From positions 1 to 64,000 of the forward strand of contig JAUNOY010000009.1 in NCBI GenBank assembly GCA_030536995.1: a stretch of DNA of 64,000 nucleotides, written 5' to 3'. Positions 1-64,000 of this stretch are shown here, piece by piece. Numbering within the stretch: the stretch's first letter is position 1; every line of letters starts with the position of its first letter. The notes beneath the pieces are model-generated. The model made no database searches, was not told where the DNA came from, and saw nothing but the letters and a program-made list of their open reading frames with translations. A program made the position numbers and the translations under genes. The DNA is from Eubacteriales bacterium (GTDB taxonomy: Bacteria > Bacillota > Clostridia > Lachnospirales > Lachnospiraceae).

Positions 1-57
1 AAGTTTCAAAGCCATAAATATCTTCGATGGTTTCGGAAATCTGCCGGGTAGTCATGC
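1..57 (-). mobile_element. IS256-family transposase fragment
   Basis: Read on the minus strand, this edge encodes MTTRQISETIEDIYGFE, a highly conserved block of IS256-type (MULE-like DDE) transposases. The block normally follows 'AKG', but here homology breaks off just upstream of the Met and an in-frame stop lies a few codons further back, so the 5' half of the gene is missing. The remainder would lie outside the window. It is a remnant, or the edge of a rearranged insertion sequence; activity cannot be judged from this piece. Confidence 0.7.
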
Positions 58-145
58 AAGTCTGTTGGTTGGAAACAGCTCAAATTTAAATATCATAACC
101 GCCGATGCCGTCATGCAGGCAATCAATGACTGCGAGCTCGGATAG
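56..145 (+). pseudogene. 3' end of an unidentified plus-strand gene
   Basis: An open plus-strand frame ends at TAG 143-145 and is followed six bases later by a strong intrinsic terminator, which argues that it is a genuine gene end. The last 29 residues end in ADAVMQAINDCELG. I do not recognise the family. To the left the frame runs straight into the IS256-like fragment, so the gene appears to be cut by that insertion or by a deletion. Confidence 0.35.
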
Positions 146-151
146 CTTTAG

Positions 152-188
152 AAACCATCATGTAAAATAATCTGCATGATGGTTTTTT
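152..188 (+). terminator. Rho-independent terminator
   Basis: An 11-bp perfect stem, AAACCATCATG with CATGATGGTTT, is separated by about 12 bases and followed by a T run. It ends transcription of the plus-strand gene remnant at 145. Confidence 0.8.
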
Positions 189-191
189 ACA

Positions 192-265
192 TAAAACAGT
201 GTGCCGGAATCGTCCAAAACTATGTGATTGATACCGTTGTCAGGCACTATAAAAGACCTGTTTTA
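192..265. repeat. Nested inverted repeat downstream of parB
   Basis: TAAAACAG at 192-199 matches CTGTTTTA at 258-265, and GTGCC just inside the left arm matches GGCAC inside the right arm. The arrangement spans the stop codon of truncated parB. It could be an insertion scar, a transcript hairpin or chance; there is no T-run after it. Confidence 0.3.
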
Positions 266-708
266 ATGTGACGGAAGAGGCAACGTTTAATTTGCTGGAT
301 AACAGCCTCTAACTTCATCTTATATGCAAATGCCTTTTCGGATGGTAAGATTTCTTCTCGCTGAAGATTGCTGTCAACCATGACAATGACTGCTTGGTCA
401 TCACTAAGATTTCTTACAATACAAGGCATTGTCTCTTTTCCTGCCAGTTCACTTGCCATTTTTCTACGGTGTCCAGAAATCATTTCATACCCGCCTGTTG
501 GCTTTTCCCTGACAAGCGCTGGGACTAATACGCCATGGTCACGCACGCTTTCGATAGTTTCCAACATCTTATCATCCATTTTTACCTTAAACGGATGATT
601 CGGGAAATCTGTAATTTCATAAATCGAAATATCTTTTACATATTCCTGATTCTTCTGGTCTCTTTCTTCCTGCGTCGTAAAAAGGTCATCTACTGAGGGA
701 AGATTCAT
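247..708 (-). CDS. parB: ParB/Spo0J-like partition protein, C-terminally truncated
   Basis: This is the DNA-binding partner of ParA in plasmid/ICE partition. The N-terminal ParB/sulfiredoxin-type domain is intact: ISGHRRKMASELAG and the EILPSEKAFAYKMKLEA region are recognisable. Homology then stops and the frame ends 18 residues later with an unrelated basic tail. The protein is 153 residues against roughly 300 for full-length relatives, so the central helix-turn-helix and the dimerisation domain are missing. I chose the ATG at 708, inside the 3' end of parA (23-nt overlap, translational coupling); longer upstream reading overlaps parA heavily. It is probably non-functional in partition. Confidence 0.8.
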   Translation of the reverse strand: MNLPSVDDLFTTQEERDQKNQEYVKDISIYEITDFPNHPFKVKMDDKMLETIESVRDHGVLVPALVREKPTGGYEMISGHRRKMASELAGKETMPCIVRNLSDDQAVIVMVDSNLQREEILPSEKAFAYKMKLEAVIQQIKRCLFRHIKTGLL

Positions 709-1513
709 GTTTATTTCTCTGCTTTTCGCCACACTGAAGCACCTCCCTCGTAAATTCTGCATACGCCTTTGCAACAGTTCCATTCTTGTCATACTCATAA
801 ATGCTCTGTCCTGCCGCACTGCTTTCTGCCGCTGTGATAGCCACTGGAATAACAGTTTTGAAAATCCGGATATGTTTCCCATAATTCTCTCTAAGGCTAT
901 CCTCTGTTGTCCTTGAAAGTTTTGTCCTCATATCTACAAGTGTCAACAATACTCCATCAATCTTCAGATTAGAATTTAGCTGTCTCTGTACCTTACCGAT
1001 TGTTTTCATTAACTGTGTCATGCCTTTTAGTGGAAGATAATGAGCCTGCACCGGAACAATTACACTGTCTGCGGCAGCTAACGCATTGATAGTCAGCATA
1101 CCCAGACTAGGCATACAATCAATCAGGATATAATCATAATCCTTTTTCAAATCTGACAGATACAACTTTAACGTCTGCTCTCTGCTCATGGCATTTACCA
1201 ATGAAATTTCCATGCCCGATAACTCGATATTGGTCGGAATAATATCTACTCCTTCTTTGTGATGTAAAATTCCCTCGTTATACACAAATGGTTCGTCTTG
1301 TAATATTTTCTTCATTTGTGTATCCAACGTAATTGGAAGATTATCTGCATCAGTCCAACCTAAAGCGGTTGTTAAGTCTCCCTGTGGATCAGCATCGACC
1401 AATAATACTTTTCGCCCCTGATGTGCAAGACCAATTCCCAGATTTAATGTCGTTGTGGTCTTTGCTGTTCCTCCTTTCTGATTTGCAAGGGCGATTATTT
1501 TACACTTAGTCAT
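686..1513 (-). CDS. parA: ParA/Soj-family partition ATPase
   Basis: A 275-residue Walker-type ATPase that drives segregation of plasmids and integrative elements together with ParB. The deviant Walker A motif NQKGGTAKTTTT is at residues 10-21, followed by DADPQGDLT and DYILIDCMPSLGMLT (Walker B region). The start is ATG 1513, preceded by GGAAGGAGGAAACC; an upstream in-frame Met gives an unsupported 12-residue extension. It overlaps truncated parB by 23 nt. Length and motifs look complete, so parA may still be made although its partner is broken. It belongs to the accessory segment left of tsf. Confidence 0.92.
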   Translation of the reverse strand: MTKCKIIALANQKGGTAKTTTTLNLGIGLAHQGRKVLLVDADPQGDLTTALGWTDADNLPITLDTQMKKILQDEPFVYNEGILHHKEGVDIIPTNIELSGMEISLVNAMSREQTLKLYLSDLKKDYDYILIDCMPSLGMLTINALAAADSVIVPVQAHYLPLKGMTQLMKTIGKVQRQLNSNLKIDGVLLTLVDMRTKLSRTTEDSLRENYGKHIRIFKTVIPVAITAAESSAAGQSIYEYDKNGTVAKAYAEFTREVLQCGEKQRNKHESSLSR

Positions 1514-1532
1514 ATGGTTTCCTCCTTCCTTG

Positions 1533-1570
1533 AAAAATTTAATAGCCAATCCTTTTTATGGGACTGGCTA
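1533..1570 (-). terminator. Hairpin before parA (terminator-like or attenuator)
   Basis: On the minus strand, TAGCCAGTCC pairs with GGATTGGCTA (10 bp, one G-T) and is followed by TTAAATTTTT. It sits directly upstream of the parA ribosome site, so it would act on read-through from the HNH gene or as an attenuator of parA. Confidence 0.55.
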
Positions 1571-1588
1571 TGTATAAAAATAGGCATG

Positions 1589-1623
1589 AAAAAACCGACT
1601 AATTCGTAATTTGAATCAATCGG
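1589..1623 (-). terminator. Rho-independent terminator of the HNH gene
   Basis: On the minus strand, CCGATTGATTC pairs with GAATTAGTCGG (11 bp with G-T pairs) and is followed by six T residues. It lies 40-75 bases past the HNH stop codon. Confidence 0.75.
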
Positions 1624-1662
1624 CTATGTATGATTTTTCATATAAATCTCTCAAATTTATTA

Positions 1663-2346
1663 TCATTTCATATTATATTTTTCTCTCAAATAATCCTTAT
1701 CTGGCCAATTCTGTTTATCTTTTGGAAATAATATTTTATCATAAATTCCCTTTAACTCACTACTTTTAACTTCCACCTTCCCATCTGGTCTAATTTTTAT
1801 TAATCCCTTATCAAAAGCTAATTCATGATTAGTACATAAGCATATACCATTTGTTATATCATCCACACCGCCTTTTGCCACAGGTACAATATGGGCTGCT
1901 CTCAATATCGATGGTTCATGCAAACCACACACTGCGCATGTTGCACCATATGCACTCAATACTTCTTTTCTAAATTTTCCTTGCTTTCTATACGGTTTTT
2001 TTTCTACTTTTTCCGTCCACTCTCTATTTTTATATGGAAATCTTTTTCGAATTTCCTCCTCGTCCTCAATTTCTAATTTTTGCATTTTTTCATTCCACTT
2101 TGCTATTGGAAGCATGTCATATCGTTCTCTTGTCATGTCTAAAAAGCCCATTCCATCTTCAAAAAAAGAAATTTGTACTCTTATCTCATTTTTTTCATGA
2201 TATATCTGATAAACAATTGGATATATCCAATCATCTTGTAATTTTTCAAGAAAGTGTTCCTTTAATGCTCGGTTTCTTTTTTCTCTAATAGCCGCATTAT
2301 TATACTCTATCAATATTTTTTTTGTAAAATATTTTATAGTTTTCAT
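1663..2346 (-). CDS. HNH endonuclease, HNH_2-like
   Basis: A 227-residue protein with a C-terminal HNH nuclease fold. C137-x2-C140 (CAVC) forms the zinc-knuckle start, AHIVP carries the metal-ligand H152, N166 sits in DITNGICLCTNHE, and H174 is followed by AFDKGLI. This layout matches the HNH_2 type seen in putative restriction or defence nucleases. The first 110 residues are rich in charged residues and have no domain I recognise. It is monocistronic, with a promoter at 2378-2406 and its own terminator, and sits with parA/parB in the accessory segment. The target (foreign DNA, element DNA) is unknown. Confidence 0.8.
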   Translation of the reverse strand: MKTIKYFTKKILIEYNNAAIREKRNRALKEHFLEKLQDDWIYPIVYQIYHEKNEIRVQISFFEDGMGFLDMTRERYDMLPIAKWNEKMQKLEIEDEEEIRKRFPYKNREWTEKVEKKPYRKQGKFRKEVLSAYGATCAVCGLHEPSILRAAHIVPVAKGGVDDITNGICLCTNHELAFDKGLIKIRPDGKVEVKSSELKGIYDKILFPKDKQNWPDKDYLREKYNMK

Positions 2347-2377
2347 TTTATGCTTCGTCCCCCTATTTCTTATTTAT

Positions 2378-2406
2378 TACTAACCTCATCTTCAATTATT
2401 TGTCAA
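2378..2406 (-). promoter_or_regulatory. Probable promoter of the HNH gene
   Basis: On the minus strand, TTGACA (rc of 2401-2406), a 17-nt spacer and TTAGTA (rc of 2378-2383). The -35 is consensus and the -10 is poor. The rest of the 2347-2545 gap is AT-rich with nothing else I can name. Confidence 0.45.
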
Positions 2407-2545
2407 ACTCAACATCATTGTATAAATCTTATTTTTTCTTTTACATCTTTTACCAAATATTACCTATCTTTAATATCACTTTTTACATACATCATTCACA
2501 TCTAAATTACATCCCCCTTGTCATGTCTGAATCATGAAACAATAC

Positions 2546-2770
2546 TTAAAATAAATTTGGCTCATTCTCAATCAAATCTTCTGCCAGATATTTTGCATCC
2601 ATATTTTCTATTCCATAACTGTCACTTGAAATTTGTTCAGCAAGTTTACTTGAATAATAAATATCAAATGCTTTTCGCAAATCAATCCCTTTCTTTTCGG
2701 AAATTGCATTGATAATATCATTTTCCAAATTTTGCTTATAAACTTCTTCCAGTTGCTTCTTATCTACCAT
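2546..2770 (-). CDS. Small protein, third gene of the DUF3990 operon
   Basis: A 74-residue acidic helical protein (KKGIDLRKAFDIYYSSKLAEQI; ends in LAEDLIENE) that resembles the short DUF3791-like partners often encoded beside DUF3990 genes. The start at 2770 is chosen because AGGTGG lies seven to eight bases upstream; the Met at 2785 lacks a site. It overlaps the DUF3990 stop by 11 nt, so the two are translationally coupled. A role as antitoxin or accessory factor is inference from context only. Confidence 0.6.
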   Translation of the reverse strand: MVDKKQLEEVYKQNLENDIINAISEKKGIDLRKAFDIYYSSKLAEQISSDSYGIENMDAKYLAEDLIENEPNLF

Positions 2771-3251
2771 TGTTTTCCACCTCATATGCTCTTTTAAAAG
2801 TAATAAGTCGATTCAGTGTTTCTTGATTTACAATACATATTTGATTATTCATCTTATAGTATCGCAATTCATCCAATACCTTTTCCTTATCCCACAAACC
2901 TCTAAAATACATATCTACAGTCTTAAACACGTCATCGTCCGCAACATTTCCTATAATAATGTCATATTCTTTATTTAATGGCTGTCCCTTTCTACATGCA
3001 CACACAAAATCAAGCCATTTCTCATTCTCTTTTTCAAAACATAACACCTTAAAATCATCCCATGCTTCAGATAATTCATAAATATTAACTATTGCAGTCT
3101 TTTCTTGTCTCATGCCTTTCCGAACTGCCCATTTTTTTGCCTGATTTTCAAAAGTTGTTATATAAAATCCCCGGCCAAAATCCAGATATTTTTTTGAATG
3201 TACTACATCCGGATTTTTTATAATTTCTGTTGATCCATGATATACAATCAT
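2760..3251 (-). CDS. DUF3990 protein, predicted ADP-ribosyltransferase fold
   Basis: A 163-residue protein. YHGS near the N-terminus (H5), FGRGFYITTF at 25-34 (Y30) and NQICIVNQE near the C-terminus follow the H-Y-Q/E pattern expected for ART-superfamily enzymes that bind NAD. The middle contains YDIIIGNVADDDVF, typical of the DUF3990 family. It is the second gene of a tight three-gene operon, overlapping the upstream DUF3791 gene by 4 nt (ATGA) and the downstream small gene by 11 nt. Small neighbours, a mobile context and an ART fold suggest a toxin-antitoxin or phage-defence module, but no activity is shown by the sequence itself. Confidence 0.75.
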   Translation of the reverse strand: MIVYHGSTEIIKNPDVVHSKKYLDFGRGFYITTFENQAKKWAVRKGMRQEKTAIVNIYELSEAWDDFKVLCFEKENEKWLDFVCACRKGQPLNKEYDIIIGNVADDDVFKTVDMYFRGLWDKEKVLDELRYYKMNNQICIVNQETLNRLITFKRAYEVENNGR

Positions 3252-3466
3252 ACATTAACTCCTTTTTCTCTTACATAATCGGTAATATCTTCTACCAAAT
3301 ATTCCTTTCCCTGTGTATGAAGAACATCGTAACATTTAATAATATAGTTATCCAAAATTCCGGTTGAATTTAATATTTTATACACTTTGGCTGGAGACAT
3401 CTTCCACTTATCCGCAAGACTATACAGCATGAATATTGAAAAGCTCAACTCTTTTTTCTCACACAT
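3248..3466 (-). CDS. DUF3791 family protein
   Basis: A 72-residue protein with the family signature FSIFMLYSLADKWKMSPAKV, then ILDNYIIKCYDVLHTQG and YLVEDITDYVREKG. DUF3791 proteins are small helical proteins repeatedly found upstream of DUF3990 genes; their function is unknown and an antitoxin or DNA-binding role is a guess. The start at 3466 has GGAAAGG upstream; an earlier Met at 3490 has no ribosome site. An extended -10 lies at 3504-3509, so this is the first gene of the operon. Confidence 0.75.
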   Translation of the reverse strand: MCEKKELSFSIFMLYSLADKWKMSPAKVYKILNSTGILDNYIIKCYDVLHTQGKEYLVEDITDYVREKGVNV

Positions 3467-3503
3467 AATCACTACCAACCTTTCCATCATATTTATATTT
3501 AGA

Positions 3504-3509
3504 TTATAA
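3504..3509 (-). promoter_or_regulatory. Extended -10 of the DUF3791-DUF3990 operon
   Basis: On the minus strand the sequence reads TGTTATAAT, an extended -10 (TGn-TATAAT), about 40 bases before the chosen start codon. There is no good -35 hexamer 17 bases upstream. Confidence 0.45.
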
Positions 3510-3800
3510 CAAGTATTTTATGTTCATACACTATATTTTTCAATTATTATTCAAAAAAGCAGGCAACAAAAAGTCACAAAATCTCTTCATCCACCCGCTT
3601 TTCACCTATACTCTCATCTCTACCACTTCCACAACATCTGGATGTTCAACCACCCACTCGCCACAAAATATCACTTGTTTTTCGACCTCCGTCTACTAAC
3701 TCACAAAATATTCTGCCAAGTATTCATTTGCTTCTTTCTTATATTATAAATTATCCCACATCTTTCCTCAATCCCTATTTTCCATGCGATAACTTACGAT
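3510..3800. other. Non-coding stretch with possible gene relic
   Basis: No intact gene. On the minus strand two short out-of-phase pieces look like former coding sequence: KEANEYLAEYFVS then stop (3696-3740), and a piece with CGEWVVEHPDVVEVVE then stop (3606-3692). They may be one gene broken by a frameshift. Otherwise the stretch is pyrimidine-rich and AT-rich. Confidence 0.25.
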
Positions 3801-3995
3801 AATTTGGGGGAAGATACACTATTTTACGTTCAAATTTGGGGGATAGTGTTATCCCCCAAAAAGAAACGACAAGCAAACTTCTCTTCTTTATTCAGAAGAA
3901 AGAGGCAAAGTTTAAGATGGCATTTAGGGGAAGCTTCTCCCCCAAGTCTTCCCAAAAATTTCCCCCAAATTTAATGATAAAATACGGTATTTTAT
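3801..3995. repeat. Cluster of palindromes and CCCCCAA boxes
   Basis: Five copies of a CCCCCAA-type box in both orientations: AATTTGGGGG at 3801-3810 and near 3833-3842, and the reverse form near 3852, 3940 and 3962-3972. One pair forms a perfect 8-bp hairpin, GGGGGATA with TATCCCCC and loop GTGT. A second near-palindrome is GGGGAAGCTTCTCCCC, and a third, ATAAAATACGGTATTTTAT (about 3977-3995), is perfect around a central G. TTACGATAATTT-like words flank both ends. None of the hairpins has a T-run. It could be a transposon or ICE end, an iteron set or a recombinase site. Confidence 0.55.
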
Positions 3996-4023
3996 GATAA
4001 TTTACGATTTTCTCTTAAACCGC

Positions 4024-4069
4024 AAAAAACCCTTGAAAATGCCCATTTTCTAGGCTTTTCAAGGGTTTT
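4024..4069 (-). terminator. Rho-independent terminator of rpsB-tsf
   Basis: On the minus strand AAAACCCTTGAAAA pairs with TTTTCAAGGGTTTT, ending in a T-run, about 25 bases after the tsf stop. It marks the boundary between the core chromosome and the accessory left segment. Confidence 0.9.
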
Positions 4070-4091
4070 AAAATTCATGCTGTCTAGGAAT

Positions 4092-5030
4092 TTAGTTTCC
4101 CATCTGAGCAGCAACTTCTGCTGCGAAGTCTTCATTTTTCTTCTCAAGACCATCGCCTGTCTCGTAACGAACGAAGCCTTTGATTGTGATCTTAGCGCCG
4201 TTTGCTTTAGCAACTTCTTCAACGTATTTAGCTACAGACTGTTTTCCGTCTTCAGCTTTTACGTATACCTGGTCAAGAAGGCAGATTTCTTTCATTTCTT
4301 TGTTGATACGTCCCATGATCATACCCTGGATAACCTTCTCCGGTTTCTGGGATTCTTTAGGATCGTTCATGATCTGAGCAAGAAGGATTTCTTTCTCATG
4401 TGCGATGTAGTCAGCGCTAACCTCAGCGTTGCTTGTGTAACGTGGGTTCATAGCTGCGATCTGCATTGCAAGGTTTCTAGCCATTTCTTTAACAGCGTCG
4501 TTAACAACGTCTGTTTCTACGTCAATGAGAACGCAGATTTTACCGCCCATATGTTTGTAAGAAGCAACGAAACCGTTCTCCTCAGAAACCTGAGCGAATC
4601 TTCTGATGTTCATGTTCTCACCGATAACTGCGATCTGAGCTGCAAGAGCTTCATTTACAGTCTTAGTTGTATCGTTAGCCCATGTCTCAGCAAGGAAAGC
4701 TTCAACATCTGTAGCTGTTGTATTGAGAGCCTGTGCTGCAACCTCTGCAACATAGTTCTGGAATTTCTCGTTTTTAGCAACGAAGTCTGTCTCGGAGTTA
4801 ACCTCAACAACTACTGCTTTTTTGCCATCTTCGGAAACTAATGTCTCGCAAAGACCTTCTGCTGCAATACGGCTTGCTTTTTTCTGTGCTGTAGCAAGAC
4901 CTTTTTCGCGAAGGAATTCTACTGCTTTATCCATATCACCGTCTGTCTGTGTAAGAGCTTTCTTACAATCCATCATTCCGGCGCCGGTTAATTCTCTTAA
5001 TTCTTTTACCTGTGCTGCTGTGATAGCCAT
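4092..5030 (-). CDS. tsf: Elongation factor Ts
   Basis: A 312-residue guanine-nucleotide exchange factor that recycles EF-Tu-GDP to EF-Tu-GTP in the cytoplasm. The N-terminal UBA-like domain, with VKELRELTGAGMMDCKKAL, covers the first 50 residues, and the EF-Tu contact motif TDFVAKNEKF lies near residue 80. Length fits the family. AGGAGG precedes the ATG. It lies 84 bases downstream of rpsB, the usual bacterial order, and ends at a strong terminator. Confidence 0.98.
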   Translation of the reverse strand: MAITAAQVKELRELTGAGMMDCKKALTQTDGDMDKAVEFLREKGLATAQKKASRIAAEGLCETLVSEDGKKAVVVEVNSETDFVAKNEKFQNYVAEVAAQALNTTATDVEAFLAETWANDTTKTVNEALAAQIAVIGENMNIRRFAQVSEENGFVASYKHMGGKICVLIDVETDVVNDAVKEMARNLAMQIAAMNPRYTSNAEVSADYIAHEKEILLAQIMNDPKESQKPEKVIQGMIMGRINKEMKEICLLDQVYVKAEDGKQSVAKYVEEVAKANGAKITIKGFVRYETGDGLEKKNEDFAAEVAAQMGN

Positions 5031-5058
5031 TTTATTTTCCTCCTGGTTTTTAATAGTA

Positions 5059-5085
5059 AGAGGAAATCCATATAGAATTTCCTCT
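5059..5085 (-). other. Hairpin between rpsB and tsf
   Basis: A 9-bp stem, AGAGGAAAT with ATTTCCTCT, followed on the minus strand by TACTATTAAAAA. It may be a weak attenuator or a processing site in the rpsB-tsf transcript. Confidence 0.4.
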
Positions 5086-5114
5086 TGTTACTTTAGTTAT
5101 TGCACATGCAATAA

Positions 5115-5855
5115 TTATGCTTCTTCTGTGAACTCTTCAGATTCTGCTTCGATCTCACCATCAACATTAGCTGTTCCCTGGTTTGCTTCGATAACAGCGT
5201 CTGCCATTTTGGAAACGATTAATTTAACTGCACGGATAGCGTCATCGTTACCTGGGATTACGTAATCCAGTTCTTCTGGGTCACAGTTTGTATCACAGAT
5301 ACCAATTAACGGAATACCTAAAGTATGAGCTTCCTGTACGCAGATTCTTTCTTTTTTCGGGTCTACGATGAAGATTGCGTCCGGGATTCTCTTCATTTCT
5401 TTGATACCGCCTAAGTTTTTCTGTAACTTAGTAAGTTCTTTTCTTAATTCGATAACTTCTTTTTTAGGAAGAACGTCAAATGTTCCGTCAGCTTCCATAG
5501 CTTCGATCTGTTTCAGTCTTGCAATACGGCTCTGGATAGTTTTGAAGTTTGTAAGCATACCGCCTAACCATCTCTCGTTTACATAGAACTGTCCGCAACG
5601 CTCTGCCTCAGTTTTGATAGCGTCCTGAGCCTGTTTTTTAGTACCAACGAATAAGATGTTTCCGCCGTTTGCTACGATATCAGCGATTGCATTGTATGCA
5701 TCGTCAACCATGCCTACAGACTGCTGTAAGTCGATGATGTAGATACCGTTTCTCTCTGTGTAGATGTATGGAGCCATTTTAGGGTTCCATCTTCTTGTCT
5801 GATGTCCGAAATGTACACCTGCTTCTAAAAGCTGTTTCATTGAAATAACGCTCAT
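5115..5855 (-). CDS. rpsB: 30S ribosomal protein S2
   Basis: A 246-residue protein of the small ribosomal subunit. The diagnostic N-terminal [15 protein letters not shown] and the later [10 protein letters not shown] and [12 protein letters not shown] blocks are present. The C-terminus is an acidic tail common in clostridia. The start has AAAGGAG upstream. First gene of rpsB-tsf, with a promoter at 5978-6007 and a 120-base leader. Confidence 0.98.
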
Positions 5856-5977
5856 GTTTTTTCTCCTTTTTGGTTAAATTCTTCCGCTCCGGATCTTTTT
5901 CCTTCCGAACCCGACGCCATAAGCTTATGGGCACCATCCCTTGGGAATCTCCGGGCGTGTATATTCACAACTTCTGT
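5856..5977 (-). promoter_or_regulatory. Structured 5' leader of rpsB
   Basis: About 120 bases lie between the promoter and rpsB. They include the perfect palindrome CCATAAGCTTATGG and GC-rich flanks able to fold. S2 is known to regulate its own operon in several bacteria, so an autoregulatory leader is plausible; I do not recognise a named RNA family. Confidence 0.4.
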
Positions 5978-6007
5978 AGTATAGCATAGAAAAACCCTCC
6001 GTGTAAA
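5978..6007 (-). promoter_or_regulatory. rpsB promoter
   Basis: On the minus strand TTTACA (rc of 6002-6007), an 18-nt spacer and TATACT (rc of 5978-5983). The -35 lies inside the loop and stem of the upstream terminator. Confidence 0.75.
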
Positions 6008-6016
6008 GAGGGTTTT
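5991..6016 (-). terminator. Terminator of rsuA
   Basis: A perfect stem AAAACCCTC with GAGGGTTTT and an 8-nt loop, followed by T residues on the minus strand. It is 19 bases after the rsuA stop and overlaps the rpsB promoter. Confidence 0.85.
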
Positions 6017-6034
6017 TACATTTTTCTCATATTT

Positions 6035-6760
6035 TCAGCGGTTTTTTAACCCTTTTATCTCATTCTCCGTCAAAGGACGGCATTCCCCTTTTTTCAGGTC
6101 CTCTGAAAGTATAAGACTTCCCATGGAAATCCGTTTCAGATAAGTTACTTCTTTTCCCACAGCTTTCACCATGCGCTTCACCTGATGGAATTTCCCCTCG
6201 CAGATAGTAAGAAGGATTTCCGATTTGCCACCTTTGGAAGAAAGAATTTCAAGCTTTGCCGGAAGGGTACGATTTTTCTCCCCAATATCAATCCCTTCTT
6301 CAAAGCTTGCCGCATCCACAGGCGTCATCTCTCCCTCTACCTGTGCATAGTAAGTTTTTTCCACATGTTTTTTCGGGGAAAGAAGTTCGTGGGCAAGAGC
6401 TCCGTCGTCTGTAATGAGAAGCAATCCTTCCGTATCCTTATCAAGGCGTCCTACAGGGAAAAGCCCCTTACGCCTCAACTCCGGCGGAATCAGTTCCAAA
6501 ACCGTCCGGTCGCGGCTGTCCTCTGTCGCGCTGACATACCCGGCCGGCTTATGCAAAAGATAATATACAAATTCCGGCGCTGCGCCAATTCGTTCTCCGT
6601 CCAGAAGAACCTCGTCTGTCTCGGCAATCTTTTCTTCCGGCTTCTTTGCCGCTGCGCCGTTGACCTGCACTCTTCCCTTTTGAATCAGTTTTTTTACCTC
6701 GCTTCTTGTTCCGGCTCCTGCATCTGCAAGAAATTTATCCAGACGAACTGCTTTTTTCAT
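6035..6760 (-). CDS. Pseudouridine synthase, RsuA/RluB family
   Basis: A 241-residue rRNA-modifying enzyme. An S4 RNA-binding domain (MKKAVRLDKFLADAGAGTRS) is followed by the RsuA/RluB catalytic core; GRLDKDTEGLLLIT contains the catalytic D107 and CEGKFHQVKRM is the second family motif. It converts a uridine in 16S (RsuA type, U516) or 23S rRNA to pseudouridine; the exact target cannot be told from sequence alone, though the size favours RsuA. AGGAGG precedes the ATG. Single gene with its own terminator. Confidence 0.92.
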   Translation of the reverse strand: MKKAVRLDKFLADAGAGTRSEVKKLIQKGRVQVNGAAAKKPEEKIAETDEVLLDGERIGAAPEFVYYLLHKPAGYVSATEDSRDRTVLELIPPELRRKGLFPVGRLDKDTEGLLLITDDGALAHELLSPKKHVEKTYYAQVEGEMTPVDAASFEEGIDIGEKNRTLPAKLEILSSKGGKSEILLTICEGKFHQVKRMVKAVGKEVTYLKRISMGSLILSEDLKKGECRPLTENEIKGLKNR

Positions 6761-6841
6761 AACATCCTCCTGTAACCATGCTCAAACTTCATTTCGGAAG
6801 AAATGCCGCACAGACAGGAAACTTTGGGAGACTCACCCTCT

Positions 6842-8947
6842 TCAATCTATCCATGACTCTTCTGCTTCTACCATATCCTCTGTAAAGTACGGGGACTGCT
6901 CACCATTTTTTTCATATTCCTTTTCAACCTCATCTTTCATAAACTGAGGCATCCTGTCTTTAATCAGATAATATACACTCTCGTTTCGATCTCCCGCAAT
7001 CTTTACACTGACAAAAATCCTGTCCTCTATGTCAATCCATCCTGTCTCAAAATCATAAGGAATCAACGCTTTCTTCAATTCTTCCAGTGCTTTTCTGTCT
7101 GTCAGATATTTCTCCTCATCCGAAACACGTAGTCCCACTACACTGTACTTCACAGATTCAATGTCTATCTCTTCCATAGAAAGAGGATACCCTGTTTCTT
7201 TTAGAATTGCAAGAGTTCTTTCGTATTCCGGATATACATATGCATACCCCCATACATCCGTCTGCTCCCCGTCTGTTCCGGGTACATTTGAATAATTGAA
7301 GGAAAGTCCTGCAGCAGGAATTCCCAGAAGTGTCTCTGTATCCGCATCCTCAATATCCTGTTTTAAAGCTTCAAGAAGCGCTTCTCTTTCTTTTTGAGGA
7401 ATTGAATATGATTCTTCGTTGATATAATCACAATTGATTGATTTCAGATACTCCGATGGAATCTGCAGGAAGGAATATTTATTCTTCCTGTATTCGCCTG
7501 TCCTGTCACATGCTCTTAAAATTTCTTTTTTCTCTTCCGCACTTGCCCAATACTTTCTGACAGCAGTTTTTCCCGAACTGCAGGTATATTTTAATGTAAT
7601 AGGGTTTGCATAGTTTTCGTATGATTCCCCCTGATTACGCTCCTCCTGTTTTTCCACAATGTACCTGATATCTTCGTATAAATCGGACGACTTTTCTGCC
7701 TCGCTCCACCAGTCGGAACCTTTGAATGTCCCGTCTTTTTCTTCATATTTGTCATTTATATTTTCTCTTCCGGATAAAACAGACCAGCTTACCTCTATTT
7801 TTTCCAGCTTCTCGTATTCCGGCAGATAAGCGTCATATCCCAGCAAATCAAACCGGAATACCAGGGCTGCCAGAGCCACACAGGCTCCTGTGAGGACAAG
7901 CTGAAGCTTCGCGTCGAAAAATTTGCGGAAGTCAAGCTTGTAAATCACCTGAAGCAGACAGTGGATAAGCAACGTACCGAAAACAAGTCCCAGAACATAC
8001 CATAAATCTTTTTTTCCACCACCGGATAACATGTAAAAAAGGATTCCAGTTCCCAGTCCTGCCGGAATTACAATCATAAATTCCACAAGAATTCCCACAA
8101 ATCTGTAGACCATGGATTTCCCGGCAGTCTCCATCGGACGTTTTTTATATGCAAAAAACGCTGCCGCAGCAACAATCACAGCCAGCAAAAGCATCAGCAG
8201 AATATTTTTCCAATATCCCTGTCCTGTGCTGTATTCGTTTCTTAAAATACTAATCATAGTCAGAGGCGAAAAAGAAAGTCCCGCATACTCCTGATTCCAC
8301 TGAATCGAATTGTTTGTCGTATAAGTCTGAAAGAAATTTATCTTTGATGCTTCCATAATATATCCAAATATCGGTCCGTACAGAAAAATCCCGGCTGTCA
8401 TCAGCCCTCCCATAAGAAGATTTCCTGTAAGGGAAATGGCAAGCACCACACAAAAATAAGACCAGAGATACAGGACCAAATGCACGAAGAGCATTTTCAG
8501 CGCCATCCCCATAAGCGCCAGACTGAAGTATCCCCGCAAAGCTCCGACACATACTGCCAGAAATTCCATTGCCACATAAGGTATCAGGAAATACCCGATT
8601 CCGGCTGTGACCTTCTGCCAAAACATCCTGCTTCTTTTCACAGGAAGGCAATGATAAAAGTCCACCTTTTCAGAAGAATACAGATACCAGAATCCATTTA
8701 CTCCATTGATAAAAGCTGCTGCAAAAGTAATAATTGCTCCTGACAGAACAAATCCGTCTTTCCACAGATTCTGATAACATCTTGCAATCTGTTCTGCCGT
8801 ATATCGGTAACCGTCCCAGTTTTCCAGAGACATGATACCTGCCACCGGAAATGCCAGGAAAAAGCCGATTGCCAGCAAAATCGGAATCCAAAGCTGTCCC
8901 TTCACTCTGCTTCTCAGAGAATTATTCAAAAATGTTTTTGATTTCAT
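6842..8947 (-). CDS. ABC transporter permease, DUF6449-like
   Basis: A 701-residue membrane protein. The first half contains about eight hydrophobic segments, beginning with LWIPILLAIGFFLAFPVAG and including a motif-like EKVDFYHCLPVKRSRMFW, which is typical of the ABC-2-like permeases of Lachnospiraceae. The second half (from about residue 370) is a large soluble, probably extracytoplasmic domain ending in an acidic tail. I place the start at 8947, with GGAGGTGG upstream, giving a 26-nt overlap with the ATPase gene. Together with the ATPase and the GntR/YtrA regulator it forms a three-gene transporter operon. Substrate unknown; related systems respond to cell-wall-active agents. Confidence 0.75.
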   Translation of the reverse strand: MKSKTFLNNSLRSRVKGQLWIPILLAIGFFLAFPVAGIMSLENWDGYRYTAEQIARCYQNLWKDGFVLSGAIITFAAAFINGVNGFWYLYSSEKVDFYHCLPVKRSRMFWQKVTAGIGYFLIPYVAMEFLAVCVGALRGYFSLALMGMALKMLFVHLVLYLWSYFCVVLAISLTGNLLMGGLMTAGIFLYGPIFGYIMEASKINFFQTYTTNNSIQWNQEYAGLSFSPLTMISILRNEYSTGQGYWKNILLMLLLAVIVAAAAFFAYKKRPMETAGKSMVYRFVGILVEFMIVIPAGLGTGILFYMLSGGGKKDLWYVLGLVFGTLLIHCLLQVIYKLDFRKFFDAKLQLVLTGACVALAALVFRFDLLGYDAYLPEYEKLEKIEVSWSVLSGRENINDKYEEKDGTFKGSDWWSEAEKSSDLYEDIRYIVEKQEERNQGESYENYANPITLKYTCSSGKTAVRKYWASAEEKKEILRACDRTGEYRKNKYSFLQIPSEYLKSINCDYINEESYSIPQKEREALLEALKQDIEDADTETLLGIPAAGLSFNYSNVPGTDGEQTDVWGYAYVYPEYERTLAILKETGYPLSMEEIDIESVKYSVVGLRVSDEEKYLTDRKALEELKKALIPYDFETGWIDIEDRIFVSVKIAGDRNESVYYLIKDRMPQFMKDEVEKEYEKNGEQSPYFTEDMVEAEESWID

Positions 8948-9824
8948 AGCCTGCCACCTCCGTCTCACTGATAAAGATTTCCTCAAGGGTCAGCGGAATT
9001 ACTTCACAAAACAGAGGATTCTTCGCCTGAATGCGCTGCAGTATCTCTGTTTTTGTTCCTCTTGCTACAATCAACATAAGAGACCCCTGACGTTGTATCT
9101 TCAAAATTTCTAATTCTTTTTCCAGCTCCTGCTCTTTCTTTTTATCTGTAAATACACACTGAATCTTATGAATATGGAATTTCATATCCTCCAGATCTCT
9201 GGAAAGAAGGACGCCGCCCTTATGAAGAAGCCCCACATGATCGCAAATTTCCTCCAGCTCCCTCAGGTTATGTGATGCGATTACCGGTGTAAATTCCCTG
9301 CTCATAATTTCTGATGCAAAAAGGCTCTTAATCGCCTGACGCATTACCGGGTCCAGACCGTCAAAGGTTTCATCGCAGAAGAGATATTTCGTTCCTGCGC
9401 TGACTCCCAGAATTACAAGAAGCTGCTTTTTCATTCCCTTTGAAAACGTATGGATTTTTCTGTTTTCATCCAGATGAAAATGTTCCATCATTTTTTTATA
9501 ACGCTGTATCTGAAATCCCGGATAATATCCCTTATAAAATTCAACCAGATCCTTCGCTGTATAATTTGACGGGAAATAGCAGTTATCTGAAATATAGAAA
9601 AAATTCTTTTTTATCTCTTCATTCTCATATACCGGACTGTCGTCTATGAGGATTTCTCCGCTGTCAGGCCGGATAATTCCCGCTGCCATGCGAAGAAGTG
9701 TGCTTTTCCCCGCGCCATTGCTGCCCACAAGACCGAACACTTCCCGTTCACAAATATCAAGCGTTACTTTATTTACAGCCTGTATTTTTCCGAAACGTTT
9801 GCTGCATTCTTTTATCTCAATCAT
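8922..9824 (-). CDS. ABC transporter ATP-binding protein
   Basis: A 300-residue cytoplasmic ATPase. Walker A GSNGAGKSTLLRMAAG, signature region FSKGMKKQLLVILGVSAG, Walker B YLFCDETFDGLDP and switch VIASHNLREL are all present. The signature is the SKGM form used by YtrB/EcsA-like exporters. The last 90 residues form an extra domain. Its start overlaps the regulator stop by 4 nt (ATGA), and its 3' end overlaps the permease start. It powers the adjacent permease. Confidence 0.93.
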   Translation of the reverse strand: MIEIKECSKRFGKIQAVNKVTLDICEREVFGLVGSNGAGKSTLLRMAAGIIRPDSGEILIDDSPVYENEEIKKNFFYISDNCYFPSNYTAKDLVEFYKGYYPGFQIQRYKKMMEHFHLDENRKIHTFSKGMKKQLLVILGVSAGTKYLFCDETFDGLDPVMRQAIKSLFASEIMSREFTPVIASHNLRELEEICDHVGLLHKGGVLLSRDLEDMKFHIHKIQCVFTDKKKEQELEKELEILKIQRQGSLMLIVARGTKTEILQRIQAKNPLFCEVIPLTLEEIFISETEVAGYEIKNIFE

Positions 9825-10192
9825 TTCCCCGCCTCCTTATAACAGTTTCTGACAATCCGAATGACTTCCTCTTCCTCTGCGCCTATCTGACAGCCTTTTT
9901 CCACCAGCTTACGCACTTCCTGATAGTAGCCTTCTCTTGTACTGCGTATCAGTTCCTCGGTATCGGAAATATAATTTCCTTTCCCCTTTACAGGATAAAT
10001 ATATCCCTCCTGCTCCAGTTCCATATACGCCCTCTGGATAGTGTTTGGATTCACGGATAATTCCATGGCAAGCTGCCGCACAGAGGGCATCTGTGCACCC
10101 GGCTCCAGCACTCCATTTAAAATCAGGATACGGAATTTCTCCACCACCTGCTCATAAATAGGCCGCCGGTCCTGGTAATCAAGTATGATCAT
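9821..10192 (-). CDS. GntR-family transcriptional regulator, YtrA subfamily
   Basis: A 123-residue repressor-type protein with an N-terminal winged helix (RRPIYEQVVEKFRILIL, QMPSVRQLAMELSVNPNTIQRAYMELE split over the domain) and a short helical dimerisation tail, the YtrA plan. It is the first gene of the ABC operon and probably represses it from the inverted repeat at 10276-10296, just past its own -10. The effector is unknown; YtrA-type regulators are often released by cell-envelope antibiotics. Confidence 0.9.
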   Translation of the reverse strand: MIILDYQDRRPIYEQVVEKFRILILNGVLEPGAQMPSVRQLAMELSVNPNTIQRAYMELEQEGYIYPVKGKGNYISDTEELIRSTREGYYQEVRKLVEKGCQIGAEEEEVIRIVRNCYKEAGK

Positions 10193-10275
10193 GGCGTCTC
10201 TCCTTTCTGTTTACTTTGTACGGAACAGTTCTCTGCATAGCTCTGCCTGCAGTCTGCTGTTCAAAGTGTATTATG

Positions 10276-10328
10276 TGTATTAATTGTTTTAATACAGTTA
10301 GTTTACCATGGCTTTTTGTAAAAAGCAA
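10276..10328 (-). promoter_or_regulatory. Promoter and operator of the ytrA-ABC operon
   Basis: On the minus strand TTGCTT (rc of 10323-10328), a 17-nt spacer and TAAACT (rc of 10300-10305). Directly downstream is a perfect inverted repeat, TGTATTAA-5 nt-TTAATACA at 10276-10296, the likely binding site of the YtrA-type repressor. Confidence 0.65.
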
Positions 10329-10340
10329 TACTTTGTAAAT

Positions 10341-10369
10341 AAAAAACAGACACCGAACTTCGATGTCTG
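10341..10369 (-). terminator. Terminator of csoR-copA
   Basis: On the minus strand CAGACATCGAA pairs with TTCGGTGTCTG and runs into a T6 tail, shortly after the copA stop. Confidence 0.85.
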
Positions 10370-10384
10370 CTTTTTTCCCTTTAT

Positions 10385-10582
10385 TTATTCTACGCTGACT
10401 ACCTCATAGCCTGCATCTGTTACAGCTTTTACAAGGGCGTCCTTATCTGCCTCTCCTGTAATGTAAGCCGCCTTATCCTCCAGATTTACATCTGCTGTTA
10501 CGCCGTCAAATGCCTCCAGCGCTTTTTTTACGGCCGCCTGACAGTGCGGACACATCATTCCGTTAATCTTCATAGTAATCAT
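10385..10582 (-). CDS. Possible internal start: free CopZ-like copper chaperone
   Basis: In frame within copA, ATG at 10582 is preceded by AAGGAGG with an 8-nt spacer, an almost perfect ribosome site. Translation from it gives a complete 65-residue HMA protein starting MITMKINGMMCPHCQAAV, the size and fold of CopZ. This suggests a former copZ gene fused to copA, with the old start still usable. Independent expression is inference; the fusion itself is plain in the sequence. Confidence 0.5.
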   Translation of the reverse strand: MITMKINGMMCPHCQAAVKKALEAFDGVTADVNLEDKAAYITGEADKDALVKAVTDAGYEVVSVE

Positions 10583-12949
10583 AGTCTTTTCCTCCTTGTT
10601 TTCATCTATTTCCATGCTTTGAAGCATTGCTTCCTGTTCGTTTTCCTCTTTTACTGAGGTATGTTCTACTCTGGATACTTTGAATTTCTTCAGTCTCAGA
10701 GCATTCGTCACCACAAATATACTGCTCATACTCATGGCTGCCGCACCGATCATCGGATTCAGCTTCCAGCCAAATGCCGTATAAAAAATACCTGCTGCCA
10801 CCGGAATCCCCAGTGAGTTGTAGAAAAATGCCCAGAACAGGTTCTGTTTGATATTCCGTATTACCGCCTTGCTCAGACGGATTGCTGCCACTGCATCCAG
10901 AAGGTCGTTTTTCATAAGTACGATATCCGCGCTCTCAATCGCAACATCCGTACCTGCTCCGATTGCCATTCCCACATCTGCTCTGGCAAGCGCCGGGGCA
11001 TCGTTGACGCCGTCTCCGATCATTGCCACTTTTTTGCCCTCTTTCTGGAGTCTGGAAATCTCACGTTCCTTATCCTGAGGCAGAACCTCTGCGATTACGG
11101 TATCAATGTCAAGCTCTTTTCGGATTGCTTCCGCTGTGCGCTTATTATCTCCGGTAAGCATAACAACCTCTGTCCCGAGCTCTTTCAGCTGTTTCACAGC
11201 CTCGCGGCTGGTTTCCTTTACCACATCCGCTACAGACAAAATACCAAGAATCCTGCCTTCCTCAGCAAAGACCATCGGTGTTTTTCCCTGATCTGCAAGC
11301 TCATCCAGCCTGTTCTTTACAGACGTAAGGGAAATTCCTTCTTCTTCCATCATACGACTGTTTCCTGCAAAATACCATTTACCGTCAATTTTTCCCTTTA
11401 CGCCCCGCCCCGGCACAGAAAGGAATTCCGATACTCTGGACGGATGGATTTTATTCTTCTTCGTGTATTCCAAAATCGCCTCTGCCAGAGGATGCTCGCT
11501 TTTTTCCTCCAATCCTGCTGCAATGGAGAGGAACTGTCTCTTGTCAAGATTTGTCTCCACATTGGTAACCACAGGTTTTCCCTGCGTAATTGTTCCTGTT
11601 TTGTCAAGAACAACGCACTGAATGTTGTGTACTGTCTCCAGCGCTTCCCCTGATTTTATCAGGATTCCATTCTCTGCACCTTTACCGGTTCCCACCATAA
11701 TCGCTACCGGTGTTGCAAGTCCCAGCGCACAGGGACAGGAAATTACAAGTACGCTTACTGCACAGGAAAATGCAAATTCAAAGGTTGCGCCGGAAATCAG
11801 CCATCCGATCGCTGTTACAAGCGCAATCACCATAACAGCCGGAACAAAGATTCCCGCAATCTTATCCGCAGTTTTCGCAATCGGCGCCTTGCTGGAGCTT
11901 GCCTCCTCTACCAGACGGATAATCTGGGAAAAGGTTGTATCGTCTCCTACGCGGGTCGCCTTAAACCGGATAAATCCGGTCTTATTCATAGTTGCCGCAA
12001 TTACAGTGTCATTCACCTGTTTGTGAACAGGAATACTCTCTCCTGTAATTGCCGCCTCATCAATACTGGTACTTCCTTCTATAATAAAACCGTCTACGGG
12101 AATGCTGTTTCCCGGTCTGACTACTACAATATCTCCTGCCTGTACCTGTTCCACCGGAATTTCCTCTTCTCTGCCGCCCCGTTCTACCACAGCTGTCTTA
12201 GGTGCAAGGTCAAGAAGCTTAGTAAGAGCTTCACTTGTTTTTCCCTTGGAACGGGCTTCCAGATATTTGCCCACTGTTATAAGAGCAAGAATCATGGCTG
12301 CTGACTCGAAGTAAAGGTCGTGATAATAACGATGAACCAGTTCCATATCTCCGCTTCCCAGCCCATAACTCATACGATAAATTGCCACAATACCGTACAC
12401 CAGAGATGCTGTTGAGCCTATGGCAATCAGACTGTCCATATTCGGAGCCAGATGGTATAGCGTCTGAAAACCTTTGCTATAATATTTCCTGTTCACGAAA
12501 ATAATCGGCAGGCACAAAAGGAATTGGGTAAATGCAAAGCTTACCGCGTTTTCCACACCGGAAAGGAATCCCGGCAGTGGAAGTCCCACCATATGCCCCA
12601 TAGAGACATACATCAAAGGAACCAGAAATACAAAGGAAACTATCAGACGGAATTTCATATTCTTCATCTGTTCTTCCACCGGATTTCCGTGCTGTACTGC
12701 TGTCTTGCCCTGAGAGGAGGATGTACTGTTTCCTGCGTTCTGAACATTTGCTCCATATCCTGCTTTCACGACCGCATCAATAATCTGCCTTTCTGATAAA
12801 ATATTCTCATCATATTCTACCTGCATACTGTTTGTCAGAAGATTGACCGTGACATTGGATGTACCCTCAAGTTTCGATACGCACTTTTCCACACGGGAAG
12901 AGCAGGCAGAACAGGTCATTCCTGTTACATCAAATTTTTCTTTCTGCAT
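10385..12949 (-). CDS. copA: Copper-translocating P-type ATPase with fused C-terminal CopZ-like domain
   Basis: An 854-residue membrane pump that exports Cu(I). The N-terminal HMA domain binds copper through GMTCSAC (C13, C16). The P1B core has the transmembrane CPC motif (SCPCALGLATP), the phosphorylation site DKTGTITQGKP and the hinge GDGVNDAPAL. After the last transmembrane helices a charged linker leads to a second HMA domain at 790-854 with GMMCPHC (C800, C803). A C-terminal HMA is unusual, as it is normally the separate chaperone CopZ. A consensus ribosome site just before residue 790 suggests a second product (see separate entry). Downstream of csoR by 51 bases, so copper-inducible. 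Confidence 0.95.
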   Translation of the reverse strand: MQKEKFDVTGMTCSACSSRVEKCVSKLEGTSNVTVNLLTNSMQVEYDENILSERQIIDAVVKAGYGANVQNAGNSTSSSQGKTAVQHGNPVEEQMKNMKFRLIVSFVFLVPLMYVSMGHMVGLPLPGFLSGVENAVSFAFTQFLLCLPIIFVNRKYYSKGFQTLYHLAPNMDSLIAIGSTASLVYGIVAIYRMSYGLGSGDMELVHRYYHDLYFESAAMILALITVGKYLEARSKGKTSEALTKLLDLAPKTAVVERGGREEEIPVEQVQAGDIVVVRPGNSIPVDGFIIEGSTSIDEAAITGESIPVHKQVNDTVIAATMNKTGFIRFKATRVGDDTTFSQIIRLVEEASSSKAPIAKTADKIAGIFVPAVMVIALVTAIGWLISGATFEFAFSCAVSVLVISCPCALGLATPVAIMVGTGKGAENGILIKSGEALETVHNIQCVVLDKTGTITQGKPVVTNVETNLDKRQFLSIAAGLEEKSEHPLAEAILEYTKKNKIHPSRVSEFLSVPGRGVKGKIDGKWYFAGNSRMMEEEGISLTSVKNRLDELADQGKTPMVFAEEGRILGILSVADVVKETSREAVKQLKELGTEVVMLTGDNKRTAEAIRKELDIDTVIAEVLPQDKEREISRLQKEGKKVAMIGDGVNDAPALARADVGMAIGAGTDVAIESADIVLMKNDLLDAVAAIRLSKAVIRNIKQNLFWAFFYNSLGIPVAAGIFYTAFGWKLNPMIGAAAMSMSSIFVVTNALRLKKFKVSRVEHTSVKEENEQEAMLQSMEIDENKEEKTMITMKINGMMCPHCQAAVKKALEAFDGVTADVNLEDKAAYITGEADKDALVKAVTDAGYEVVSVE

Positions 12950-13000
12950 ATAAACCTCCTTTATCTGATACCATTGTCTTTATTCACAGCCGTTACTCTG

Positions 13001-13264
13001 TTATTTAAGAATTTTTCCGAGCATGGAAACAAGCTCATCTATCTTTTCTTCTTTCTCTGTTTCTGTCTCTGCATGAGACACACAACATTTCAAATGTGCT
13101 GTGAGAATTTCTTTATTCACTTTATTTAAAATAGCCTCCGCAGCCATAAGCTGGTGGGAAATATCCATACAATATCGATCCTCTTCTACCATACGGAGAA
13201 TTCCATCAATCTGACCACGGGCAGTTTTCAGAAGTCGTGTTACTTTCTTCTTATCAGCCTGCAT
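13001..13264 (-). CDS. csoR: CsoR-family copper-sensing repressor
   Basis: An 87-residue all-helical repressor. The copper ligands C32, H57 and C61 keep the 25- and 4-residue spacings of CsoR. RLLKTARGQIDGI is the conserved DNA-binding N-terminal helix. Cu(I) binding should release it from the GC-rich palindrome at 13343-13357. First gene of csoR-copA. Confidence 0.93.
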   Translation of the reverse strand: MQADKKKVTRLLKTARGQIDGILRMVEEDRYCMDISHQLMAAEAILNKVNKEILTAHLKCCVSHAETETEKEEKIDELVSMLGKILK

Positions 13265-13342
13265 ATCCTGCGCCTCCTCTTCTTCCTGTATTTTTTATCT
13301 ATGTACTTTTCTTTCTGCTTACAAAAAACAGCTTTCCTCGAA

Positions 13343-13393
13343 TACCCCACGGGGGTGTGGTTATATAGTATAATAAAAAAACTGCACTGTCAA
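13343..13393 (-). promoter_or_regulatory. csoR-copA promoter and CsoR operator
   Basis: On the minus strand TTGACA (rc of 13388-13393), a 17-nt spacer and TACTAT (rc of 13365-13370). The GC-rich palindrome ACCCCCGTGGGGT follows, matching the known CsoR operator type. The AT-rich surroundings make it stand out. Confidence 0.8.
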
Positions 13394-13411
13394 TATCCAC
13401 AATGCAGTTTT
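13376..13411 (-). terminator. Terminator of the CPBP gene
   Basis: On the minus strand ACTGCATTGT pairs with ACAGTGCAGT (one G-T) and is followed by T7. It contains the csoR -35, so the two signals share DNA. Confidence 0.7.
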
Positions 13412-13447
13412 TCAAAAAATTTTTAACAAGATTTTTTTGACCGGCTA

Positions 13448-14230
13448 TCAGATAATTCTTCTCTTTCTTTTATTTCCTTTATTCAGGAAATAATACAAAC
13501 CGCCGATCATCAAAATGAGAAGAAGCATGTCTGCGGCAAATAAAAGGATTGTGCCTGCCTTTGACTCCACAATTTCCAGTCCAAACTGTGAAATAATCAA
13601 AGACCACACATTTGCCCCTATATGAAGCAGTACGCAGCTCCATATATTTCCGCTCATTTCCAAAATATAGGCAAAAACCATCCCTAGCATGGAAGCGTAA
13701 ATTGCCTGTATCAGGTTTCCGTGATAAATTCCAAAAATCAAACCGGAAATCACTGCTGCTCCTGCTATTTTCATATAATCCCGAAGTCTTAAATAAATCA
13801 GCCAGCGAAAAATAAACTCCTCCGCAACAGGTGCGACAATTCCCATCCAGAAAATCAATTCCCAAAATCCCTTTCCGTTGGAAATCATTTCCATAGTCTG
13901 CTGATATTCCGTAGATTTCAGAAACATCTGCAAAAAACCGACAAGTACGTTTCCATACTGGGCAAGTCCGGCTCCCATGAGCAGAAGGAGGATTCCCTCT
14001 GACAGCTTCATCCCTTTCACTCGCTCTGCCGGAATCACACCCCCTGCAATCCGCAAAGCCTGATCTCTCCTGTACAAAAACCATGCAGGTATCATGGAAA
14101 GAATTGCTGTAATTCCGGTCATTAAAATCGCGTACTTATAATAGGCATCTGCCGGCATTCCCATCCATCTGGTCAATATCACAATACCTATGCCCCCTAC
14201 AATCTGAGAAATCAGAAAATGGATTCCCAC
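13448..14230 (-). CDS. CPBP-family intramembrane metalloprotease
   Basis: About 260 residues with seven to eight hydrophobic segments. Family motifs: EEFIFRW (EExxxR), FGIYHGN (FxxxH) and LLHIGANVW (HxxxN/A), the predicted zinc ligands of the Abi/CPBP (Rce1-like) proteases. The substrate is unknown; relatives act in bacteriocin immunity or protein maturation. The start is uncertain: GTG 14230 has GGAGGG 11 bases upstream, but the frame stays open back to the preceding gene (KKAWRVGYPV looks like a normal family N-terminus), and no ATG is available there. It is 53 bases downstream of the HAD gene. Confidence 0.85.
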   Translation of the reverse strand: MGIHFLISQIVGGIGIVILTRWMGMPADAYYKYAILMTGITAILSMIPAWFLYRRDQALRIAGGVIPAERVKGMKLSEGILLLLMGAGLAQYGNVLVGFLQMFLKSTEYQQTMEMISNGKGFWELIFWMGIVAPVAEEFIFRWLIYLRLRDYMKIAGAAVISGLIFGIYHGNLIQAIYASMLGMVFAYILEMSGNIWSCVLLHIGANVWSLIISQFGLEIVESKAGTILLFAADMLLLILMIGGLYYFLNKGNKRKRRII

Positions 14231-14283
14231 AGGGTATCCGACCCTCCACGCTTTTTTTATGACAGGCTGTCTGCGCAGAGGGG

Positions 14284-14931
14284 TTATTCGAAAAAATCAA
14301 GAACTTCATCGGCAGAAGCTGCAATCTGTAAAGGTCTTGCCTCTGTCAGCTCTTCCATTGTTCCATAACCGTAGGAAACTGCGAGACATTCTATCCCTGC
14401 TTTTCTTGCCCCCAGTATATCGTGCTCCTTATCTCCTACCATAAGCACCTGCTCTCTGTGCTTCTCCAGATGAAGGCGGCAAAGAGTTTCCTCAATAACC
14501 TCTGTTTTATTGGTTCTGCCTCCGTTCATTTCGCTGCCGACTGCTTCATCAAAATATTTCTCAAGATCAAAATGCGTCAAAATTTTTTTTACAAAATATT
14601 CCGGTTTAGAGGATGCTACTGCAAGAAGATATCCTTTTTTCTTCAATTCCTCCAACATATGAGCGACTCCCGGATAAGGTCTGTTTTCAAAAATACCAAT
14701 CGTAGAATAACGCTCTCTATAAAATTCTACAGCTCTGCGTGCCGTTTCTTCATCAAGGTCTGCATATTTCATAAACTGTTCCATCAAAGGCGGTCCCACA
14801 AAAACTTTTAAAGCTTCCAGATTCTCTTCCGGCTTCCCAAGCTTTTCCAGTGCATACTGTACAGATTTCGTAATTCCCTCTCCGGACTCTGTAAGAGTTC
14901 CGTCCAAATCGAATAAAATCGCTTTATACAT
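14284..14931 (-). CDS. HAD-superfamily hydrolase, phosphoglycolate phosphatase-like
   Basis: A 215-residue cytoplasmic phosphatase. Motif I DLDGTLTES (nucleophile and acid/base Asp residues 8 and 10), motif II VASSKPE, and motif III/IV GDKEHDILGARKAG are intact, with a helical cap domain between. Likely substrates are small phosphate esters such as phosphoglycolate or nucleotides; the sequence does not decide. GGAGG precedes the ATG. Probably co-transcribed with the CPBP gene. Confidence 0.88.
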   Translation of the reverse strand: MYKAILFDLDGTLTESGEGITKSVQYALEKLGKPEENLEALKVFVGPPLMEQFMKYADLDEETARRAVEFYRERYSTIGIFENRPYPGVAHMLEELKKKGYLLAVASSKPEYFVKKILTHFDLEKYFDEAVGSEMNGGRTNKTEVIEETLCRLHLEKHREQVLMVGDKEHDILGARKAGIECLAVSYGYGTMEELTEARPLQIAASADEVLDFFE

Positions 14932-15016
14932 AATAAACCTCCATAATTGATATTTTCCGTTTCTTTCCGCCAGCTACGGATATGAAGTTTATTATACCAT
15001 TCTTTCATTTATGCGT

Positions 15017-15886
15017 CTATGCACAAAAATCCCCTTCGCAATATTCGGCAATAACACTATGTGAACCGTCATTTTCCTCCGTTACTATAAGAATCTTTAT
15101 TTCTGAATCTTCAGGAATTTCTTCCTGTTCTATTACAAGAACATCCTTTTCCCAGCGCCAGTCAGCTTCTTTATTATTCACACGAAGGGAAAGAACCTGA
15201 ACCCAGCCTTTCGCGCGAACTCGTATTTCTGCCCGTTTTACTTTGGCAGAAACCGGAAATTTCAATTCTGTCACTTTCACTTCCATTTTATTTCGATTTT
15301 TTACATTTCTCCTGTAATACTGAAAGGGTTCCTCTGCTGCCGAAGTGCTGTAAGGCTTTGGAGAGGGAGTCGGAGATAACGTTACACTCGGCGTCGGCGT
15401 TACACTCGGTGTTGGCGTTACACTCGGTGTTGGAATCACAGTCGGCGTAAGAACCGCAGTCGGCGTCGCTGCTGGCAAAGGAGTCGACAATGAACCTTGT
15501 GGTATAGCAGGCTCCAATGGCACTTCCGGCTCAGGGGGAAGTGGCCGTATATAGTCCGGCTCAGGAAATATCTGCCCGTTATAAGAAGGCGTTTCTTCCA
15601 TCCAGAAATCCTCCCTGAACTCCCCTTGATTCCACTCCGGGTTCTGCTCTGTCGGGCTCGGCGCCTCCTGCATAGGGCCCGGATACGTCTGCCCGTTTCC
15701 ATTCTGCGGCGTAGAAGTCCCCTGCTCCCAGAAAGAATCTCCCTGATATTCTCCTGTTCCGATTTCCACATCAAACCCGCCAAACTCCATCGCCATTACG
15801 GAGACTGCCGCAAAAAATACCACGCCTGAAACACCTCCGGCAAAAATTGTCATCCATTTATGTATTCTGCCTTTTCGTCTTCTCAC
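15017..15886 (-). CDS. Membrane-anchored Pro/Thr-rich protein, partner of the kinase
   Basis: A 289-residue protein of unknown function. A basic N-terminus and one hydrophobic segment (residues 12-33) anchor it; a long Pro/Ser/Thr/Glu-rich extracytoplasmic stalk follows, with tandem PTPSVT hexapeptides near residues 150-170, then a folded C-terminal domain of about 90 residues with alternating beta-strand patterns. GTG start with AGGGGG upstream; it overlaps the kinase gene by 29 nt. The Thr-rich repeats could be a wall-spanning spacer or a phosphorylation or glycosylation target. Functional link to the kinase is inference from coupling. Confidence 0.7.
   Translation of the reverse strand: MRRRKGRIHKWMTIFAGGVSGVVFFAAVSVMAMEFGGFDVEIGTGEYQGDSFWEQGTSTPQNGNGQTYPGPMQEAPSPTEQNPEWNQGEFREDFWMEETPSYNGQIFPEPDYIRPLPPEPEVPLEPAIPQGSLSTPLPAATPTAVLTPTVIPTPSVTPTPSVTPTPSVTLSPTPSPKPYSTSAAEEPFQYYRRNVKNRNKMEVKVTELKFPVSAKVKRAEIRVRAKGWVQVLSLRVNNKEADWRWEKDVLVIEQEEIPEDSEIKILIVTEENDGSHSVIAEYCEGDFCA
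15381..15434. repeat. Three tandem 18-bp coding repeats
   Basis: GTTACACTCGG begins at 15381, 15399 and 15417, giving an 18-bp period that encodes PTPSVT on the minus strand. Copy number could vary by slippage. Confidence 0.8.
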
Positions 15887-17150
15887 GATTATCCCCCTTT
15901 CTTCCTGTTTTCTCTCTCATCTCTTTTTCCCAGATTTCCAGATTCCTTGCGCTTCCCTCTTCCAGACCACCCTCTTTTTCTTTTTTCTGATATTCTTTCC
16001 ACAATTCCATAGCCCCCTCTTTTTGTCCTGTTCGCAAAAGAAACATCCCATAGTCTCCGTAAATTTCACGAAAGCTTCCATCATATCTGAGAATCTGCTC
16101 ATAATAGAGCGCCGCCTGTTCTTCATCTCCTGTAAGCACACGATTCTGAGCCAGCAGCTTCATAATCCGTCTGTACTCATATTTCCCCCTGTACTGACGC
16201 AGAAGTTCCTGCAAAAGCTTCTCCGCCTCATCGCATAAGGCTTTCCTGTCTTTGGGCTGTCCTTTAAGAACTTCCTCTTTATAATAAAAATCTGTGACCA
16301 TTGTTATTCTGTCCTGAAAATCAGGCTCTCCTTTTTTCTTTCCGCCCAAAAGCAACACACCGCTGACAAACAGCAAAAGCATTGCAATCACCCCTGCCAG
16401 AATCCACATTATTTTTCCTTCCGGTCTCCTGCGAAGCTTCTGAAATTTTTTGCCCAGAGTTTCCATATCCTGATAGCGCAGCTTCTCTTCCCTGATACAG
16501 CAGCGCGCAAGTATCAGAGCAAGTCCGGGAAATACTGCAAATCTGTATAACGCACTTTTGCCGGTAAGAACTTCCAAAGTTCTGCCAAGACCGTAGATAT
16601 CACTTGCCGCACTGATTCGTCCTTCATATTGTTCAGGTGCAGCAAATCCCTCAGTTCCCATACAAACTCTCTGTGTCTTTTCATAACCTGCCACTGCACT
16701 TCCAAGGTCAATGAGGAAGAGTTTTCCGCTTTCTGACAGCATCAGATTCTCCGGTTTCAAATCTCCGTAGAAAACCGGAGGCTTTCTTCCGTGAAGATAC
16801 CCCAATACCTGTGTAAGAGAAATACCGAAACCGATTATCTCCTTTACCGTGAATATCTTCCCCTTACGAAGAAGTTCTCCAAGCGTTTCTCCCTTGATAT
16901 ACTCCATAATGATATAACAATTTTTACTGTTCTCATCATAGTCTACCATTTTAGGGAGCGAATCGTGCTCCATAGATGCCAGAAATCTGGCCTCTTTTTT
17001 TCCTGAAACAGGAAGCTCTTTTACTGCCCGCAGAATCCCCAATTCCAGATCCCGTGCCAGATAAACTCTGGCATTTCCACCTTTTCCAATCTGTTCCAGA
17101 ATACAATAACGATTTTTTAAAACAGTTCCAGTCAATTCAATAACAATCAT
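15858..17150 (-). CDS. Membrane Ser/Thr protein kinase with C-terminal TPR-like region
   Basis: A 430-residue Hanks-type kinase. Gly loop GKGGNARVY (22-30), ATP lysine K44, catalytic YGDLKPEN (D130, N135; the usual HRD is YGD), metal-binding DLG (D148) and APE (APEQYEG) are present. Residues 247-270 form one transmembrane helix, and the extracytoplasmic part is helical with TPR-like spacing rather than PASTA repeats, so it is not a PrkC type. The ATG at 17150 touches its AGGAG directly, so initiation may be slightly downstream. Coupled to the P/T-rich gene. Confidence 0.88.
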   Translation of the reverse strand: MIVIELTGTVLKNRYCILEQIGKGGNARVYLARDLELGILRAVKELPVSGKKEARFLASMEHDSLPKMVDYDENSKNCYIIMEYIKGETLGELLRKGKIFTVKEIIGFGISLTQVLGYLHGRKPPVFYGDLKPENLMLSESGKLFLIDLGSAVAGYEKTQRVCMGTEGFAAPEQYEGRISAASDIYGLGRTLEVLTGKSALYRFAVFPGLALILARCCIREEKLRYQDMETLGKKFQKLRRRPEGKIMWILAGVIAMLLLFVSGVLLLGGKKKGEPDFQDRITMVTDFYYKEEVLKGQPKDRKALCDEAEKLLQELLRQYRGKYEYRRIMKLLAQNRVLTGDEEQAALYYEQILRYDGSFREIYGDYGMFLLRTGQKEGAMELWKEYQKKEKEGGLEEGSARNLEIWEKEMREKTGRKGDNREKTKRQNT

Positions 17151-17461
17151 CTCCTGTCTGCATTCAAATGTAAAAAATAATAAAAATCATACATGGAAAA
17201 ACCTGCCAAAAGACCTTCGGCAAGTATATTTTGATTAAGATATTTTTCATATTAGCACGTATTATACTTCTTGTATAGTCCTCTTTCCTAAAAAAGTTAT
17301 AAACAACTTATAAATTTTCTCTCTATTTTCTTTTAATAGTCGTAAATCAGGATAAACTATGCTATAATAACGATATTACAACTCGTAAAACACGGAAGCC
17401 TGTTTATTGATTTTTCCCCAACCAGACTTCTTTTGCACAAACAAGAAATGAGGTGTGTTTT
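17151..17461. promoter_or_regulatory. Divergent promoter region, kinase and pap
   Basis: A 311-base AT-rich spacer. On the plus strand TGCTATAAT (TATAAT 17363-17368) is an extended -10 for pap; no good -35. On the minus strand TATAAT (rc of 17261-17266) may serve the kinase. A minus-strand hairpin TGCCGAA/TTTGGCA near 17195-17215 with a short T-run lies in the kinase leader and might attenuate it. Nothing coding seen. Confidence 0.5.
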
Positions 17462-18931
17462 ATGCTAAAAAACTGGGAACCTCCAGAAATACCTGAAAAA
17501 GAAGAATTAAAACAGCGTCTTGACGCCGCAAGCAGCAAGCTGTATAAAATGCAAATGCAGATTAAAGAATGCAAGCTTCCTGTTTTGGTACTTTTTGAAG
17601 GTTGGGGCGCTTCCGGAAAAGGAAGTACCATCGGCAGAGTAATCAAAAATATTGACCCGCGTTTTTTCAAAGTCGCTACTATGTCCTCCCCCTCCAAAGA
17701 TGAACTTCGTCGTCCTTTCCTGTACCGTTATTTCAAGCAGATTCCTGAAGAGGGCAAATTTACCTTTCTGGACTCCGGTTGGATGGAGCAAACCTGTAAG
17801 GATTGTCTCGACGGTCTTGACGAAGATGCCTATTCTAAAAGAATCGAAAGTATCAAACGATTCGAACGACAGCTTACAGACAACGGTTATCTTGTCCTGA
17901 AGTTTTTCATGCATATCGAAAAAGACGAACAAAAAAGCCGTATGAATACACTTCTTCAATCACCGGATACTTCCTGGCGGATTTCTGATTTTGATGCATG
18001 GCAAAATAAACACTACAAGAAATGCCGCAAAATTTTTGATTATTACATGACCGATACCAATCTGTCCACCTCTCCCTGGTATATCGTAGATGCCACTGAC
18101 AGGAAATGGGCAGAGCTTCAGGTTATGGAAACTATGGTAAGTAATATTGAGGTTGCCTTACAGAACAGTGCGCACTCCGCTCCCCTTCTGCAGAATGTTT
18201 TTCCTCTGACAAAGCTTCCCAGACTTTCGGAAATCGAACTGAAAAACAAAACTATAGAGGATGAGGATTACAAAAAAGAACTGAAAAATCTTCAGAAAAA
18301 ACTCCGGGAACTGCACAATCGAATTTACCGCAAACGAATTCCTGTTATCATCACCTATGAGGGATGGGATGCAGCCGGAAAAGGCGGCAACATCAAACGA
18401 ATCACAGAAGCTCTTGATCCCCGCGGCTTCGAGGTACATCCTGTCGCAAGTCCGGAACCTCATGAAAAATCCCGTCATTACCTCTGGAGATTCTGGACAC
18501 GTCTTCCCAAAGACGGTCATATCGCAATTTTTGACCGCACCTGGTACGGCCGTGTTATGGTGGAACGACTGGAAGGCTTCTGTCGGGAAAATGACTGGAA
18601 ACGTGCTTACAATGAAATCAATGAATTCGAAAAAGAGTTGTCAGACTGGGGAGCTGTAATTATCAAATTCTGGGTACAGATTGATAAAGATACTCAGCTT
18701 GCCCGGTTCACTGACCGGCAGAACAATCCGGAAAAACAATGGAAAATCACAGATGAAGACTGGCGTAACCGCGAAAAATGGGATGCCTATGAAGTTGCAG
18801 TCAACGAGATGCTGGCTAAAACGAGTACCGTTTATGCTCCATGGCATGTTCTGGAATCCGTAGACAAAAAATATGCCCGTATCAAAGCTCTGAAAATCGT
18901 GATAAAAGAACTGGAAAAAGCGCTTAAATAA
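17462..18931 (+). CDS. pap: Polyphosphate:AMP phosphotransferase (two PPK2 domains)
   Basis: A 489-residue cytosolic enzyme that phosphorylates AMP to ADP with polyphosphate. It carries two PPK2 domains in tandem: the first has GWGASGKG at 47-54, the second GWDAAGKGGN near 300 with FDRTWYGRVMVERLEGF as the lid region. In characterised Pap enzymes the C-terminal copy is catalytic. Length matches the family. The ATG at 17462 is preceded by GAGGTG; a GTG three codons earlier is less likely. Single gene with its own extended -10 promoter and terminator. Confidence 0.93.
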   Translation: MLKNWEPPEIPEKEELKQRLDAASSKLYKMQMQIKECKLPVLVLFEGWGASGKGSTIGRVIKNIDPRFFKVATMSSPSKDELRRPFLYRYFKQIPEEGKFTFLDSGWMEQTCKDCLDGLDEDAYSKRIESIKRFERQLTDNGYLVLKFFMHIEKDEQKSRMNTLLQSPDTSWRISDFDAWQNKHYKKCRKIFDYYMTDTNLSTSPWYIVDATDRKWAELQVMETMVSNIEVALQNSAHSAPLLQNVFPLTKLPRLSEIELKNKTIEDEDYKKELKNLQKKLRELHNRIYRKRIPVIITYEGWDAAGKGGNIKRITEALDPRGFEVHPVASPEPHEKSRHYLWRFWTRLPKDGHIAIFDRTWYGRVMVERLEGFCRENDWKRAYNEINEFEKELSDWGAVIIKFWVQIDKDTQLARFTDRQNNPEKQWKITDEDWRNREKWDAYEVAVNEMLAKTSTVYAPWHVLESVDKKYARIKALKIVIKELEKALK

Positions 18932-18950
18932 CAGATACAACAAAGCAAAG

Positions 18951-18987
18951 CCCTGAGAGTCTTATTCATACTCTCAGGGTTTTTTTA
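18951..18987 (+). terminator. Terminator of pap
   Basis: Perfect 10-bp stem CCCTGAGAGT with ACTCTCAGGG, then T8. It lies between convergent pap and argS; the minus-strand side lacks a good T-run. Confidence 0.92.
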
Positions 18988-18996
18988 TAACAATAT

Positions 18997-20763
18997 TTAC
19001 ATTCTTTCCGGTGCAGAGAATCCAAGAAGATCAATACTTGTCTCCAGAACTCTCTTTGTAAGAGAAAGAAGCTGAATAAAGGAATTTTTCTGTGCTTCAT
19101 TTTCTTCACTCAGAATCTTTGTACCGTGATAGAAGCTGTTAAACGCATTGGATACCTCGTAAATATAAGCGCAAATCTTATGAGGTGCTTTTTCTTCGAA
19201 AGCATTTTCTATCGTAGCTCCGAATCCGGTAAGCTGAAGCATCAGATTCTTCTCACTTTCATTTACAGCGCTTAAAATCTCGCCAGTCTCCAGATTTCCG
19301 CCCTCTTCCACAAAACGGTTCAAAATAGATTTGATTCTTACGATTGTATAGAGGATGTACGGCCCTGTATTTCCTTCAAAAGAAGTAAATCTGTCAATAT
19401 CGAAGATATAATCCTTGGTTGCCTGATTGGAAAGATCTCCATATTTAATTGCGGAAAGACCTACGATTTCTGCAGTTCCTCTTGCGTCTGTATCTTTAAC
19501 GCTTCTGTTCTCTACAATCTTGGTATACATTTCCTCATCAATATCGGCAATCAGATTCTCAAGTCTCATAACACCGCCGTCTCTTGTTTTAAATGGTTTG
19601 CCATCCTTGCCATTCATGGTACCAAAACCAAGGAAGGAAAGCTTCGTATCCTCTTTTACAAGACCGGTCTTTCTTGCGCAGCGGAATACCTGAATGAAAT
19701 GAAGCTCCTGACGTTTATCAACAACATACAGAATCTCATCCGGATTAAATAATTTCATACGCTCTACAATTGTTGCAAGGTCTGTCGTTGTATAAAGAGA
19801 TGCTCCGTCAGATTTCAGAAGCATACACGGAGGAATTTCCTTGGTATCGTCCTCTTCTTTTACGTCTACCACAAGCGCTCCCTGATCCATGTATGCGAAT
19901 CCTCTGTTTTTCATATCCTCAACCATATCCGGAATATACGGCTGTGCATCGGATTCTTTCTTCCATAAATCAAAGGATACGTTCAGGTTGCTGTAATTAC
20001 GTTTCAGGTCTGTAACAGAAACATTCATAATGTGATTCCACAAAGCCATATAGCCCGGTTTTCCCTGCTGGAGAAGATGTGTTGCCTCCAGCGCTTCATT
20101 GCGGTATTCTTCGTCAACTTTAGACTTGCCGCTGGCACATGGATAGATTTCTTCCAATTCACTGATAGTAAATGGAGCTTCCTCCGGATACTCTCCGACA
20201 TAGGAATCGTCGAAATATACGAGCTCTGGTTTTCTGTGACGAAGCTCTGTAATGATCAGTCCCATCTGAAGTCCCCAGTCACCGAGATGTACATCGCCGA
20301 TTACTTTATGCCCTACAAAACGACCGATTCTCTTAATACTTTCGCCGATAATCGCAGAACGGAGATGACCTACATGAAGCGGTTTCGCTACATTCGGTCC
20401 GCCGTAATCAATGATAATTGTCTTCGGTTCTTTTGCTTCTGTAACAGAAAGTTTCTCATCTGCAGCCATTTCACAAAGATATTTCGCAAGATATTCTTCA
20501 CTTACCTTCAGATTAATAAATCCGGGTTTTACAACCTCTGCAACAGAAAACATGCTGTTTTCACCTAAATTTGCCACTACCTCGTCAGCAATCATAAACG
20601 GCGCTTTTTTGTACGCTTTGGCTCCTGCCATTGCGCCGTTACACTGAAATTCGCACAGGTCCGGTCTGTTTGATACCGTAACCTTGCCATAGGAAGGGTC
20701 ATAACCTGCTTTTTCAAATGCTGCGGAAAGCTCTTCCGCCATCTGCTCCATAAGTTTCTTCAT
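18997..20763 (-). CDS. argS: Arginyl-tRNA synthetase
   Basis: A 588-residue class I synthetase that charges tRNA-Arg. The HIGH motif is HVGH (130-133) in KPLHVGHLRSAI; the KMSKS loop is degenerate (GKPFKTRDGG), as in many ArgRS. The C-terminal DALR anticodon domain ends in RVLETSIDLLGFSAPERM. GAGGAG precedes the ATG. It follows degV by 25 bases in one operon. No T-box leader is visible. Confidence 0.97.
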   Translation of the reverse strand: MKKLMEQMAEELSAAFEKAGYDPSYGKVTVSNRPDLCEFQCNGAMAGAKAYKKAPFMIADEVVANLGENSMFSVAEVVKPGFINLKVSEEYLAKYLCEMAADEKLSVTEAKEPKTIIIDYGGPNVAKPLHVGHLRSAIIGESIKRIGRFVGHKVIGDVHLGDWGLQMGLIITELRHRKPELVYFDDSYVGEYPEEAPFTISELEEIYPCASGKSKVDEEYRNEALEATHLLQQGKPGYMALWNHIMNVSVTDLKRNYSNLNVSFDLWKKESDAQPYIPDMVEDMKNRGFAYMDQGALVVDVKEEDDTKEIPPCMLLKSDGASLYTTTDLATIVERMKLFNPDEILYVVDKRQELHFIQVFRCARKTGLVKEDTKLSFLGFGTMNGKDGKPFKTRDGGVMRLENLIADIDEEMYTKIVENRSVKDTDARGTAEIVGLSAIKYGDLSNQATKDYIFDIDRFTSFEGNTGPYILYTIVRIKSILNRFVEEGGNLETGEILSAVNESEKNLMLQLTGFGATIENAFEEKAPHKICAYIYEVSNAFNSFYHGTKILSEENEAQKNSFIQLLSLTKRVLETSIDLLGFSAPERM

Positions 20764-20788
20764 ATCTGATTAACTCCTCAATGTTTAT

Positions 20789-21661
20789 TTATTTCACTGT
20801 CACTTTTTTTGAACATGCAATGGCAACGGCTCCATAGCCGATATGACATGCAACGCTTAATGACAGCGGATTCATAACAACCTCATATCCAGGAAAAGCT
20901 GCCTCGATTTCTTTCTTAAATTCTTCAGCTTCCTCCTGATTTCCGGTATATGCCGCCTGAAGACACATTTCTCCTGCTTCTGCATATTTCGAAAAACGTG
21001 TTTCCATATCATTTTTCATGGCGCTGAGCATAACCTTTTTAGCCTGCTTCTTGCCTCTTGTCTTGGAATAGGCATCCAGCTTGTCTCCCTGAATCTGAAG
21101 AACCGGTTTTAAATTCAGTACTGTACCGATTGCAGCAGCAGCCGGTGTAATTCTTCCGCCTTTTTTCAGATATTTCAAAGTTTCAAGGGTAATATATATG
21201 CTGGCTTCCAGTTTCTCCGCTTCCAGAATTTCTTTAATCTGCGCTGCACTTTTGCCCGCACCACGAAGTGCCAGAGCATCCAGAACAGACTGACGCTGAG
21301 TAACGGAAATTCTCTGATTATCGACAACCTGTACCTTTCCCTCATAATCCTGAGCCATAGCCATAGCTGTGGAACAGGATGCGCTCAATCCGCTTGACAT
21401 CGGAATATGCACAATTTCATCATACTCTTTTAAAAGAGTATCCCAAAGTCCGCAGATATCCGCCGGGCTGGGCTGTGATGTGGAAATAGGTTCATCATTT
21501 TTTAGTCGCTCATAAAATTCTTCCTGAGAAAGAGTGATTCCTTCCAGGTATAATTTCTCATTAATATAAAAAGGCATAGGCACTACAGATATGCCTAATT
21601 TACGTCCTTCATCCTGTGTAATGCCGCTGTTACTGTCTGTGACAATGGCAATTTTTCCCAT
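20789..21661 (-). CDS. DegV family fatty-acid-binding protein
   Basis: A 290-residue cytoplasmic two-domain protein. The N-terminal IVTDSNSGI and VPMPFYIN, the SQPSPADI strand and the PMSSGLSAS loop are typical. DegV/FakB proteins bind acyl chains and, with a FakA kinase, feed exogenous fatty acids into phospholipid synthesis; which chain is bound is not evident. First gene of degV-argS. Confidence 0.93.
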   Translation of the reverse strand: MGKIAIVTDSNSGITQDEGRKLGISVVPMPFYINEKLYLEGITLSQEEFYERLKNDEPISTSQPSPADICGLWDTLLKEYDEIVHIPMSSGLSASCSTAMAMAQDYEGKVQVVDNQRISVTQRQSVLDALALRGAGKSAAQIKEILEAEKLEASIYITLETLKYLKKGGRITPAAAAIGTVLNLKPVLQIQGDKLDAYSKTRGKKQAKKVMLSAMKNDMETRFSKYAEAGEMCLQAAYTGNQEEAEEFKKEIEAAFPGYEVVMNPLSLSVACHIGYGAVAIACSKKVTVK

Positions 21662-21737
21662 ATTGCATTCTCCTTTTCTGTGTGTGTACTACAGTTCCCT
21701 GCATTACCTGTCCCTCGGTTATGTACATACTGAATTA

Positions 21738-21766
21738 AGTGTACCATATTTTTTTCACTATCTCAA
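21738..21766 (-). promoter_or_regulatory. Promoter of degV-argS
   Basis: On the minus strand TTGAGA (rc of 21761-21766), a 17-nt spacer and TACACT (rc of 21738-21743). Confidence 0.65.
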
Positions 21767-21803
21767 TTCCAAATCACAAATTTGTATAAAAATTGCATAA
21801 TTA

Positions 21804-21832
21804 TTGTTCCTAACTCTTTCCTGTGTTAAAAT
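21804..21832 (+). promoter_or_regulatory. Promoter of the LUD gene
   Basis: TTGTTC at 21804-21809, a 17-nt spacer and TAAAAT at 21827-21832, 43 bases before the start codon. Confidence 0.6.
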
Positions 21833-21875
21833 TAATTTACAAATACAGGAAACTTAAAAGAAAGGGGACTTCATT

Positions 21876-22511
21876 ATGTCATTTATCGAAAACAGTCACA
21901 GACTGGCTGCGGAAACCGTCATTAAGAAATTTGAAAAACGAAATATGGAAGCTTTTTACTGCGCCACGAAAGAAGAAGCGAAAAATCTCGTACTCTCCTT
22001 CATTCCGGAAGGCTCTTCCGTTACATGGGGCGGTACAGAATCCATGAAGGAAGCCGGTATCTGCGATGTACTCAGCACAGGAAACTATAACTTTATTGAC
22101 CGTAAAGACGCAAAAACACCGGAGGAAGCCAGAGCTCTTTATGGAAAAATAGTCTGTGCCGACTATTTTCTCACAAGTACCAACGCCTTCACAAAGAACG
22201 GAGAACTTGTTAACATAGACGGCGCCAGCAACCGCGTTGCCTGTATTGCCCATGGTCCTGCCAATGTAATCGTCCTTGCAAGCATGGACAAAATGTGCTC
22301 CACTATAGAAGAATGCATCGAACGCATCCATACTCATGCAGCTCCTCCAAACGCTCTTCGTGTAGGAGCAGATACCCCATGTACCAAAACCGGCGTCTGC
22401 GCAGACTGCACTTCCCCATCCTGCATCTGCTGCCAGACTCTTATCACCCGCTTTTCCAGAATTCCCGGAAGAATCAAAATTGTACTTTGCAACGAAAAAC
22501 TCGGATTCTAA
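21876..22511 (+). CDS. LUD-domain protein (LutC/YkgG-like)
   Basis: A 211-residue protein with a LUD fold: VTWGGTESMKEAGI, DYFLTSTNAFTKNGELVN and GPANVIVLASMDK are the conserved blocks. LutC is part of the LutABC L-lactate oxidation complex, but lutA and lutB are absent here, so this is the stand-alone form of unknown role. A C-terminal cysteine cluster, CTKTGVCADCTSPSCICC, could bind iron-sulfur or another metal. AAAGGGG precedes the ATG. Monocistronic. Confidence 0.88.
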   Translation: MSFIENSHRLAAETVIKKFEKRNMEAFYCATKEEAKNLVLSFIPEGSSVTWGGTESMKEAGICDVLSTGNYNFIDRKDAKTPEEARALYGKIVCADYFLTSTNAFTKNGELVNIDGASNRVACIAHGPANVIVLASMDKMCSTIEECIERIHTHAAPPNALRVGADTPCTKTGVCADCTSPSCICCQTLITRFSRIPGRIKIVLCNEKLGF

Positions 22512-22549
22512 AAGGCTGTGCCGGAAAATCCCCGGCACAGCCTTTTTTA
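22510..22549 (+). terminator. Terminator of the LUD gene
   Basis: AAAGGCTGTGCCGG pairs with CCGGCACAGCCTTT, followed by T residues. It lies between convergent genes and may also stop ptsI transcripts. Confidence 0.9.
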
Positions 22550-22568
22550 TCTTTTTAAGAGATCCGAA

Positions 22569-24188
22569 TCAATCCATCTCTCTTACAATCTTACGAACAG
22601 GCAGTACAAAGGTCGGAGAAACAGAAAGCTCATCCAGTCCCATTTCCACGAAACGCTCTGTGAGAGTTGTATCTGCTCCAAGCTCACCGCAGATACCTGC
22701 CCAGATTCCCTCTTTATGGGCATTATCCACTACCATCTTAATCATACGCAGGACTGCCTCATGATGAGAATCATAGATGTTGTCAAGTTTCGCATTCTGA
22801 CGGTCAATAGCAAGTGTGTACTGAGTCAGATCGTTGGTTCCGATACTGAAAAAATCAACCTCTTTTGCAAGAAGGTCACTGATCATAACAGCAGCCGGAG
22901 TCTCAATCATAACTCCCTGCTCTACATCATCCTTAAACGGAATGCCCTGCTCTGTCAGTTCCTTTTTCACTTCTGCAACAATTTCTTTAATCTGCAGAAC
23001 CTCTTTTACAGAAATAATCATCGGATACATAATGGAAATATTTCCAAACATCGCCGCACGGAACAGAGCTCGCAACTGTGTCTTGAATACTTCCGGTCTG
23101 TCAAGACAGATACGAATTGCGCGATATCCCATTGCAGGATTCTCCTCATGCGCCATATTGAAGTAATCAATCTGCTTGTCAGCGCCGATGTCCAGAGTAC
23201 GAATGATAACCTTCTTACCGGCCATATTCTGAGCAACTGTCTTATAAATCTGGAACTGCTCTTCCTCTGTAGGATAGTTATCTTTCTCCAGATAAATAAA
23301 TTCACTTCTGAAAAGACCGATACCTTCGGCATCATTTGCAAGAACACTTGCCACATCAGCTGTGCTTCCGATGTTTGCATAAAGGTGAAGCTTACGTCCG
23401 CTCTTTGTTTCTGTTTGTTTTCCCTTTAATTCCCTGAGCATGGTTCTCTGACGAAGCTCCTCATCCTTCAGTTCCTGATACTTCTTTAAAGTTTTTTCAT
23501 CCGGTTCAAGGATAAGAGTTCCGTTTTTGCCATCCACAATTGCCATCATACCATTTACACTGTCATCATACTCAATGTTGATCAGAGCCGGAATATTCAT
23601 AGTTCTGGCAAGGATTGCCGTATGAGAGTTAGAAGAACCTTTTCTTGTAACAAATGCCAGCACCTTGGATTTGTCCATCTGGACTGTTTCACTTGGCGCA
23701 AGGTCTTCTGCCACAATAATTGACGGCTCAGAAGCTTCCATATCCCCGTCTCCATGTCCGGAAAGAACTCTTACAAGACGGTCGGAAATGTCTTTTACGT
23801 CTGCTGCTCTTGCTCTCATATAATCATCGTCCATGCTTGCAAACATAGATGCGAAGTTGTCACCTGTTGTAGCGACTGCATACTCTGCATTTACGCCCTC
23901 TGTGCGGATAATATTGCTGATAGAATCCAGATAATCCCCATCCTCCATCATCATCTGATGAACTTCAAAGATGGCTGCGCCTGACTCTCCTACTTCCTGA
24001 ACTGCTTTATCGTAAAGCTTCTGAAGCTGTGCAAGCGCAGTTGCTTTCGCCTCGTCTACACGTTTTACTTCCGCTTCCACGTCCTCTATATGAAAACGCT
24101 TCACGCTTGTGTCTGCTTTCTGAAAAATAGAAATTTTTCCGATTGCAATTCCGGAAAATACGGATTTACCTTCAAATACTTTCATCAT
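22569..24188 (-). CDS. ptsI: PTS enzyme I
   Basis: A 539-residue cytosolic phosphotransferase that takes phosphate from PEP to HPr. The phosphorylated H189 lies in GSSNSHTAILAR; the PEP-binding TIM barrel has GLFRSEFIYL and GICGELGADT. Two adjacent ATGs (24188, 24185) follow AGGAG; the second has the better spacing. It is 24 bases after ptsH. Confidence 0.97.
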   Translation of the reverse strand: MMKVFEGKSVFSGIAIGKISIFQKADTSVKRFHIEDVEAEVKRVDEAKATALAQLQKLYDKAVQEVGESGAAIFEVHQMMMEDGDYLDSISNIIRTEGVNAEYAVATTGDNFASMFASMDDDYMRARAADVKDISDRLVRVLSGHGDGDMEASEPSIIVAEDLAPSETVQMDKSKVLAFVTRKGSSNSHTAILARTMNIPALINIEYDDSVNGMMAIVDGKNGTLILEPDEKTLKKYQELKDEELRQRTMLRELKGKQTETKSGRKLHLYANIGSTADVASVLANDAEGIGLFRSEFIYLEKDNYPTEEEQFQIYKTVAQNMAGKKVIIRTLDIGADKQIDYFNMAHEENPAMGYRAIRICLDRPEVFKTQLRALFRAAMFGNISIMYPMIISVKEVLQIKEIVAEVKKELTEQGIPFKDDVEQGVMIETPAAVMISDLLAKEVDFFSIGTNDLTQYTLAIDRQNAKLDNIYDSHHEAVLRMIKMVVDNAHKEGIWAGICGELGADTTLTERFVEMGLDELSVSPTFVLPVRKIVREMD

Positions 24189-24212
24189 CTATCTCCTAAC
24201 TTAAGGACGAAA

Positions 24213-24470
24213 TTAAAGATTTGCTTCAAAGAAAGCTTTCATTACTTCTGCATCTGCTGCTTCTGTATCGCCTTCAACTGTTACTGTGATTTCATCGTTC
24301 TGCTTTACAGCAAGTCCCATGATTCCGAAGATTTTTTTCGCATCGCCTTTTTTCTCACCTTTGCAGATAGTGATTGTACTTCCAAGCTTACCTGCCTCTT
24401 TAACAAGAAGTCCCGCCGGTCTTGCATGAATTCCCAGTTCATCTTTAATTACATAATTGAATGATACCAT
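24213..24470 (-). CDS. ptsH: HPr phosphocarrier lacking Ser46
   Basis: An 85-residue PTS carrier. H15 in GIHARPAG accepts phosphate from enzyme I. In Gram-positive HPr the regulatory Ser46 lies in KSIMGVMSL; here the block reads AKKIFGIMGL, with lysine at 46. HPr kinase could not phosphorylate the usual site, so catabolite repression by HPr(Ser-P)/CcpA would need another HPr or Crh. First gene of ptsH-ptsI. Confidence 0.95.
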   Translation of the reverse strand: MVSFNYVIKDELGIHARPAGLLVKEAGKLGSTITICKGEKKGDAKKIFGIMGLAVKQNDEITVTVEGDTEAADAEVMKAFFEANL

Positions 24471-24512
24471 AACATATTCCTCCTAAAAACTTTAGTTTAC
24501 TGAATTACTGCC

Positions 24513-24518
24513 ATTATA
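24513..24518 (-). promoter_or_regulatory. -10 element of ptsHI
   Basis: On the minus strand TATAAT lies 43 bases before ptsH. The -35 region (AGTCGA at 17 nt) is weak. Confidence 0.4.
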
Positions 24519-24576
24519 CCACACCTTCTATGGGTTCGACTATCTTTTTTTACATTTTGTTCAAATTTTTCTTCTT

Positions 24577-25578
24577 TTATTTGGCATTTTCACGGAAAAA
24601 GTGTAGTTTATTCAGGTAAAAAATATAGCCTGTGCCTGTAAACAATGCCGTTTTTCCCAGAGAAAGAATCCCTTCTGCTTCTGCGGGCGTTTGGGGAAGC
24701 ATAAAATAAAGCCTTATATTTTCGCTCATCTCCCAAATTTTCCTCTGCCAGAAACCAAAATCTGACCACTTTCCCGGTATCCAGTCTCCTGGTATATCAA
24801 GCAGAGAAATCATCTTCCACAGAACCACCGTCAGAACAGCGACTCCCAACAATGTCCATGCAGTCCTGACCGCTCCCGTTTTTCCCTTTCTTTTTCCCAG
24901 TATTCTCACTGAAATATCAGCAGGCAGTAGAAACACCATAGAAATCATAACAATCCTGATAAAACCTGTGTTTTGTTTCTTACCGGACAACCCGTTTCTC
25001 ATAAGAAATCCTTCTGTATCATCCCTGATAAAAACCCTGTCGTATGTCAGTTTTTTATCTTTTTGCGGCCGGATATAGAGTACCTGCTGCGAAAAAGGAA
25101 GTACCTTTCTCACAGTATACTCTCTTCCCTGAAACTCAATTTTACCACCTGGCTGACAGCTTCCAAAAAGTATATCGGCAGTACGCCTGTCTATTACACA
25201 GCCTTCCCTGTCGTCCTCAGCAAACCCTCTGAGCCTCCAGTCAAATATCGTTTCATTTCCTGCAAGCCCCGCTGCAAAAACCTCCGTACTTCTGCTGTAA
25301 TCCTTCTGGCTGATTTTTTCAAGCCCCATGTCTCTGTAAAAACAGACTTCTGCCGGATTACGGGTATTTTTTTCACTGTCCAGAATTTCCGATACGCGAC
25401 TGTCATCCGGAACAGGTGAAAGCAAAAACACTGTATCCTTCTTCTCCTGCAGGACACTTCCGGCAGATATCAGCCCGCACAGGAACAATCCAAGAATTAT
25501 TACTCCACAAAAGATTACCTTTATTCTGTCTGAAAAACCGATTTTGGGCGGGTATTTGCCCGCGCTGTTCCCTGTCAT
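24577..25578 (-). CDS. MacB/FtsX-like permease without ATPase
   Basis: A 333-residue membrane protein. One N-terminal transmembrane helix (about 20-42), an extracytoplasmic domain to about 205 and three more hydrophobic segments give the MacB permease plan. The domain contains VIDRRTADILFGSCQPGGK and REYTVRKVLP, which match the MacB periplasmic-domain pattern (LAKxLFGxxxPVGK ... FTVVGV). It overlaps the adaptor gene by 4 nt and is the last gene of a four-gene operon with two sugar-type permeases. No ATPase is encoded nearby in the operon. Function unknown. Confidence 0.65.
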   Translation of the reverse strand: MTGNSAGKYPPKIGFSDRIKVIFCGVIILGLFLCGLISAGSVLQEKKDTVFLLSPVPDDSRVSEILDSEKNTRNPAEVCFYRDMGLEKISQKDYSRSTEVFAAGLAGNETIFDWRLRGFAEDDREGCVIDRRTADILFGSCQPGGKIEFQGREYTVRKVLPFSQQVLYIRPQKDKKLTYDRVFIRDDTEGFLMRNGLSGKKQNTGFIRIVMISMVFLLPADISVRILGKRKGKTGAVRTAWTLLGVAVLTVVLWKMISLLDIPGDWIPGKWSDFGFWQRKIWEMSENIRLYFMLPQTPAEAEGILSLGKTALFTGTGYIFYLNKLHFFRENAK

Positions 25579-26918
25579 GGCTCCATCAGCCTTACACGGC
25601 TGCCGTCTGTGATTTCTCTGTCACTATAAGTAATAATCCTCTGATCTGCCGCAAGAATCCCCTCCTCAAGCGCAGCAATCGAAGTATTTTTATTTTTCAC
25701 ATCCACATGTACCTTACGCGCCACAAGCACTTCTCCAAGAACGGTTTCCTGTGTATCCGCTACATAAACGAAATTTTTTCCATTTTCTTCCCCCAGCGCT
25801 CCCAGAGGTACGCAGGCACTATAAGGCCCTTCTTCCCGGGAAATTTCAAAATTCACATTTTCTCCGATTCTGAAATCAGCATCTGATACGGCAATGGATA
25901 TTTTGCGAAGCTCCTGGTTCTCCTCTGTCTCTCCCACAGCCTCTATGATTCCTGTCTTTTCTATCCCGTCTGCACCTGTAAGAGCCGCTTTTTCACCTGT
26001 CTGTACGTATTTAATCTCCTCTGCGCTCACAGTTGTTTCCACACGAAAAGTTCCTGTTGTTTCATAGAGCACCATAGCTGCATCCTTCCCTGTCATACTT
26101 CCGGTTACTGCAGAAATACTCTTTACCACTCCGTCAACAGGCGCTTTCACCCGTCCTTTTCTTTTGAGGATTTTATTTAATTTTTCAAGCTCTTCCTGTG
26201 CCTGTGCCAGTTCTCTCTTCACATTTTCCACGGTACTGTCCCTGCTTTCTTCTACCCCGGCATCCTCAATTCCGCGTCTGGCTGCCAGTTTATCCTGATC
26301 TCTGCTCATAACTGCCTGATCAATAGCCTCCTGACACATCCTGATTTCGTCCAGCAACGCCTGCTCCTGTGTCTTATCCACTGGTTCATCTGTGAAATCG
26401 CTGGAAAGAGAGGCGTAATAATCCTCAAGCTTCTGTCTTGCTGCCTCTAGTGCCCTCTGCGCATTTGAAATGTTCACACCGCCGTTTCCCGCCGCTATGT
26501 TATAATCCTCCTGCGCCCTTCGAAGAGCTCTGTCCTTTGCCTCCTTTTTCATCTGAGCCTGACTCTCCAAATCGCCGATTTGCAGGGTTAATTCCTGTAT
26601 CTCATCTTCTTTTTCCCGAATGATTTCTTTCATCTGCTTCACGGAATATACAAGAAGTGTTTCTCCTTTTTTCACGGTCTGTCCCTCACGTACCAGGACC
26701 TGCGCCACGAGCTGATTTTCCAGGGCAAAAACCGCACGTTCCTTCGTCCCCTCAACTCTTCCGCTTCCCCGTACAATGTGGGAGACTGTCTGATTTTGAA
26801 TTTTTCCTGTCTCAACCTGCGCTACACTGATGGATGACGCAGCTCTTGATACTACAGTAAAAATAAGCATCGCTGCAAAAAACATTCCGCACCATTTCAA
26901 AATTTTCTTTCTGTCCAT
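25575..26918 (-). CDS. MacA/HlyD-like adaptor protein
   Basis: A 447-residue membrane-fusion protein. After a single N-terminal anchor (14-27) come the first lipoyl half (VLVREGQTVKKGETLLVY), a long coiled-coil hairpin (about 115-245), the second lipoyl half (GRVKAPVDGVVKSISAV) and beta-barrel domains. In MacAB-type machines such adaptors link a permease to the exterior. Here it lies 2 bases after a sugar-permease gene and is coupled to a MacB-like permease, an unusual mix. AAGGAG precedes the ATG. Confidence 0.85.
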   Translation of the reverse strand: MDRKKILKWCGMFFAAMLIFTVVSRAASSISVAQVETGKIQNQTVSHIVRGSGRVEGTKERAVFALENQLVAQVLVREGQTVKKGETLLVYSVKQMKEIIREKEDEIQELTLQIGDLESQAQMKKEAKDRALRRAQEDYNIAAGNGGVNISNAQRALEAARQKLEDYYASLSSDFTDEPVDKTQEQALLDEIRMCQEAIDQAVMSRDQDKLAARRGIEDAGVEESRDSTVENVKRELAQAQEELEKLNKILKRKGRVKAPVDGVVKSISAVTGSMTGKDAAMVLYETTGTFRVETTVSAEEIKYVQTGEKAALTGADGIEKTGIIEAVGETEENQELRKISIAVSDADFRIGENVNFEISREEGPYSACVPLGALGEENGKNFVYVADTQETVLGEVLVARKVHVDVKNKNTSIAALEEGILAADQRIITYSDREITDGSRVRLMEP

Positions 26919-26920
26919 TT

Positions 26921-27763
26921 TTACTCCTTAATCGCTGTTGAAATAATCCCCTGCTCCAGATAATCCTGTCCTGCAAGAAAAACAAGCACTGCAGGAATCA
27001 GTACGATAACCGAAACTGCAAAAGCTTTTCCTGCCTGTGACGCATCAATTTCCGGAAGATACAGGGACAAACACCATAATTCTTTGTTTTTCAGAAATGC
27101 CATCGGCTGTTCAATCAAATTCCAGTATTCCAGAAATCCCAGAACAAGCGCTGAAATAATTCCGGGCGACCCCAGCGGAATGCCAAGCTTCCAGAAACAA
27201 AGCCACTCTCCTGCTCCGTCAATCCGTGCAGCCTCAAGAAGAGCCGCAGGAATTCCTTCAAAAAAACGATACATAATAAACACCGGAAATGTAGAAAAAA
27301 TTCCCGGAAGAATAATTCCCGCAAGCGTGTCCAAAAGCCCCAGTCCGTCAAGTACCAGATAATTACTGAGCATCAATACCTGAAATGGCATCATCATCAA
27401 GGCAATATAAATCAAAAACAGGACATTTTTTCCGGGAAATTTATATTTTGCAAATCCCCATGCTGCAGGTACGCCAATCAGAATCTGTCCCACAAGAACT
27501 CCGGCTGTAATTTTCACAGAGTTCCAGAACATCACGAAAAATTCCGGCGAATCCAGCAATACCTCTATGTACGCCCGAAGCGTAGGATACAACGGCAGAA
27601 ATTTCCACGATATATAGCCTCCCTCTCCTGTGAGAAAAGGTTCCAGTACCTGTTTTAATTCCTGACTTCCCATAATTGATCCTGCCACTGTAAACAGAAT
27701 GGGAAAAACAGCCAGAAAAACAAGCGCTGCCAGAATCCCATTCAGTAAATATTTGATTTTCAT
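26921..27763 (-). CDS. Carbohydrate ABC transporter permease, MalG type
   Basis: A 280-residue inner-membrane subunit with six predicted helices. The EAA loop EAARIDGAGEWLCFWKLGIP, which contacts the ATPase, is canonical. A long extracytoplasmic segment after helix 1 is usual for MalG. It begins 4 bases after the MalF-type gene. An ATPase subunit is missing; many Firmicute sugar importers share a multitask MsmK-like ATPase encoded elsewhere. Confidence 0.92.
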   Translation of the reverse strand: MKIKYLLNGILAALVFLAVFPILFTVAGSIMGSQELKQVLEPFLTGEGGYISWKFLPLYPTLRAYIEVLLDSPEFFVMFWNSVKITAGVLVGQILIGVPAAWGFAKYKFPGKNVLFLIYIALMMMPFQVLMLSNYLVLDGLGLLDTLAGIILPGIFSTFPVFIMYRFFEGIPAALLEAARIDGAGEWLCFWKLGIPLGSPGIISALVLGFLEYWNLIEQPMAFLKNKELWCLSLYLPEIDASQAGKAFAVSVIVLIPAVLVFLAGQDYLEQGIISTAIKE

Positions 27764-27767
27764 GCTT

Positions 27768-28616
27768 TTACTGCTCCTTTCCCCAGGTTTTCCATAAAAG
27801 AATAATCAATCCCAGAATAACAGCTCCGGTCACCACAGCAGCCGCAGACATTTTGTCAAGAGAAAGTTCCCTGTACCAGTTATTAAATAAGTGCTGCAAA
27901 AGATACATACTCTCCTGCGGATAATCCCCTGCCACCAGATACGCCTCCCGAAATACCTTGAAGGCATTGAGAAGAGACAGTACCGTAATTGTAAAAAAAG
28001 AAGGCATAAGATTGGGCAGTGTAATAGAAAGAAAGCATTTCCACTCTCCGGCTCCATCCACCTTTGCAGCCTCATAAAGAGCCTGCGGAATCGCTGCCAG
28101 TCCAGCCATCCAGAGTATCATATCGTATCCCAGATTCCTCCAGAGATAACTGGCAACAAGAACATAAAAAGAAGCGTCTGTATTCATCCAGTCCAATGCA
28201 GGAAGAGATAAAGCTGCCAGAACCCCGTTAAGAATCCCTCTCTTATGAAACAGAAGCTTCCATAAAAGCACCACCGATGCTACCGGAATCGCCATGGGAA
28301 GGAGAAACGTACTTTTCAAAAGCTGCTGCATTTTTTTCTGCCTTGTAAGAATCACGGCAATCAAAAGAGACAGACATACCAGAAGAGGAATACAGACAAG
28401 AAAGAACCGCAGCGTATTCATGGCGGCAAGGCGAAACGCGCGGTTTTCAAACACTGCCACATAATTTTGGATTCCTGTAAATTCCCCGCTCACTGCCCCG
28501 AAAAAAGACCGCCTCACAACATCCATACTCGGAATCAGCCAGAAAAGACTGACTCCGGCAAGACTTGGAAGTACAAACAACAGCCCTTTCCATGAGCCTT
28601 TCTTATATTTTTTCAT
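27768..28616 (-). CDS. Carbohydrate ABC transporter permease, MalF/UgpA type
   Basis: A 282-residue membrane subunit with six helices and the EAA loop EAAKVDGAGEWKCFLSITLP. It pairs with the MalG-type protein to form the translocation pore. It is the first gene of the minus-strand operon and is divergent from the solute-binding protein at 28872, with which it should work. Substrate unknown. Confidence 0.92.
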   Translation of the reverse strand: MKKYKKGSWKGLLFVLPSLAGVSLFWLIPSMDVVRRSFFGAVSGEFTGIQNYVAVFENRAFRLAAMNTLRFFLVCIPLLVCLSLLIAVILTRQKKMQQLLKSTFLLPMAIPVASVVLLWKLLFHKRGILNGVLAALSLPALDWMNTDASFYVLVASYLWRNLGYDMILWMAGLAAIPQALYEAAKVDGAGEWKCFLSITLPNLMPSFFTITVLSLLNAFKVFREAYLVAGDYPQESMYLLQHLFNNWYRELSLDKMSAAAVVTGAVILGLIILLWKTWGKEQ

Positions 28617-28674
28617 AAATTTGTTTTCCTCCGTAATACCTTCGCTCTGTACAACAATACAAAGCGTATATTTT

Positions 28675-28801
28675 CTGTGTTATCCTTAAGATAGCACAGT
28701 CATCTCTAAGGAATCTCTAAACTCCTTCCCGTCTTTTTCCGAAAAGCTTAAGAAATTCTTTTGTTTCTTTAGAGGAAGTTTAGAGAAAACACTGTTATCC
28801 T
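28675..28801. promoter_or_regulatory. Shared operator region of the divergent transporter operons
   Basis: TCTCTAA occurs at 28703-28709 and 28714-28720 (11-bp period), and its reverse-type word TTTAGAG at 28768-28774 and 28779-28785 (11-bp period). These two tandem pairs in opposite orientation suit binding of an OmpR-family regulator to each promoter. A near-perfect palindrome CTGTGTTATC-5 nt-GATAGCACAG covers 28675-28699. TATCCT (28796-28801) is a possible plus-strand -10. The response regulator at 31290 is the natural candidate. Confidence 0.6.
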
Positions 28802-28871
28802 AAAAGCATCCTAGCTGTTGAACCTCTTCACAGTTACAGGTAAAATAAAAATAAGAACAGGAGGATGCAAT

Positions 28872-31235
28872 ATGCATAAAAATAAACAAATTACAAAGGG
28901 AGTCGCTTTCGCAGCAGCCGTTGCCCTTGCAGGAATGAGTCTTTCCGCATGTCAGAGCGGCGCGGCGGACAAAGGTTCCGATAACGGCATCTCCAAATCA
29001 TCAGAAAATACAGAAGCCCCGGCTTCTGAGGAAAAAGCAATGGGACGCTATCTGGAGGAGACTATTTCCGTACCTGAAGATGCGGGCAGTATCAGGAAAT
29101 TTAAAATTCTTGATTCCGGTGTATACAGAATTCTTTATGAAAACAAGGATTTCACCCTCTGTATGGCAGAATCTCAGGATCAGGGCAAAACATGGAGTGA
29201 GGGCAAACCTGCTGCAGAGCTTCTCGGTCTTGAGAAATCCAGTTACTACTTCCCGGCTTCGGCGCTTGCCTCTGACGGCGGTATTTTCTTTACAGGTTAC
29301 CCTTCTTCCGAAAATCAGGAGGAAGCGCTGCCCAGCCGTTATTTCTACCTTTCTCCGGAAGGAGAAATCCGGGAACTGGATTTAAGCGATTCCTTAAAAG
29401 ACGACTATATTTTTATCGGTGATTTTACTGCCAAAAATACGATTCTGCTCCAGCCGATTTCCAACGGCATTATGGAATTTGACACAGACGGCACCCTTTT
29501 AAATCACTACGAAAAAGGCGGTCATTCCGAATGCTTCGGCACTTCCGGAAAATATCTGACTGTCACTATTGACGGCACAGTTCACTATTATAATCTGGAA
29601 ACAGGTAAGCCGGTAGACAATATGGATGCCCTCACCACTCAGATGAGCTCCAATCCCGGCAATCTGGAACTGACAAACACCTCCACCGTTCCCTTTGCTT
29701 TCACAGACGGAGACGATGAAAAGAGCCTTTTCTATGTAGATTCCACAGGGCTGTACCGTTATGCAGAAGGGGGAAATACTGTGGAGCAGCTCATTGACGG
29801 AAGCCTGAATTCCATCAGTTCTCCTGCTACCGGCTTTACAGGTCTGGAACATGACAAAGACGGAAACTTCTATCTTACAGGCGTGGATTACAGTTCTGAG
29901 TCAGCATCCCGGGGATTCATTTACAAATACACCTATGACCCCAATACTTCTGCTGTGCCGGGCACAGAATTAAAAATCTATACTCTGAATGAGAGCAGTC
30001 TCCTGAAGCAGGCAGCAACGGTCTTCCAGAAAAAATATCCGGATATCTATCTCAATATCCAGACAGGAATGAGCGGAGACGATTCCTTTACCTCCTCCGA
30101 CGCTGTCAAGGTTCTGAATACAGAAATCATGGCAGGCAAGGGACCTGACCTCCTTCTTCTGGACGGACTTCCGGAGGATACCTATATTGAAAAGGGGCTT
30201 CTGGAAGACATCAGCGGACTTTTCTCAGAGGCAGAGCTTCTTGATAATATAAAGGACGCCTACACCGGCGAAGATGGAAAAATCTATGCAATGCCTGTGA
30301 AATTCGCTATCCCTCTGCTTCAGGGCAAAAAAGAGGACATTGCCTCTGTCACAGACCTGACTTCTCTGGCTGACCTGGCAGAAGCACACAAAGACGAGTA
30401 TGAAGCTTTCCGCCTCTTCTCATACAGTACCATGTCACCGGGCTTACTTTTGAAATGTCTTACAGATGTAAATATGCCGGCATGGCTCAAAGAGGACGGC
30501 ACTCTGGATGGCGATGCTGTCGCCTCTTTCCTCGAAGACAGCAACCGGATTTATCAGACCAGCGCAGACATTGTAAAAGAATTAATTGCCGAATACGGAG
30601 AAGATTCCTTCTCTGCCCTGTCCTCAGAATACAGCAGACACAATATGGGCATCGGAGGTTCTGCACTGAGCGTTCTCGGAGGTAATTCACAGGCTGAATT
30701 CGGAGGTCTGTTTTCTCCTTCTGAGCTCAGCTATGTGGATTCTGTAAATAAAGCAGATTCTTCTCTTGGCGTGAAACTCTGGGATGGTCAGAGCAAAAAT
30801 ACCTTCTATCCTGAGCAGATTATAGGAATCAGCGCCAAGTCTGCAAATAAAGAAGCTGCGCAGAAATTCCTCTCCTTCCTCTTCAGTGAAGAAGGTCAGA
30901 AAATCGGCGCAGAAGTCGGTCTTCCTGTAAACAGAACCATTTATGAGGATGTAACTTACTGGACACAGGGGACTCCGGGTAAAGTTATCAGCGTTGCCGG
31001 CACCGGAAACAATCAGACAGAAGAATATACAAAACTGGAAATTTGCCTTCCTTCTGAAGAAACAGTAAAGGAAATCATCGCTTTGGGCAAAACCCTCACC
31101 GTACCTTCCAAGGACAACGCCATCATTCAGAATGCAGTCCTTGACGCAGGAACACGCTACATTAACGGAGAATTATCTCTGGAAGAAGCTGTCAACGCAG
31201 TTACACAGGAAGTAAATTTATATTTATCTGAATAA
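28872..31235 (+). CDS. Beta-propeller/solute-binding-protein fusion lipoprotein
   Basis: A 787-residue lipoprotein: the signal peptide ends in LSAC with C27 as the lipidated cysteine. Residues about 57-365 are repeated beta-strand segments with an Asp-box-like SQDQGKTWSEG, suggesting a propeller. Residues about 372-787 form a family 1 extracellular solute-binding domain, beginning LKIYTLNESSLLKQAATVFQ and containing GPDLLLLDGLP. The ATG at 28872 has AGGAGG upstream. It is divergent from its permeases and upstream of the two-component genes. The propeller half could sense a ligand or dock a partner; this is inference. Confidence 0.8.
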   Translation: MHKNKQITKGVAFAAAVALAGMSLSACQSGAADKGSDNGISKSSENTEAPASEEKAMGRYLEETISVPEDAGSIRKFKILDSGVYRILYENKDFTLCMAESQDQGKTWSEGKPAAELLGLEKSSYYFPASALASDGGIFFTGYPSSENQEEALPSRYFYLSPEGEIRELDLSDSLKDDYIFIGDFTAKNTILLQPISNGIMEFDTDGTLLNHYEKGGHSECFGTSGKYLTVTIDGTVHYYNLETGKPVDNMDALTTQMSSNPGNLELTNTSTVPFAFTDGDDEKSLFYVDSTGLYRYAEGGNTVEQLIDGSLNSISSPATGFTGLEHDKDGNFYLTGVDYSSESASRGFIYKYTYDPNTSAVPGTELKIYTLNESSLLKQAATVFQKKYPDIYLNIQTGMSGDDSFTSSDAVKVLNTEIMAGKGPDLLLLDGLPEDTYIEKGLLEDISGLFSEAELLDNIKDAYTGEDGKIYAMPVKFAIPLLQGKKEDIASVTDLTSLADLAEAHKDEYEAFRLFSYSTMSPGLLLKCLTDVNMPAWLKEDGTLDGDAVASFLEDSNRIYQTSADIVKELIAEYGEDSFSALSSEYSRHNMGIGGSALSVLGGNSQAEFGGLFSPSELSYVDSVNKADSSLGVKLWDGQSKNTFYPEQIIGISAKSANKEAAQKFLSFLFSEEGQKIGAEVGLPVNRTIYEDVTYWTQGTPGKVISVAGTGNNQTEEYTKLEICLPSEETVKEIIALGKTLTVPSKDNAIIQNAVLDAGTRYINGELSLEEAVNAVTQEVNLYLSE

Positions 31236-31244
31236 GCAAATGAG

Positions 31245-31285
31245 GGGCGTGTGAAAAAACTTTCGTTTTTCACACGCCCTTTTTA
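31245..31285 (+). terminator. Bidirectional terminator
   Basis: GGGCGTGTGAAAAA pairs with TTTTTCACACGCCC around a short loop, then T5. It separates the lipoprotein gene from the convergent response regulator gene. Confidence 0.9.
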
Positions 31286-31289
31286 TTTC

Positions 31290-31967
31290 TCATTTATACA
31301 CTTCCATCACATAACCTACGCCTCTCACAGTTCTGAGGTCTAACGTGCTCTCCACAGTTTTCAGTCTCCGCCTGAGAAAATGAATGTAATTATCAAGATT
31401 TCCTTCTTCCACATCGCTTTCCAGTCCCCATACGCGGTTCAGGAGTACGTTTCTCGGCAGAGTCTGCCCCGGATTTCGCAAAAACACCTCCAGAAGCTCT
31501 CCCTCCCGTTTCGACAGCGTACACTCTTTTCCATTTCCTTTCAGCCGGTTGTCTTCCGGATCGAAGCTTATATCTCCAAGATTCAGAAGAGACGTTTCCT
31601 TCCAGTTTCCCGGACGCCTGAAAATGCAGCGGATGCGGGCAAGAAGCTCAGAAAAAGCAAATGGCTTCACCATATAATCATCTGCGCCGCAGTTTAATCC
31701 CGTAAGCCTGTCATTAAGTTCCCCCAGAGCAGTAAGCATAATCACCGGCGTGGAAACATGCGCTTTTCGCGCAGCCTTCAATACAGAAACGCCGTCCATA
31801 GAAGGAAGCATCCTGTCAAGAATTACCAGATCGTGAGCTTTTTCCTGCATGTAATAAAGACCTTCCTCCCCGTCTGTACAGACGTCCGTCTCAAATCCTT
31901 CTTTTTCAAGCTGAAACCTCACAGATTCCGCCAGATCTCTATCGTCTTCAATCATCAGTATTTTCAA
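31290..31967 (-). CDS. OmpR-family response regulator
   Basis: A 225-residue regulator. The receiver has acidic pocket E7-D8-D9, phospho-acceptor D51 (LVILDRMLPSMDG) and the KPF lysine; the C-terminal winged helix has NLDNYIHFLRRRL and TVRGVGYVM. I choose TTG at 31967, with AAAGGCGG seven bases upstream; the ATG at 32006 has no ribosome site. It is divergent from its kinase gene and probably controls the 28675-28801 operators. Confidence 0.93.
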   Translation of the reverse strand: MKILMIEDDRDLAESVRFQLEKEGFETDVCTDGEEGLYYMQEKAHDLVILDRMLPSMDGVSVLKAARKAHVSTPVIMLTALGELNDRLTGLNCGADDYMVKPFAFSELLARIRCIFRRPGNWKETSLLNLGDISFDPEDNRLKGNGKECTLSKREGELLEVFLRNPGQTLPRNVLLNRVWGLESDVEEGNLDNYIHFLRRRLKTVESTLDLRTVRGVGYVMEVYK

Positions 31968-32123
31968 TATAAAACCGCCTTTCTCTCGCATTATATTTTT
32001 TATCATATCACAAAATTCTCTATTTTTTCTGTAAAAAATTCTGAATTTAGATTTAATTTAAAGATTTCCATGTTATACTGAGCCTGTTAAGATACATCCA
32101 TCATATTCAAAAAGGAGATACCT

Positions 32124-33392
32124 ATGTTTCGCAAATTTCATATACAGATGACTATTTTCTCCACCTTTATCACAAGTACGATACTCGTCCTCATGGCCAT
32201 TGCCTGCCTGTTTATTTCCGAAAAAGGCACAAGGGACAATATCTATACCTCCTTCCGGGATAATGCCAGCTCCTGTATTGCCCATCTTGAAAATCAGACC
32301 CTCATTTCCCATCAGTGGATTCAGAAAACAGAAAATTCCTACGGGCTGCATATTGATATCAGAGATAATGGAAATCCTCTCTTTTTTCAGAAACTCAATC
32401 CCGATGCCGAAGTATCCGACGCAATGGAAAAAGCAGCGGAAATATCAAGAGACACTCAGGGGCTTGACCTTACAACAACAGGAAATATGATTACAAAAAC
32501 TGCTTATTTTAAAATGGCGCCTTATTACGCTGCCACTGCCCTCATTCCGAAAAAACAGGGAACCTTAAGCGTTATCATTCTCTACCCTCTGGATTCCCTG
32601 AACAGGCAGCTTGCCACCCAGAGATTTTTCTTTGCAGGCGCAGTTCTGGCAGCTATTGCAGCTCTTGGCGTTTTTTCATGGTTTTTTACCAGAAAAATGA
32701 TTCTGCCTCTGGCGGAAAGTCAACGAAAACAGACGCAATTTATTGCTGCAGCCTCCCATGAGCTTCGCTCTCCTCTTGCAGTCATTCTTTCCGGTATCTC
32801 CGCCCTGAAAAAAGCAGAGGCAGAGGAACAGCCCCGCTTTCTCAGTCTTATTGAAAAAGAAGGAACAAGAATGTCAAGACTTGTAAACGATATGCTTTCC
32901 CTTGCAAACGCAGACAACCATTCCTGGACAATGTTCCCCTCTTCCTGTGAACTGGATACTCTGCTTCTTGACACCTACGAAAAATACGACTCCCTGATGG
33001 CAAAAAAACATCTGCGTTTTCATATAAATCTCCCTGCTTCCTCTCTTTCTCCCTGTATTTGCGACCCGGGAAGAATCAGTCAGGTTCTCGGGATTCTTCT
33101 TGACAATGCCATAAGCTATGTTCCGGAAGGAGGAACTGTCTGTCTTTCCTTAGAAGAGACAGAAAGCAATTTCCGGATTTCTGTCTCAGACAATGGTCCC
33201 GGTATTCCGGATGAAGCAAAAAAGACCATCTTTCAACGCTTCTACCGGGCTTCTGATTCCCGAAATGACAAATCTCATTTTGGTCTTGGCTTATGCATTG
33301 CCAAAGAAATCATCGTTTTACACAAGGGAAGTATTGCAGTAACCGACGCTCCCGAAAGCGGCGCTTTATTCCTTATCAGACTTCCAAAGTAA
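32124..33392 (+). CDS. Sensor histidine kinase
   Basis: A 422-residue membrane kinase. Transmembrane helices at about 9-31 and 166-188 enclose a roughly 130-residue extracytoplasmic sensor. The H box SHELRSPLAV has phospho-acceptor H212; the N box (LDNAISYV), DNGPGIPDE and GLGLCIAKEI of the ATPase domain follow. AAGGAG precedes the ATG. It is divergently transcribed from the response regulator and close to the transporter locus it likely senses for. Confidence 0.93.
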   Translation: MFRKFHIQMTIFSTFITSTILVLMAIACLFISEKGTRDNIYTSFRDNASSCIAHLENQTLISHQWIQKTENSYGLHIDIRDNGNPLFFQKLNPDAEVSDAMEKAAEISRDTQGLDLTTTGNMITKTAYFKMAPYYAATALIPKKQGTLSVIILYPLDSLNRQLATQRFFFAGAVLAAIAALGVFSWFFTRKMILPLAESQRKQTQFIAAASHELRSPLAVILSGISALKKAEAEEQPRFLSLIEKEGTRMSRLVNDMLSLANADNHSWTMFPSSCELDTLLLDTYEKYDSLMAKKHLRFHINLPASSLSPCICDPGRISQVLGILLDNAISYVPEGGTVCLSLEETESNFRISVSDNGPGIPDEAKKTIFQRFYRASDSRNDKSHFGLGLCIAKEIIVLHKGSIAVTDAPESGALFLIRLPK

Positions 33393-33410
33393 ACATACTT
33401 CTAAAAAACC

Positions 33411-33454
33411 AAAAGGACTTTTGCAAATGATAAAACATCTGCCGAAGTCCTTTT
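33411..33454. terminator. Bidirectional terminator
   Basis: AAAAGGACTT pairs with AAGTCCTTTT between the convergent kinase and FtsX-type permease genes; T-rich tails occur on both strands, longer on the minus. Confidence 0.75.
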
Positions 33455-33470
33455 ATGATTTCCTTATTAA

Positions 33471-34727
33471 TTATTCACTTCTAAGCGCATCAATCGGATT
33501 TAAGTTCGCTGCTTTCACAGACGGGAGCAGTCCGAAGACAACACCGATCACTGTAGAAAACAGAACTGCAACAAGAATCGCCGGTACACTGATTGCCGTA
33601 GGCGAGCCCGAGAATTTGCCCACCACCTTCGACAATCCAATACCCAGAACAACTCCTACAATTCCGCCAATACTGGTAAGTACAGCCGCCTCTGTAAGGA
33701 ACTGTCCGAGAATTGTTTTCTTTCTGGCTCCGATTGCCTTCTTCAAACCAATTTCCCTTGTTCTTTCTGTAACAGAAACAAGCATGATATTCATAACACC
33801 AATGCCACCGACAAGAAGGGAAATACTTGCAATCCATATAAGCTGATTGTTTGTCCTCTTGCTCAGATTCTGAAGATCTCTTACCTGCTGCATAATATCA
33901 TCTGCCTGATACTTCAGTTCTGTAGCGTTATGCTTATTGTTTATTGCCTCATTGAGAACCTCTGCCGCTGCATTTCCAACTGTACTCATAGCATCTGTAC
34001 TGTCTGCTTTAATGATTGCATTTTCTGCTTCATCAAACTGGAAAGGAATCGGCCAGCATGCATTGGGAATCATCACACAGCCAATCACATTCTGGGAGTA
34101 TGTCCAATACTCGTCAATTGATTCGATATTCGGCTGGTAATCTGCATCCTGACGGACAATTCCAACCACTGTAAAAGGCTCCTGACTGATTTCAATCGTC
34201 TTTCCAAGAGGATTTTCTCCGGGGAAAAGGTTTTCTGCCGCATTACTATCCACAAGGGCAACTTTTCGATAAGACTTATAATCCGCATCTACAAATCCAC
34301 GACCTGACTGAACAGAATAGCCGCAGGTACTCAGATAATTGATGTCTATGCCATATACGCTTCCTCCCTGAAGACTGTTGTTATTGTAGTACACACTGTT
34401 TGTACCTGTTCTGCTGTTAAAAAATGTAGCGTTCTTTACATGTTCAAGTTCACGCACTTTTTGTTTCAGCTCTTCTGTAAGAACAGGCGTCACCGCATTG
34501 CTTCCGTATTCCGGATTGTACTGCATATCTCCTTCTTTCAGATATACATTTACCGTATTCGTTCCGGCTCCGATCAGATCTTCTTTAATCTGTTCACTTG
34601 TTCCCTTAATGGTGGAAACAATTGCAATAATGGATGCAATACCAATAATAATACCAAGCATCGTCAGGAAAGATCTCATCATATGGGACCAGATTCCCTG
34701 AAAAGCAAGACGTATATTCTCTAACAT
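33471..34727 (-). CDS. MacB-type ABC exporter permease
   Basis: A 418-residue FtsX-family permease. It opens with a helix at about 15-40 (SFLTMLGIIIGIASIIAIVS), has a large extracytoplasmic MacB-type domain (AENLFPGENPLGK, FTVVGIV) and three C-terminal helices including LVGGIGVMNIMLVSV. The ATPase is a separate gene (36728-37399), the split arrangement usual in Firmicutes. Last gene of a four-gene operon; AAAGGAG precedes the ATG. Substrate unknown. Confidence 0.93.
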   Translation of the reverse strand: MLENIRLAFQGIWSHMMRSFLTMLGIIIGIASIIAIVSTIKGTSEQIKEDLIGAGTNTVNVYLKEGDMQYNPEYGSNAVTPVLTEELKQKVRELEHVKNATFFNSRTGTNSVYYNNNSLQGGSVYGIDINYLSTCGYSVQSGRGFVDADYKSYRKVALVDSNAAENLFPGENPLGKTIEISQEPFTVVGIVRQDADYQPNIESIDEYWTYSQNVIGCVMIPNACWPIPFQFDEAENAIIKADSTDAMSTVGNAAAEVLNEAINNKHNATELKYQADDIMQQVRDLQNLSKRTNNQLIWIASISLLVGGIGVMNIMLVSVTERTREIGLKKAIGARKKTILGQFLTEAAVLTSIGGIVGVVLGIGLSKVVGKFSGSPTAISVPAILVAVLFSTVIGVVFGLLPSVKAANLNPIDALRSE

Positions 34728-34741
34728 GAAATCTCTCCTTT

Positions 34742-36721
34742 CTAACCGTTGTAACCGTACATCTTATCCAGTGTTACTTCCTTCGTCTTCGCGCCTTCTA
34801 CCACTGTTTTTCCATAAGGGAATGCAATCAGGTCATCTGTGGTGATTCCGTCTTTTACAAGCACACTGTATCCATTGTCCACATTTCCGCCTACTGTAAG
34901 GTACTGCTTTTTCAGAACTCCCTTGTCGTCTTTGTAGACATAGCTCTTGCCATTCTCTGTGCGGACAAAAGCCTTCTGGAGAACAAGGCTGCCTTTTACA
35001 GACTGGGAGCTTTCCAGATTAATTGTGATAAAGTCATAATCACGGAACTTTATCGACTTATCAAGAACCTCCGCAGTAAGGCTGTAATAGGATGCATTCG
35101 GATTACTCATTCCCGCATATACGCTTCCGGAAATAGGATACTCGGAAATCTCCATGACTTTTGCTTCAAATTCTCCCTTATCATAGCTAATACAGTTCAG
35201 CACTGTCCCTTCTCCAATCTGATCCAGAAAAAGCTCGCTGACAGCGCCGACTACATAATAACCGTCTCCGCTTTTTACTTTGATAAAAGCAGAACCATCT
35301 GTCTTTTTCGTTACAGTATCGCCTACATAAGTAACGATTCCATCCAGCTTGCTGCTGATTAGCTTACGGTTTACTTTTTTCTCCAATTTACCGATTTTGA
35401 TGTTGCTTTCCTGAATATCAAGCTTCAAATTCGCAATCTTTCTCTGCTGATACTTGATGGCTTCTTCTCTGCTTACTGTTGTGCTTCCCGCTCCACCTCC
35501 CGGAGTTCCCGGTTCATCCGGCACCTGAGGTTCATAGGTCATCGCATCGGAAAGAGTAAATTCCGACTCCACATATTCATACACAGGCTGAGTCAGAAAA
35601 CTGCCGTTTATAAGGTAATATCCTGTGCAGGAAAGAGTTCTGTCCTGATAATCTCCAATTGTATCATTTTGATGGAATTCAAGTCGGAACCAATATCCTC
35701 CCTCTTTTTCCACCTTTGTTCCATCTGCACTGTATCCTGCCATCTTATTTAAGAAAGATCCCATAGCCGTTACACTGCCCCTTGCGCTACTCACAAGAAA
35801 TACCAGGGGATCTTTTTCCGTTCCTGTTCCCGTAAATGGTACGGAATTGGCATCCAGCTTATCATAGAACTTTTCTCTTCCGTCTGTTACCCCTTCCATC
35901 TCATCTGTAAAATAAGGGTCATAATAAGATGTATTTTCGTCCAGCTCGGGAGTCGGCGTAGGCGATGGTTTCGGCGTATCATTTTGTCCAGAAGTAATAT
36001 CATCTCCGCTATTTCCATCAGAAATTTCTTCTCCTGATGTGAAATCTCCGGCTGACGGATCCTGATATTCCGGCTCCGTTAATGCTTCATCAACTGCTGC
36101 CTGCCCCGGATTTTCTGTCCCTGCACCATTGACATCGGGCTCTTCTTCCAGTTCTCCATCCGCAAACGCACTTAACAGAAGTCGCGGAACTGCTGCTGCC
36201 AGATAAGTATCCCCATTATTCCGCTCGGTAAGAGATGCCATTTCATTATCATCTGTATCATCCGGAACATCCATATTATCCAGATTATCTGCGCTTCCGC
36301 CTCCGTCTTCTTCCAGAATCGGACCTCCGTTCTTAAGGCTGTTCAATCTGTTTACCGCTCTGTTTAAATCCTGTTCCAGTTTCTTATGCTTCAATCTTGC
36401 AATATTCAGCTCCATTTCCACCAGAGTCGTATCAAAGGAAATCAAAGGATCCCCTTTTTTTACAGTATCTCCCTCTGCTACATAGACCTGATCAATAATC
36501 ATATCGCTGTCAACAGAGACATTCTGCGCAACGCTCGTCGTAACATTGCCGTCAATACTTGTCGTAGGCATAAAGTAATCAGAAACAAGATTGCTTACAC
36601 TTGTAACCATAACCTCTTTTTGGTTATTTTTCCGAAGCTGAAGAAGACCCGCCGCTGCACCTGTTCCTGCCAGTGCGACAACTAATGCTCCTATAATTAC
36701 ACGTTTCACTATTTTATGCAT
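34742..36721 (-). CDS. MacA-like adaptor with a large inserted domain
   Basis: A 659-residue adaptor, far longer than the usual 350-450. Anchor at 9-27, first lipoyl half near 75-100, first coiled-coil arm 101-131, then an insert at about 132-417 before the second arm (418-452) and second lipoyl half (from 453). The insert is first acidic and low-complexity with a KPSPTPTPEL stretch, then a compact Trp/Tyr-rich block (about 265-395) that looks folded. It therefore sits at the hairpin tip, where MacA meets TolC in Gram-negatives. Middle gene of the exporter operon. Confidence 0.82.
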   Translation of the reverse strand: MHKIVKRVIIGALVVALAGTGAAAGLLQLRKNNQKEVMVTSVSNLVSDYFMPTTSIDGNVTTSVAQNVSVDSDMIIDQVYVAEGDTVKKGDPLISFDTTLVEMELNIARLKHKKLEQDLNRAVNRLNSLKNGGPILEEDGGGSADNLDNMDVPDDTDDNEMASLTERNNGDTYLAAAVPRLLLSAFADGELEEEPDVNGAGTENPGQAAVDEALTEPEYQDPSAGDFTSGEEISDGNSGDDITSGQNDTPKPSPTPTPELDENTSYYDPYFTDEMEGVTDGREKFYDKLDANSVPFTGTGTEKDPLVFLVSSARGSVTAMGSFLNKMAGYSADGTKVEKEGGYWFRLEFHQNDTIGDYQDRTLSCTGYYLINGSFLTQPVYEYVESEFTLSDAMTYEPQVPDEPGTPGGGAGSTTVSREEAIKYQQRKIANLKLDIQESNIKIGKLEKKVNRKLISSKLDGIVTYVGDTVTKKTDGSAFIKVKSGDGYYVVGAVSELFLDQIGEGTVLNCISYDKGEFEAKVMEISEYPISGSVYAGMSNPNASYYSLTAEVLDKSIKFRDYDFITINLESSQSVKGSLVLQKAFVRTENGKSYVYKDDKGVLKKQYLTVGGNVDNGYSVLVKDGITTDDLIAFPYGKTVVEGAKTKEVTLDKMYGYNG

Positions 36722-36727
36722 TCTGTG

Positions 36728-37399
36728 TCACCCCTTTTCTCGCAGTTCGCCGTCACGGATGGTAACCACTCTTTTCGCATGAGCCGCAATGTCCGGGTCA
36801 TGAGTAATCATAAGCACTGAAACTCCTTCATCGTTCAATTTCTGAAACAGCTCCATAACCTGAGCTCCTGATTTACTGTCCAAAGCTCCTGTAGGTTCAT
36901 CCGCAAGAAGAAGTCTCGGACTGTTCACAATTGCTCTTGCAATAGCCACTCTCTGCATCTGTCCTCCTGAAAGCTGATTCGGACGGAAGTCTACTCTATC
37001 TGCCAGCCCTACTCTTTCCAGGGCACGTAACGCCCGTTCTTTTCGTTCTTTTTTCGGAACTTTTGCATAATTAAGCGGCATTTCCACATTTGACAAAGCG
37101 CTCTGTTTCGGCAGAAGATGAAAGCTCTGGAATACGAAGCCGATCTTGTGAAGTCTGATATCTGACATGGCATTTTCCGAACATTTCCCGATATCCTCAC
37201 CATCCAGGAAAAAAGTTCCTTCTGTCGCCTTATCAAGGCAGCCTATGATATTCATAAGCGTTGTCTTTCCGGAACCGGAAGGCCCCATAATCGCTACATA
37301 CTCCCCTTCTTCCATGGAAAAATTTACATCTTTCAATACCGGAACTTTCATCTTTCCCTGCTGGTACTCTTTATAAATTCCTTTTAATTCCAGTATCAT
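36728..37399 (-). CDS. MacB/LolD-type ABC exporter ATPase
   Basis: A 223-residue ATPase with Walker [16 protein letters not shown], signature [14 protein letters not shown], Walker [13 protein letters not shown] and switch MITHDPDIA. This is the MacB-type nucleotide-binding protein for the FtsX-like permease at 33471. It overlaps the upstream adaptor gene by 4 nt (ATGA). Confidence 0.95.
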
Positions 37400-38871
37400 C
37401 CTTCAGCGCCTCCTATGATCTCAGTCTCTGCAGATTCACTCTCCGTACCAGGCGCTCCATCCATCGGAATCAGCTCTTCTCCGTCAGTAAAACCGTCAGA
37501 AATCTCGCCGGAATCCATATCTGACATTCCGTCTTCACCAACCATTTCGCCTCCTGACATATCTGCTTCTTCCATATCGTTTGTCACCATTTCCTCATCA
37601 AGAGGAGCTTCCATATCCAGACCCTCATCAGGATTTACATCTGCGCCCATCATCTGTGTGATATCTCCAACCTCTGTCGCGTTTCCTTCCTCAAGAACAT
37701 CTGTCGGGAATGCAATACAATCTTTCTTCGTCAGACCGTCTACAATCTCATATTCGCCAAGCTCATCGTCGTGCTTGCCAAGAATAACCGGACGTTTTTC
37801 CAGCCTGTTCTTCTCGTCGGCTGCCCATACAAAAGGATTCTCCGTATCTGCTCCTACAATATAGTAGTCACTAAGCCACAAACCTTCCTTCACATCTGCC
37901 TGTCCCAGATCTCTTTCAATATATACGTGCTGCCCAAGCATCAGTCCTTCTGAAGATTCCAGCTCCACATAAAACGGATATGAAGTAGATGTGGTTTGTT
38001 CGTCGGTGGTACTCATCCCGAAATACATATCATTTTCATCTTCTGAGCTGCCATTCTGCATATCCACCTCTCCCATGGTTCCCTTCCAGGTAAGATTCTG
38101 ATCCACTCTGGAGCGAATGATCACAGGCTCTCCGGGTGTCACTTCATTCATCTCATTTACTTTTCCCTTAATCCTGTACGCACCAGTGCTCAGAATCTTG
38201 ATAAAAGCATTGCTCTGTTCTTCATCGCTTCCGTAATTAATCCCCTCGTCAATAACCTCTCCATCTTCACTGGTCATCTTGGACGTGTCAATCTTCTGGA
38301 TAACACCATCCAGCGTACTGCGTACCTCAGTATTTACAGTCGCGCTCTGGAGCCGCTCAATTTCCGCAGCTTTACTCTTCTGGTCATATTCATTTTTCTT
38401 AAGACTCATTTTATTGGTTTCAATCTCAATGGTGTAAGAAAGCTGTTCACTTTGCTTTGCCTTCTTTTTTTCTTTAATGAGCGTATTAATCTGCTCCTGA
38501 AGGCTGATCGCCTCATTCTTCAGACGGTCAAAGTCAAGCTGTGCCTGCTGAAGATCTTCCTGAATACTGCTTAAATCATATTCAAAAAGCAGCTGACCTT
38601 TCTTTACCTCTTCGCCCTCTTTCACCCGTACTTCTTTCACCTTACGACCGCTCTCAATCTCAACATCTACTGTTTCCTGCGGTTCCACTACACCTGCATA
38701 ACGGTTCATAACTCCGGAAGTCACACCTGTCAGCTCCTCTATGGAGGATACAAATACGACCGTATCATTCCCCGGCTGCTGGCTGTTGCCCCGGAAATAA
38801 TACCATGAGCCGGCGCCGATGACCCCCGCTGCTATCAGAATTCCCAGAACGATTAAAATTCGTTTTTTCAT
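37396..38871 (-). CDS. MacA-like adaptor with acidic Met-rich tail
   Basis: A 491-residue adaptor. N-terminal anchor (4-26), lipoyl halves split by a coiled-coil hairpin (about 110-175), beta-barrel and membrane-proximal domains. The last 80 residues are acidic, Met/Gly-rich and disordered in appearance (EEADMSGGEMVGEDGMSDMD). It is the first gene of the operon. Two different adaptors with one ATPase and one permease imply a heteromeric adaptor ring or alternative assemblies. GGGAGG precedes the ATG. Confidence 0.88.
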   Translation of the reverse strand: MKKRILIVLGILIAAGVIGAGSWYYFRGNSQQPGNDTVVFVSSIEELTGVTSGVMNRYAGVVEPQETVDVEIESGRKVKEVRVKEGEEVKKGQLLFEYDLSSIQEDLQQAQLDFDRLKNEAISLQEQINTLIKEKKKAKQSEQLSYTIEIETNKMSLKKNEYDQKSKAAEIERLQSATVNTEVRSTLDGVIQKIDTSKMTSEDGEVIDEGINYGSDEEQSNAFIKILSTGAYRIKGKVNEMNEVTPGEPVIIRSRVDQNLTWKGTMGEVDMQNGSSEDENDMYFGMSTTDEQTTSTSYPFYVELESSEGLMLGQHVYIERDLGQADVKEGLWLSDYYIVGADTENPFVWAADEKNRLEKRPVILGKHDDELGEYEIVDGLTKKDCIAFPTDVLEEGNATEVGDITQMMGADVNPDEGLDMEAPLDEEMVTNDMEEADMSGGEMVGEDGMSDMDSGEISDGFTDGEELIPMDGAPGTESESAETEIIGGAEG

Positions 38872-39177
38872 AGCTGCCTCCCTGTTTTATGTAAGTCGAA
38901 TCAGGAACACTCAGGCGATCCTGATCATTTCTAAATTATATCACAGCCCATTCTTCAGGCTGAAATCTTTACTTTCCTATCATATCAGATTTATAAAAAA
39001 AAGAAAAGAATTCTTCCTCACCATTGCAAATTTCATATTTTCTTCATGGTTTTTTATAAAAAAATTATAGAAATCACATATTTTGTAACGGAAAAACCAG
39101 CGAATTTGTACGTCTTTTTGACATATATAAGAATTTCTGGTAAAATAGAGAAAATCACTTTGAAAGGAAAGAAACTT
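38872..39177. promoter_or_regulatory. Divergent promoter region, exporter operon and lipoprotein
   Basis: On the minus strand TGATATAAT (TATAAT is rc of 38935-38940) is an extended -10 for the exporter operon. On the plus strand TTGACA (39118-39123), 17 nt and TAAAAT (39141-39146) form a near-consensus promoter for the lipoprotein. The rest is AT-rich; no gene seen. Confidence 0.65.
39118..39146 (+). promoter_or_regulatory. Promoter of the lipoprotein gene
   Basis: TTGACA, 17-nt spacer, TAAAAT; 32 bases before the start codon. Confidence 0.8.
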
Positions 39178-40305
39178 ATGAAGACTGCAAAGCGTCTGAT
39201 GATTCTTCTCCCTGTCCTCTTTCTCCTTTCCGCAGCCCTTATCATGGGCTGTACTCACTGGAATAAGTCAGAAGTCAAAGGTATCATCAAAAGCGAACTG
39301 GATTTGTTAAAAAATCTGGACTCTGAAACAGCCCGGAAGTACATATCCTACAAAGAATTTTTCCCAGACGCCAAGGGAAACACGGAACTTTCTGAAGAAA
39401 TCAAAGAAGTTTTTTCCCTCTTTTTCCGGGATTTTGATTACAAAATTCTGGATATCAGCGTCGATAACAAGGACAAATGCGCTTCGGCCTCTCTCAGGCT
39501 CTCAACTATTGACGCCCATAGCCTGGCAAAGGATTTTGCCGCGTCACTTCTTAAAACCGAGATTCTGGAAGCTGCCCAAAACGCCTCACAGGACACAAAA
39601 GCTGCCGTTTCCCTTGAAGAGCATTACCTTCTTCTCAATCATTTGCTCAAAACACAGGAATACAAAACATCGGAAACAAACTGTACCATACAGCTTGTCA
39701 ATACCGGAAATACGCAGGATGAAAACTGGGAGATTAAACGCACCCACTCTCTGGAGAATGACCTTGTCGGCGGTCTCATGACTTATCTGTCCGATCCGGA
39801 TATCCTTTCCCCTGAGGATACTCTGACTGTCTATCTCAAAACACTGAAAAAAATGAATCTGGATGAAATCAGCAATTATCTTGGTGTTGTAAGTATTATG
39901 AATGCTTCTGATCCGTCCAAAAGCTCTATTGCCTCTGCACTTGCAGAACAGATTCACCAGACCTTTAATTTTAAAATCAAAGAATGCAATATAGAAGGAT
40001 ATCACGCAGTTGTAACTACAGAAATTACAACCTTTGACAGTGATGCCATTCTGACAGAATATCAGAAAGAACTGGATTCCTATCTTGCTTCACCGGATGC
40101 CGTAATCGACGGCTCTTCGAAGCGTTACGAAAAATCCCTGAATGTCCTTCTGGATTGCATCAAAAACAACAAAGCTACCAGAACTGTTGAAGTTGCCTTT
40201 ATCCTTGTAAATGACGGTGTCTCATGGAAATTACAGGATGCGGGAACTGCTTTGGGGGATGCCATTTTGGGAATTCTCAGTATCTCCCCTGTTGACGAAG
40301 CCTAA
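39178..40305 (+). CDS. Putative lipoprotein of unknown function
   Basis: A 375-residue protein. The N-terminus (KTAKRLMILLPVLFLLSAAL) is a signal peptide ending at IMGC, a plausible lipobox with Cys 22. The mature part is mostly alpha/beta with several Lys/Glu-rich helices and an internal resemblance between a segment near 30-110 and one near 215-310 (both start with a helix and the pattern L-K-x-L/M-x-x-L/I). I do not recognise a named family. AAAGGAAAG precedes the ATG. Single gene. Confidence 0.7.
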   Translation: MKTAKRLMILLPVLFLLSAALIMGCTHWNKSEVKGIIKSELDLLKNLDSETARKYISYKEFFPDAKGNTELSEEIKEVFSLFFRDFDYKILDISVDNKDKCASASLRLSTIDAHSLAKDFAASLLKTEILEAAQNASQDTKAAVSLEEHYLLLNHLLKTQEYKTSETNCTIQLVNTGNTQDENWEIKRTHSLENDLVGGLMTYLSDPDILSPEDTLTVYLKTLKKMNLDEISNYLGVVSIMNASDPSKSSIASALAEQIHQTFNFKIKECNIEGYHAVVTTEITTFDSDAILTEYQKELDSYLASPDAVIDGSSKRYEKSLNVLLDCIKNNKATRTVEVAFILVNDGVSWKLQDAGTALGDAILGILSISPVDEA

Positions 40306-40348
40306 AAAAATACAGGCAGGGAAATAAAATTCCCTGTCTGTATTTTTT
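40306..40348. terminator. Bidirectional terminator
   Basis: AAATACAGGCAGGGAA pairs with TTCCCTGTCTGTATTT, flanked by A- and T-runs. It ends both the lipoprotein gene and the long aspS operon. Confidence 0.9.
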
Positions 40349-40369
40349 ATGTTACATATTCTATATTTT

Positions 40370-42169
40370 TTATTCTTCTGTCTCTTCCTCTACATTAACA
40401 GCAAGCGCCAGTTCTTTTAACTGTGCCTCGCTTGCAGCGCTTGGAGCCTTTGTCATAAGGCAGGACGCATCTTTTACCTTAGGGAATGCGATGACATCAC
40501 GGATACTGTCAACCTTCGCCATAAGCATAACCAGACGGTCAAGACCATAAGCCAGTCCTGCATGAGGCGGTACTCCGTATTTGAACGCATCCAGAAGGAA
40601 ACCGAACTGCTCATATGCATCTTCTTTTGTGAATCCAAGTTCCTGGAACATTCTTTCCTGAATGTCATTCTGATGGATTCTGACACTTCCGCCGCCAATC
40701 TCATTTCCGTTAAGTACGATATCATATGCTTTCGCACGAACCTTACCCGGATCTGTATCAAGAAGCTCAAGGTCTTCTTCCATAAGCATGGTAAACGGAT
40801 GATGCATTGCTGTGTAACGGTTCTCCTCCTCATTCCACTCAAGAAGCGGGAATTCTGTTACCCATACGAAACAGAACTCATTCTTATCAAGGAGATCCAT
40901 CTGTTTTGCAAGCTCCAGACGAAGAGCGCCAAGAACATCGTAAACCAGTTTTTTCTTATCTGCTGCAAAGAGAAGAAGGTCTCCGTCCTTACCGTCCATA
41001 GCTTTTACAAGCGCATCCATTTCCTCATCTGTCATGAACTTCGCAAATGAAGACTTTCTGGTGCCGTCCTCTGCAATGGCAATATAAGCAAGACCTTTTG
41101 CACCATATCCCTTGGCAAACTCAACCAGCTTGTCAATTTTCTTACGCGGCATGGAACCCTGTCCTTCTGCATTAATGCCTCGAACACTTCCGCCATTTTC
41201 CAGCGCACCGGTAAATACACTGAAACCGCAATCTTTTACGATATCGCTGACATCGTGCAGTTCCATTCCAAAACGCATATCCGGTTTATCGGAACCGAAT
41301 CTGTCCATTGCTTCCTGCCATGTGATTCTCTGAATCGGAAGCTTCACATCCACATCCAGAACCTCTTTGAACAGATAAGCCAGGAATCTTTCGTTTACGT
41401 CGATAACATCATCTACATCTACAAAAGAAAGCTCCATATCGATCTGTGTAAACTCCGGCTGTCTGTCAGCACGAAGGTCCTCGTCACGGAAGCATTTCGC
41501 AATCTGAATGTAACGGTCGTAACCGGAACACATCAGAAGCTGCTTATAAAGCTGCGGAGACTGTGGAAGTCCGTAGAAATGTCCCGGGTGAACGCGAGAT
41601 GGCACAAGATAGTCTCTTGCTCCTTCCGGTGTTGTTTTGCCAAGCATAGGAGTCTCGATTTCAAGAAATCCCTCTTTTGCAAAAAACGCTCTTGTAAGCA
41701 TTGCCACACGGCTTCTCAACATCAGATTTCTCTGTAAATCCGGTCTTCTCAGATCCATATAGCGGTATTTCAGACGGATTTCATCTTTTGTTTTACTGTT
41801 CTCTTCAATCGGGAACGGAGGCACCTCTGATTCCGCCAGAACACGCAGGCTTCTCACAACAAGCTCAAGTTCTCCTGTTGCAAGATTCGGATTCACAGCT
41901 CCGCCTCGTTTCTCTACGGTACCTGTAACAGCGATGACAAATTCGCTTCTAAGCTTTCCTGCTTTTGCAAAGCCTTCCTCATCTATGGTTCCGTTTTCGA
42001 AGATTAACTGCATGATTCCGGAACGGTCTCTTAAATCCACAAATACGATACCGCCTTTATCACGGGCTTTCTGAACCCATCCCATAAGGACGATTTCCTG
42101 TCCAATCATGTCTTTTGTTACTTCTGCACATCGGCATGTTCTGTGCAGACCTTTCATACTTTCAGCCAT
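40370..42169 (-). CDS. aspS: Aspartyl-tRNA synthetase
   Basis: A 599-residue class II synthetase of bacterial type: an OB-fold anticodon domain (about 1-110), the catalytic core with FRDEDLRADRQPEFTQID, the inserted GAD domain and the C-terminal motif 3 GLAYGLDRLVML. Whether it is discriminating or not cannot be told by eye. Last gene of the apt-to-aspS operon, 29 bases after hisS. Confidence 0.97.
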   Translation of the reverse strand: MAESMKGLHRTCRCAEVTKDMIGQEIVLMGWVQKARDKGGIVFVDLRDRSGIMQLIFENGTIDEEGFAKAGKLRSEFVIAVTGTVEKRGGAVNPNLATGELELVVRSLRVLAESEVPPFPIEENSKTKDEIRLKYRYMDLRRPDLQRNLMLRSRVAMLTRAFFAKEGFLEIETPMLGKTTPEGARDYLVPSRVHPGHFYGLPQSPQLYKQLLMCSGYDRYIQIAKCFRDEDLRADRQPEFTQIDMELSFVDVDDVIDVNERFLAYLFKEVLDVDVKLPIQRITWQEAMDRFGSDKPDMRFGMELHDVSDIVKDCGFSVFTGALENGGSVRGINAEGQGSMPRKKIDKLVEFAKGYGAKGLAYIAIAEDGTRKSSFAKFMTDEEMDALVKAMDGKDGDLLLFAADKKKLVYDVLGALRLELAKQMDLLDKNEFCFVWVTEFPLLEWNEEENRYTAMHHPFTMLMEEDLELLDTDPGKVRAKAYDIVLNGNEIGGGSVRIHQNDIQERMFQELGFTKEDAYEQFGFLLDAFKYGVPPHAGLAYGLDRLVMLMAKVDSIRDVIAFPKVKDASCLMTKAPSAASEAQLKELALAVNVEEETEE

Positions 42170-42198
42170 AACAAATACTCCTCTTTCTATGTTATTTA

Positions 42199-43455
42199 TT
42201 ACATTTTATCTCTGAAAAACTCGATTACCTCTGTGTAACCTTCCGAAGCAAGCTGATCCTTCTGGAATTTCTTGTTCTTCTTCATAATGGAAATATTGAC
42301 CTGTGTTCCGGCGCTTCTTTCTTCCTCCGCCTTTTTCAGAATCTCCATTAATTTATCAGCCGGCATGTTCTTCTCAATCAGGTACGCCTTCTTTCCTGCG
42401 CCTGTCGGAATCTGATAATCTCTTTCCAGAAGAAGCATAACAATTCTCTCAAATCCGATAGAAAAACCGCAAGCACAAGTATTATTTCCTGTAAACTTAC
42501 CGATCATCTCATCGTAGCGTCCGCCGCCGCCCACGCTTCCGCCGAATTCATCCATAGCAATCTCGAAGATTGGTCCTGTATAATAAGACATACCGCGGAC
42601 AAGCGTCGGGTCAAAGGAAATTTTAAAGTCCGCTGTCTTCACTGCGTCTACAGTGGAAATAATGGTTGCCAGATCCTCTGCAATTTTCGGATCAAGCACA
42701 CCTTCCAGTTTCTCTTTACAATAGCGCACACCTTCAATATCATTGGTGATTTCCTTGAAAAGGCCTAAATATTTATCAATACATTCTTTGGCAAAGCCTT
42801 CTTTTTCCAGTTCCTGTGCAACACCTTCCAGGCCAATCTTGTCCATCTTATCAAGAATAATGAAAACAGTGTCAAAACTCTCCTCCGGAAAACCGCTGTA
42901 CTGTGCCATTGCTTTCAGAATCTTTCGATCATTAATACGGATGGTAAAGTTATGGAAATCCAGTTTTCCAAGAAGAGTTGTGGTCGCAAGTACCAGCTCG
43001 ATCTCTGCAAGATAAGTCGGCTCGCCCAGAATGTCAATGTCGCACTGCATAAACTGACGGAAACGTCCTCTCTGAGGGCGGTCTGCTCTCCATACATTTC
43101 CCATCTGAAGCGCTTTAAACGGAGCCGGGAGCTCATTGGCATTGTTGGAATAATAACGGGAAAGAGGAACTGTCAGATCGTAGCGGAGACCGGAATCTAC
43201 CAGATCTGCTTCTTCCTTTGCCTGCTCAAGCTTCAGCTTCTCTCCTCTTTTTAAGATCTTGAAAATCAGCTTCTCATTTTCTCCGCCCTGTTTGCTGCAG
43301 AGATTTTCAATATGCTCCACACATGGAGTCTCAATTGCAGAGAATCCAAATGTTCCATAGGTTTCCCGAATCATATTCATCACATAATTACGGATTTCCA
43401 TCTCTCTTGGTAAAATATCTTTCATACCGGTTACCGGCTTCTTCTTTAATGCCAT
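42199..43455 (-). CDS. hisS: Histidyl-tRNA synthetase
   Basis: A 418-residue class II synthetase. Motif 2 and the histidine loop are visible as MGNVWRADRPQRGRFRQF, GGGGRYDEM and CGFSIGFERIVM (motif 3). The C-terminal anticodon domain follows. It lies 11 bases after the HD-GYP gene and 29 before aspS, the usual clostridial hisS-aspS pairing. Confidence 0.97.
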   Translation of the reverse strand: MALKKKPVTGMKDILPREMEIRNYVMNMIRETYGTFGFSAIETPCVEHIENLCSKQGGENEKLIFKILKRGEKLKLEQAKEEADLVDSGLRYDLTVPLSRYYSNNANELPAPFKALQMGNVWRADRPQRGRFRQFMQCDIDILGEPTYLAEIELVLATTTLLGKLDFHNFTIRINDRKILKAMAQYSGFPEESFDTVFIILDKMDKIGLEGVAQELEKEGFAKECIDKYLGLFKEITNDIEGVRYCKEKLEGVLDPKIAEDLATIISTVDAVKTADFKISFDPTLVRGMSYYTGPIFEIAMDEFGGSVGGGGRYDEMIGKFTGNNTCACGFSIGFERIVMLLLERDYQIPTGAGKKAYLIEKNMPADKLMEILKKAEEERSAGTQVNISIMKKNKKFQKDQLASEGYTEVIEFFRDKM

Positions 43456-43466
43456 GTTATCCTCCT

Positions 43467-44027
43467 TTATCTATGTACCACTCTCTGAAATGCCAGGAAA
43501 ATCTGCATATCAAAGTTTTTTACTTCTTCTATCATTAATTCCATTGTCGTCTGCATATCAAATGCTTTGCGATAGGATCTGTCTGAACTCAGTGCAGCAT
43601 ATACGTCGCATACCCTGAGAATCCTTGCTCCTATAGGAATCTCCTCTCCTGCTTTATTGGAGGGATATCCGCTTCCATCGTAATTCTCATGATGATACAG
43701 GATACTTTCCAGTACAAAATCAGAATATCCCTGATTTTTCAGTTCCTCGTACCCCAGCGTCGAATGCATACGAACAAATTTTAATTCCTCTATAACCAAC
43801 GGGTCTTTCTCCTGACCGTTAATATAGCCGGTAAGTTTGAGTTTTCCGATATCATGAAGCATTCCGGCAATTGCAAGCTCATAACACTGTTCTTCGGAAA
43901 GTCCAAGTTCTTTGGCGACCTCATAGGCAAGATTGCTGACAATCTTACCGTGGTTCAATTCGCCTTCCAGATTAAATTCCAGTATCCGCTTCTGGATGTT
44001 CGGAGTCATCTTTTGTATTGTATTCAA
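43467..44027 (-). CDS. Stand-alone HD-GYP phosphohydrolase
   Basis: A 186-residue protein made of one HD-GYP domain with no receiver or sensor. HDIGKL, the HHENYDGSGYP box and IPIGARILRVCDVYAAL are intact metal- and ligand-binding motifs. HD-GYP enzymes degrade cyclic di-GMP or related nucleotides. It lies between hemZ (17 bases) and hisS (11 bases), so it is made with relA and the synthetases. Activity is inferred from family. Confidence 0.88.
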   Translation of the reverse strand: MNTIQKMTPNIQKRILEFNLEGELNHGKIVSNLAYEVAKELGLSEEQCYELAIAGMLHDIGKLKLTGYINGQEKDPLVIEELKFVRMHSTLGYEELKNQGYSDFVLESILYHHENYDGSGYPSNKAGEEIPIGARILRVCDVYAALSSDRSYRKAFDMQTTMELMIEEVKNFDMQIFLAFQRVVHR

Positions 44028-44044
44028 AACATTCCCTCCTCTAC

Positions 44045-45565
44045 TTATAACCAGGCAGCTATACCTTTCCTTTTTCTGTCAATCATTTCATCAATACGGG
44101 AAATATAATTTGCCACATCTTTTACATTCTCCACACGTTCAATCCTGTTTCCGTGGTCAAAAACCAACTTGGAAGAACCACCTGCGCCAAGTGCGATAAT
44201 TGGTTGCTTTTCCTCCATAATCAGTATATTGTAAATTCCGGCTTTGTCAACCTTTGCATAGCCGACATTCTCAAAATTTCCCTTCATATTTTTCTGACGG
44301 TAGAGATAATACGGCTCCATTCCCATTTCACGGGCAGTTTTCATCGTCAGAGCCATAATCTCCTGATTATTCTCAAAGGTCATTTCCTGATATTTTTCCT
44401 TAAACATATTCAGACGTGCCGCCCGCTTCACTGCAAGCGAATGTACGGTCACGCTGTCAGGATCCAGCCTTCGTATTTCTTCCAATGTGTGTTCTACCAT
44501 GGAAATATCCTCTCCCGGCAAGCCCACAATAAGATCCATGTTAATATTGTTATATCCAAGTTCTCTTGCGATACCAAATGCCCTTTTAGTCTCATCCACT
44601 GTATGACGCCTTCCGATGATCTCCAGTGTCTCCTGATTCATGGTCTGGGGATTGACCGAGATTCTTGTCACAGGAAATTCAGAAAGAGCCTTTAATTTAT
44701 CCTCCGTAATACTGTCCGGTCTCCCTGCTTCCACTGTAAACTCCACAACTCCATCGTAACCGAAGCATTCTCCTACTGTATCAAGAAGTACTCTTAACTG
44801 ATGAGGCTCCAGAGTCGTCGGAGTTCCGCCTCCTATATAAATCGTGTCAAGCTTGCGTCCCCTCATCATTTGCGCTACAGCGCGAACTTCTCTGCACAGA
44901 GCTTCCACATATTCATCAACCCGTTTCTGCCACAGCTTCAGGGGATATGAGCTGAAAGAGCAGTAAAGACAGATGCTTGGACAAAAAGGAATTCCGATAT
45001 AAAGGCTGTAACCATTCTCGTAATCAATATCTTTCAAGATGTCTCTTTCTCTGTTCGCAATTGTAACTGCAAGAGCTGTTTTCTCCGGACTTACCAGATA
45101 TCTGTTACGCAGTTCCTCAGCTGCTTCCTCACTGCTTTTTCCTGACTCAATAAGAGCCATAGCCAGCTTTGCCGGACGAATTCCCGTAAGATTTCCCCAG
45201 GGAAGCTCTCTTCCTGTAAGCTTTACAAGAACCTTATAAAGCGCCATTTTGATGGCATCCTTATTTTTTTTTCGGATACTGCGTCTGCTTTCCTCATCAA
45301 CAGAAGCTTCTTTGTCCTGTGTTTTTTTATCTTTTGAAGAATAGCCGGAAATAACAGAAGCACTTGCTACACCTTTGTGCTCAGAGCTTTCATAGTTGAG
45401 CAGCCAGCTATCCTCATCCCGTTCCACACGGAAGCGGAGGTCATACTCTCCTTCTGTCTCTTCGCAGAAAGTATGGATCTCCGCCTCCGGATAAAACGCT
45501 TTAATCAATTCATATACGTCATGTTCAAATTCTGTGTCAAGAAACACAATACCTATTTTATACAA
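44045..45565 (-). CDS. hemZ: HemZ-type radical SAM coproporphyrinogen dehydrogenase family
   Basis: A 506-residue radical SAM enzyme. The 4Fe-4S motif is CPSICLYC (C-x3-C-x2-C), followed by YIGGGTPTTL. HemZ/HemN proteins oxidise coproporphyrinogen III without oxygen, though some relatives are heme chaperones, and no other heme gene is in view. I choose TTG 45565, which overlaps the MBL stop by 8 nt and has AGAGG upstream; it brings the N-terminus into line with family members. ATG 45586 is the alternative. Confidence 0.85.
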   Translation of the reverse strand: MYKIGIVFLDTEFEHDVYELIKAFYPEAEIHTFCEETEGEYDLRFRVERDEDSWLLNYESSEHKGVASASVISGYSSKDKKTQDKEASVDEESRRSIRKKNKDAIKMALYKVLVKLTGRELPWGNLTGIRPAKLAMALIESGKSSEEAAEELRNRYLVSPEKTALAVTIANRERDILKDIDYENGYSLYIGIPFCPSICLYCSFSSYPLKLWQKRVDEYVEALCREVRAVAQMMRGRKLDTIYIGGGTPTTLEPHQLRVLLDTVGECFGYDGVVEFTVEAGRPDSITEDKLKALSEFPVTRISVNPQTMNQETLEIIGRRHTVDETKRAFGIARELGYNNINMDLIVGLPGEDISMVEHTLEEIRRLDPDSVTVHSLAVKRAARLNMFKEKYQEMTFENNQEIMALTMKTAREMGMEPYYLYRQKNMKGNFENVGYAKVDKAGIYNILIMEEKQPIIALGAGGSSKLVFDHGNRIERVENVKDVANYISRIDEMIDRKRKGIAAWL

Positions 45566-46184
45566 ATGGATTATACCTCTTTTCATATCCAATGGTCGTT
45601 GCCGCATCGTGCCCCGGATAAACATCCGTCTCTTCCGGAAGGGATTCCAGAAGCTTGTGAAGGCTTCTCACAATCTCAGCCGTGCTTCCTCCCGGGAAAT
45701 CTGTTCTTCCTACCGAACCGTAAAACAGGGTATCTCCGCTGAACAAAATTCCCTCCTCACGGATATAATAACAGCAGCTTCCTTTCGTATGTCCGGGTGT
45801 ATGAATCATCTGAACAGAGAAACCTGCCGCCTCAAAAACATCCAGGTCATTTAAAAATCTGTCCGGCTTCACAGAACATCCCTCTCCATAATAAGCAGTC
45901 ATATTTACTGACGGCTCACGAAGCATCTCTTCTTCCTGACGACAGGCATATATGGGAATCTTATATTTCTCCTTTACCTCATTGGCTGCCAGGATATGGT
46001 CAAAATGACCGTGTGTAAGAAGAATACCCACCGGCTTGCCGTTCATCTGGGAAACCTGCTGAAAAATCTTCTCTGCATTGGCTGCCGGATCTACGATAAG
46101 AAGCTCCCCTGTCTCTTTATTCTGTAAAAAATAACAGTTGGTATATACCGAACCAAGGATACATTTCTGTAATTCTGATTTCAT
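45558..46184 (-). CDS. MBL-fold hydrolase, glyoxalase II-like
   Basis: A 208-residue metallo-beta-lactamase fold enzyme. Metal ligands appear in THGHFDH, HTPGHTKGS, FSGDTLFYGSVGRTDF and YPGHDAATT. The family hydrolyses thioesters such as acylglutathione or related thiols; a clostridium without glutathione would use another thiol. It is 69 bases after relA and coupled to hemZ, an order conserved in clostridia. Confidence 0.9.
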   Translation of the reverse strand: MKSELQKCILGSVYTNCYFLQNKETGELLIVDPAANAEKIFQQVSQMNGKPVGILLTHGHFDHILAANEVKEKYKIPIYACRQEEEMLREPSVNMTAYYGEGCSVKPDRFLNDLDVFEAAGFSVQMIHTPGHTKGSCCYYIREEGILFSGDTLFYGSVGRTDFPGGSTAEIVRSLHKLLESLPEETDVYPGHDAATTIGYEKRYNPFV

Positions 46185-46253
46185 TTCACTGTTCCTTTCT
46201 GATTACCGTTCAATCGATTCTCAGTAACCTTTTCCGAAAACGTACAGGGAACT

Positions 46254-48584
46254 TTATCCCCTTGTACGCTCTACATCTATGATGCTGTCTACCTGGCGAA
46301 TCTTTTCAATCAGAGAATTCAGTTCTTCTTTGCTTGTCACTTCAAAACTGAGCGAAATTGTCGCTTTTTCCTGCTTGCTGATACGGCTGTTCATACTGCG
46401 GACATCAATCTTTCTCTCTGTAAGGATTTTGGAAAGATCAACCAGAATACCCGTACGATTGTTCGCATAAATCTGAATCTCCGCCATATATTTCTCAGAA
46501 GCTTTCGCTGCTTCCGGACGCTGCCATTCCGCTTCTATCAAACGGCTTCTGTCAATTTCAGACATATTCAGAACATTAACACAGTCTGTACGGTGTATTG
46601 TAATTCCTCGTCCTCTTGTGACAAAGCCCACGATTTCATCTCCCGGAATCGGGCTGCAGCATTTAGAAAAACGTACTGCAACATCATGAATCCCCTTAAC
46701 CACAATACCGCTCTTACTCTTGGCAATGTGAAGCTTATCCTGATTCTCAGATGCAGCCTCGAGAACCTGTTCATCTGTAAGATTCTTCTTCGTCTCTTTA
46801 TCATAGGCTTCCATCAGTTTATTAAATACCTGACCTTCTTTCAGACCGCCATGTCCGATTGCGGCAAGTACAGATTCCCAGTCACGGAAGCCGTATTTGC
46901 GCATAACAGCTTCAAGATACTGGTTTTTTGTATAATTGCTGATTTTATAGCCTTTTGCCTTTGCATACTGGGCAAGCATCTCCTTACCCTTTAAAATATT
47001 ATCCTCTTTTAATTCCTTCTTAAACCACTGGTTAATCTTATTTTTTGCCTGTGTACTCTTAACCAGTTTCAGCCAGTCGCGGCTTGGCCCCTGTGAATTC
47101 TGAGAAGTGATAATCTCGATTCTGTCTCCATTTTGAATCTGATATTCGATGGGAACAAGCTTCCCGTTGACTCTCGCGCCGACCATCTTATTTCCTACTG
47201 CACTATGTACACAGTAGGCGAAATCAATAGGGGTGGAACCATTAGGCAGTGTTTTTACATCTCCCTGAGGAGTAAAACAGTAGACACTGTCTGCAAAAAG
47301 ATCGAGGTCATTTTTGAGAAGGCTCATAAATTCTCTGTTATCAGACATGTCTCTCTGCCACTCCAGAATCTGGCGCAGCCAGTTCAGCTTCTCTTCCTCA
47401 CTCTTGCCTACAGGCGCCTTACCGTCTGATGTTTCTTTATATTTCCAGTGTGCTGCAATACCGTATTCTGCTGTACGATGCATTTCGTAGGTACGGATCT
47501 GTATCTCAAAAGGCTGTCCGTTAGGACCGATCAGGGTCGTGTGGAGAGACTGATACATATTTGGTTTCGGCATTGCGATATAGTCTTTAAATCGTCCGGG
47601 AATCGGCTTATACATCTCATGGATAACTCCAAGAGCAGCATAACAGTCTTTCACAGAATCAACAAGGATACGAACTGCAAAGAGATCGTAAATCTGATCA
47701 ATGGTCTTATCCTGATTGACCATTTTTTTATAAATACTGAAAAAATGCTTGATACGTCCATCTACCTGCGCATCAATATTTGCATCTTCCATATGTTGTT
47801 TTACCTGCTGGACAATAGAACTCACAAATTTCTGACGCTCGCTTTTACGCAGAGCAACTTTTTCAACCAGATCATAGTAAACGTCCGGCTTCAGATATTT
47901 CAGGGAAAGGTCGTCGAGTTCTACTTTCACTTTAGAAATACCGAGACGCTGGGCTATCGGTGCATAAATATCCATTGTCTCTCTCGCTTTTTCCTGCTGC
48001 TTCTCAGGGCGCATATACTGCAATGTTCTCATGTTATGGAGACGGTCTGCCAGTTTGATCAGGATAACACGGATATCCTTTGCCATGGCAAGAAACATTT
48101 TTCTTAAATTCTCAGCCTGTACCTCTACCTTATCCGCAGAATAAGATAACTGCCCCAATTTGGTAACGCCGTCCACAAGAAGCGCTACCTCCGGACTGAA
48201 TCTGTCAGACACTTCCTCCACAGTCATCCAGGTATCTTCTACTGCATCGTGGAGAAGTCCTGCTACAATCGTCTCCTTATCAAGCTCCAGATCCGCCAAG
48301 ATAATCGCTACACAAAGAGGATGGATAATGTAAGGCTCACCGGATTTTCTTTTCTGGTCTTTATGGGCGTCACTGGCAATTTCATATGCTCTCTGTATCA
48401 TCGAAATATCTGTTGACGGATGATATTTGCGCACACTTTTAATCAGTTCCTCATATAATACCTCAGGTGCTGTAAAATCATGCATGGATTTCACCGCCGC
48501 GTCCGCCCGTTTCACGGAATCAATTTTCGCCTGTTCTGTCTGCGCAGCATTTTTTTTATTTTCTGTACTTTTTGTCTCTGCCAT
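46254..48584 (-). CDS. relA: Bifunctional (p)ppGpp synthetase/hydrolase
   Basis: A 776-residue Rel enzyme controlling the stringent response. The hydrolase HD domain has HDAVEDT; the synthetase has YQSLHTTLIGPNGQPFEIQ; a TGS domain (VYCFTPQGDVKTLPNGSTP), a zinc-finger/helical region (SKCCSPIPGD) and a C-terminal ACT domain follow. Both active sites look intact. ATG 48584 has AGGTG upstream; an earlier Met at 48638 would overlap apt. Second gene of the apt operon. Confidence 0.96.
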   Translation of the reverse strand: MAETKSTENKKNAAQTEQAKIDSVKRADAAVKSMHDFTAPEVLYEELIKSVRKYHPSTDISMIQRAYEIASDAHKDQKRKSGEPYIIHPLCVAIILADLELDKETIVAGLLHDAVEDTWMTVEEVSDRFSPEVALLVDGVTKLGQLSYSADKVEVQAENLRKMFLAMAKDIRVILIKLADRLHNMRTLQYMRPEKQQEKARETMDIYAPIAQRLGISKVKVELDDLSLKYLKPDVYYDLVEKVALRKSERQKFVSSIVQQVKQHMEDANIDAQVDGRIKHFFSIYKKMVNQDKTIDQIYDLFAVRILVDSVKDCYAALGVIHEMYKPIPGRFKDYIAMPKPNMYQSLHTTLIGPNGQPFEIQIRTYEMHRTAEYGIAAHWKYKETSDGKAPVGKSEEEKLNWLRQILEWQRDMSDNREFMSLLKNDLDLFADSVYCFTPQGDVKTLPNGSTPIDFAYCVHSAVGNKMVGARVNGKLVPIEYQIQNGDRIEIITSQNSQGPSRDWLKLVKSTQAKNKINQWFKKELKEDNILKGKEMLAQYAKAKGYKISNYTKNQYLEAVMRKYGFRDWESVLAAIGHGGLKEGQVFNKLMEAYDKETKKNLTDEQVLEAASENQDKLHIAKSKSGIVVKGIHDVAVRFSKCCSPIPGDEIVGFVTRGRGITIHRTDCVNVLNMSEIDRSRLIEAEWQRPEAAKASEKYMAEIQIYANNRTGILVDLSKILTERKIDVRSMNSRISKQEKATISLSFEVTSKEELNSLIEKIRQVDSIIDVERTRG

Positions 48585-48618
48585 ATGTTTCACCTGCCTA
48601 TACACAATCTGCTGTGCT

Positions 48619-49143
48619 TTATTTTCCTTCGTATACAATTACGGATTCAACATCATATTTCGCCAGACGTTCTCTTCCCTTAAGTCCGGCAAGCTCCATG
48701 AGGAAAACAATTTTTACCACTTCTCCTCCAAGCTCCTCCACCAGCTTTACTGCTGCTTCAATGGTTCCTCCTGTCGCAATAAGGTCATCAATGATAGCAA
48801 CCTTCTGCCCCGGTTTGATAGAATCCCTGTGCATTTCAATCTCTGCACTTCCGTATTCAAGGTCATAACTCATAGATACCGTTTCACAGGGGAGTTTGCC
48901 TTTTTTACGTACCGGAACAAATGGTTTATGAAGATTATACGCGATAGGTACGCCAAAAATAAATCCTCTTGATTCTGTACCGACAATCACATCCACATCT
49001 GTATCTTTCAAAAAGTCCTGCATGGAATCAATTGCAAGCTGCAGACCGTCTGCATCCTGCAGGATACTTGTCACATCACGGAAAATAATACCCGGTTCCG
49101 GAAAATCCGGAATACTTCTAACGTATTCTTCTATTTTTTTCAT
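48619..49143 (-). CDS. apt: Adenine phosphoribosyltransferase
   Basis: A 174-residue purine-salvage enzyme that makes AMP from adenine and PRPP. The PRPP-binding loop is VAIIDDLIATGGTIEA, and FPEPGIIFRDVT and GTESRGFIFG are family motifs. First gene of a seven-gene operon ending at aspS, with a promoter at 49196-49224. Confidence 0.96.
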   Translation of the reverse strand: MKKIEEYVRSIPDFPEPGIIFRDVTSILQDADGLQLAIDSMQDFLKDTDVDVIVGTESRGFIFGVPIAYNLHKPFVPVRKKGKLPCETVSMSYDLEYGSAEIEMHRDSIKPGQKVAIIDDLIATGGTIEAAVKLVEELGGEVVKIVFLMELAGLKGRERLAKYDVESVIVYEGK

Positions 49144-49195
49144 ATCTGTCTCCTTATCTCTGAACAGTTAAAACTTATCATAATAAATAATGTAT

Positions 49196-49224
49196 AGTAT
49201 ACCACTTTTTTTTTCCAGAATCAA
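49196..49224 (-). promoter_or_regulatory. Promoter of the apt-aspS operon
   Basis: On the minus strand TTGATT (rc of 49219-49224), 17-nt spacer, TATACT (rc of 49196-49201). A weak hairpin (GCGAACCC/GGGTTTGC) just upstream may partly end recJ transcripts. Confidence 0.75.
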
Positions 49225-49251
49225 TGCAAACCCGACAGGGTTCGCATCTTT

Positions 49252-50964
49252 TCAACAGTAGTTCTGTATTACAATCTGAAGATTTTCCTTTCCCATATAC
49301 CGGTTAATCTCCGGATAATAGGTAACAGAGATAGTTTCTCTGCTTTTTGCAAACCGTATAAATTCTTCTGCTTCTCCGAAATACATTCCATCTATCACCG
49401 CACTGGTTTCATCCATAAGGCGCAGTTTTGCCACATTTCGATTTTTGCCCAAAATCCTGCTTTCTAAAACACGAAGATTTTTCTGGGCAAATAATGGCTT
49501 GGTATTTCCCTTTCCAAACGGCTCAAGAAGACTTATTTCCTCCACCAGATTTTTTGTGATATACGAAATCGGCATAGGAACGTCAATGGTAACCTTCGGT
49601 CGGAGATCCTCCTCTGTTAGAGTACAGTTTTCATTGAGTCTCCGTCTTAAAAGATCCACGTTTTCTTCCTCCACAGACAGCCCCGCCGCCATTGGATGTC
49701 CCCCGAACTGTACCATAAGTTCTGCGCATTTGACCAGCTCTTCAAACATCGAATATCCTTCTATCGAGCGTCCGCTTCCCTTCACACAGGTTTCCCCCTT
49801 CGTCAGAACAAAGGAAGGTTTGTTATATTTTTCTCTGATTCGTCCTGCTATAATCCCGGCCAGACTCTCATGGCAATCCGGAAGATACACTACAAGAACC
49901 CTGTCATTTTTAAGTTCTGTCGTTTCTACCTGCTCTATGGCATCTTCCTTTCCCTTCTCTGTCAAAGCCTTCCTGCTCTCATTCAAAGCAGTGAGATCTC
50001 CTGCAAGCCTCGCAGCCTCGTCTTCATCTTCTGTGTTCAACAGCGCCAGAGAACGGGCTGCAGTATCAAGACGTCCGCTGGCATTGATGCAGGGACCAAG
50101 AACAAATCCCACATGATAGGAGGTTATTCTGCTGCCGCCCAGTCCATTTGTATGTATCAGGGCCCGAAGACCTTTATTTTTTGTTTCGGCAAGGCGTTTC
50201 AGTCCTTCTTTGACAAGAATTCTGTTTTCCCCCTGAAGGTCCATTACATCGCCGACTGTTGCGATTGCAGCCAGCTCCAGATAATCCTCCAGCTCTGTTT
50301 CCGATATCCCGAACCTGTCATAAAGAGCTGTTATCAGCTTAAAAGCCACGACTGCACCGCAGATTTTTTTATTGGGATAACAACAGTCCGGCTGCTTCGG
50401 GTTGATAACTGCGTCTGCCAGAGGAAGAATCAGTTCCCGTCCGTTTTCTGTTTCCCTATATGGAATTTCATGGTGATCTGTAATTATCACAGTCAGACCT
50501 TTTTCCTTTGCAGTCTGTATTTCCTGCGCTGCGGCAATCCCATTATCGCAGGTAACAATCGTGTCAACTCCGTCTTCTGCCGCTTTCTCAATAAGATGTG
50601 CGCGGATACCGTAACCGTCTGCAACCCTGTCCGGAATATAGGTGTCAACTTCTGCTCCAACCCTTTTTAATCCTTTCAAAAGAATATAGGTAGAGGTCAC
50701 TCCGTCAATATCATAATCGCCGATAATCCGGATTTTTACATGGTCATGGATTTTTTTTTCAAGAATTCCCACTGCTTTTTCGATATCCTTTAAAAGCCAG
50801 GGTGAGGGCAGATCATCAAGCCCTCCATAAAGGTACTTTCGTATTTCTTCCTCCTCAATCACATCACGATTTCTTATAAGACGCGCAACCACCTGATCAA
50901 TCCCAAATTTTTCTCCAATTCCCGCGAAATCTGCACGCTTCGCAGTCAATACCCACTTTTCCAT
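49252..50964 (-). CDS. recJ: Single-strand DNA exonuclease RecJ
   Basis: A 570-residue DHH-superfamily 5'-3' exonuclease used in recombination and repair. DHH motifs: IGDYDIDGVTS, TCDNGIAA, ITDHHE; the DHHA1 region has GRSIEGYSMFE and FGGHPMAAG. The start at 50964 has AGGAGGAG upstream; a much longer upstream reading overlaps secDF and is rejected. It lies between secDF and apt, the conserved clostridial order. Confidence 0.95.
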   Translation of the reverse strand: MEKWVLTAKRADFAGIGEKFGIDQVVARLIRNRDVIEEEEIRKYLYGGLDDLPSPWLLKDIEKAVGILEKKIHDHVKIRIIGDYDIDGVTSTYILLKGLKRVGAEVDTYIPDRVADGYGIRAHLIEKAAEDGVDTIVTCDNGIAAAQEIQTAKEKGLTVIITDHHEIPYRETENGRELILPLADAVINPKQPDCCYPNKKICGAVVAFKLITALYDRFGISETELEDYLELAAIATVGDVMDLQGENRILVKEGLKRLAETKNKGLRALIHTNGLGGSRITSYHVGFVLGPCINASGRLDTAARSLALLNTEDEDEAARLAGDLTALNESRKALTEKGKEDAIEQVETTELKNDRVLVVYLPDCHESLAGIIAGRIREKYNKPSFVLTKGETCVKGSGRSIEGYSMFEELVKCAELMVQFGGHPMAAGLSVEEENVDLLRRRLNENCTLTEEDLRPKVTIDVPMPISYITKNLVEEISLLEPFGKGNTKPLFAQKNLRVLESRILGKNRNVAKLRLMDETSAVIDGMYFGEAEEFIRFAKSRETISVTYYPEINRYMGKENLQIVIQNYC

Positions 50965-51040
50965 TATACTCCTCCTGCTGTTTTCTCTTCTGCTTTTCAA
51001 AATACAGGAAAACTCTCCCCGGAAAACTTCCTGTAATTTG

Positions 51041-51073
51041 AAAAACATCCCGAGATATAAAATACCCCGGGAT
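51041..51073 (-). terminator. Terminator after secDF
   Basis: ATCCCG pairs with CGGGAT around a 15-nt AT-rich loop, followed on the minus strand by GTTTTT. The stem is short, so read-through into recJ is likely. Confidence 0.6.
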
Positions 51074-51082
51074 TGTTTTATC

Positions 51083-53476
51083 TTATTTTTCTTCGTTCTT
51101 TGCCGCTTCCTGTGCTGCAAGACGTTCTGCTACTCTTTTTCTGTTTTTTTTCTTCGGCTGGTTCGGGTCAGCTTTCGGAGCTTCCTGCACATTTTTCTTT
51201 CCGGCTGTATTCTTTGTTGCCTGAGCAGGTCCTGCAACCGCTTTTACAGGCTGTGCATTTCCTGTAAATTTCTTTCTCATCACATACCACATTGCACCGG
51301 TGATACATACGGATGAATAAGCGCCTACAAGAATACCTACCATAAGAGGAGCTGCGAACTCACGGATGGAAGATACACCCATGATATAAAGCACTGCTAC
51401 CATAACGAAGGTTGTGAAAGAAGTATAAATACTTCTTGTTAATGTCTGTGTGATACTTGCATTTACCACATCCTCAAGTACATCGAGACGTTTGCTTCCG
51501 TGAAGATTCTCGCGGATACGGTCAAAGATGACGATTGTTGCATTGATGGAGTAACCTACAATTGTAAGCATACATGCAATAAACGTGTTACCTACGGAAA
51601 CTCTTGCAAGAGCATAGAATGCAAGTACAACAAGTACATCGTGAAGAAGCGCAAATACCGCACTGCTTGCAAAACGGATATCTTTAAATCTGAACCAGAT
51701 GTAAAGAAGCATGCAGATTGTCGCTACGATAACGGCGATTGCCGCATCCTTACGCATCTCATTACTTACTGTAGCAGAAATGTTATCTGCGGAAATCAGT
51801 TTCTCATCTACATCAAAATTCTCAACAAGAGCCTTATTTAACGCTTCACGCTCATCAAGGTCAAGAGAACGTGTCTTGATGATTACCTGATTGGAGCCGA
51901 CAACCTTGGTAGGCTGAACATTTTTATCACCTGTCACTTTTTCTACTACAGGAACTACCTCAGAGTCAATGGTCTTAATGTCCATGTCTTCGTTAAAGGT
52001 AACATTTGTAGCTGTACCGCCTGAGAAATCAAGGCTGTAGTTCAGCGCTTTCTTGCCCATCTGCTGGTTCACAAGCATGAGAATCGGACCGCTGAGTACA
52101 AGGAGCAGTGAAAGGATAAAGAATACTTTTCTCTTTCCAAGGAACTGAATTGCTTTTCTTTCTACTGTTCTTCCGTAGAATTTTTCATCGCGGACACCCA
52201 CTGCGTAAAGTGCATACATGATTACTCTGGAAACAACCAGGGCTGTAAACATGGAAATGACAATACCGAGTGCAAGTGTATAAGCAAAACCTTTTACTGT
52301 ACCGGAACCAAGCCACATCAGCACGAGCGCCGCAATAAGAGTTGTGATATTTCCATCGAAAATTGCGGAAAACGCTTTGCTGAAACCTGCTTTAATGGCA
52401 TTTCTTACGGAAGTTCCTGCGCCGATTTCCTCACGGATACGCGCATAGATAATTACATTGGCATCTACCGCCATACCGATACCGAGAATAATACCTGCAA
52501 TACCCGGAAGCGTAAGGGTAATGTCAAATGCGTTCAAAGTAATCAGCATCAGCGCTGTATAGAAAATCAGGGCAATGGATGCCACAGCGCCCGGAACGCG
52601 GTATACAAATATCATAAACAGAATTACGATTGCAAGACCAATTGCTGCCGCTTTTACGCTTGTTGCAATCGCTTCCTCTCCAAGCTGTGCTGCTACAACG
52701 CTGGAACGGAGTTCTTCCAGTTCCAGACTCAGAGAACCGATACGGATATAAGAAGCAAGCGACTGTGCCTCCTCAAGGCTTCCCATTCCATCGATCTGTG
52801 CTTTTCCATCAGGAATAGCTGTTTTTACATTCGGAGCGCTTACTACATTATTATCGTAAATAATGGCAATCTGTTTGCCGATATTCTTTTCTGTAGCTTC
52901 TGCAAATTTCTTTTTTCCATCCTCTGTAAGAGTCAGGCTGACTGCGTATTCTTTGGAACCTGTTGTCTGATCCTGGAATGCGCCGCCTTCTGCTGCTGCC
53001 ACATCGTAGCCCTCCAGCACAACGCTTCCTGCTTCTCTGATCTCATCTAAGTCTCTTGCAAGAACGTAGCCTGTTTCGCCCAGAGTGATATTTTCATTTC
53101 CCTCTTCATCTGCTGCTTCGACAAAGCACAGAGAACCCGGCTTTCCTAATTCAGCAAGAATCGCATTGGCATCTGTAACACCCGGGATTGCTACGTTGAT
53201 ACGGTCAGTTCCCTCTTTTGTTACCTGTGCCTCTGTACTGTACTGATCAACACGTTTCTGCAGCTTGTAAATGGTATCCGCCATATCTTCGCTGCTTGGA
53301 TTACTTTCCTTGGTCTGGTATGTAATGCTGACACCGCCTGCAAGATCGAGACCTGTTTTAATGTTCTTCGCTGCACCTGTGCCTGTAGGTCCTAAGCCCA
53401 CTGCGGCTGTGTAGCAGAAAAACACGGTAAGGATCGCGGTGAGCAGAAGCACTACAACTCCTCTACTTTTTTTCAT
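51083..53476 (-). CDS. secDF: Fused SecDF protein-export protein
   Basis: A 797-residue fused SecD-SecF, which uses the proton gradient to complete Sec export. SecD part: N-terminal helix, GLDLAGGVSITY, large extracytoplasmic domain, and six helices including IILGIGMAVDANVIIYARI. SecF part from about residue 447 with YSLDFSGGTATNV and MLTIVGYSINATIVIFDRI. The C-terminus is a basic cytoplasmic tail. It begins 38 bases after scfB, the classic SCIFF setting. Confidence 0.96.
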   Translation of the reverse strand: MKKSRGVVVLLLTAILTVFFCYTAAVGLGPTGTGAAKNIKTGLDLAGGVSITYQTKESNPSSEDMADTIYKLQKRVDQYSTEAQVTKEGTDRINVAIPGVTDANAILAELGKPGSLCFVEAADEEGNENITLGETGYVLARDLDEIREAGSVVLEGYDVAAAEGGAFQDQTTGSKEYAVSLTLTEDGKKKFAEATEKNIGKQIAIIYDNNVVSAPNVKTAIPDGKAQIDGMGSLEEAQSLASYIRIGSLSLELEELRSSVVAAQLGEEAIATSVKAAAIGLAIVILFMIFVYRVPGAVASIALIFYTALMLITLNAFDITLTLPGIAGIILGIGMAVDANVIIYARIREEIGAGTSVRNAIKAGFSKAFSAIFDGNITTLIAALVLMWLGSGTVKGFAYTLALGIVISMFTALVVSRVIMYALYAVGVRDEKFYGRTVERKAIQFLGKRKVFFILSLLLVLSGPILMLVNQQMGKKALNYSLDFSGGTATNVTFNEDMDIKTIDSEVVPVVEKVTGDKNVQPTKVVGSNQVIIKTRSLDLDEREALNKALVENFDVDEKLISADNISATVSNEMRKDAAIAVIVATICMLLYIWFRFKDIRFASSAVFALLHDVLVVLAFYALARVSVGNTFIACMLTIVGYSINATIVIFDRIRENLHGSKRLDVLEDVVNASITQTLTRSIYTSFTTFVMVAVLYIMGVSSIREFAAPLMVGILVGAYSSVCITGAMWYVMRKKFTGNAQPVKAVAGPAQATKNTAGKKNVQEAPKADPNQPKKKNRKRVAERLAAQEAAKNEEK

Positions 53477-53514
53477 TGTTTTTCCCTTCTTTTAATGCAT
53501 TAGTCCGCAAAGGC

Positions 53515-54879
53515 TTATTCAGCCAGAGCAGCTTTTATCATGATAGCGCACTCCACACGCTTCCTCTGGAGTTCGCATCCGATTTCATAATTACCGTTGA
53601 TATCTCCCTGGAAATGGAAGGCATTGGCAGCACATCCGCCGCTGCAGTAGAAGCGTGCAAAGCAGTCCTTACATGCCTCTTTTGTATATACATTACACTG
53701 ACCGAATTCCTTCTGAATATCAGGTCTTGTAATTCCCTCGTCCACATTTCCCATAAGATATTTCTCTTCGCCTACAAACTGATGGCATGGGTATAAATCG
53801 CCCCACGGTGTTACCGCAAGGTACTCTGTACCTGAGCCGCAGCCGGACAGTCTCTTATATACGCACGGTCCGCCTGTAAGGTCGATCATAAAGTGGAAGA
53901 AATTGAAGCCGTTTCCGGCTTTTTCCCTTTTGATCATTTCCTTTGCCAGAGTATCGTACTCCTCCATAATCTGAGGAATATCCTCCGGACGGATTGCATA
54001 ATCCTCCGTATCCTCTGCAACTACAGGTTCAACAGAAATCTGTTTAAAACCAAGGTCCGCAAGATGAAGAACATCCTTGGAAAAATCAAGATTATGATGG
54101 GTAAATGTTCCTCTCACATAATACTTGTCCTGATTTCTGGACTCTGCAAATTTCTGGAACTTAGGCATGATCAAATCATAGCTTCCTGCTCCCTTTCGGA
54201 ATGGACGCATAAAGTCATGCACTTCTTTACGTCCGTCCACACTTAATACGACATTGGACATTTCCTTATTACAGAATTCCATAACCTCGTCATTTAATAA
54301 AACGCCGTTGGTAGTCAGAGTAAATCGGAAATTCTTATTATGAAGCTTTTCCTGCTCACGACCATATTTTACCAGGTCTTTTACAACCTGCCAATTCATC
54401 AGCGGCTCCCCGCCGAAGAAGTCCACTTCCAGATTCTTTCTTGAACCGGAATTGGCGATAAGAAAATCCAGCGCCTTCTTGCCCACTTCAAAGGACATCA
54501 GAGCGCGTCTTCCATGGTATTCGCCCTCTTCTGCAAAACAGTAACGACATGCCAGATTACAGTCATGTGCGATATGCAGACAGAGCGCCTTCACAACTGT
54601 CTGACGGTGGTCAGAAAACTCTTCAATCGCCTTTTCATAAATATCTTTTGTGAAAAGCATTCCCTCTTCCACAAGCTTCTCACATTCTGTAATAGAAGTT
54701 TCGATATCTTCTTTTTTATATGTATTTTCTAATTTCCGGACAATTGTCTCGCAGCTGTCCCCTTCTTCCAAAAGAGGCAGCACATCATAGGTTACTTCAT
54801 CCACAAGATGGATGCATCCGCTGTTAATGTCCAGAACGATGTTATAGCCATTGTTTTTATAACGGTGAATCAGGCTCAT
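53515..54879 (-). CDS. scfB: SCIFF maturase, radical SAM/SPASM enzyme
   Basis: A 454-residue enzyme that makes the thioether cross-link in the SCIFF peptide (ranthipeptide class). An N-terminal RRE-like peptide-binding region is followed by the radical SAM motif CNLACRYC (C107, C111, C114) and FFGGEPLMNW, then the SPASM cysteines (GCGSGTEYLAV, CKDCFARFYCSGGC). ATG 54879 is chosen over 54897 by the upstream AAAGGA. Directly downstream of scfA. Confidence 0.96.
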   Translation of the reverse strand: MSLIHRYKNNGYNIVLDINSGCIHLVDEVTYDVLPLLEEGDSCETIVRKLENTYKKEDIETSITECEKLVEEGMLFTKDIYEKAIEEFSDHRQTVVKALCLHIAHDCNLACRYCFAEEGEYHGRRALMSFEVGKKALDFLIANSGSRKNLEVDFFGGEPLMNWQVVKDLVKYGREQEKLHNKNFRFTLTTNGVLLNDEVMEFCNKEMSNVVLSVDGRKEVHDFMRPFRKGAGSYDLIMPKFQKFAESRNQDKYYVRGTFTHHNLDFSKDVLHLADLGFKQISVEPVVAEDTEDYAIRPEDIPQIMEEYDTLAKEMIKREKAGNGFNFFHFMIDLTGGPCVYKRLSGCGSGTEYLAVTPWGDLYPCHQFVGEEKYLMGNVDEGITRPDIQKEFGQCNVYTKEACKDCFARFYCSGGCAANAFHFQGDINGNYEIGCELQRKRVECAIMIKAALAE

Positions 54880-54910
54880 TTTCTCGAATCCTTTCATTCT
54901 TTTTCTGTAC

Positions 54911-54940
54911 GAAGAAAAGCAGCGGTTTTTACCCCGCTGC
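54911..54940 (-). other. Hairpin between scfA and scfB
   Basis: GCAGCGG pairs with CCGCTGC with TTTT after it. It resembles a weak terminator that would let scfA be made in excess over scfB. Confidence 0.5.
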
Positions 54941-54967
54941 CCTTTTCCTTTTATACACAGCTATTTC

Positions 54968-55108
54968 TTATTTGTGCTCGCAGCTCTGATTTCCTACTGT
55001 ACAGGATGTTTTGCAAGCAGACTGGCAGGATGTCTGGCACTCACCGCATCCGCCTTTTTTTACTGTGTTCTGTAAGTTCTTTGTATTCAATGTTTTGATA
55101 TGTTCCAT
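54968..55108 (-). CDS. scfA: SCIFF ranthipeptide precursor
   Basis: A 46-residue peptide, MEHIKTLNTKNLQNTVKK then six cysteines at 21, 24, 28, 32, 36 and 43: the 'six cysteines in forty-five residues' family. C32 and T37 match the residues joined by the thioether in the characterised CteA peptide. AAGGAGG precedes the ATG. SCIFF is nearly universal in clostridia; related ranthipeptides have been linked to quorum sensing in solventogenic clostridia. It is too short for most gene finders. Confidence 0.96.
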   Translation of the reverse strand: MEHIKTLNTKNLQNTVKKGGCGECQTSCQSACKTSCTVGNQSCEHK

Positions 55109-55162
55109 AGTGGTATCCTCCTTATTTTTCGTAACTTATGGTATCGTTACGTATCTTGTCAT

Positions 55163-55191
55163 AGTATATCACAAAACTTCTGATTTTGAAA
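55163..55191 (-). promoter_or_regulatory. Promoter of scfA-scfB-secDF
   Basis: On the minus strand TTTCAA (rc of 55186-55191), 17-nt spacer, TATACT (rc of 55163-55168) with an extended TGA in front. Confidence 0.7.
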
Positions 55192-55200
55192 GTGTTTTTT

Positions 55201-55551
55201 TTACGACAACATACCTCCCAGAGCTCCGCCTCCCACACACATAAAAAAAGTAGTGACAGCGTGGGCCAGGGTCATATCCCAACGACCTTTTGCCAAAAAG
55301 GAAACTGCCAGAAAAAGAACGTAATATGCAATTCCCAGAATAAATCCCCAGAAATATTTTTCCTTCCGTACCATCTTTCCTGTCAAAAATCCTCCAAACA
55401 GACAGGCAATCACATATACTGCAACAATCCCCGCAGCAGCCGTTGTCTCTCCCAGGTCAAAAGCAAAAAGGAGAAATGCAAGCAACATAAGCGCCGCTCC
55501 TGTCAGTATATAAGAAGCAAGCAAAGATTTCAGTATCGCTTTTCCCTTCAT
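55201..55551 (-). CDS. TIGR04086-type membrane protein
   Basis: A 116-residue protein with four transmembrane helices (KSLLASYILTGAALMLLAFL; VAVYVIACLFGGFLTGKMV; FWGFILGIAYYVLFLAV; VTTFFMCVGGGALGGML). This small family is typically encoded beside the SCIFF genes; its role is unknown, possibly in peptide export. ATG 55551 has GGGGAGGG upstream. Confidence 0.85.
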   Translation of the reverse strand: MKGKAILKSLLASYILTGAALMLLAFLLFAFDLGETTAAAGIVAVYVIACLFGGFLTGKMVRKEKYFWGFILGIAYYVLFLAVSFLAKGRWDMTLAHAVTTFFMCVGGGALGGMLS

Positions 55552-55629
55552 AAACAAAACCCTCCCCTAGAACAATATATGGAACGATTTTGTGCTTTAT
55601 TCATTTTCAGAATGTATCTGCTTCTTCCA

Positions 55630-57345
55630 TCATTTCTTTTTCGTTTTCAAATAAATTACTGCGCCAATCAAAATCGCTGCTGCAAGAACAAGAGCAACAA
55701 ACGGAAGAATTGCCGTTGTATCTCCGGTCTCTACTGCATGACTGCCTGAAGACTGACTGCTGTTCTGACCATTGGCGTTATTTCCTGTTACTCCATTATT
55801 TCCTGATGCTCCGTTCTGACCGGAATCGGAACCATTTCCGCTGATTCCTGTGGAGTTTCCTGCGCCGCTGTTTCCTGATGTTACGTTCTGACCGGAATCG
55901 GAACCATTTCCGCTGATTCCTGTGGAGTTTCCAACGCCTCCTGTTCCATTGCTTCCACCATTGTTTGTTCCAGATCCGGTGTTTGTACCGCCGTTATTTC
56001 CGGAAGTACCGTTTTCCCCCGGCTTTCCTGTAACAGATGGGGTCGGAGTAACCGTAGGTTTCACCTCGTCTCCAATCGGGAAATCAGGTCCTATCATCTG
56101 CATACTGCCTGCGATTCCAAAGGGACTGAAGGAGTGGGTGCTGAAGACCATAACTCCTCCTTCTACGCTTGGAACGATTGTTTCTGTGGCACCATTATCA
56201 AGAAGGTGTTCAACTGTATAGTCGTACCCCTCCTTAACAGGAACCGTTACACTGATATATTCTCCATCCGGGATTTCATATTCCGTATTATTCTGCAAAT
56301 CCCAAAGTTCAAATTCATAGGATTTAAAAATCTCAGCCTCTGATTCGTTGGCAAATTCATAGCTCTCGCCGCTTGTCACGCGAAACTGCACATACCACGG
56401 AAGATTTATGCCAGAAACGGAAATTCCCTCGCAGCTATGATTCATAATGGCATGCTGAAGCTTCTCTTCCTCTGTAAGACTTTCCGGCAATTCTGTAGGA
56501 CGTTCATCCTCTTCGTCAAAATCTTCCGGGTCGTCGAAAATATTGCTGTCGTTCCCTTCTGAACCTGGCTCTTCCTGATCAGGTACCTCCTCTACAGCTC
56601 CAGTTTCATCTTTATCAGCGCTGTTGTTCTGGCTGCTCTCCTCCTCTGGAACTTCGCCGTTATCCTCCTGACCGTCTGCACCGCCAGCCTCTGTGCTGTC
56701 TGACTCTGCACTGTCTTCGGAATTCTCTTCCTCTGATTCGCCGTCTTCCGGAAGGATTTCTGCATCCGCATTTTCATCGGCACTCTCTTCTGAAGGTTCT
56801 TCTGTGTCTGCCTCATTTTCATCGGAGACACCCGTATCCTCCTTCTCATCCTCCCATTCGCCGGAAGTCTCTTCTTCTACAGCGTCCATATCCTCGGACT
56901 CTGTTTCCTGTGATTCCTCCGTTTCCTCGAGTTCACCTGTCTCCTCATCCATATCATCTCCGGCAATACTGCTTACAATTACATGGATGTGGCTCACAAC
57001 TCCTCCCAGTTCTTTGTCCCAGCCTTCCATATCTGTCAGGTCAATTCCCTCTTCGGGCACAAAAACAGCCTCACAGGACTGTACATGTTCCGTGAGTTCA
57101 ATCGAATCGTCCACCCATTTCAATTTACCGTATTTATTATCCGGAAAACCAACTTCTGCAAGACTTACCGGGTCAGTTACGGTGATATTATCCGGAAATA
57201 AATCTTCCGATTTAATACCGGAAGCGCTCTCCACACTGTTCTCTGCTGCCAAAACCACCGGCAACTGGCTTCCAAGTAACGCTGCTGATAAGGCTGCAGC
57301 CGCCAAAAAACGTACACTCTTCTCAAATCTTCTATCTTTTTTCAT
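55630..57345 (-). CDS. Cell-surface protein with acidic region and sorting-like C-terminus
   Basis: A 571-residue secreted protein. Signal peptide at 1-33 (cleaved after VVLAA). Residues about 130-290 are an extremely Asp/Glu/Ser-rich low-complexity region. A beta-rich domain follows (about 300-430), then a Gly/Asn/Ser region with two 24-residue repeats and a C-terminal ETGDTT, hydrophobic helix and KTKKK tail. That end resembles a non-canonical sortase signal; if not processed it is a membrane anchor. Function unknown; metal or cell contact are guesses. Confidence 0.8.
   Translation of the reverse strand: MKKDRRFEKSVRFLAAAALSAALLGSQLPVVLAAENSVESASGIKSEDLFPDNITVTDPVSLAEVGFPDNKYGKLKWVDDSIELTEHVQSCEAVFVPEEGIDLTDMEGWDKELGGVVSHIHVIVSSIAGDDMDEETGELEETEESQETESEDMDAVEEETSGEWEDEKEDTGVSDENEADTEEPSEESADENADAEILPEDGESEEENSEDSAESDSTEAGGADGQEDNGEVPEEESSQNNSADKDETGAVEEVPDQEEPGSEGNDSNIFDDPEDFDEEDERPTELPESLTEEEKLQHAIMNHSCEGISVSGINLPWYVQFRVTSGESYEFANESEAEIFKSYEFELWDLQNNTEYEIPDGEYISVTVPVKEGYDYTVEHLLDNGATETIVPSVEGGVMVFSTHSFSPFGIAGSMQMIGPDFPIGDEVKPTVTPTPSVTGKPGENGTSGNNGGTNTGSGTNNGGSNGTGGVGNSTGISGNGSDSGQNVTSGNSGAGNSTGISGNGSDSGQNGASGNNGVTGNNANGQNSSQSSGSHAVETGDTTAILPFVALVLAAAILIGAVIYLKTKKK
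55799..55932. repeat. Two 72-bp tandem coding repeats
   Basis: The block TTTCCTGATG ... TGGAGTTTCC recurs with a 72-bp period (24 residues) at 55799 and 55871, nearly identical in DNA. Low-divergence repeats point to recent duplication and possible length variation of the stalk. Confidence 0.85.
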
Positions 57346-57726
57346 CTCTATACCTCTGTCTGTTCTTCTTCAAATTTCTAATATCTTATCGTAAACAATA
57401 ACATATTTGTCTTTATGTATTGTAGTTATCTATTTTCCTCAGCGGAGTTTTTAATTTCCACTTTAAACTATATTAAAATTTTACATATTCGTAAATCTTT
57501 TGTAATATTTTTTCTTTTTTATCAAGGGAATTATAACACGATTTCTACAATTAAAACAGTCTTTTTTTCACTTTTTATGTGGGATTTTCAGACAGATTCT
57601 TATCTGTTTTTTGTCGTTGGTATTTTTCCCATTGCTTTTTTTCCAAAAATCGGTTATATTTACAGCTAACAATATTTAAATATGGGCAAAATTATCTGCC
57701 CTCAATCAAAAAGGAGTGTAATTATT
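57346..57726. other. AT-rich divergent spacer
   Basis: A 381-base intergenic region between the surface protein and CorC-like genes. It is strongly AT-rich with long T-runs. No coding frame or clear promoter pair can be assigned; AAGGAG at 57711-57716 is the ribosome site of the next gene. Confidence 0.5.
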
Positions 57727-59004
57727 TTGGATTCAAGTGTCCTAATCCAGGCAGTGTCTATTTTAGTCCTGGTACTTCTCTCAGCTTTCTTTTCTTCTGC
57801 TGAGACATCTATGACAACCGTAAACAAGATTCGTATTCAGGCTCTCGCAGAACAGGGCGATCGACGCGCACGCATTCTTGAAAAAGTCATTTCCGATTCC
57901 GGAAAAATGCTCAGTGCGATTCTGATCGGAAACAACCTCGTGAATATGGCTGCGTCTGCCATGATGACAACTTTGACCATTGAAGTTATCGGAAACGCCT
58001 ATGTGGGTCTTGCAACCGGTGCTCTTACCCTGATTATCCTGATTTTTGGTGAAATCACACCGAAAACTCTTGCAACTATCCACTCTGAGAAACTTGCTTT
58101 AGCGTATGCCAGAATTATTTATATCCTGACGATCATCCTGACTCCTGTCATTTTTATCATTGGAAAATGTTCTTCAGGCGTTCTTTTCCTTTTACGGGTT
58201 GATCCCAATGCAAAGACAAATACCATGACAGAGCATGAATTACGTACACTGGTAAATGTCGGTCAGGAAGAAGGTGTTATTGAACGTGAAGAAAAACAGA
58301 TGATTTACAACGTGTTTGACTTCGGCGATTCCACCGCCCGAGATGTAATGGTTCCACGAATTGACATGACATTTATTGACGTCAATTCCACTTACGATGA
58401 ACTGATTGCAATTTTTGCAGAGGACATGCATACACGTTTTCCGGTTTATGAGGAAAACACGGACAATGTCATCGGAATCATCAATATGAAAGACCTTCTG
58501 ATCTTCCCCAAGGATGAGAAATTCTCCATCCGGAAGATTTTGCGTGAGCCTTATTTCACCTATGAGTACAAAGCTACCGCAGACCTGATGATTGAAATGC
58601 GAAAAGCATCTCTGAACCTTGCCATCGTACTTGACGAATACGGCGCTACCGCAGGTCTTGTCACCTTAGAAGACCTTCTGGAAGAAATCGTCGGAGAAAT
58701 CCGTGACGAATACGATGAAGATGAGGAGGAGGATTTAAAAGAAATCCAGCCGGGACGCGAATACATAGCTCTCGGTTCTGCCAAACTGGATGACATCAAC
58801 GAAAACCTCAACATCCATCTGGAATCAGAAGACTACGATTCCATAGGCGGCTACATCATCGAACAGCTAGACAGTCTTCCAACCCAGGGACAATCTGTCA
58901 CTCTTGAAAACGGAATCCGGCTTGTCGTAGACGACCTGAACAAAAAGCGAATTGAACAGGTACACATCTGGCTTCCGGAAAAAACATCGGACGAGGAGGA
59001 ATAA
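57727..59004 (+). CDS. CNNM/CorC-family membrane protein
   Basis: A 425-residue protein. An N-terminal DUF21 transmembrane domain (LSAFFSSAETSMTTVN, IFGEITPKTLA) is followed by two CBS domains (VMVPRIDMTFID, EYGATAGLVTLEDLLEEIVGEI) and a CorC/HlyC domain. Such proteins act in magnesium/cobalt efflux or membrane-ion balance. I choose TTG 57727: AAGGAG lies 10 bases upstream and the protein then begins at the usual family position; ATG 57682 has no ribosome site. Confidence 0.92.
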   Translation: MDSSVLIQAVSILVLVLLSAFFSSAETSMTTVNKIRIQALAEQGDRRARILEKVISDSGKMLSAILIGNNLVNMAASAMMTTLTIEVIGNAYVGLATGALTLIILIFGEITPKTLATIHSEKLALAYARIIYILTIILTPVIFIIGKCSSGVLFLLRVDPNAKTNTMTEHELRTLVNVGQEEGVIEREEKQMIYNVFDFGDSTARDVMVPRIDMTFIDVNSTYDELIAIFAEDMHTRFPVYEENTDNVIGIINMKDLLIFPKDEKFSIRKILREPYFTYEYKATADLMIEMRKASLNLAIVLDEYGATAGLVTLEDLLEEIVGEIRDEYDEDEEEDLKEIQPGREYIALGSAKLDDINENLNIHLESEDYDSIGGYIIEQLDSLPTQGQSVTLENGIRLVVDDLNKKRIEQVHIWLPEKTSDEEE

Positions 59005-59035
59005 TTCTCCCGCCCCACTTTATCTTTTTATCACA

Positions 59036-59075
59036 AAAGCCGTTCCGGTTCTGCAATGAACCGAAACGGCTTTTC
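59036..59075. terminator. Bidirectional terminator
   Basis: AAAAGCCGTTCCGGTTC pairs with GAACCGAAACGGCTTTT with one mismatch, between the convergent CorC and YdcF genes. Confidence 0.85.
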
Positions 59076-59112
59076 TATATTCTGTCTGATACATTCTGTA
59101 TATAAACATCTT

Positions 59113-59715
59113 TTATTTCATAAATATCTCAAACTGTTCTACAATTCTTGTGACCTCACCCATCACAGATTTCACTCCTTCCGGTGTTTTTCGCCAGTTT
59201 TCCCTTGTAATCCCGTCTGCGTCCACAGGAACAACCATAAATTCCGTCTCCGGAAAAACTCTCTGATAGTACATCAGACATCTTCTTGCATGATGGTTTT
59301 TGCAGCAGAGGATCGCTTTTTTTACAGAAATCCCTTCTTTTTCTACTGTTTCTCTGGAAAAAAGAGCATTTTCAAAAGTATATGTTGCCCGATCTTCTCT
59401 GAGTACAGCCCTTTCCGGTACTCCATTTTTCTTTAGAACATCACATAAAAATTCCCACTCTGTCTCGTATATCCCGTCATACCTGTCCTCTTTTTCTAAT
59501 ACACCTGTAAACTTTCCCAGAGTAACGCTGAATCTGCCGCTTGGCAATACTCTGGGTGCAATTCCTTCCTTATAAAGCTGTGCCGCTTTCTCCGCCATTC
59601 TCGGATATCTGTTTCCCGGCACGAAAATAATATCTGCTTTCTCCGCCTTATTTTCTACAAATATAAATTCTTCTATTTTTTTCAAAAAATCCTCATACTG
59701 CATGTCCGCTTTCAT
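59113..59715 (-). CDS. YdcF/ElyC-type DUF218 protein
   Basis: A 200-residue protein with an N-terminal IIFVPGNRYPRMAEKA and RVLPSGRFS, and a later EDRATYTFENALFS and CCKNHHARRCLMYY: the DUF218 fold. Family members have been linked to envelope maintenance; no transmembrane helix is present here. GAGGG is six bases before the ATG at 59715 and directly abuts the Met at 59721, so the former is chosen. Confidence 0.85.
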   Translation of the reverse strand: MKADMQYEDFLKKIEEFIFVENKAEKADIIFVPGNRYPRMAEKAAQLYKEGIAPRVLPSGRFSVTLGKFTGVLEKEDRYDGIYETEWEFLCDVLKKNGVPERAVLREDRATYTFENALFSRETVEKEGISVKKAILCCKNHHARRCLMYYQRVFPETEFMVVPVDADGITRENWRKTPEGVKSVMGEVTRIVEQFEIFMK

Positions 59716-59869
59716 ATTCATCCCTCGTCATCCTCTTCTGTCATTAATCTGTGAGTTTCTTTCCATGCCCCCATATATCATATAAGGGAGAAGAATCCAG
59801 ATTTCTCAATTCTGTACCCTCCCCCTTCACCATTCTCAAGAAACCAAATCTTTTCAAAAGGTTTCCATA

Positions 59870-60634
59870 TTATCTCGTCACAATCAAGGTACTGTATCCA
59901 TCGTCCCGCAATCTCTGTTCCATAGCAATTGCATTCCCGATTTCCCGGTATGCTCCTACCTGAACTTTATAAAACTCTCCATCCATAAGAAGATAAGCCG
60001 GATAGCCCTTATCTTCCAGTTGATACAGCATTCTGTCCGCATTTTCCCTCACCCTGAAAACGCCTGTCTGAACTCTGTACAAAGATTTTTCCATATTCTG
60101 AGCCTCATCCAGAGTTCCGAGAATCGCTCCTGCAATTGCATCTGCAATTTCCTGAAATTTTTCTTCAAATAACTTGTTATCTTTATCGGAATTGATAAAT
60201 CCGGTCTCAATGAGCAACGCAGGAATCCGCGTTCTGCGAAGAACTACCAGACCCGGCCGAGCCTTTACTCCAAGTTCCTTAAATCCAACCTCTCCAAGTG
60301 CCCCCAGAATATTTTCGGCCATCTCATATTTCAAACCCTTTTTATCATAGATCAGCACTTCCGCTCCATTGTATTGATTTGCCTCAGGGCTGCTGTTACG
60401 GTGAAAGGAGATAAAAAGGTCAGCTCCTGACTGATTCGCAATCTGGGCTTTCTCAAAAGGCGTCTGATAAACATCCGTCGTTCTTGTATATAAAACGTCG
60501 ATACCGTTGGCTGCAAGAATTTTACCTACTGCCAGCGTCAGACGAAGATTGTCTTCCTTTTCCTGTTTTCCTTCGTATTGAGCCCCCGGATCCTTTCCCC
60601 CGTGCCCTGCATCCAGCATAATTGTATAAGCCAT
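59870..60634 (-). CDS. N-acetylmuramoyl-L-alanine amidase with SPOR domain
   Basis: A 254-residue peptidoglycan hydrolase of the Amidase_3 family. Zinc/catalytic residues: DAGHGG (H10), the acidic E26 region, SFHRN (H77) and LLIETGF. A SPOR domain occupies the last 70 residues (RVQTGVFRV; KVQVGAYREIGNAI), which binds denuded glycan. There is no signal peptide from ATG 60634, the start chosen by AAAGG; export may need another route such as mother-cell release. Upstream frame extension is unlike the family. Confidence 0.88.
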   Translation of the reverse strand: MAYTIMLDAGHGGKDPGAQYEGKQEKEDNLRLTLAVGKILAANGIDVLYTRTTDVYQTPFEKAQIANQSGADLFISFHRNSSPEANQYNGAEVLIYDKKGLKYEMAENILGALGEVGFKELGVKARPGLVVLRRTRIPALLIETGFINSDKDNKLFEEKFQEIADAIAGAILGTLDEAQNMEKSLYRVQTGVFRVRENADRMLYQLEDKGYPAYLLMDGEFYKVQVGAYREIGNAIAMEQRLRDDGYSTLIVTR

Positions 60635-60639
60635 ATTAG

Positions 60640-60848
60640 AAAAACCTTTCCTGTTCTCCCTTATAGAATATGTCGCTGAAGCGAAAAAGCCACAGGATGC
60701 GCAGATATATTCAAACCTCGCCCTGCATTCTGGCGCGGGATTCCCTTCGTCACGGTCAGACATAACAGACTTCCTACGAATGTCAGCTCACTGGGTGTCC
60801 ACCTTCATTGAAATTTATATTCCCATAGAGATTGCTTCATTAAATTTC
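60640..60848 (-). ncRNA. Unassigned GC-richer structured spacer
   Basis: The gap between the amidase start and the phosphatase stop is richer in G and C than other spacers and has several potential stems on the minus strand: TTCGT with ACGAA, GGGAATCCC, and CGCC with GGCG around AGAATGCAG. It could be a leader of the amidase or an independent RNA. I recognise no riboswitch or SRP/6S family in it. Confidence 0.25.
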
Positions 60849-61319
60849 TCAGATTTTCCCTTCTCTTTTCAGATATTCCAGAAATGCATCACAGCCCTCT
60901 GTTACATCCTCATAAGTCTCATCAAAATTTCCGGTATACCAAGGGTCCGCAATATCCCTGTCCGAGCCTGCAAAGCTCAAAAGCTTATACACCTTCCCGT
61001 CCGGATCTCCCTTCAGCATCCTGTTAAGATTCTTAATATTCCACTGATCCATACCGATGACGTAATCGGCATCCTCATAATCCTTCCACGTAATCTGCTT
61101 CGCCCTGTGAGGAACCAACGGAATATTCATTTCACGCAATTTATTCACAGTCCCCCTGTGAGGCGGATTCCCAATCTCCTCCCTGCTGGTCGCAAAACTA
61201 TCAATAACAAACCTGTCCGCCAATCCCAAGGCTTTTACCTTGTGGGTGAATACGCTTTCGGCCAGGGTGGAACGGCAGATATTGCCGTGGCAAATAAATA
61301 GTACCTTTATTTTCTCCAT
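60849..61319 (-). CDS. Low-molecular-weight protein tyrosine phosphatase
   Basis: A 156-residue phosphatase. P-loop CHGNICRS (C-x5-R) near the N-terminus and the general acid Asp in DPWYTGNFDETY are intact. Members regulate bacterial tyrosine kinases or exopolysaccharide, or have metabolic roles; no partner kinase is nearby. The last core gene before the right-hand mobile element. Confidence 0.93.
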   Translation of the reverse strand: MEKIKVLFICHGNICRSTLAESVFTHKVKALGLADRFVIDSFATSREEIGNPPHRGTVNKLREMNIPLVPHRAKQITWKDYEDADYVIGMDQWNIKNLNRMLKGDPDGKVYKLLSFAGSDRDIADPWYTGNFDETYEDVTEGCDAFLEYLKREGKI

Positions 61320-61479
61320 TTTATCTCCTCATATCCTCTCAAAGCCTTATAAATACTGGCTTTTCAGCCTTTGTACATTTTTTACTTGAAGGGTTCTTTT
61401 TCTTATAAATTCTTGTATTTTCTCATGTTTTTTCGGGCATTTGTGTTACAAATGGGTTATTTTTAAAGTCCCTAATCCC
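61320..61479. other. Probable element boundary region
   Basis: The 160 bases between the phosphatase start and the integrase stop should contain one end (att) of the Tn916-type element. Visible words include GTTACAAATGGGTTA and CTTATGAAATAAG. The other end lies beyond the window, so no att core can be defined. Confidence 0.35.
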
Positions 61480-62742
61480 TTATGAAATAAGGCTTACGTG
61501 AGTTATTTGTGCATGTTTTTGGGTTACAAACTTTTTCTTTTCCAGTTCATCCCTTGCTTCTTTTAATCTGGCAAGTTCTTTCTTTGCATCATCATAGCCG
61601 GTGTGCGTATAAACATTAAGTGTTACAGATACATCTGAATGTCCCATCAGATATTGTAGCGTCTTTGGATTCATCCCTGAATTGGCCATATTGGTACAAT
61701 AAGTATGCCTGCATACATGAGGAGTAATTGGCGGCAACTGCAACAAATGTTCACGATTATATTTTTCTCTTGCATGCTGCATGTACTTTTCCCAGTGAAG
61801 TGCAACCATTGGTCTTCCATTCTTGTCCAGAAACAGAAATCCTCCATATCCATCCACCATCGGCTCACGTTTTGGTTTCCTTCTATTCTTCAAGATTCGA
61901 AGAAATGCCTCTTTTACATCCGCTTCCATTGGAAGTAACCGAGTACCACTTGTTGTCTTTGTAGATACGATGATATACTTCATTTCTCGAGTTCTTTGCA
62001 ACTGATGATTCACATTGATAATATCTTCTTTAAAGTCCAAGTCTTTTACAGTAAGCCCACAAAATTCAGATATTCTAAGACCTGTCTTGAATAAGATATA
62101 AAATGCATCATAATACTGATTATAATGTGGATCATTCTTTACAAACTCGAGAAATTTTGCCTCATCTTCCGGAGAAACAGCGTGTCTTTTCTGACTGTCA
62201 TTAACAAGTACTGTACCTAATTCAAATCCAAATGGATTTTTTAGAATCAAGTCATCATCCACAGCCATTTGAAAAGCAGGTCTTAAAACACCTCTGATGG
62301 AATGAATGGAACTATATCCTCTACCATCTCTTTGTAGTTTTATCAGAAAAATCTTTGCGTCAGAAAGTTTCACATCATCCACTTTCTTATAAGCGAATTC
62401 TTCCTTTTTCAATACATTCACCACAAATTTGTAATTCGCTAAAGTATTATGCTTTACTCCTGTTTTCAGGGAAAGATATCGTTCCACAAGTTCAAGCACT
62501 GTAATGTTACTTCCTGTAATCCCTTGCATCTGTAAAGACTGAACTTTTCTTTCTTTTTCCCTGAGAGAAAGATCTGCCCGTTTACCTTCCGGCATCTTAT
62601 CTGCTTCTGTCAATCTCCAACTATATAATATTTTACGCTTACCAAGTGAATCTGTATATTTATAGCGGTAACGTCCACTTGGTTCCTGCCATTCTCCTTG
62701 CTGGAGAACTCTGCCTTTATCATCACGTCTCTTTGAAATCAT
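61480..62742 (-). CDS. int: Tn916-family tyrosine integrase
   Basis: A 420-residue site-specific recombinase. The N-terminal arm-binding domain (SGRYRYKYTDSLGKRKI) is followed by a SAM-like core-binding domain and the catalytic domain: GLRISEFCGL (Arg), HVCRHTYC (H-x2-R), MGHSDVSVTLNVYTH (His and nucleophile Tyr). It excises and integrates the element. GGAGG is six bases before the ATG. Xis lies just upstream, as in Tn916. Confidence 0.96.
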   Translation of the reverse strand: MISKRRDDKGRVLQQGEWQEPSGRYRYKYTDSLGKRKILYSWRLTEADKMPEGKRADLSLREKERKVQSLQMQGITGSNITVLELVERYLSLKTGVKHNTLANYKFVVNVLKKEEFAYKKVDDVKLSDAKIFLIKLQRDGRGYSSIHSIRGVLRPAFQMAVDDDLILKNPFGFELGTVLVNDSQKRHAVSPEDEAKFLEFVKNDPHYNQYYDAFYILFKTGLRISEFCGLTVKDLDFKEDIINVNHQLQRTREMKYIIVSTKTTSGTRLLPMEADVKEAFLRILKNRRKPKREPMVDGYGGFLFLDKNGRPMVALHWEKYMQHAREKYNREHLLQLPPITPHVCRHTYCTNMANSGMNPKTLQYLMGHSDVSVTLNVYTHTGYDDAKKELARLKEARDELEKKKFVTQKHAQITHVSLIS

Positions 62743-62764
62743 ATCCTACCTCCAAGGGGACGCA

Positions 62765-62789
62765 ACATGATATTGTTAGTATATCATGT
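62765..62789. repeat. Inverted repeat between xis and int
   Basis: ACATGATAT and ATATCATGT form a perfect 9-bp repeat with a 7-nt loop; AGGGG and CCCCT lie further out. It is probably an RNA hairpin or a control site for int. Confidence 0.6.
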
Positions 62790-62828
62790 AACCCCTAATT
62801 CGAACACCTCCTTCTTTTAAATTTCATT

Positions 62829-63032
62829 TTATATCGCACTGAGTGTGTCAATAAATTTTTCAAATCTTGTTCGTTTTATCTGTACACGATTCCCATTCCA
62901 AAGCAAATACTCTGCATTTGGATTGTCACTGACTAACTTACGAAGCTTTCCTTCTCCAATACGAAAATAGGATGCTGCCTCTTCAATGGATAATGTATAC
63001 TTCTTCCAATAAGGTATATCATAACTTGTCAT
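62829..63032 (-). CDS. xis: Tn916-type excisionase
   Basis: A 67-residue winged-helix-like DNA-bending protein, [20 protein letters not shown] onward, with [12 protein letters not shown] and [19 protein letters not shown]. Size and sequence match Xis of Tn916-type elements, which directs excision by Int. ATG 63032 has GGAGG eight bases upstream; a longer frame is rejected. 86 bases upstream of int. Confidence 0.92.
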
Positions 63033-63063
63033 TTGTATGCCTCCTTCTATTATCTTTGTTTTT

Positions 63064-63129
63064 GACATTGGCGGCTGGCAAAGGTATCTATAAAGACTGC
63101 CAATGCCAAAGTAGTTTTTTGCCAATGTC
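63064..63129. promoter_or_regulatory. GCCAATG boxes upstream of xis
   Basis: Three copies of GCCAATG(T/C)C: 63064-63072 (reverse), 63099-63107 and 63121-63129. The outer two form an inverted repeat. They may be binding sites for Xis, Int or an element repressor. Confidence 0.45.
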
Positions 63130-63134
63130 ATCCT

Positions 63135-64000
63135 TTATTCTGTGATTAACGCAACTGTTTTTCTTCCCTGACACCAGTCGTAGCTCAATCTGCTTTCCAA
63201 TTGCTTTCTTGCATCTCTTCCTGTTCTGGAAGAAATCCCATAGGCTAGTAGTTCTGCCTCTAATTCTTCTAAACACATCACTTTTCGTTTGGTTAATAAC
63301 TCCAGGATCAACTTCTGTGCCTTTTCCAGTTTCGTTTCCTTTTTCGTTCCTGCTTTCCCCATCAGCAGATCTTCAATGGATATATCGTATTCTCCTAACC
63401 ATTTTAAGCCTTCTTCTCCTAAAGAAAACGCTACCGGATTTTCTTTTTTAGCAAGAGAATCCTTTTGCTGATATACCACTCGGATATCCTGTTCCTTCTC
63501 TTTTTCCACCTTTTCTACAAATAAGATGCTTCGTACTGCCGCTGCGATATCAATGGATCCCAGGGAACGGTAATCGCTCTGACTTCCCGATGACTTATTC
63601 AAATGTCCAATGAGAACAATGGCACATCCAGTTCTCTCTGCAATCGTACTGAGATGTCGAAATAAGGGACGGATCTCATTCGCCCGGTTCATATCCACAT
63701 TGGCTCCCAGATAAGCCTGTATGGGATCCATGATCATGAGGCGTACATTATTCTGTCGGATGGCTTTTTCAATCCGATCGTCCGTCATAGAAAGCTGTTT
63801 TTCATCTTCATTGATGAATCGCACCCTTGTCATATCTGCACCACATTTTGCTAATCTAGGCTTAATGGTATCTGCTATCCCATCCTCTGCTGTTTGATAC
63901 AACACATTAAAGGGTTCTATGGGAAGTGCATTGGGAAGTTCTTTTCCATTCGTACAGTATGCGGCGATTGCCATTGCAAGCCATGTTTTTCCTTTTCCCG
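63135..64000 (-). CDS. RepA-like AAA ATPase, 5' end outside the window
   Basis: At least 288 residues of a RecA/RepA-type hexameric ATPase. Walker A GKGKT lies at the very edge (63974-64000), Walker B LMIMDPIQAY, and the later IVLIGHLNKSSGSQSDYR and SIDIAAAVRSILFVEK are typical of the AAA_25 helicase-loader family of mobile elements. The C-terminus is a winged-helix-like region. It probably starts replication or mobilisation of the element, with xis and int downstream. Confidence 0.88.
   Translation of the reverse strand, partial: GKGKTWLAMAIAAYCTNGKELPNALPIEPFNVLYQTAEDGIADTIKPRLAKCGADMTRVRFINEDEKQLSMTDDRIEKAIRQNNVRLMIMDPIQAYLGANVDMNRANEIRPLFRHLSTIAERTGCAIVLIGHLNKSSGSQSDYRSLGSIDIAAAVRSILFVEKVEKEKEQDIRVVYQQKDSLAKKENPVAFSLGEEGLKWLGEYDISIEDLLMGKAGTKKETKLEKAQKLILELLTKRKVMCLEELEAELLAYGISSRTGRDARKQLESRLSYDWCQGRKTVALITE

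Follow-up and report, generated by a model that had tools for sequence, protein, structure and literature searches.

Many gut bacteria of the Lachnospiraceae, as judged by comparative sequence evidence, carry a fixed gene set in which an importer is joined by two surface parts of the export-pump type, usually together with a dedicated sensor switch. The cassette described here lies in a stretch of 64,000 nucleotides, referred to as a whole as the window (Eubacteriales bacterium, Lachnospiraceae, GCA_030536995.1, contig JAUNOY010000009.1, positions 1-64,000, forward strand). In our preferred reading, to which we assign a probability of roughly 55%, it would encode a CUT1-type importer that is powered in trans and equipped with a constant extracytoplasmic MFP, usually a MacB-core partner, and a dedicated two-component system. 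Comparison among relatives establishes the gene set, its order and conservation, a common promoter box, the absence of an FtsX domain and one MalK-type ATPase found in the genome. MFPs are known as exporter parts, and importers and MFP-based exporters are usually treated as separate worlds.

Gene organization and energy supply

PermF, PermG, MFP and MacBx follow one another in a minus-strand operon (28616-24577; Table 1), with gaps of 4 nt between PermF and PermG and only 2 nt between PermG and MFP, and a 4-nt ATGA overlap between MFP and MacBx. Sequence inspection revealed no promoter or terminator pattern at any of these junctions, including the interval between 26918 and 26921. The original prediction of two MalFG-type permeases and a MacA-like adaptor in one operon was confirmed in its ORFs, coordinates and domain matches (BPD_transp_1, HlyD_3). 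MFP has one N-terminal TM helix (all TM counts given here are from a hydropathy scan) and a long helical insert flanked by two lipoyl-type stretches; its family profile matches the structures of MexJ, ZneB, MacA and EmrA, and HlyD_3 is recognised in 26 of 30 members (E 0.01).

Table 1. Features of the cassette and its surroundings (window positions).
Feature	Position	Strand	Evidence
PermF, MalF/UgpA-type permease (CUT1)	27768..28616	-	BPD_transp_1 1.6e-15
PermG, MalG/UgpE-type permease (CUT1)	26921..27763	-	BPD_transp_1 9.3e-15; UgpE/MalG models sub-cut-off
MFP, HlyD/MacA-like adaptor	25575..26918	-	HlyD_3 2.8e-6 above cut-off; RND_mfp 1.6e-17 sub-cut-off
MacBx, membrane protein probably derived from a MacB core, no FtsX domain	24577..25578	-	MacB_PCD 3.2e-4 only
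Lipoprotein, N-terminal Asp-box domain and C-terminal solute-binding domain	28872..31235	+	SBP_bac_8/SBP_bac_1, sialidase matches
OmpR/PhoB-type response regulator	31290..32006	-	Response_reg 2e-27, Trans_reg_C 2.3e-18
Sensor histidine kinase	32124..33392	+	HisKA 2.5e-16, HATPase_c 2.6e-24
Terminator-like hairpin 3' of lipoprotein gene	31242..31282	+	
Regulator box 1 (11-bp direct repeat, TCTCTAAA type)	28699..28725	+	window-free matrix score 23.5
Regulator box 2	28764..28790	-	window-free matrix score 28.6, highest in window
Weaker candidate box, regulator-kinase intergenic	32042..32068	-	window-free matrix score 14.5
Weak candidate box, regulator-kinase intergenic	32013..32039	+	window-free matrix score 13.4, equal to best shuffle
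True MacB next to cassette, part of MacAB set 33471-38871	33471-34727		strong MacB_PCD and FtsX matches

Translation of the lipoprotein gene is best started at ATG 28872, which gives a lipobox LSAC. The predicted fusion was borne out in its solute-binding half: residues 376-696 match SBP_bac_8 (1.4e-14) and SBP_bac_1 (1.5e-13), both above cut-off, SBP_bac_1 is matched by 24 of 25 lipoprotein members at E 1 or better, and the nearest solved structure is CbpC (7x0o, 2.8e-27), which we take to be a cellodextrin-binding protein. A propeller-like N-terminal half is plausible from the match of its family profile to solved sialidases at the Asp-box (sialidase A, E 1.1e-10). The two genes predicted to form a two-component pair are real, but they diverge from each other and do not form one operon; the regulator probably starts at 31970, and two TM helices of the kinase flank an extracellular stretch of ~138 residues.

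Both permeases match BPD_transp_1 and carry EAA loops, as a CUT1 (MalFGK2-type) ABC importer requires. The ATPase-gripping (E/D)AA loop of PermF is conserved in a 16-sequence alignment, and the EAA loop of PermG reads EAARIDGAGEW in the translation. The lack of an ATPase had been singled out initially; it holds for the operon, which also has no MacB-type ATPase, unlike a MacAB-type (Type VII) pump, but it is not remarkable, because one OB_MalK-type ATPase was found at another locus of the genome (92% complete) and 14 of its 21 permease pairs have no ABC_tran match within 5 kb (counted on 91 ABC_tran rows minus the eight weakest). The ABC_tran match nearest to the cassette is 8.5 kb off, in the neighbouring MacAB set. 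In five relatives, an ABC ATPase whose OB_MalK domain scores above cut-off is encoded in or near the cassette, directly 3' of PermG at L061, L124, L125 and L134 and ~1.4 kb past the lipoprotein gene at L130, which points to a MalK-type ATPase as the likely energiser; PermF and PermG of the window would then be energised by the one encoded elsewhere in the genome.

Conservation of the cassette and the nature of MacBx

Through MacBx matches, 99 loci were collected, the window included, a set from which the frequency of MacBx itself is not measurable. MFP is present at 98 of them, and these 98 retain PermF in 94 cases, PermG in 95 and an SBP in 90. PermF lies within 10 kb in all 94, and of the four loci that miss it, two sit at contig ends; separation of the MacA/MacB-type genes from the permeases was thus not the pattern in relatives. 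At one locus (L062), SBP, MFP and MacBx are present and both permeases are absent from the 20 kb. The 4-nt overlap of MFP and MacBx recurs in 27 of 29 genus loci, the cassette occurs in 30 of 60 genus genomes, and the permease clade is found in at least 84 of 298 sampled Lachnospiraceae genomes. These counts argue that the cluster is not due to chance, and the MacBx and PermF tallies are lower bounds, with the best 7-8 candidates per genome scored.

A search based on PermF yielded 102 places, 54 of them outside the MacBx-selected loci, and 40 of these were examined (20 of 34 in the lower-scoring clade). MFP was found at 17 of 20 loci with a weak or no MacBx match and at 18 of 20 sister-clade loci. 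The profile detected no MacBx at 15 of the 17 MFP-bearing loci of one group, indicating that this protein is not indispensable; one of these loci (L197) ends 293 nt past MFP. In six MacBx-less loci the next ORF was scanned (L182-L185, L195 and L196; at L184, the neighbour), and none was MacB-like. The next ORF at L196 had no match at all.

MacBx had been predicted to be a MacB-like permease, an assignment that we reject: it appears to comprise a degenerate MacB periplasmic core and TM helices only. The 333-aa protein matches MacB_PCD below threshold (3.2e-4; 21.5 bits, cut-off 27) and has no FtsX match, versus a strong one in the adjoining true MacB (33471-34727). Among 25 MacBx members, MacB_PCD is matched in 15 at E 0.1, and FtsX is absent from the 13 families listed for them; three sister-clade MacBx proteins that were scanned all match MacB_PCD above cut-off, again with no FtsX match. 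TM helices number three here, four in most relatives and only two in six sister-clade relatives. A P-x2-W-x-D motif (WSDFxFW-type) precedes the last TM helix, and P268, W271 and D273 are invariant in the 25-member alignment. The MacBx profile overlooks divergent cores, one of which (L220) was spotted by eye.

Regulator boxes and the limits of the unit

Upstream regions of the cassette genes share a box. TCTCTAAA occurs in 75 of 100 such regions, whereas no 8-mer exceeded 18 after shuffling, and 72 of 86 same-strand TCTCTAAA pairs within 60 bp are spaced exactly 11 bp, counts that are interdependent given the relatedness of the genomes and the intergenic regions common to divergent genes. The window contains no exact TCTCTAAA-N-TCTCTAAA repeat and no enrichment of the 10-mer AATCTCTAAA at one mismatch (5 found, 10.1 expected), so its boxes are variants, with scores to be read against the 8.8-13.4 reached by the top sites when the window was shuffled five times (near-identical matrix). 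Exact CTCTAAN5CTCTAA has two sites in the genome, which are boxes 1 and 2, both at the cassette; at one mismatch there are five cores elsewhere, and a backward control pattern gives 31 matches. For 69 non-training loci, with stretches of up to 20 kb, the top box preceded a cassette gene at 41 of the 45 that have the regulator and at 3 of the 24 that do not, some loci being extra copies from same-genus genomes (L062) and several regulator-less ones being cut by contig ends. Two of the misses with a regulator are true ones (L118, L178); at the other two (L179, L180) the top site is just upstream of a second, uncounted lipoprotein gene. Since the common box stands upstream of each, the operon, lipoprotein and regulator genes appear to form one regulon. 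A Response_reg/Trans_reg_C regulator, a HisKA/HATPase kinase and direct-repeat boxes are the features of an OmpR/PhoB-type two-component regulon, and we infer that the response regulator binds the 11-bp direct repeats.

Linkage at 94 of 98 loci, the tight PermG-MFP junction and the common box together lend strong support to the idea of a single unit. The regulon could instead hold two machines that make no contact, a plain importer and an MFP/MacB-core device for export or wall maintenance that borrows its ATPase and permease, for example from the MacAB set at 33471-38871. We consider this unlikely, even though MFPs are export parts in every case known to us, MacBx alone can be missing, and a true MacAB set adjoins the cassette here, with such a MacB also seen at 13 of the remaining 28 genus loci (several loci being cut). 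MFP is kept with this permease clade across order, class and sister clade, and MacBx offers no FtsX domain to drive. The neighbouring MacAB operon, moreover, has no regulator box that rises above background, and in the stretches examined beyond the genus loci such a MacB turns up only at L063; for these reasons we also rejected the MacAB set as a part of the cassette. The linkage of MFP to importer permeases across genera, beside one regulator at most MacBx loci and marked by the box of that regulator, suggests a role for MFPs beyond export.

The original proposal of an uptake-and-response or sensing machine fared less well and is supported only in part. The response regulator is present at 71 and the kinase at 65 of the 98 loci with MFP and MacBx, and with the boxes at the cassette, and the exact double core found only here in the genome, this would fit a sensing device, in which the transporter-like parts act as a receptor and the kinase monitors its occupancy or ATP cycle, as happens in Bce-type pairs, bulk uptake being secondary. 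Such a device is improbable, given that MFP and the permeases persist where this regulator was not found, at 27 of the 98 loci (some cut by contig ends) and, with the threshold unchanged, at every one of the 18 sister-clade loci that bear MFP; L217 has a different, weakly similar two-component pair nearby. The kinase has a sizeable extracellular stretch of its own, unlike Bce kinases, which are intramembrane-sensing. Sensing thus seems to be a matter of regulation and not the core of what the cassette does.

Ligand, proposed mechanism and relation to known systems

Among 25 of the 127 flanking families (a tally of 101 of 302 listed ORFs at non-genus MacBx loci, picked by hand for length), there was no common substrate hint and no glycoside hydrolase, and we rejected the idea of a sugar-degradation locus; the exception is the divergent cassette L192, after which come genes for an alpha-L-rhamnosidase and a GH43 protein. 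A PTS link was also rejected: HPr and PtsI genes lie downstream here, and only a subset of relatives have PtsI close to the cassette. Identity to the window proteins in genus loci is 62-78% for the permeases, 35-48% for the lipoprotein, 32-54% for MFP and 24-37% for MacBx, which by sequence comparison marks the extracellular parts as fast diverging. This divergence, the lack of a recurring catabolic family among the flanking families considered and the resemblance of the Asp-box domain to sialidase blades would suit an importer of something other than sugar (a peptide, an antibiotic, or a wall or host-glycan fragment) with MFP and MacBx as a local chaperone or gate and not a tube; the proximity of the solute-binding half to CbpC and the sugar-hydrolase genes after L192 make this quite improbable.

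In the preferred reading of a trans-powered CUT1 importer, the solute-binding half of the lipoprotein would capture the ligand and its propeller-like half would attach to a surface or wall partner. MFP, held by its TM helix, may oligomerise into a ring or tube in the membrane-wall space, seated beside or over both permeases by MacBx, which would have kept the MFP-docking type of domain and lost the permease domain. PermF and PermG would import the ligand, powered by a shared MalK/MsmX-type ATPase from elsewhere in the genome, and the two-component system would turn on the cassette and itself through the 11-bp boxes. Physical assembly, the import direction, the MFP tube and its docking on MacBx are what we infer from these sequences. 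More tentatively, and as a doubtful extension, the cassette might represent the first binding-protein-dependent ABC importer family to need an HlyD-type adaptor tube, an importer-driven trans-wall conduit, widespread in Lachnospiraceae and refitted from MacAB parts, with MFP kept, MacB cut to a docking core, and the motor replaced by MalFG and a shared MalK-type ATPase. The cassette offers a Gram-positive system for adaptor function where the outer membrane is absent, points to a capacity of common gut anaerobes that is still uncharacterised, and provides a promoter box usable as a reporter for finding signal and substrate.

No description of the combination of importer permeases with MFP and a MacB core was found in open-licence PMC full text, and one may be in print elsewhere; the papers that came up deal, by titles and abstracts, with tripartite pumps, the MacB family and peptide resistance. 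Mce/MlaFEDB-type importers combine an ABC importer with an extracytoplasmic protein tube, and the cassette would by analogy work alike, its tube candidate being an HlyD-type MFP and its permeases CUT1. The Bce-type sensing transporter pairs an FtsX-family BceB permease bearing a large extracellular domain with the BceA ATPase; the cassette, unlike it, has neither FtsX domain nor ATPase.

MsmX of Bacillus subtilis and MsmK of Streptococcus pneumoniae are described in PMC7658222 as multitask ATPases energising CUT1 importers, and like the importers they serve, the cassette has an SBP and two MalFG-type permeases and no operon ATPase, with one of MalK type found elsewhere in the genome; unlike them, it adds conserved MFP and MacB-core genes, a propeller-like SBP fusion and an OmpR-type two-component system. 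As in the Gram-positive MacAB-like pumps YknWXYZ and Spr0693-0695 (PMC5768738 and PMC5985334), its MFP gene adjoins that of a membrane protein whose extracellular core is of the MacB type, but the cassette has no MacB-type ATPase or FtsX permease domain and has two importer permeases and an SBP. Finally, its boxes resemble those of PhoB-type regulons, which according to PMC2648988 are direct repeats with 11-bp spacing upstream of target genes and regulator, and differ from them in the repeat, TCTCTAAA, and in an exact double core that in this genome is confined to the cassette.

Organization of the locus and its conservation

The window genome (2.83 Mb in 40 contigs, 92% complete), whose named relatives are Blautia and another Lachnospiraceae MAG, carries the cassette in the arrangement listed in the table. 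PermF and PermG are separated by 4 nt and PermG and MFP by 2 nt, MFP and MacBx overlap by 4 nt, and a GGAG-type stretch precedes the start of each of the four operon genes. For the lipoprotein, the listed TTG start at 28818 is less likely than the upstream-motif-bearing ATG of the table.

Features of the cassette and its surroundings in the window
Feature	Position	Strand or direction	Remarks
PermF	28616-27768	minus	first of four head-to-tail genes
PermG	27763-26921	minus	second of four
MFP	26918-25575	minus	third of four
MacBx (MacB-related protein)	25578-24577	minus	fourth of four
Lipoprotein gene	start 28872	opposite to operon	ATG with aggagg upstream
Terminator-like hairpin	31242-31282		at end of lipoprotein gene
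Response regulator		minus	past lipoprotein gene
Kinase		plus	past lipoprotein gene; divergent from response regulator
HPr gene (ptsH)	24203-24470	same as MacBx	106 nt 3' of MacBx
HPr and PtsI genes, overall	22569-24470	same as MacBx	
MacAB-type set	33471-38871		adjoins kinase; complete, MFP-ATPase-MFP-MacB, two different MFPs flanking one ATPase
True MacB of this set	33471-34727		

Promoter- or terminator-like patterns were looked for and none was seen at any junction of the four genes, including the gap between PermG and MFP, where a promoter and terminator would have refuted the original prediction. The other refuting outcome that it had named, adaptor and MacB-type genes separated from the permeases in relatives, did not occur either: when the surroundings of MacBx matches were collected at the level of genus, family, order and class, MFP was present at 98 of 99 loci (window included), and within 10 kb these 98 loci harbor PermF (94), PermG (95), the SBP (90), the response regulator (71) and the kinase (65). 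PermF is absent from L062, which has the SBP, MFP and MacBx and lacks both permeases, from L097, which has PermG, and from L142 and L172, which are contig ends. In loci from outside the genus, the most frequent arrangement has lipoprotein-PermF-PermG-MFP-MacBx reading in one direction, with the kinase-regulator pair divergent from them. MacBx occurs in 30 of 60 genus genomes (E 1e-3) and, at E 1e-8 and with the window genome counted each time, in 25/294, 4/343 and 2/348 genomes of the order, class and phylum samples, respectively.

The sole MacBx locus without MFP (L063:9428-9937) is a MacBx remnant directly beside a true MacB set, with the rest of the cassette gone. PtsI is close to the cassette in some relatives only, and a MacB of the kind found in the neighboring set was seen at 13 of 28 other genus loci.

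A reverse search from PermF (E 1e-70) placed its clade in at least 84 of 298 family genomes, at no fewer than 102 places. Fetched were 20 places without MacBx in the earlier search (one of them, L198, a weak match) and 20 of 34 places from a lower-scoring clade; MFP was present at 17 and 18 of them, respectively. The constant partner of the permeases is MFP, not MacBx. At 15 of the 17 MFP-bearing loci of the first group MacBx was not found by profile, which can miss divergent cores, and one, L197, is cut by a contig end; since these loci sit in the PermF tree among MacBx-bearing ones, loss of MacBx is suggested. Loci L182-L190 and L195-L197, where MacBx was not found, keep MFP and permeases, many also with the two-component pair.

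The 20 lower-scoring loci are monophyletic in the PermF tree (support 0.92). Among their 18 MFP-bearing members, 15 have an adjacent lipoprotein of the cassette's family, none has the cassette's regulator or kinase above threshold, and a MacB-core protein was found at 16 by profile and at a 17th (L220) by eye. These proteins have two TM helices in all six aligned, and all three scanned exceed the MacB_PCD cut-off, which supports the view of MacBx as a putative permease-less MacB core. This sister cassette (L202-L221), devoid of the two-component system, often has its permease-MFP genes flanked by lipoproteins on either side, and a PYWEN motif is invariant in its two-TM MacB-core protein. At L209:10590-12260 the MacB-core protein continues in frame into a HAD-like hydrolase domain at its C-terminal end.

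Components of the cassette

MFP matches HlyD_3 over the cut-off, and its family profile matches the MexJ, ZneB, MacA and EmrA structures. The identification of MacBx as a MacB-like permease in the original prediction had to be rejected: in the window protein the MacB_PCD match is sub-threshold and the domain search gave no FtsX match, while the neighboring true MacB, used as positive control, matches both (MacB_PCD 1.2e-32, FtsX 2.6e-21). MacB_PCD is matched by 15 of 25 MacBx family members, and the 13 families found for these 25 do not include FtsX. Members have an N-terminal TM helix and a ~165-residue core, followed in most by two or three further TM helices, with an invariant P-x2-W-x-D motif ahead of the last.

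Residues 376-696 of the lipoprotein are a solute-binding domain, with CbpC (7x0o, 2.8e-27) as nearest solved relative. Its N-terminal half is likely a propeller, because the Asp-box S-x-D-x-G-x2-W is invariant and sialidase A is matched (1.1e-10). Relatives hold further proteins of this kind: a stand-alone propeller-half-like protein without solute-binding domain between the lipoprotein and regulator genes (L101:17003-18037), extra lipoprotein-like ORFs of the same family alongside the main lipoprotein (L040:16652-19494), and more than one lipoprotein each at L179, L180, L183, L190 and L193.

PermF and PermG are CUT1-type permeases by domain match, and the ATPase-gripping (E/D)AA loop is kept in 16 PermF sequences with identity down to 49%. 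The lack of an ATPase gene in the operon is ordinary for such pairs: the 53 permease-domain matches of the window genome make 21 close pairs, 14 of which lack a nearby ABC_tran domain (5-kb limit), and one ATPase with a MalK-type OB domain was found in the genome. As described in a passage of PMC7658222, one multitask ATPase (MsmX or MsmK) powers several such importers in Firmicutes. Four relatives (L061, L124, L125, L134) encode, directly after PermG, an ABC ATPase whose OB_MalK domain match exceeds the cut-off, and in a fifth (L130) such an ATPase lies ~1.4 kb past the lipoprotein gene.

Regulator boxes

The repeat TCTCTAAA occurs in 75 of 100 regions upstream of the PermF, lipoprotein, regulator and kinase genes of genus loci, regions that overlap and stem from related genomes; in five shuffles, any 8-mer reached at most 18. 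Of 86 same-strand pairs of copies within 60 bp, 72 have a spacing of exactly 11 bp, which a passage of PMC2648988 also gives for the two repeats bound by PhoB. Because of the overlap and relatedness, further box tests were conducted. With a window-free matrix, the two highest-scoring sites of the 64-kb window (28.6 and 23.5) fall in the PermF-lipoprotein intergenic region. The third and fourth, at 14.5 and 13.4, are weaker and lie in the gap separating regulator and kinase genes; with a near-identical matrix, shuffles of the window scored as high as 13.4. At 69 loci outside the training set (stretches of up to 20 kb each), the top site precedes a cassette gene at 41/45 loci with the regulator versus 3/24 without it, with median top scores of 21.6 versus 8.8 (shuffles 6.2, maximum 20.8). 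The exact core CTCTAAN5CTCTAA occurs twice in the whole genome, both times in the PermF-lipoprotein intergenic region, and one-mismatch versions at five more sites.

The window's boxes are variants of the TCTCTAAA repeat, since the exact double repeat is absent from the window and the single 10-mer, one mismatch allowed, is not enriched there. Adaptor genes, permeases and lipoprotein, and probably the two-component genes as well, thus form one regulon, presumably through binding of the regulator to the boxes. The neighboring MacAB-type set has no box above background.

Proposed function and relation to MacAB pumps

Passages of PMC5985334 and PMC5768738 describe, respectively, MacA-type MFPs docking on the MacB extracellular domain and a Gram-positive pump whose MFP of this type assembles into a hexameric tube that docks to a MacB-like transporter. 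On the simplest and most likely reading, the cassette would encode an importer assembled with an extracytoplasmic adaptor. The lipoprotein would catch the ligand; MFP, alone or together with the MacB core, would arrange the ligand's route to PermF/PermG; entry would be powered by a MalK-type ATPase; and the two-component system would set cassette expression. The original prediction of an uptake-and-response or sensing machine is partly supported; a machine for sensing alone is less likely, since 27 of 98 loci and the sister clade lack the regulator. A single substrate hint emerged: a divergent cassette with a short MFP (L192:12278-16191) is followed by alpha-L-rhamnosidase and GH43 genes, which may point to a plant glycan as ligand there.

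Each part of the cassette is from a known family, and full-text searches of open-licence papers found no description of their combination. Compared with MacAB pumps, the cassette lacks the FtsX permease and the MacB ATPase, and an importer occupies their place. As these two defining features, the FtsX permease domain and a MacB-type ATPase in the operon, were looked for and not found, we file the cassette not among the MacAB pumps but as a CUT1 importer variant that borrows MacAB parts.
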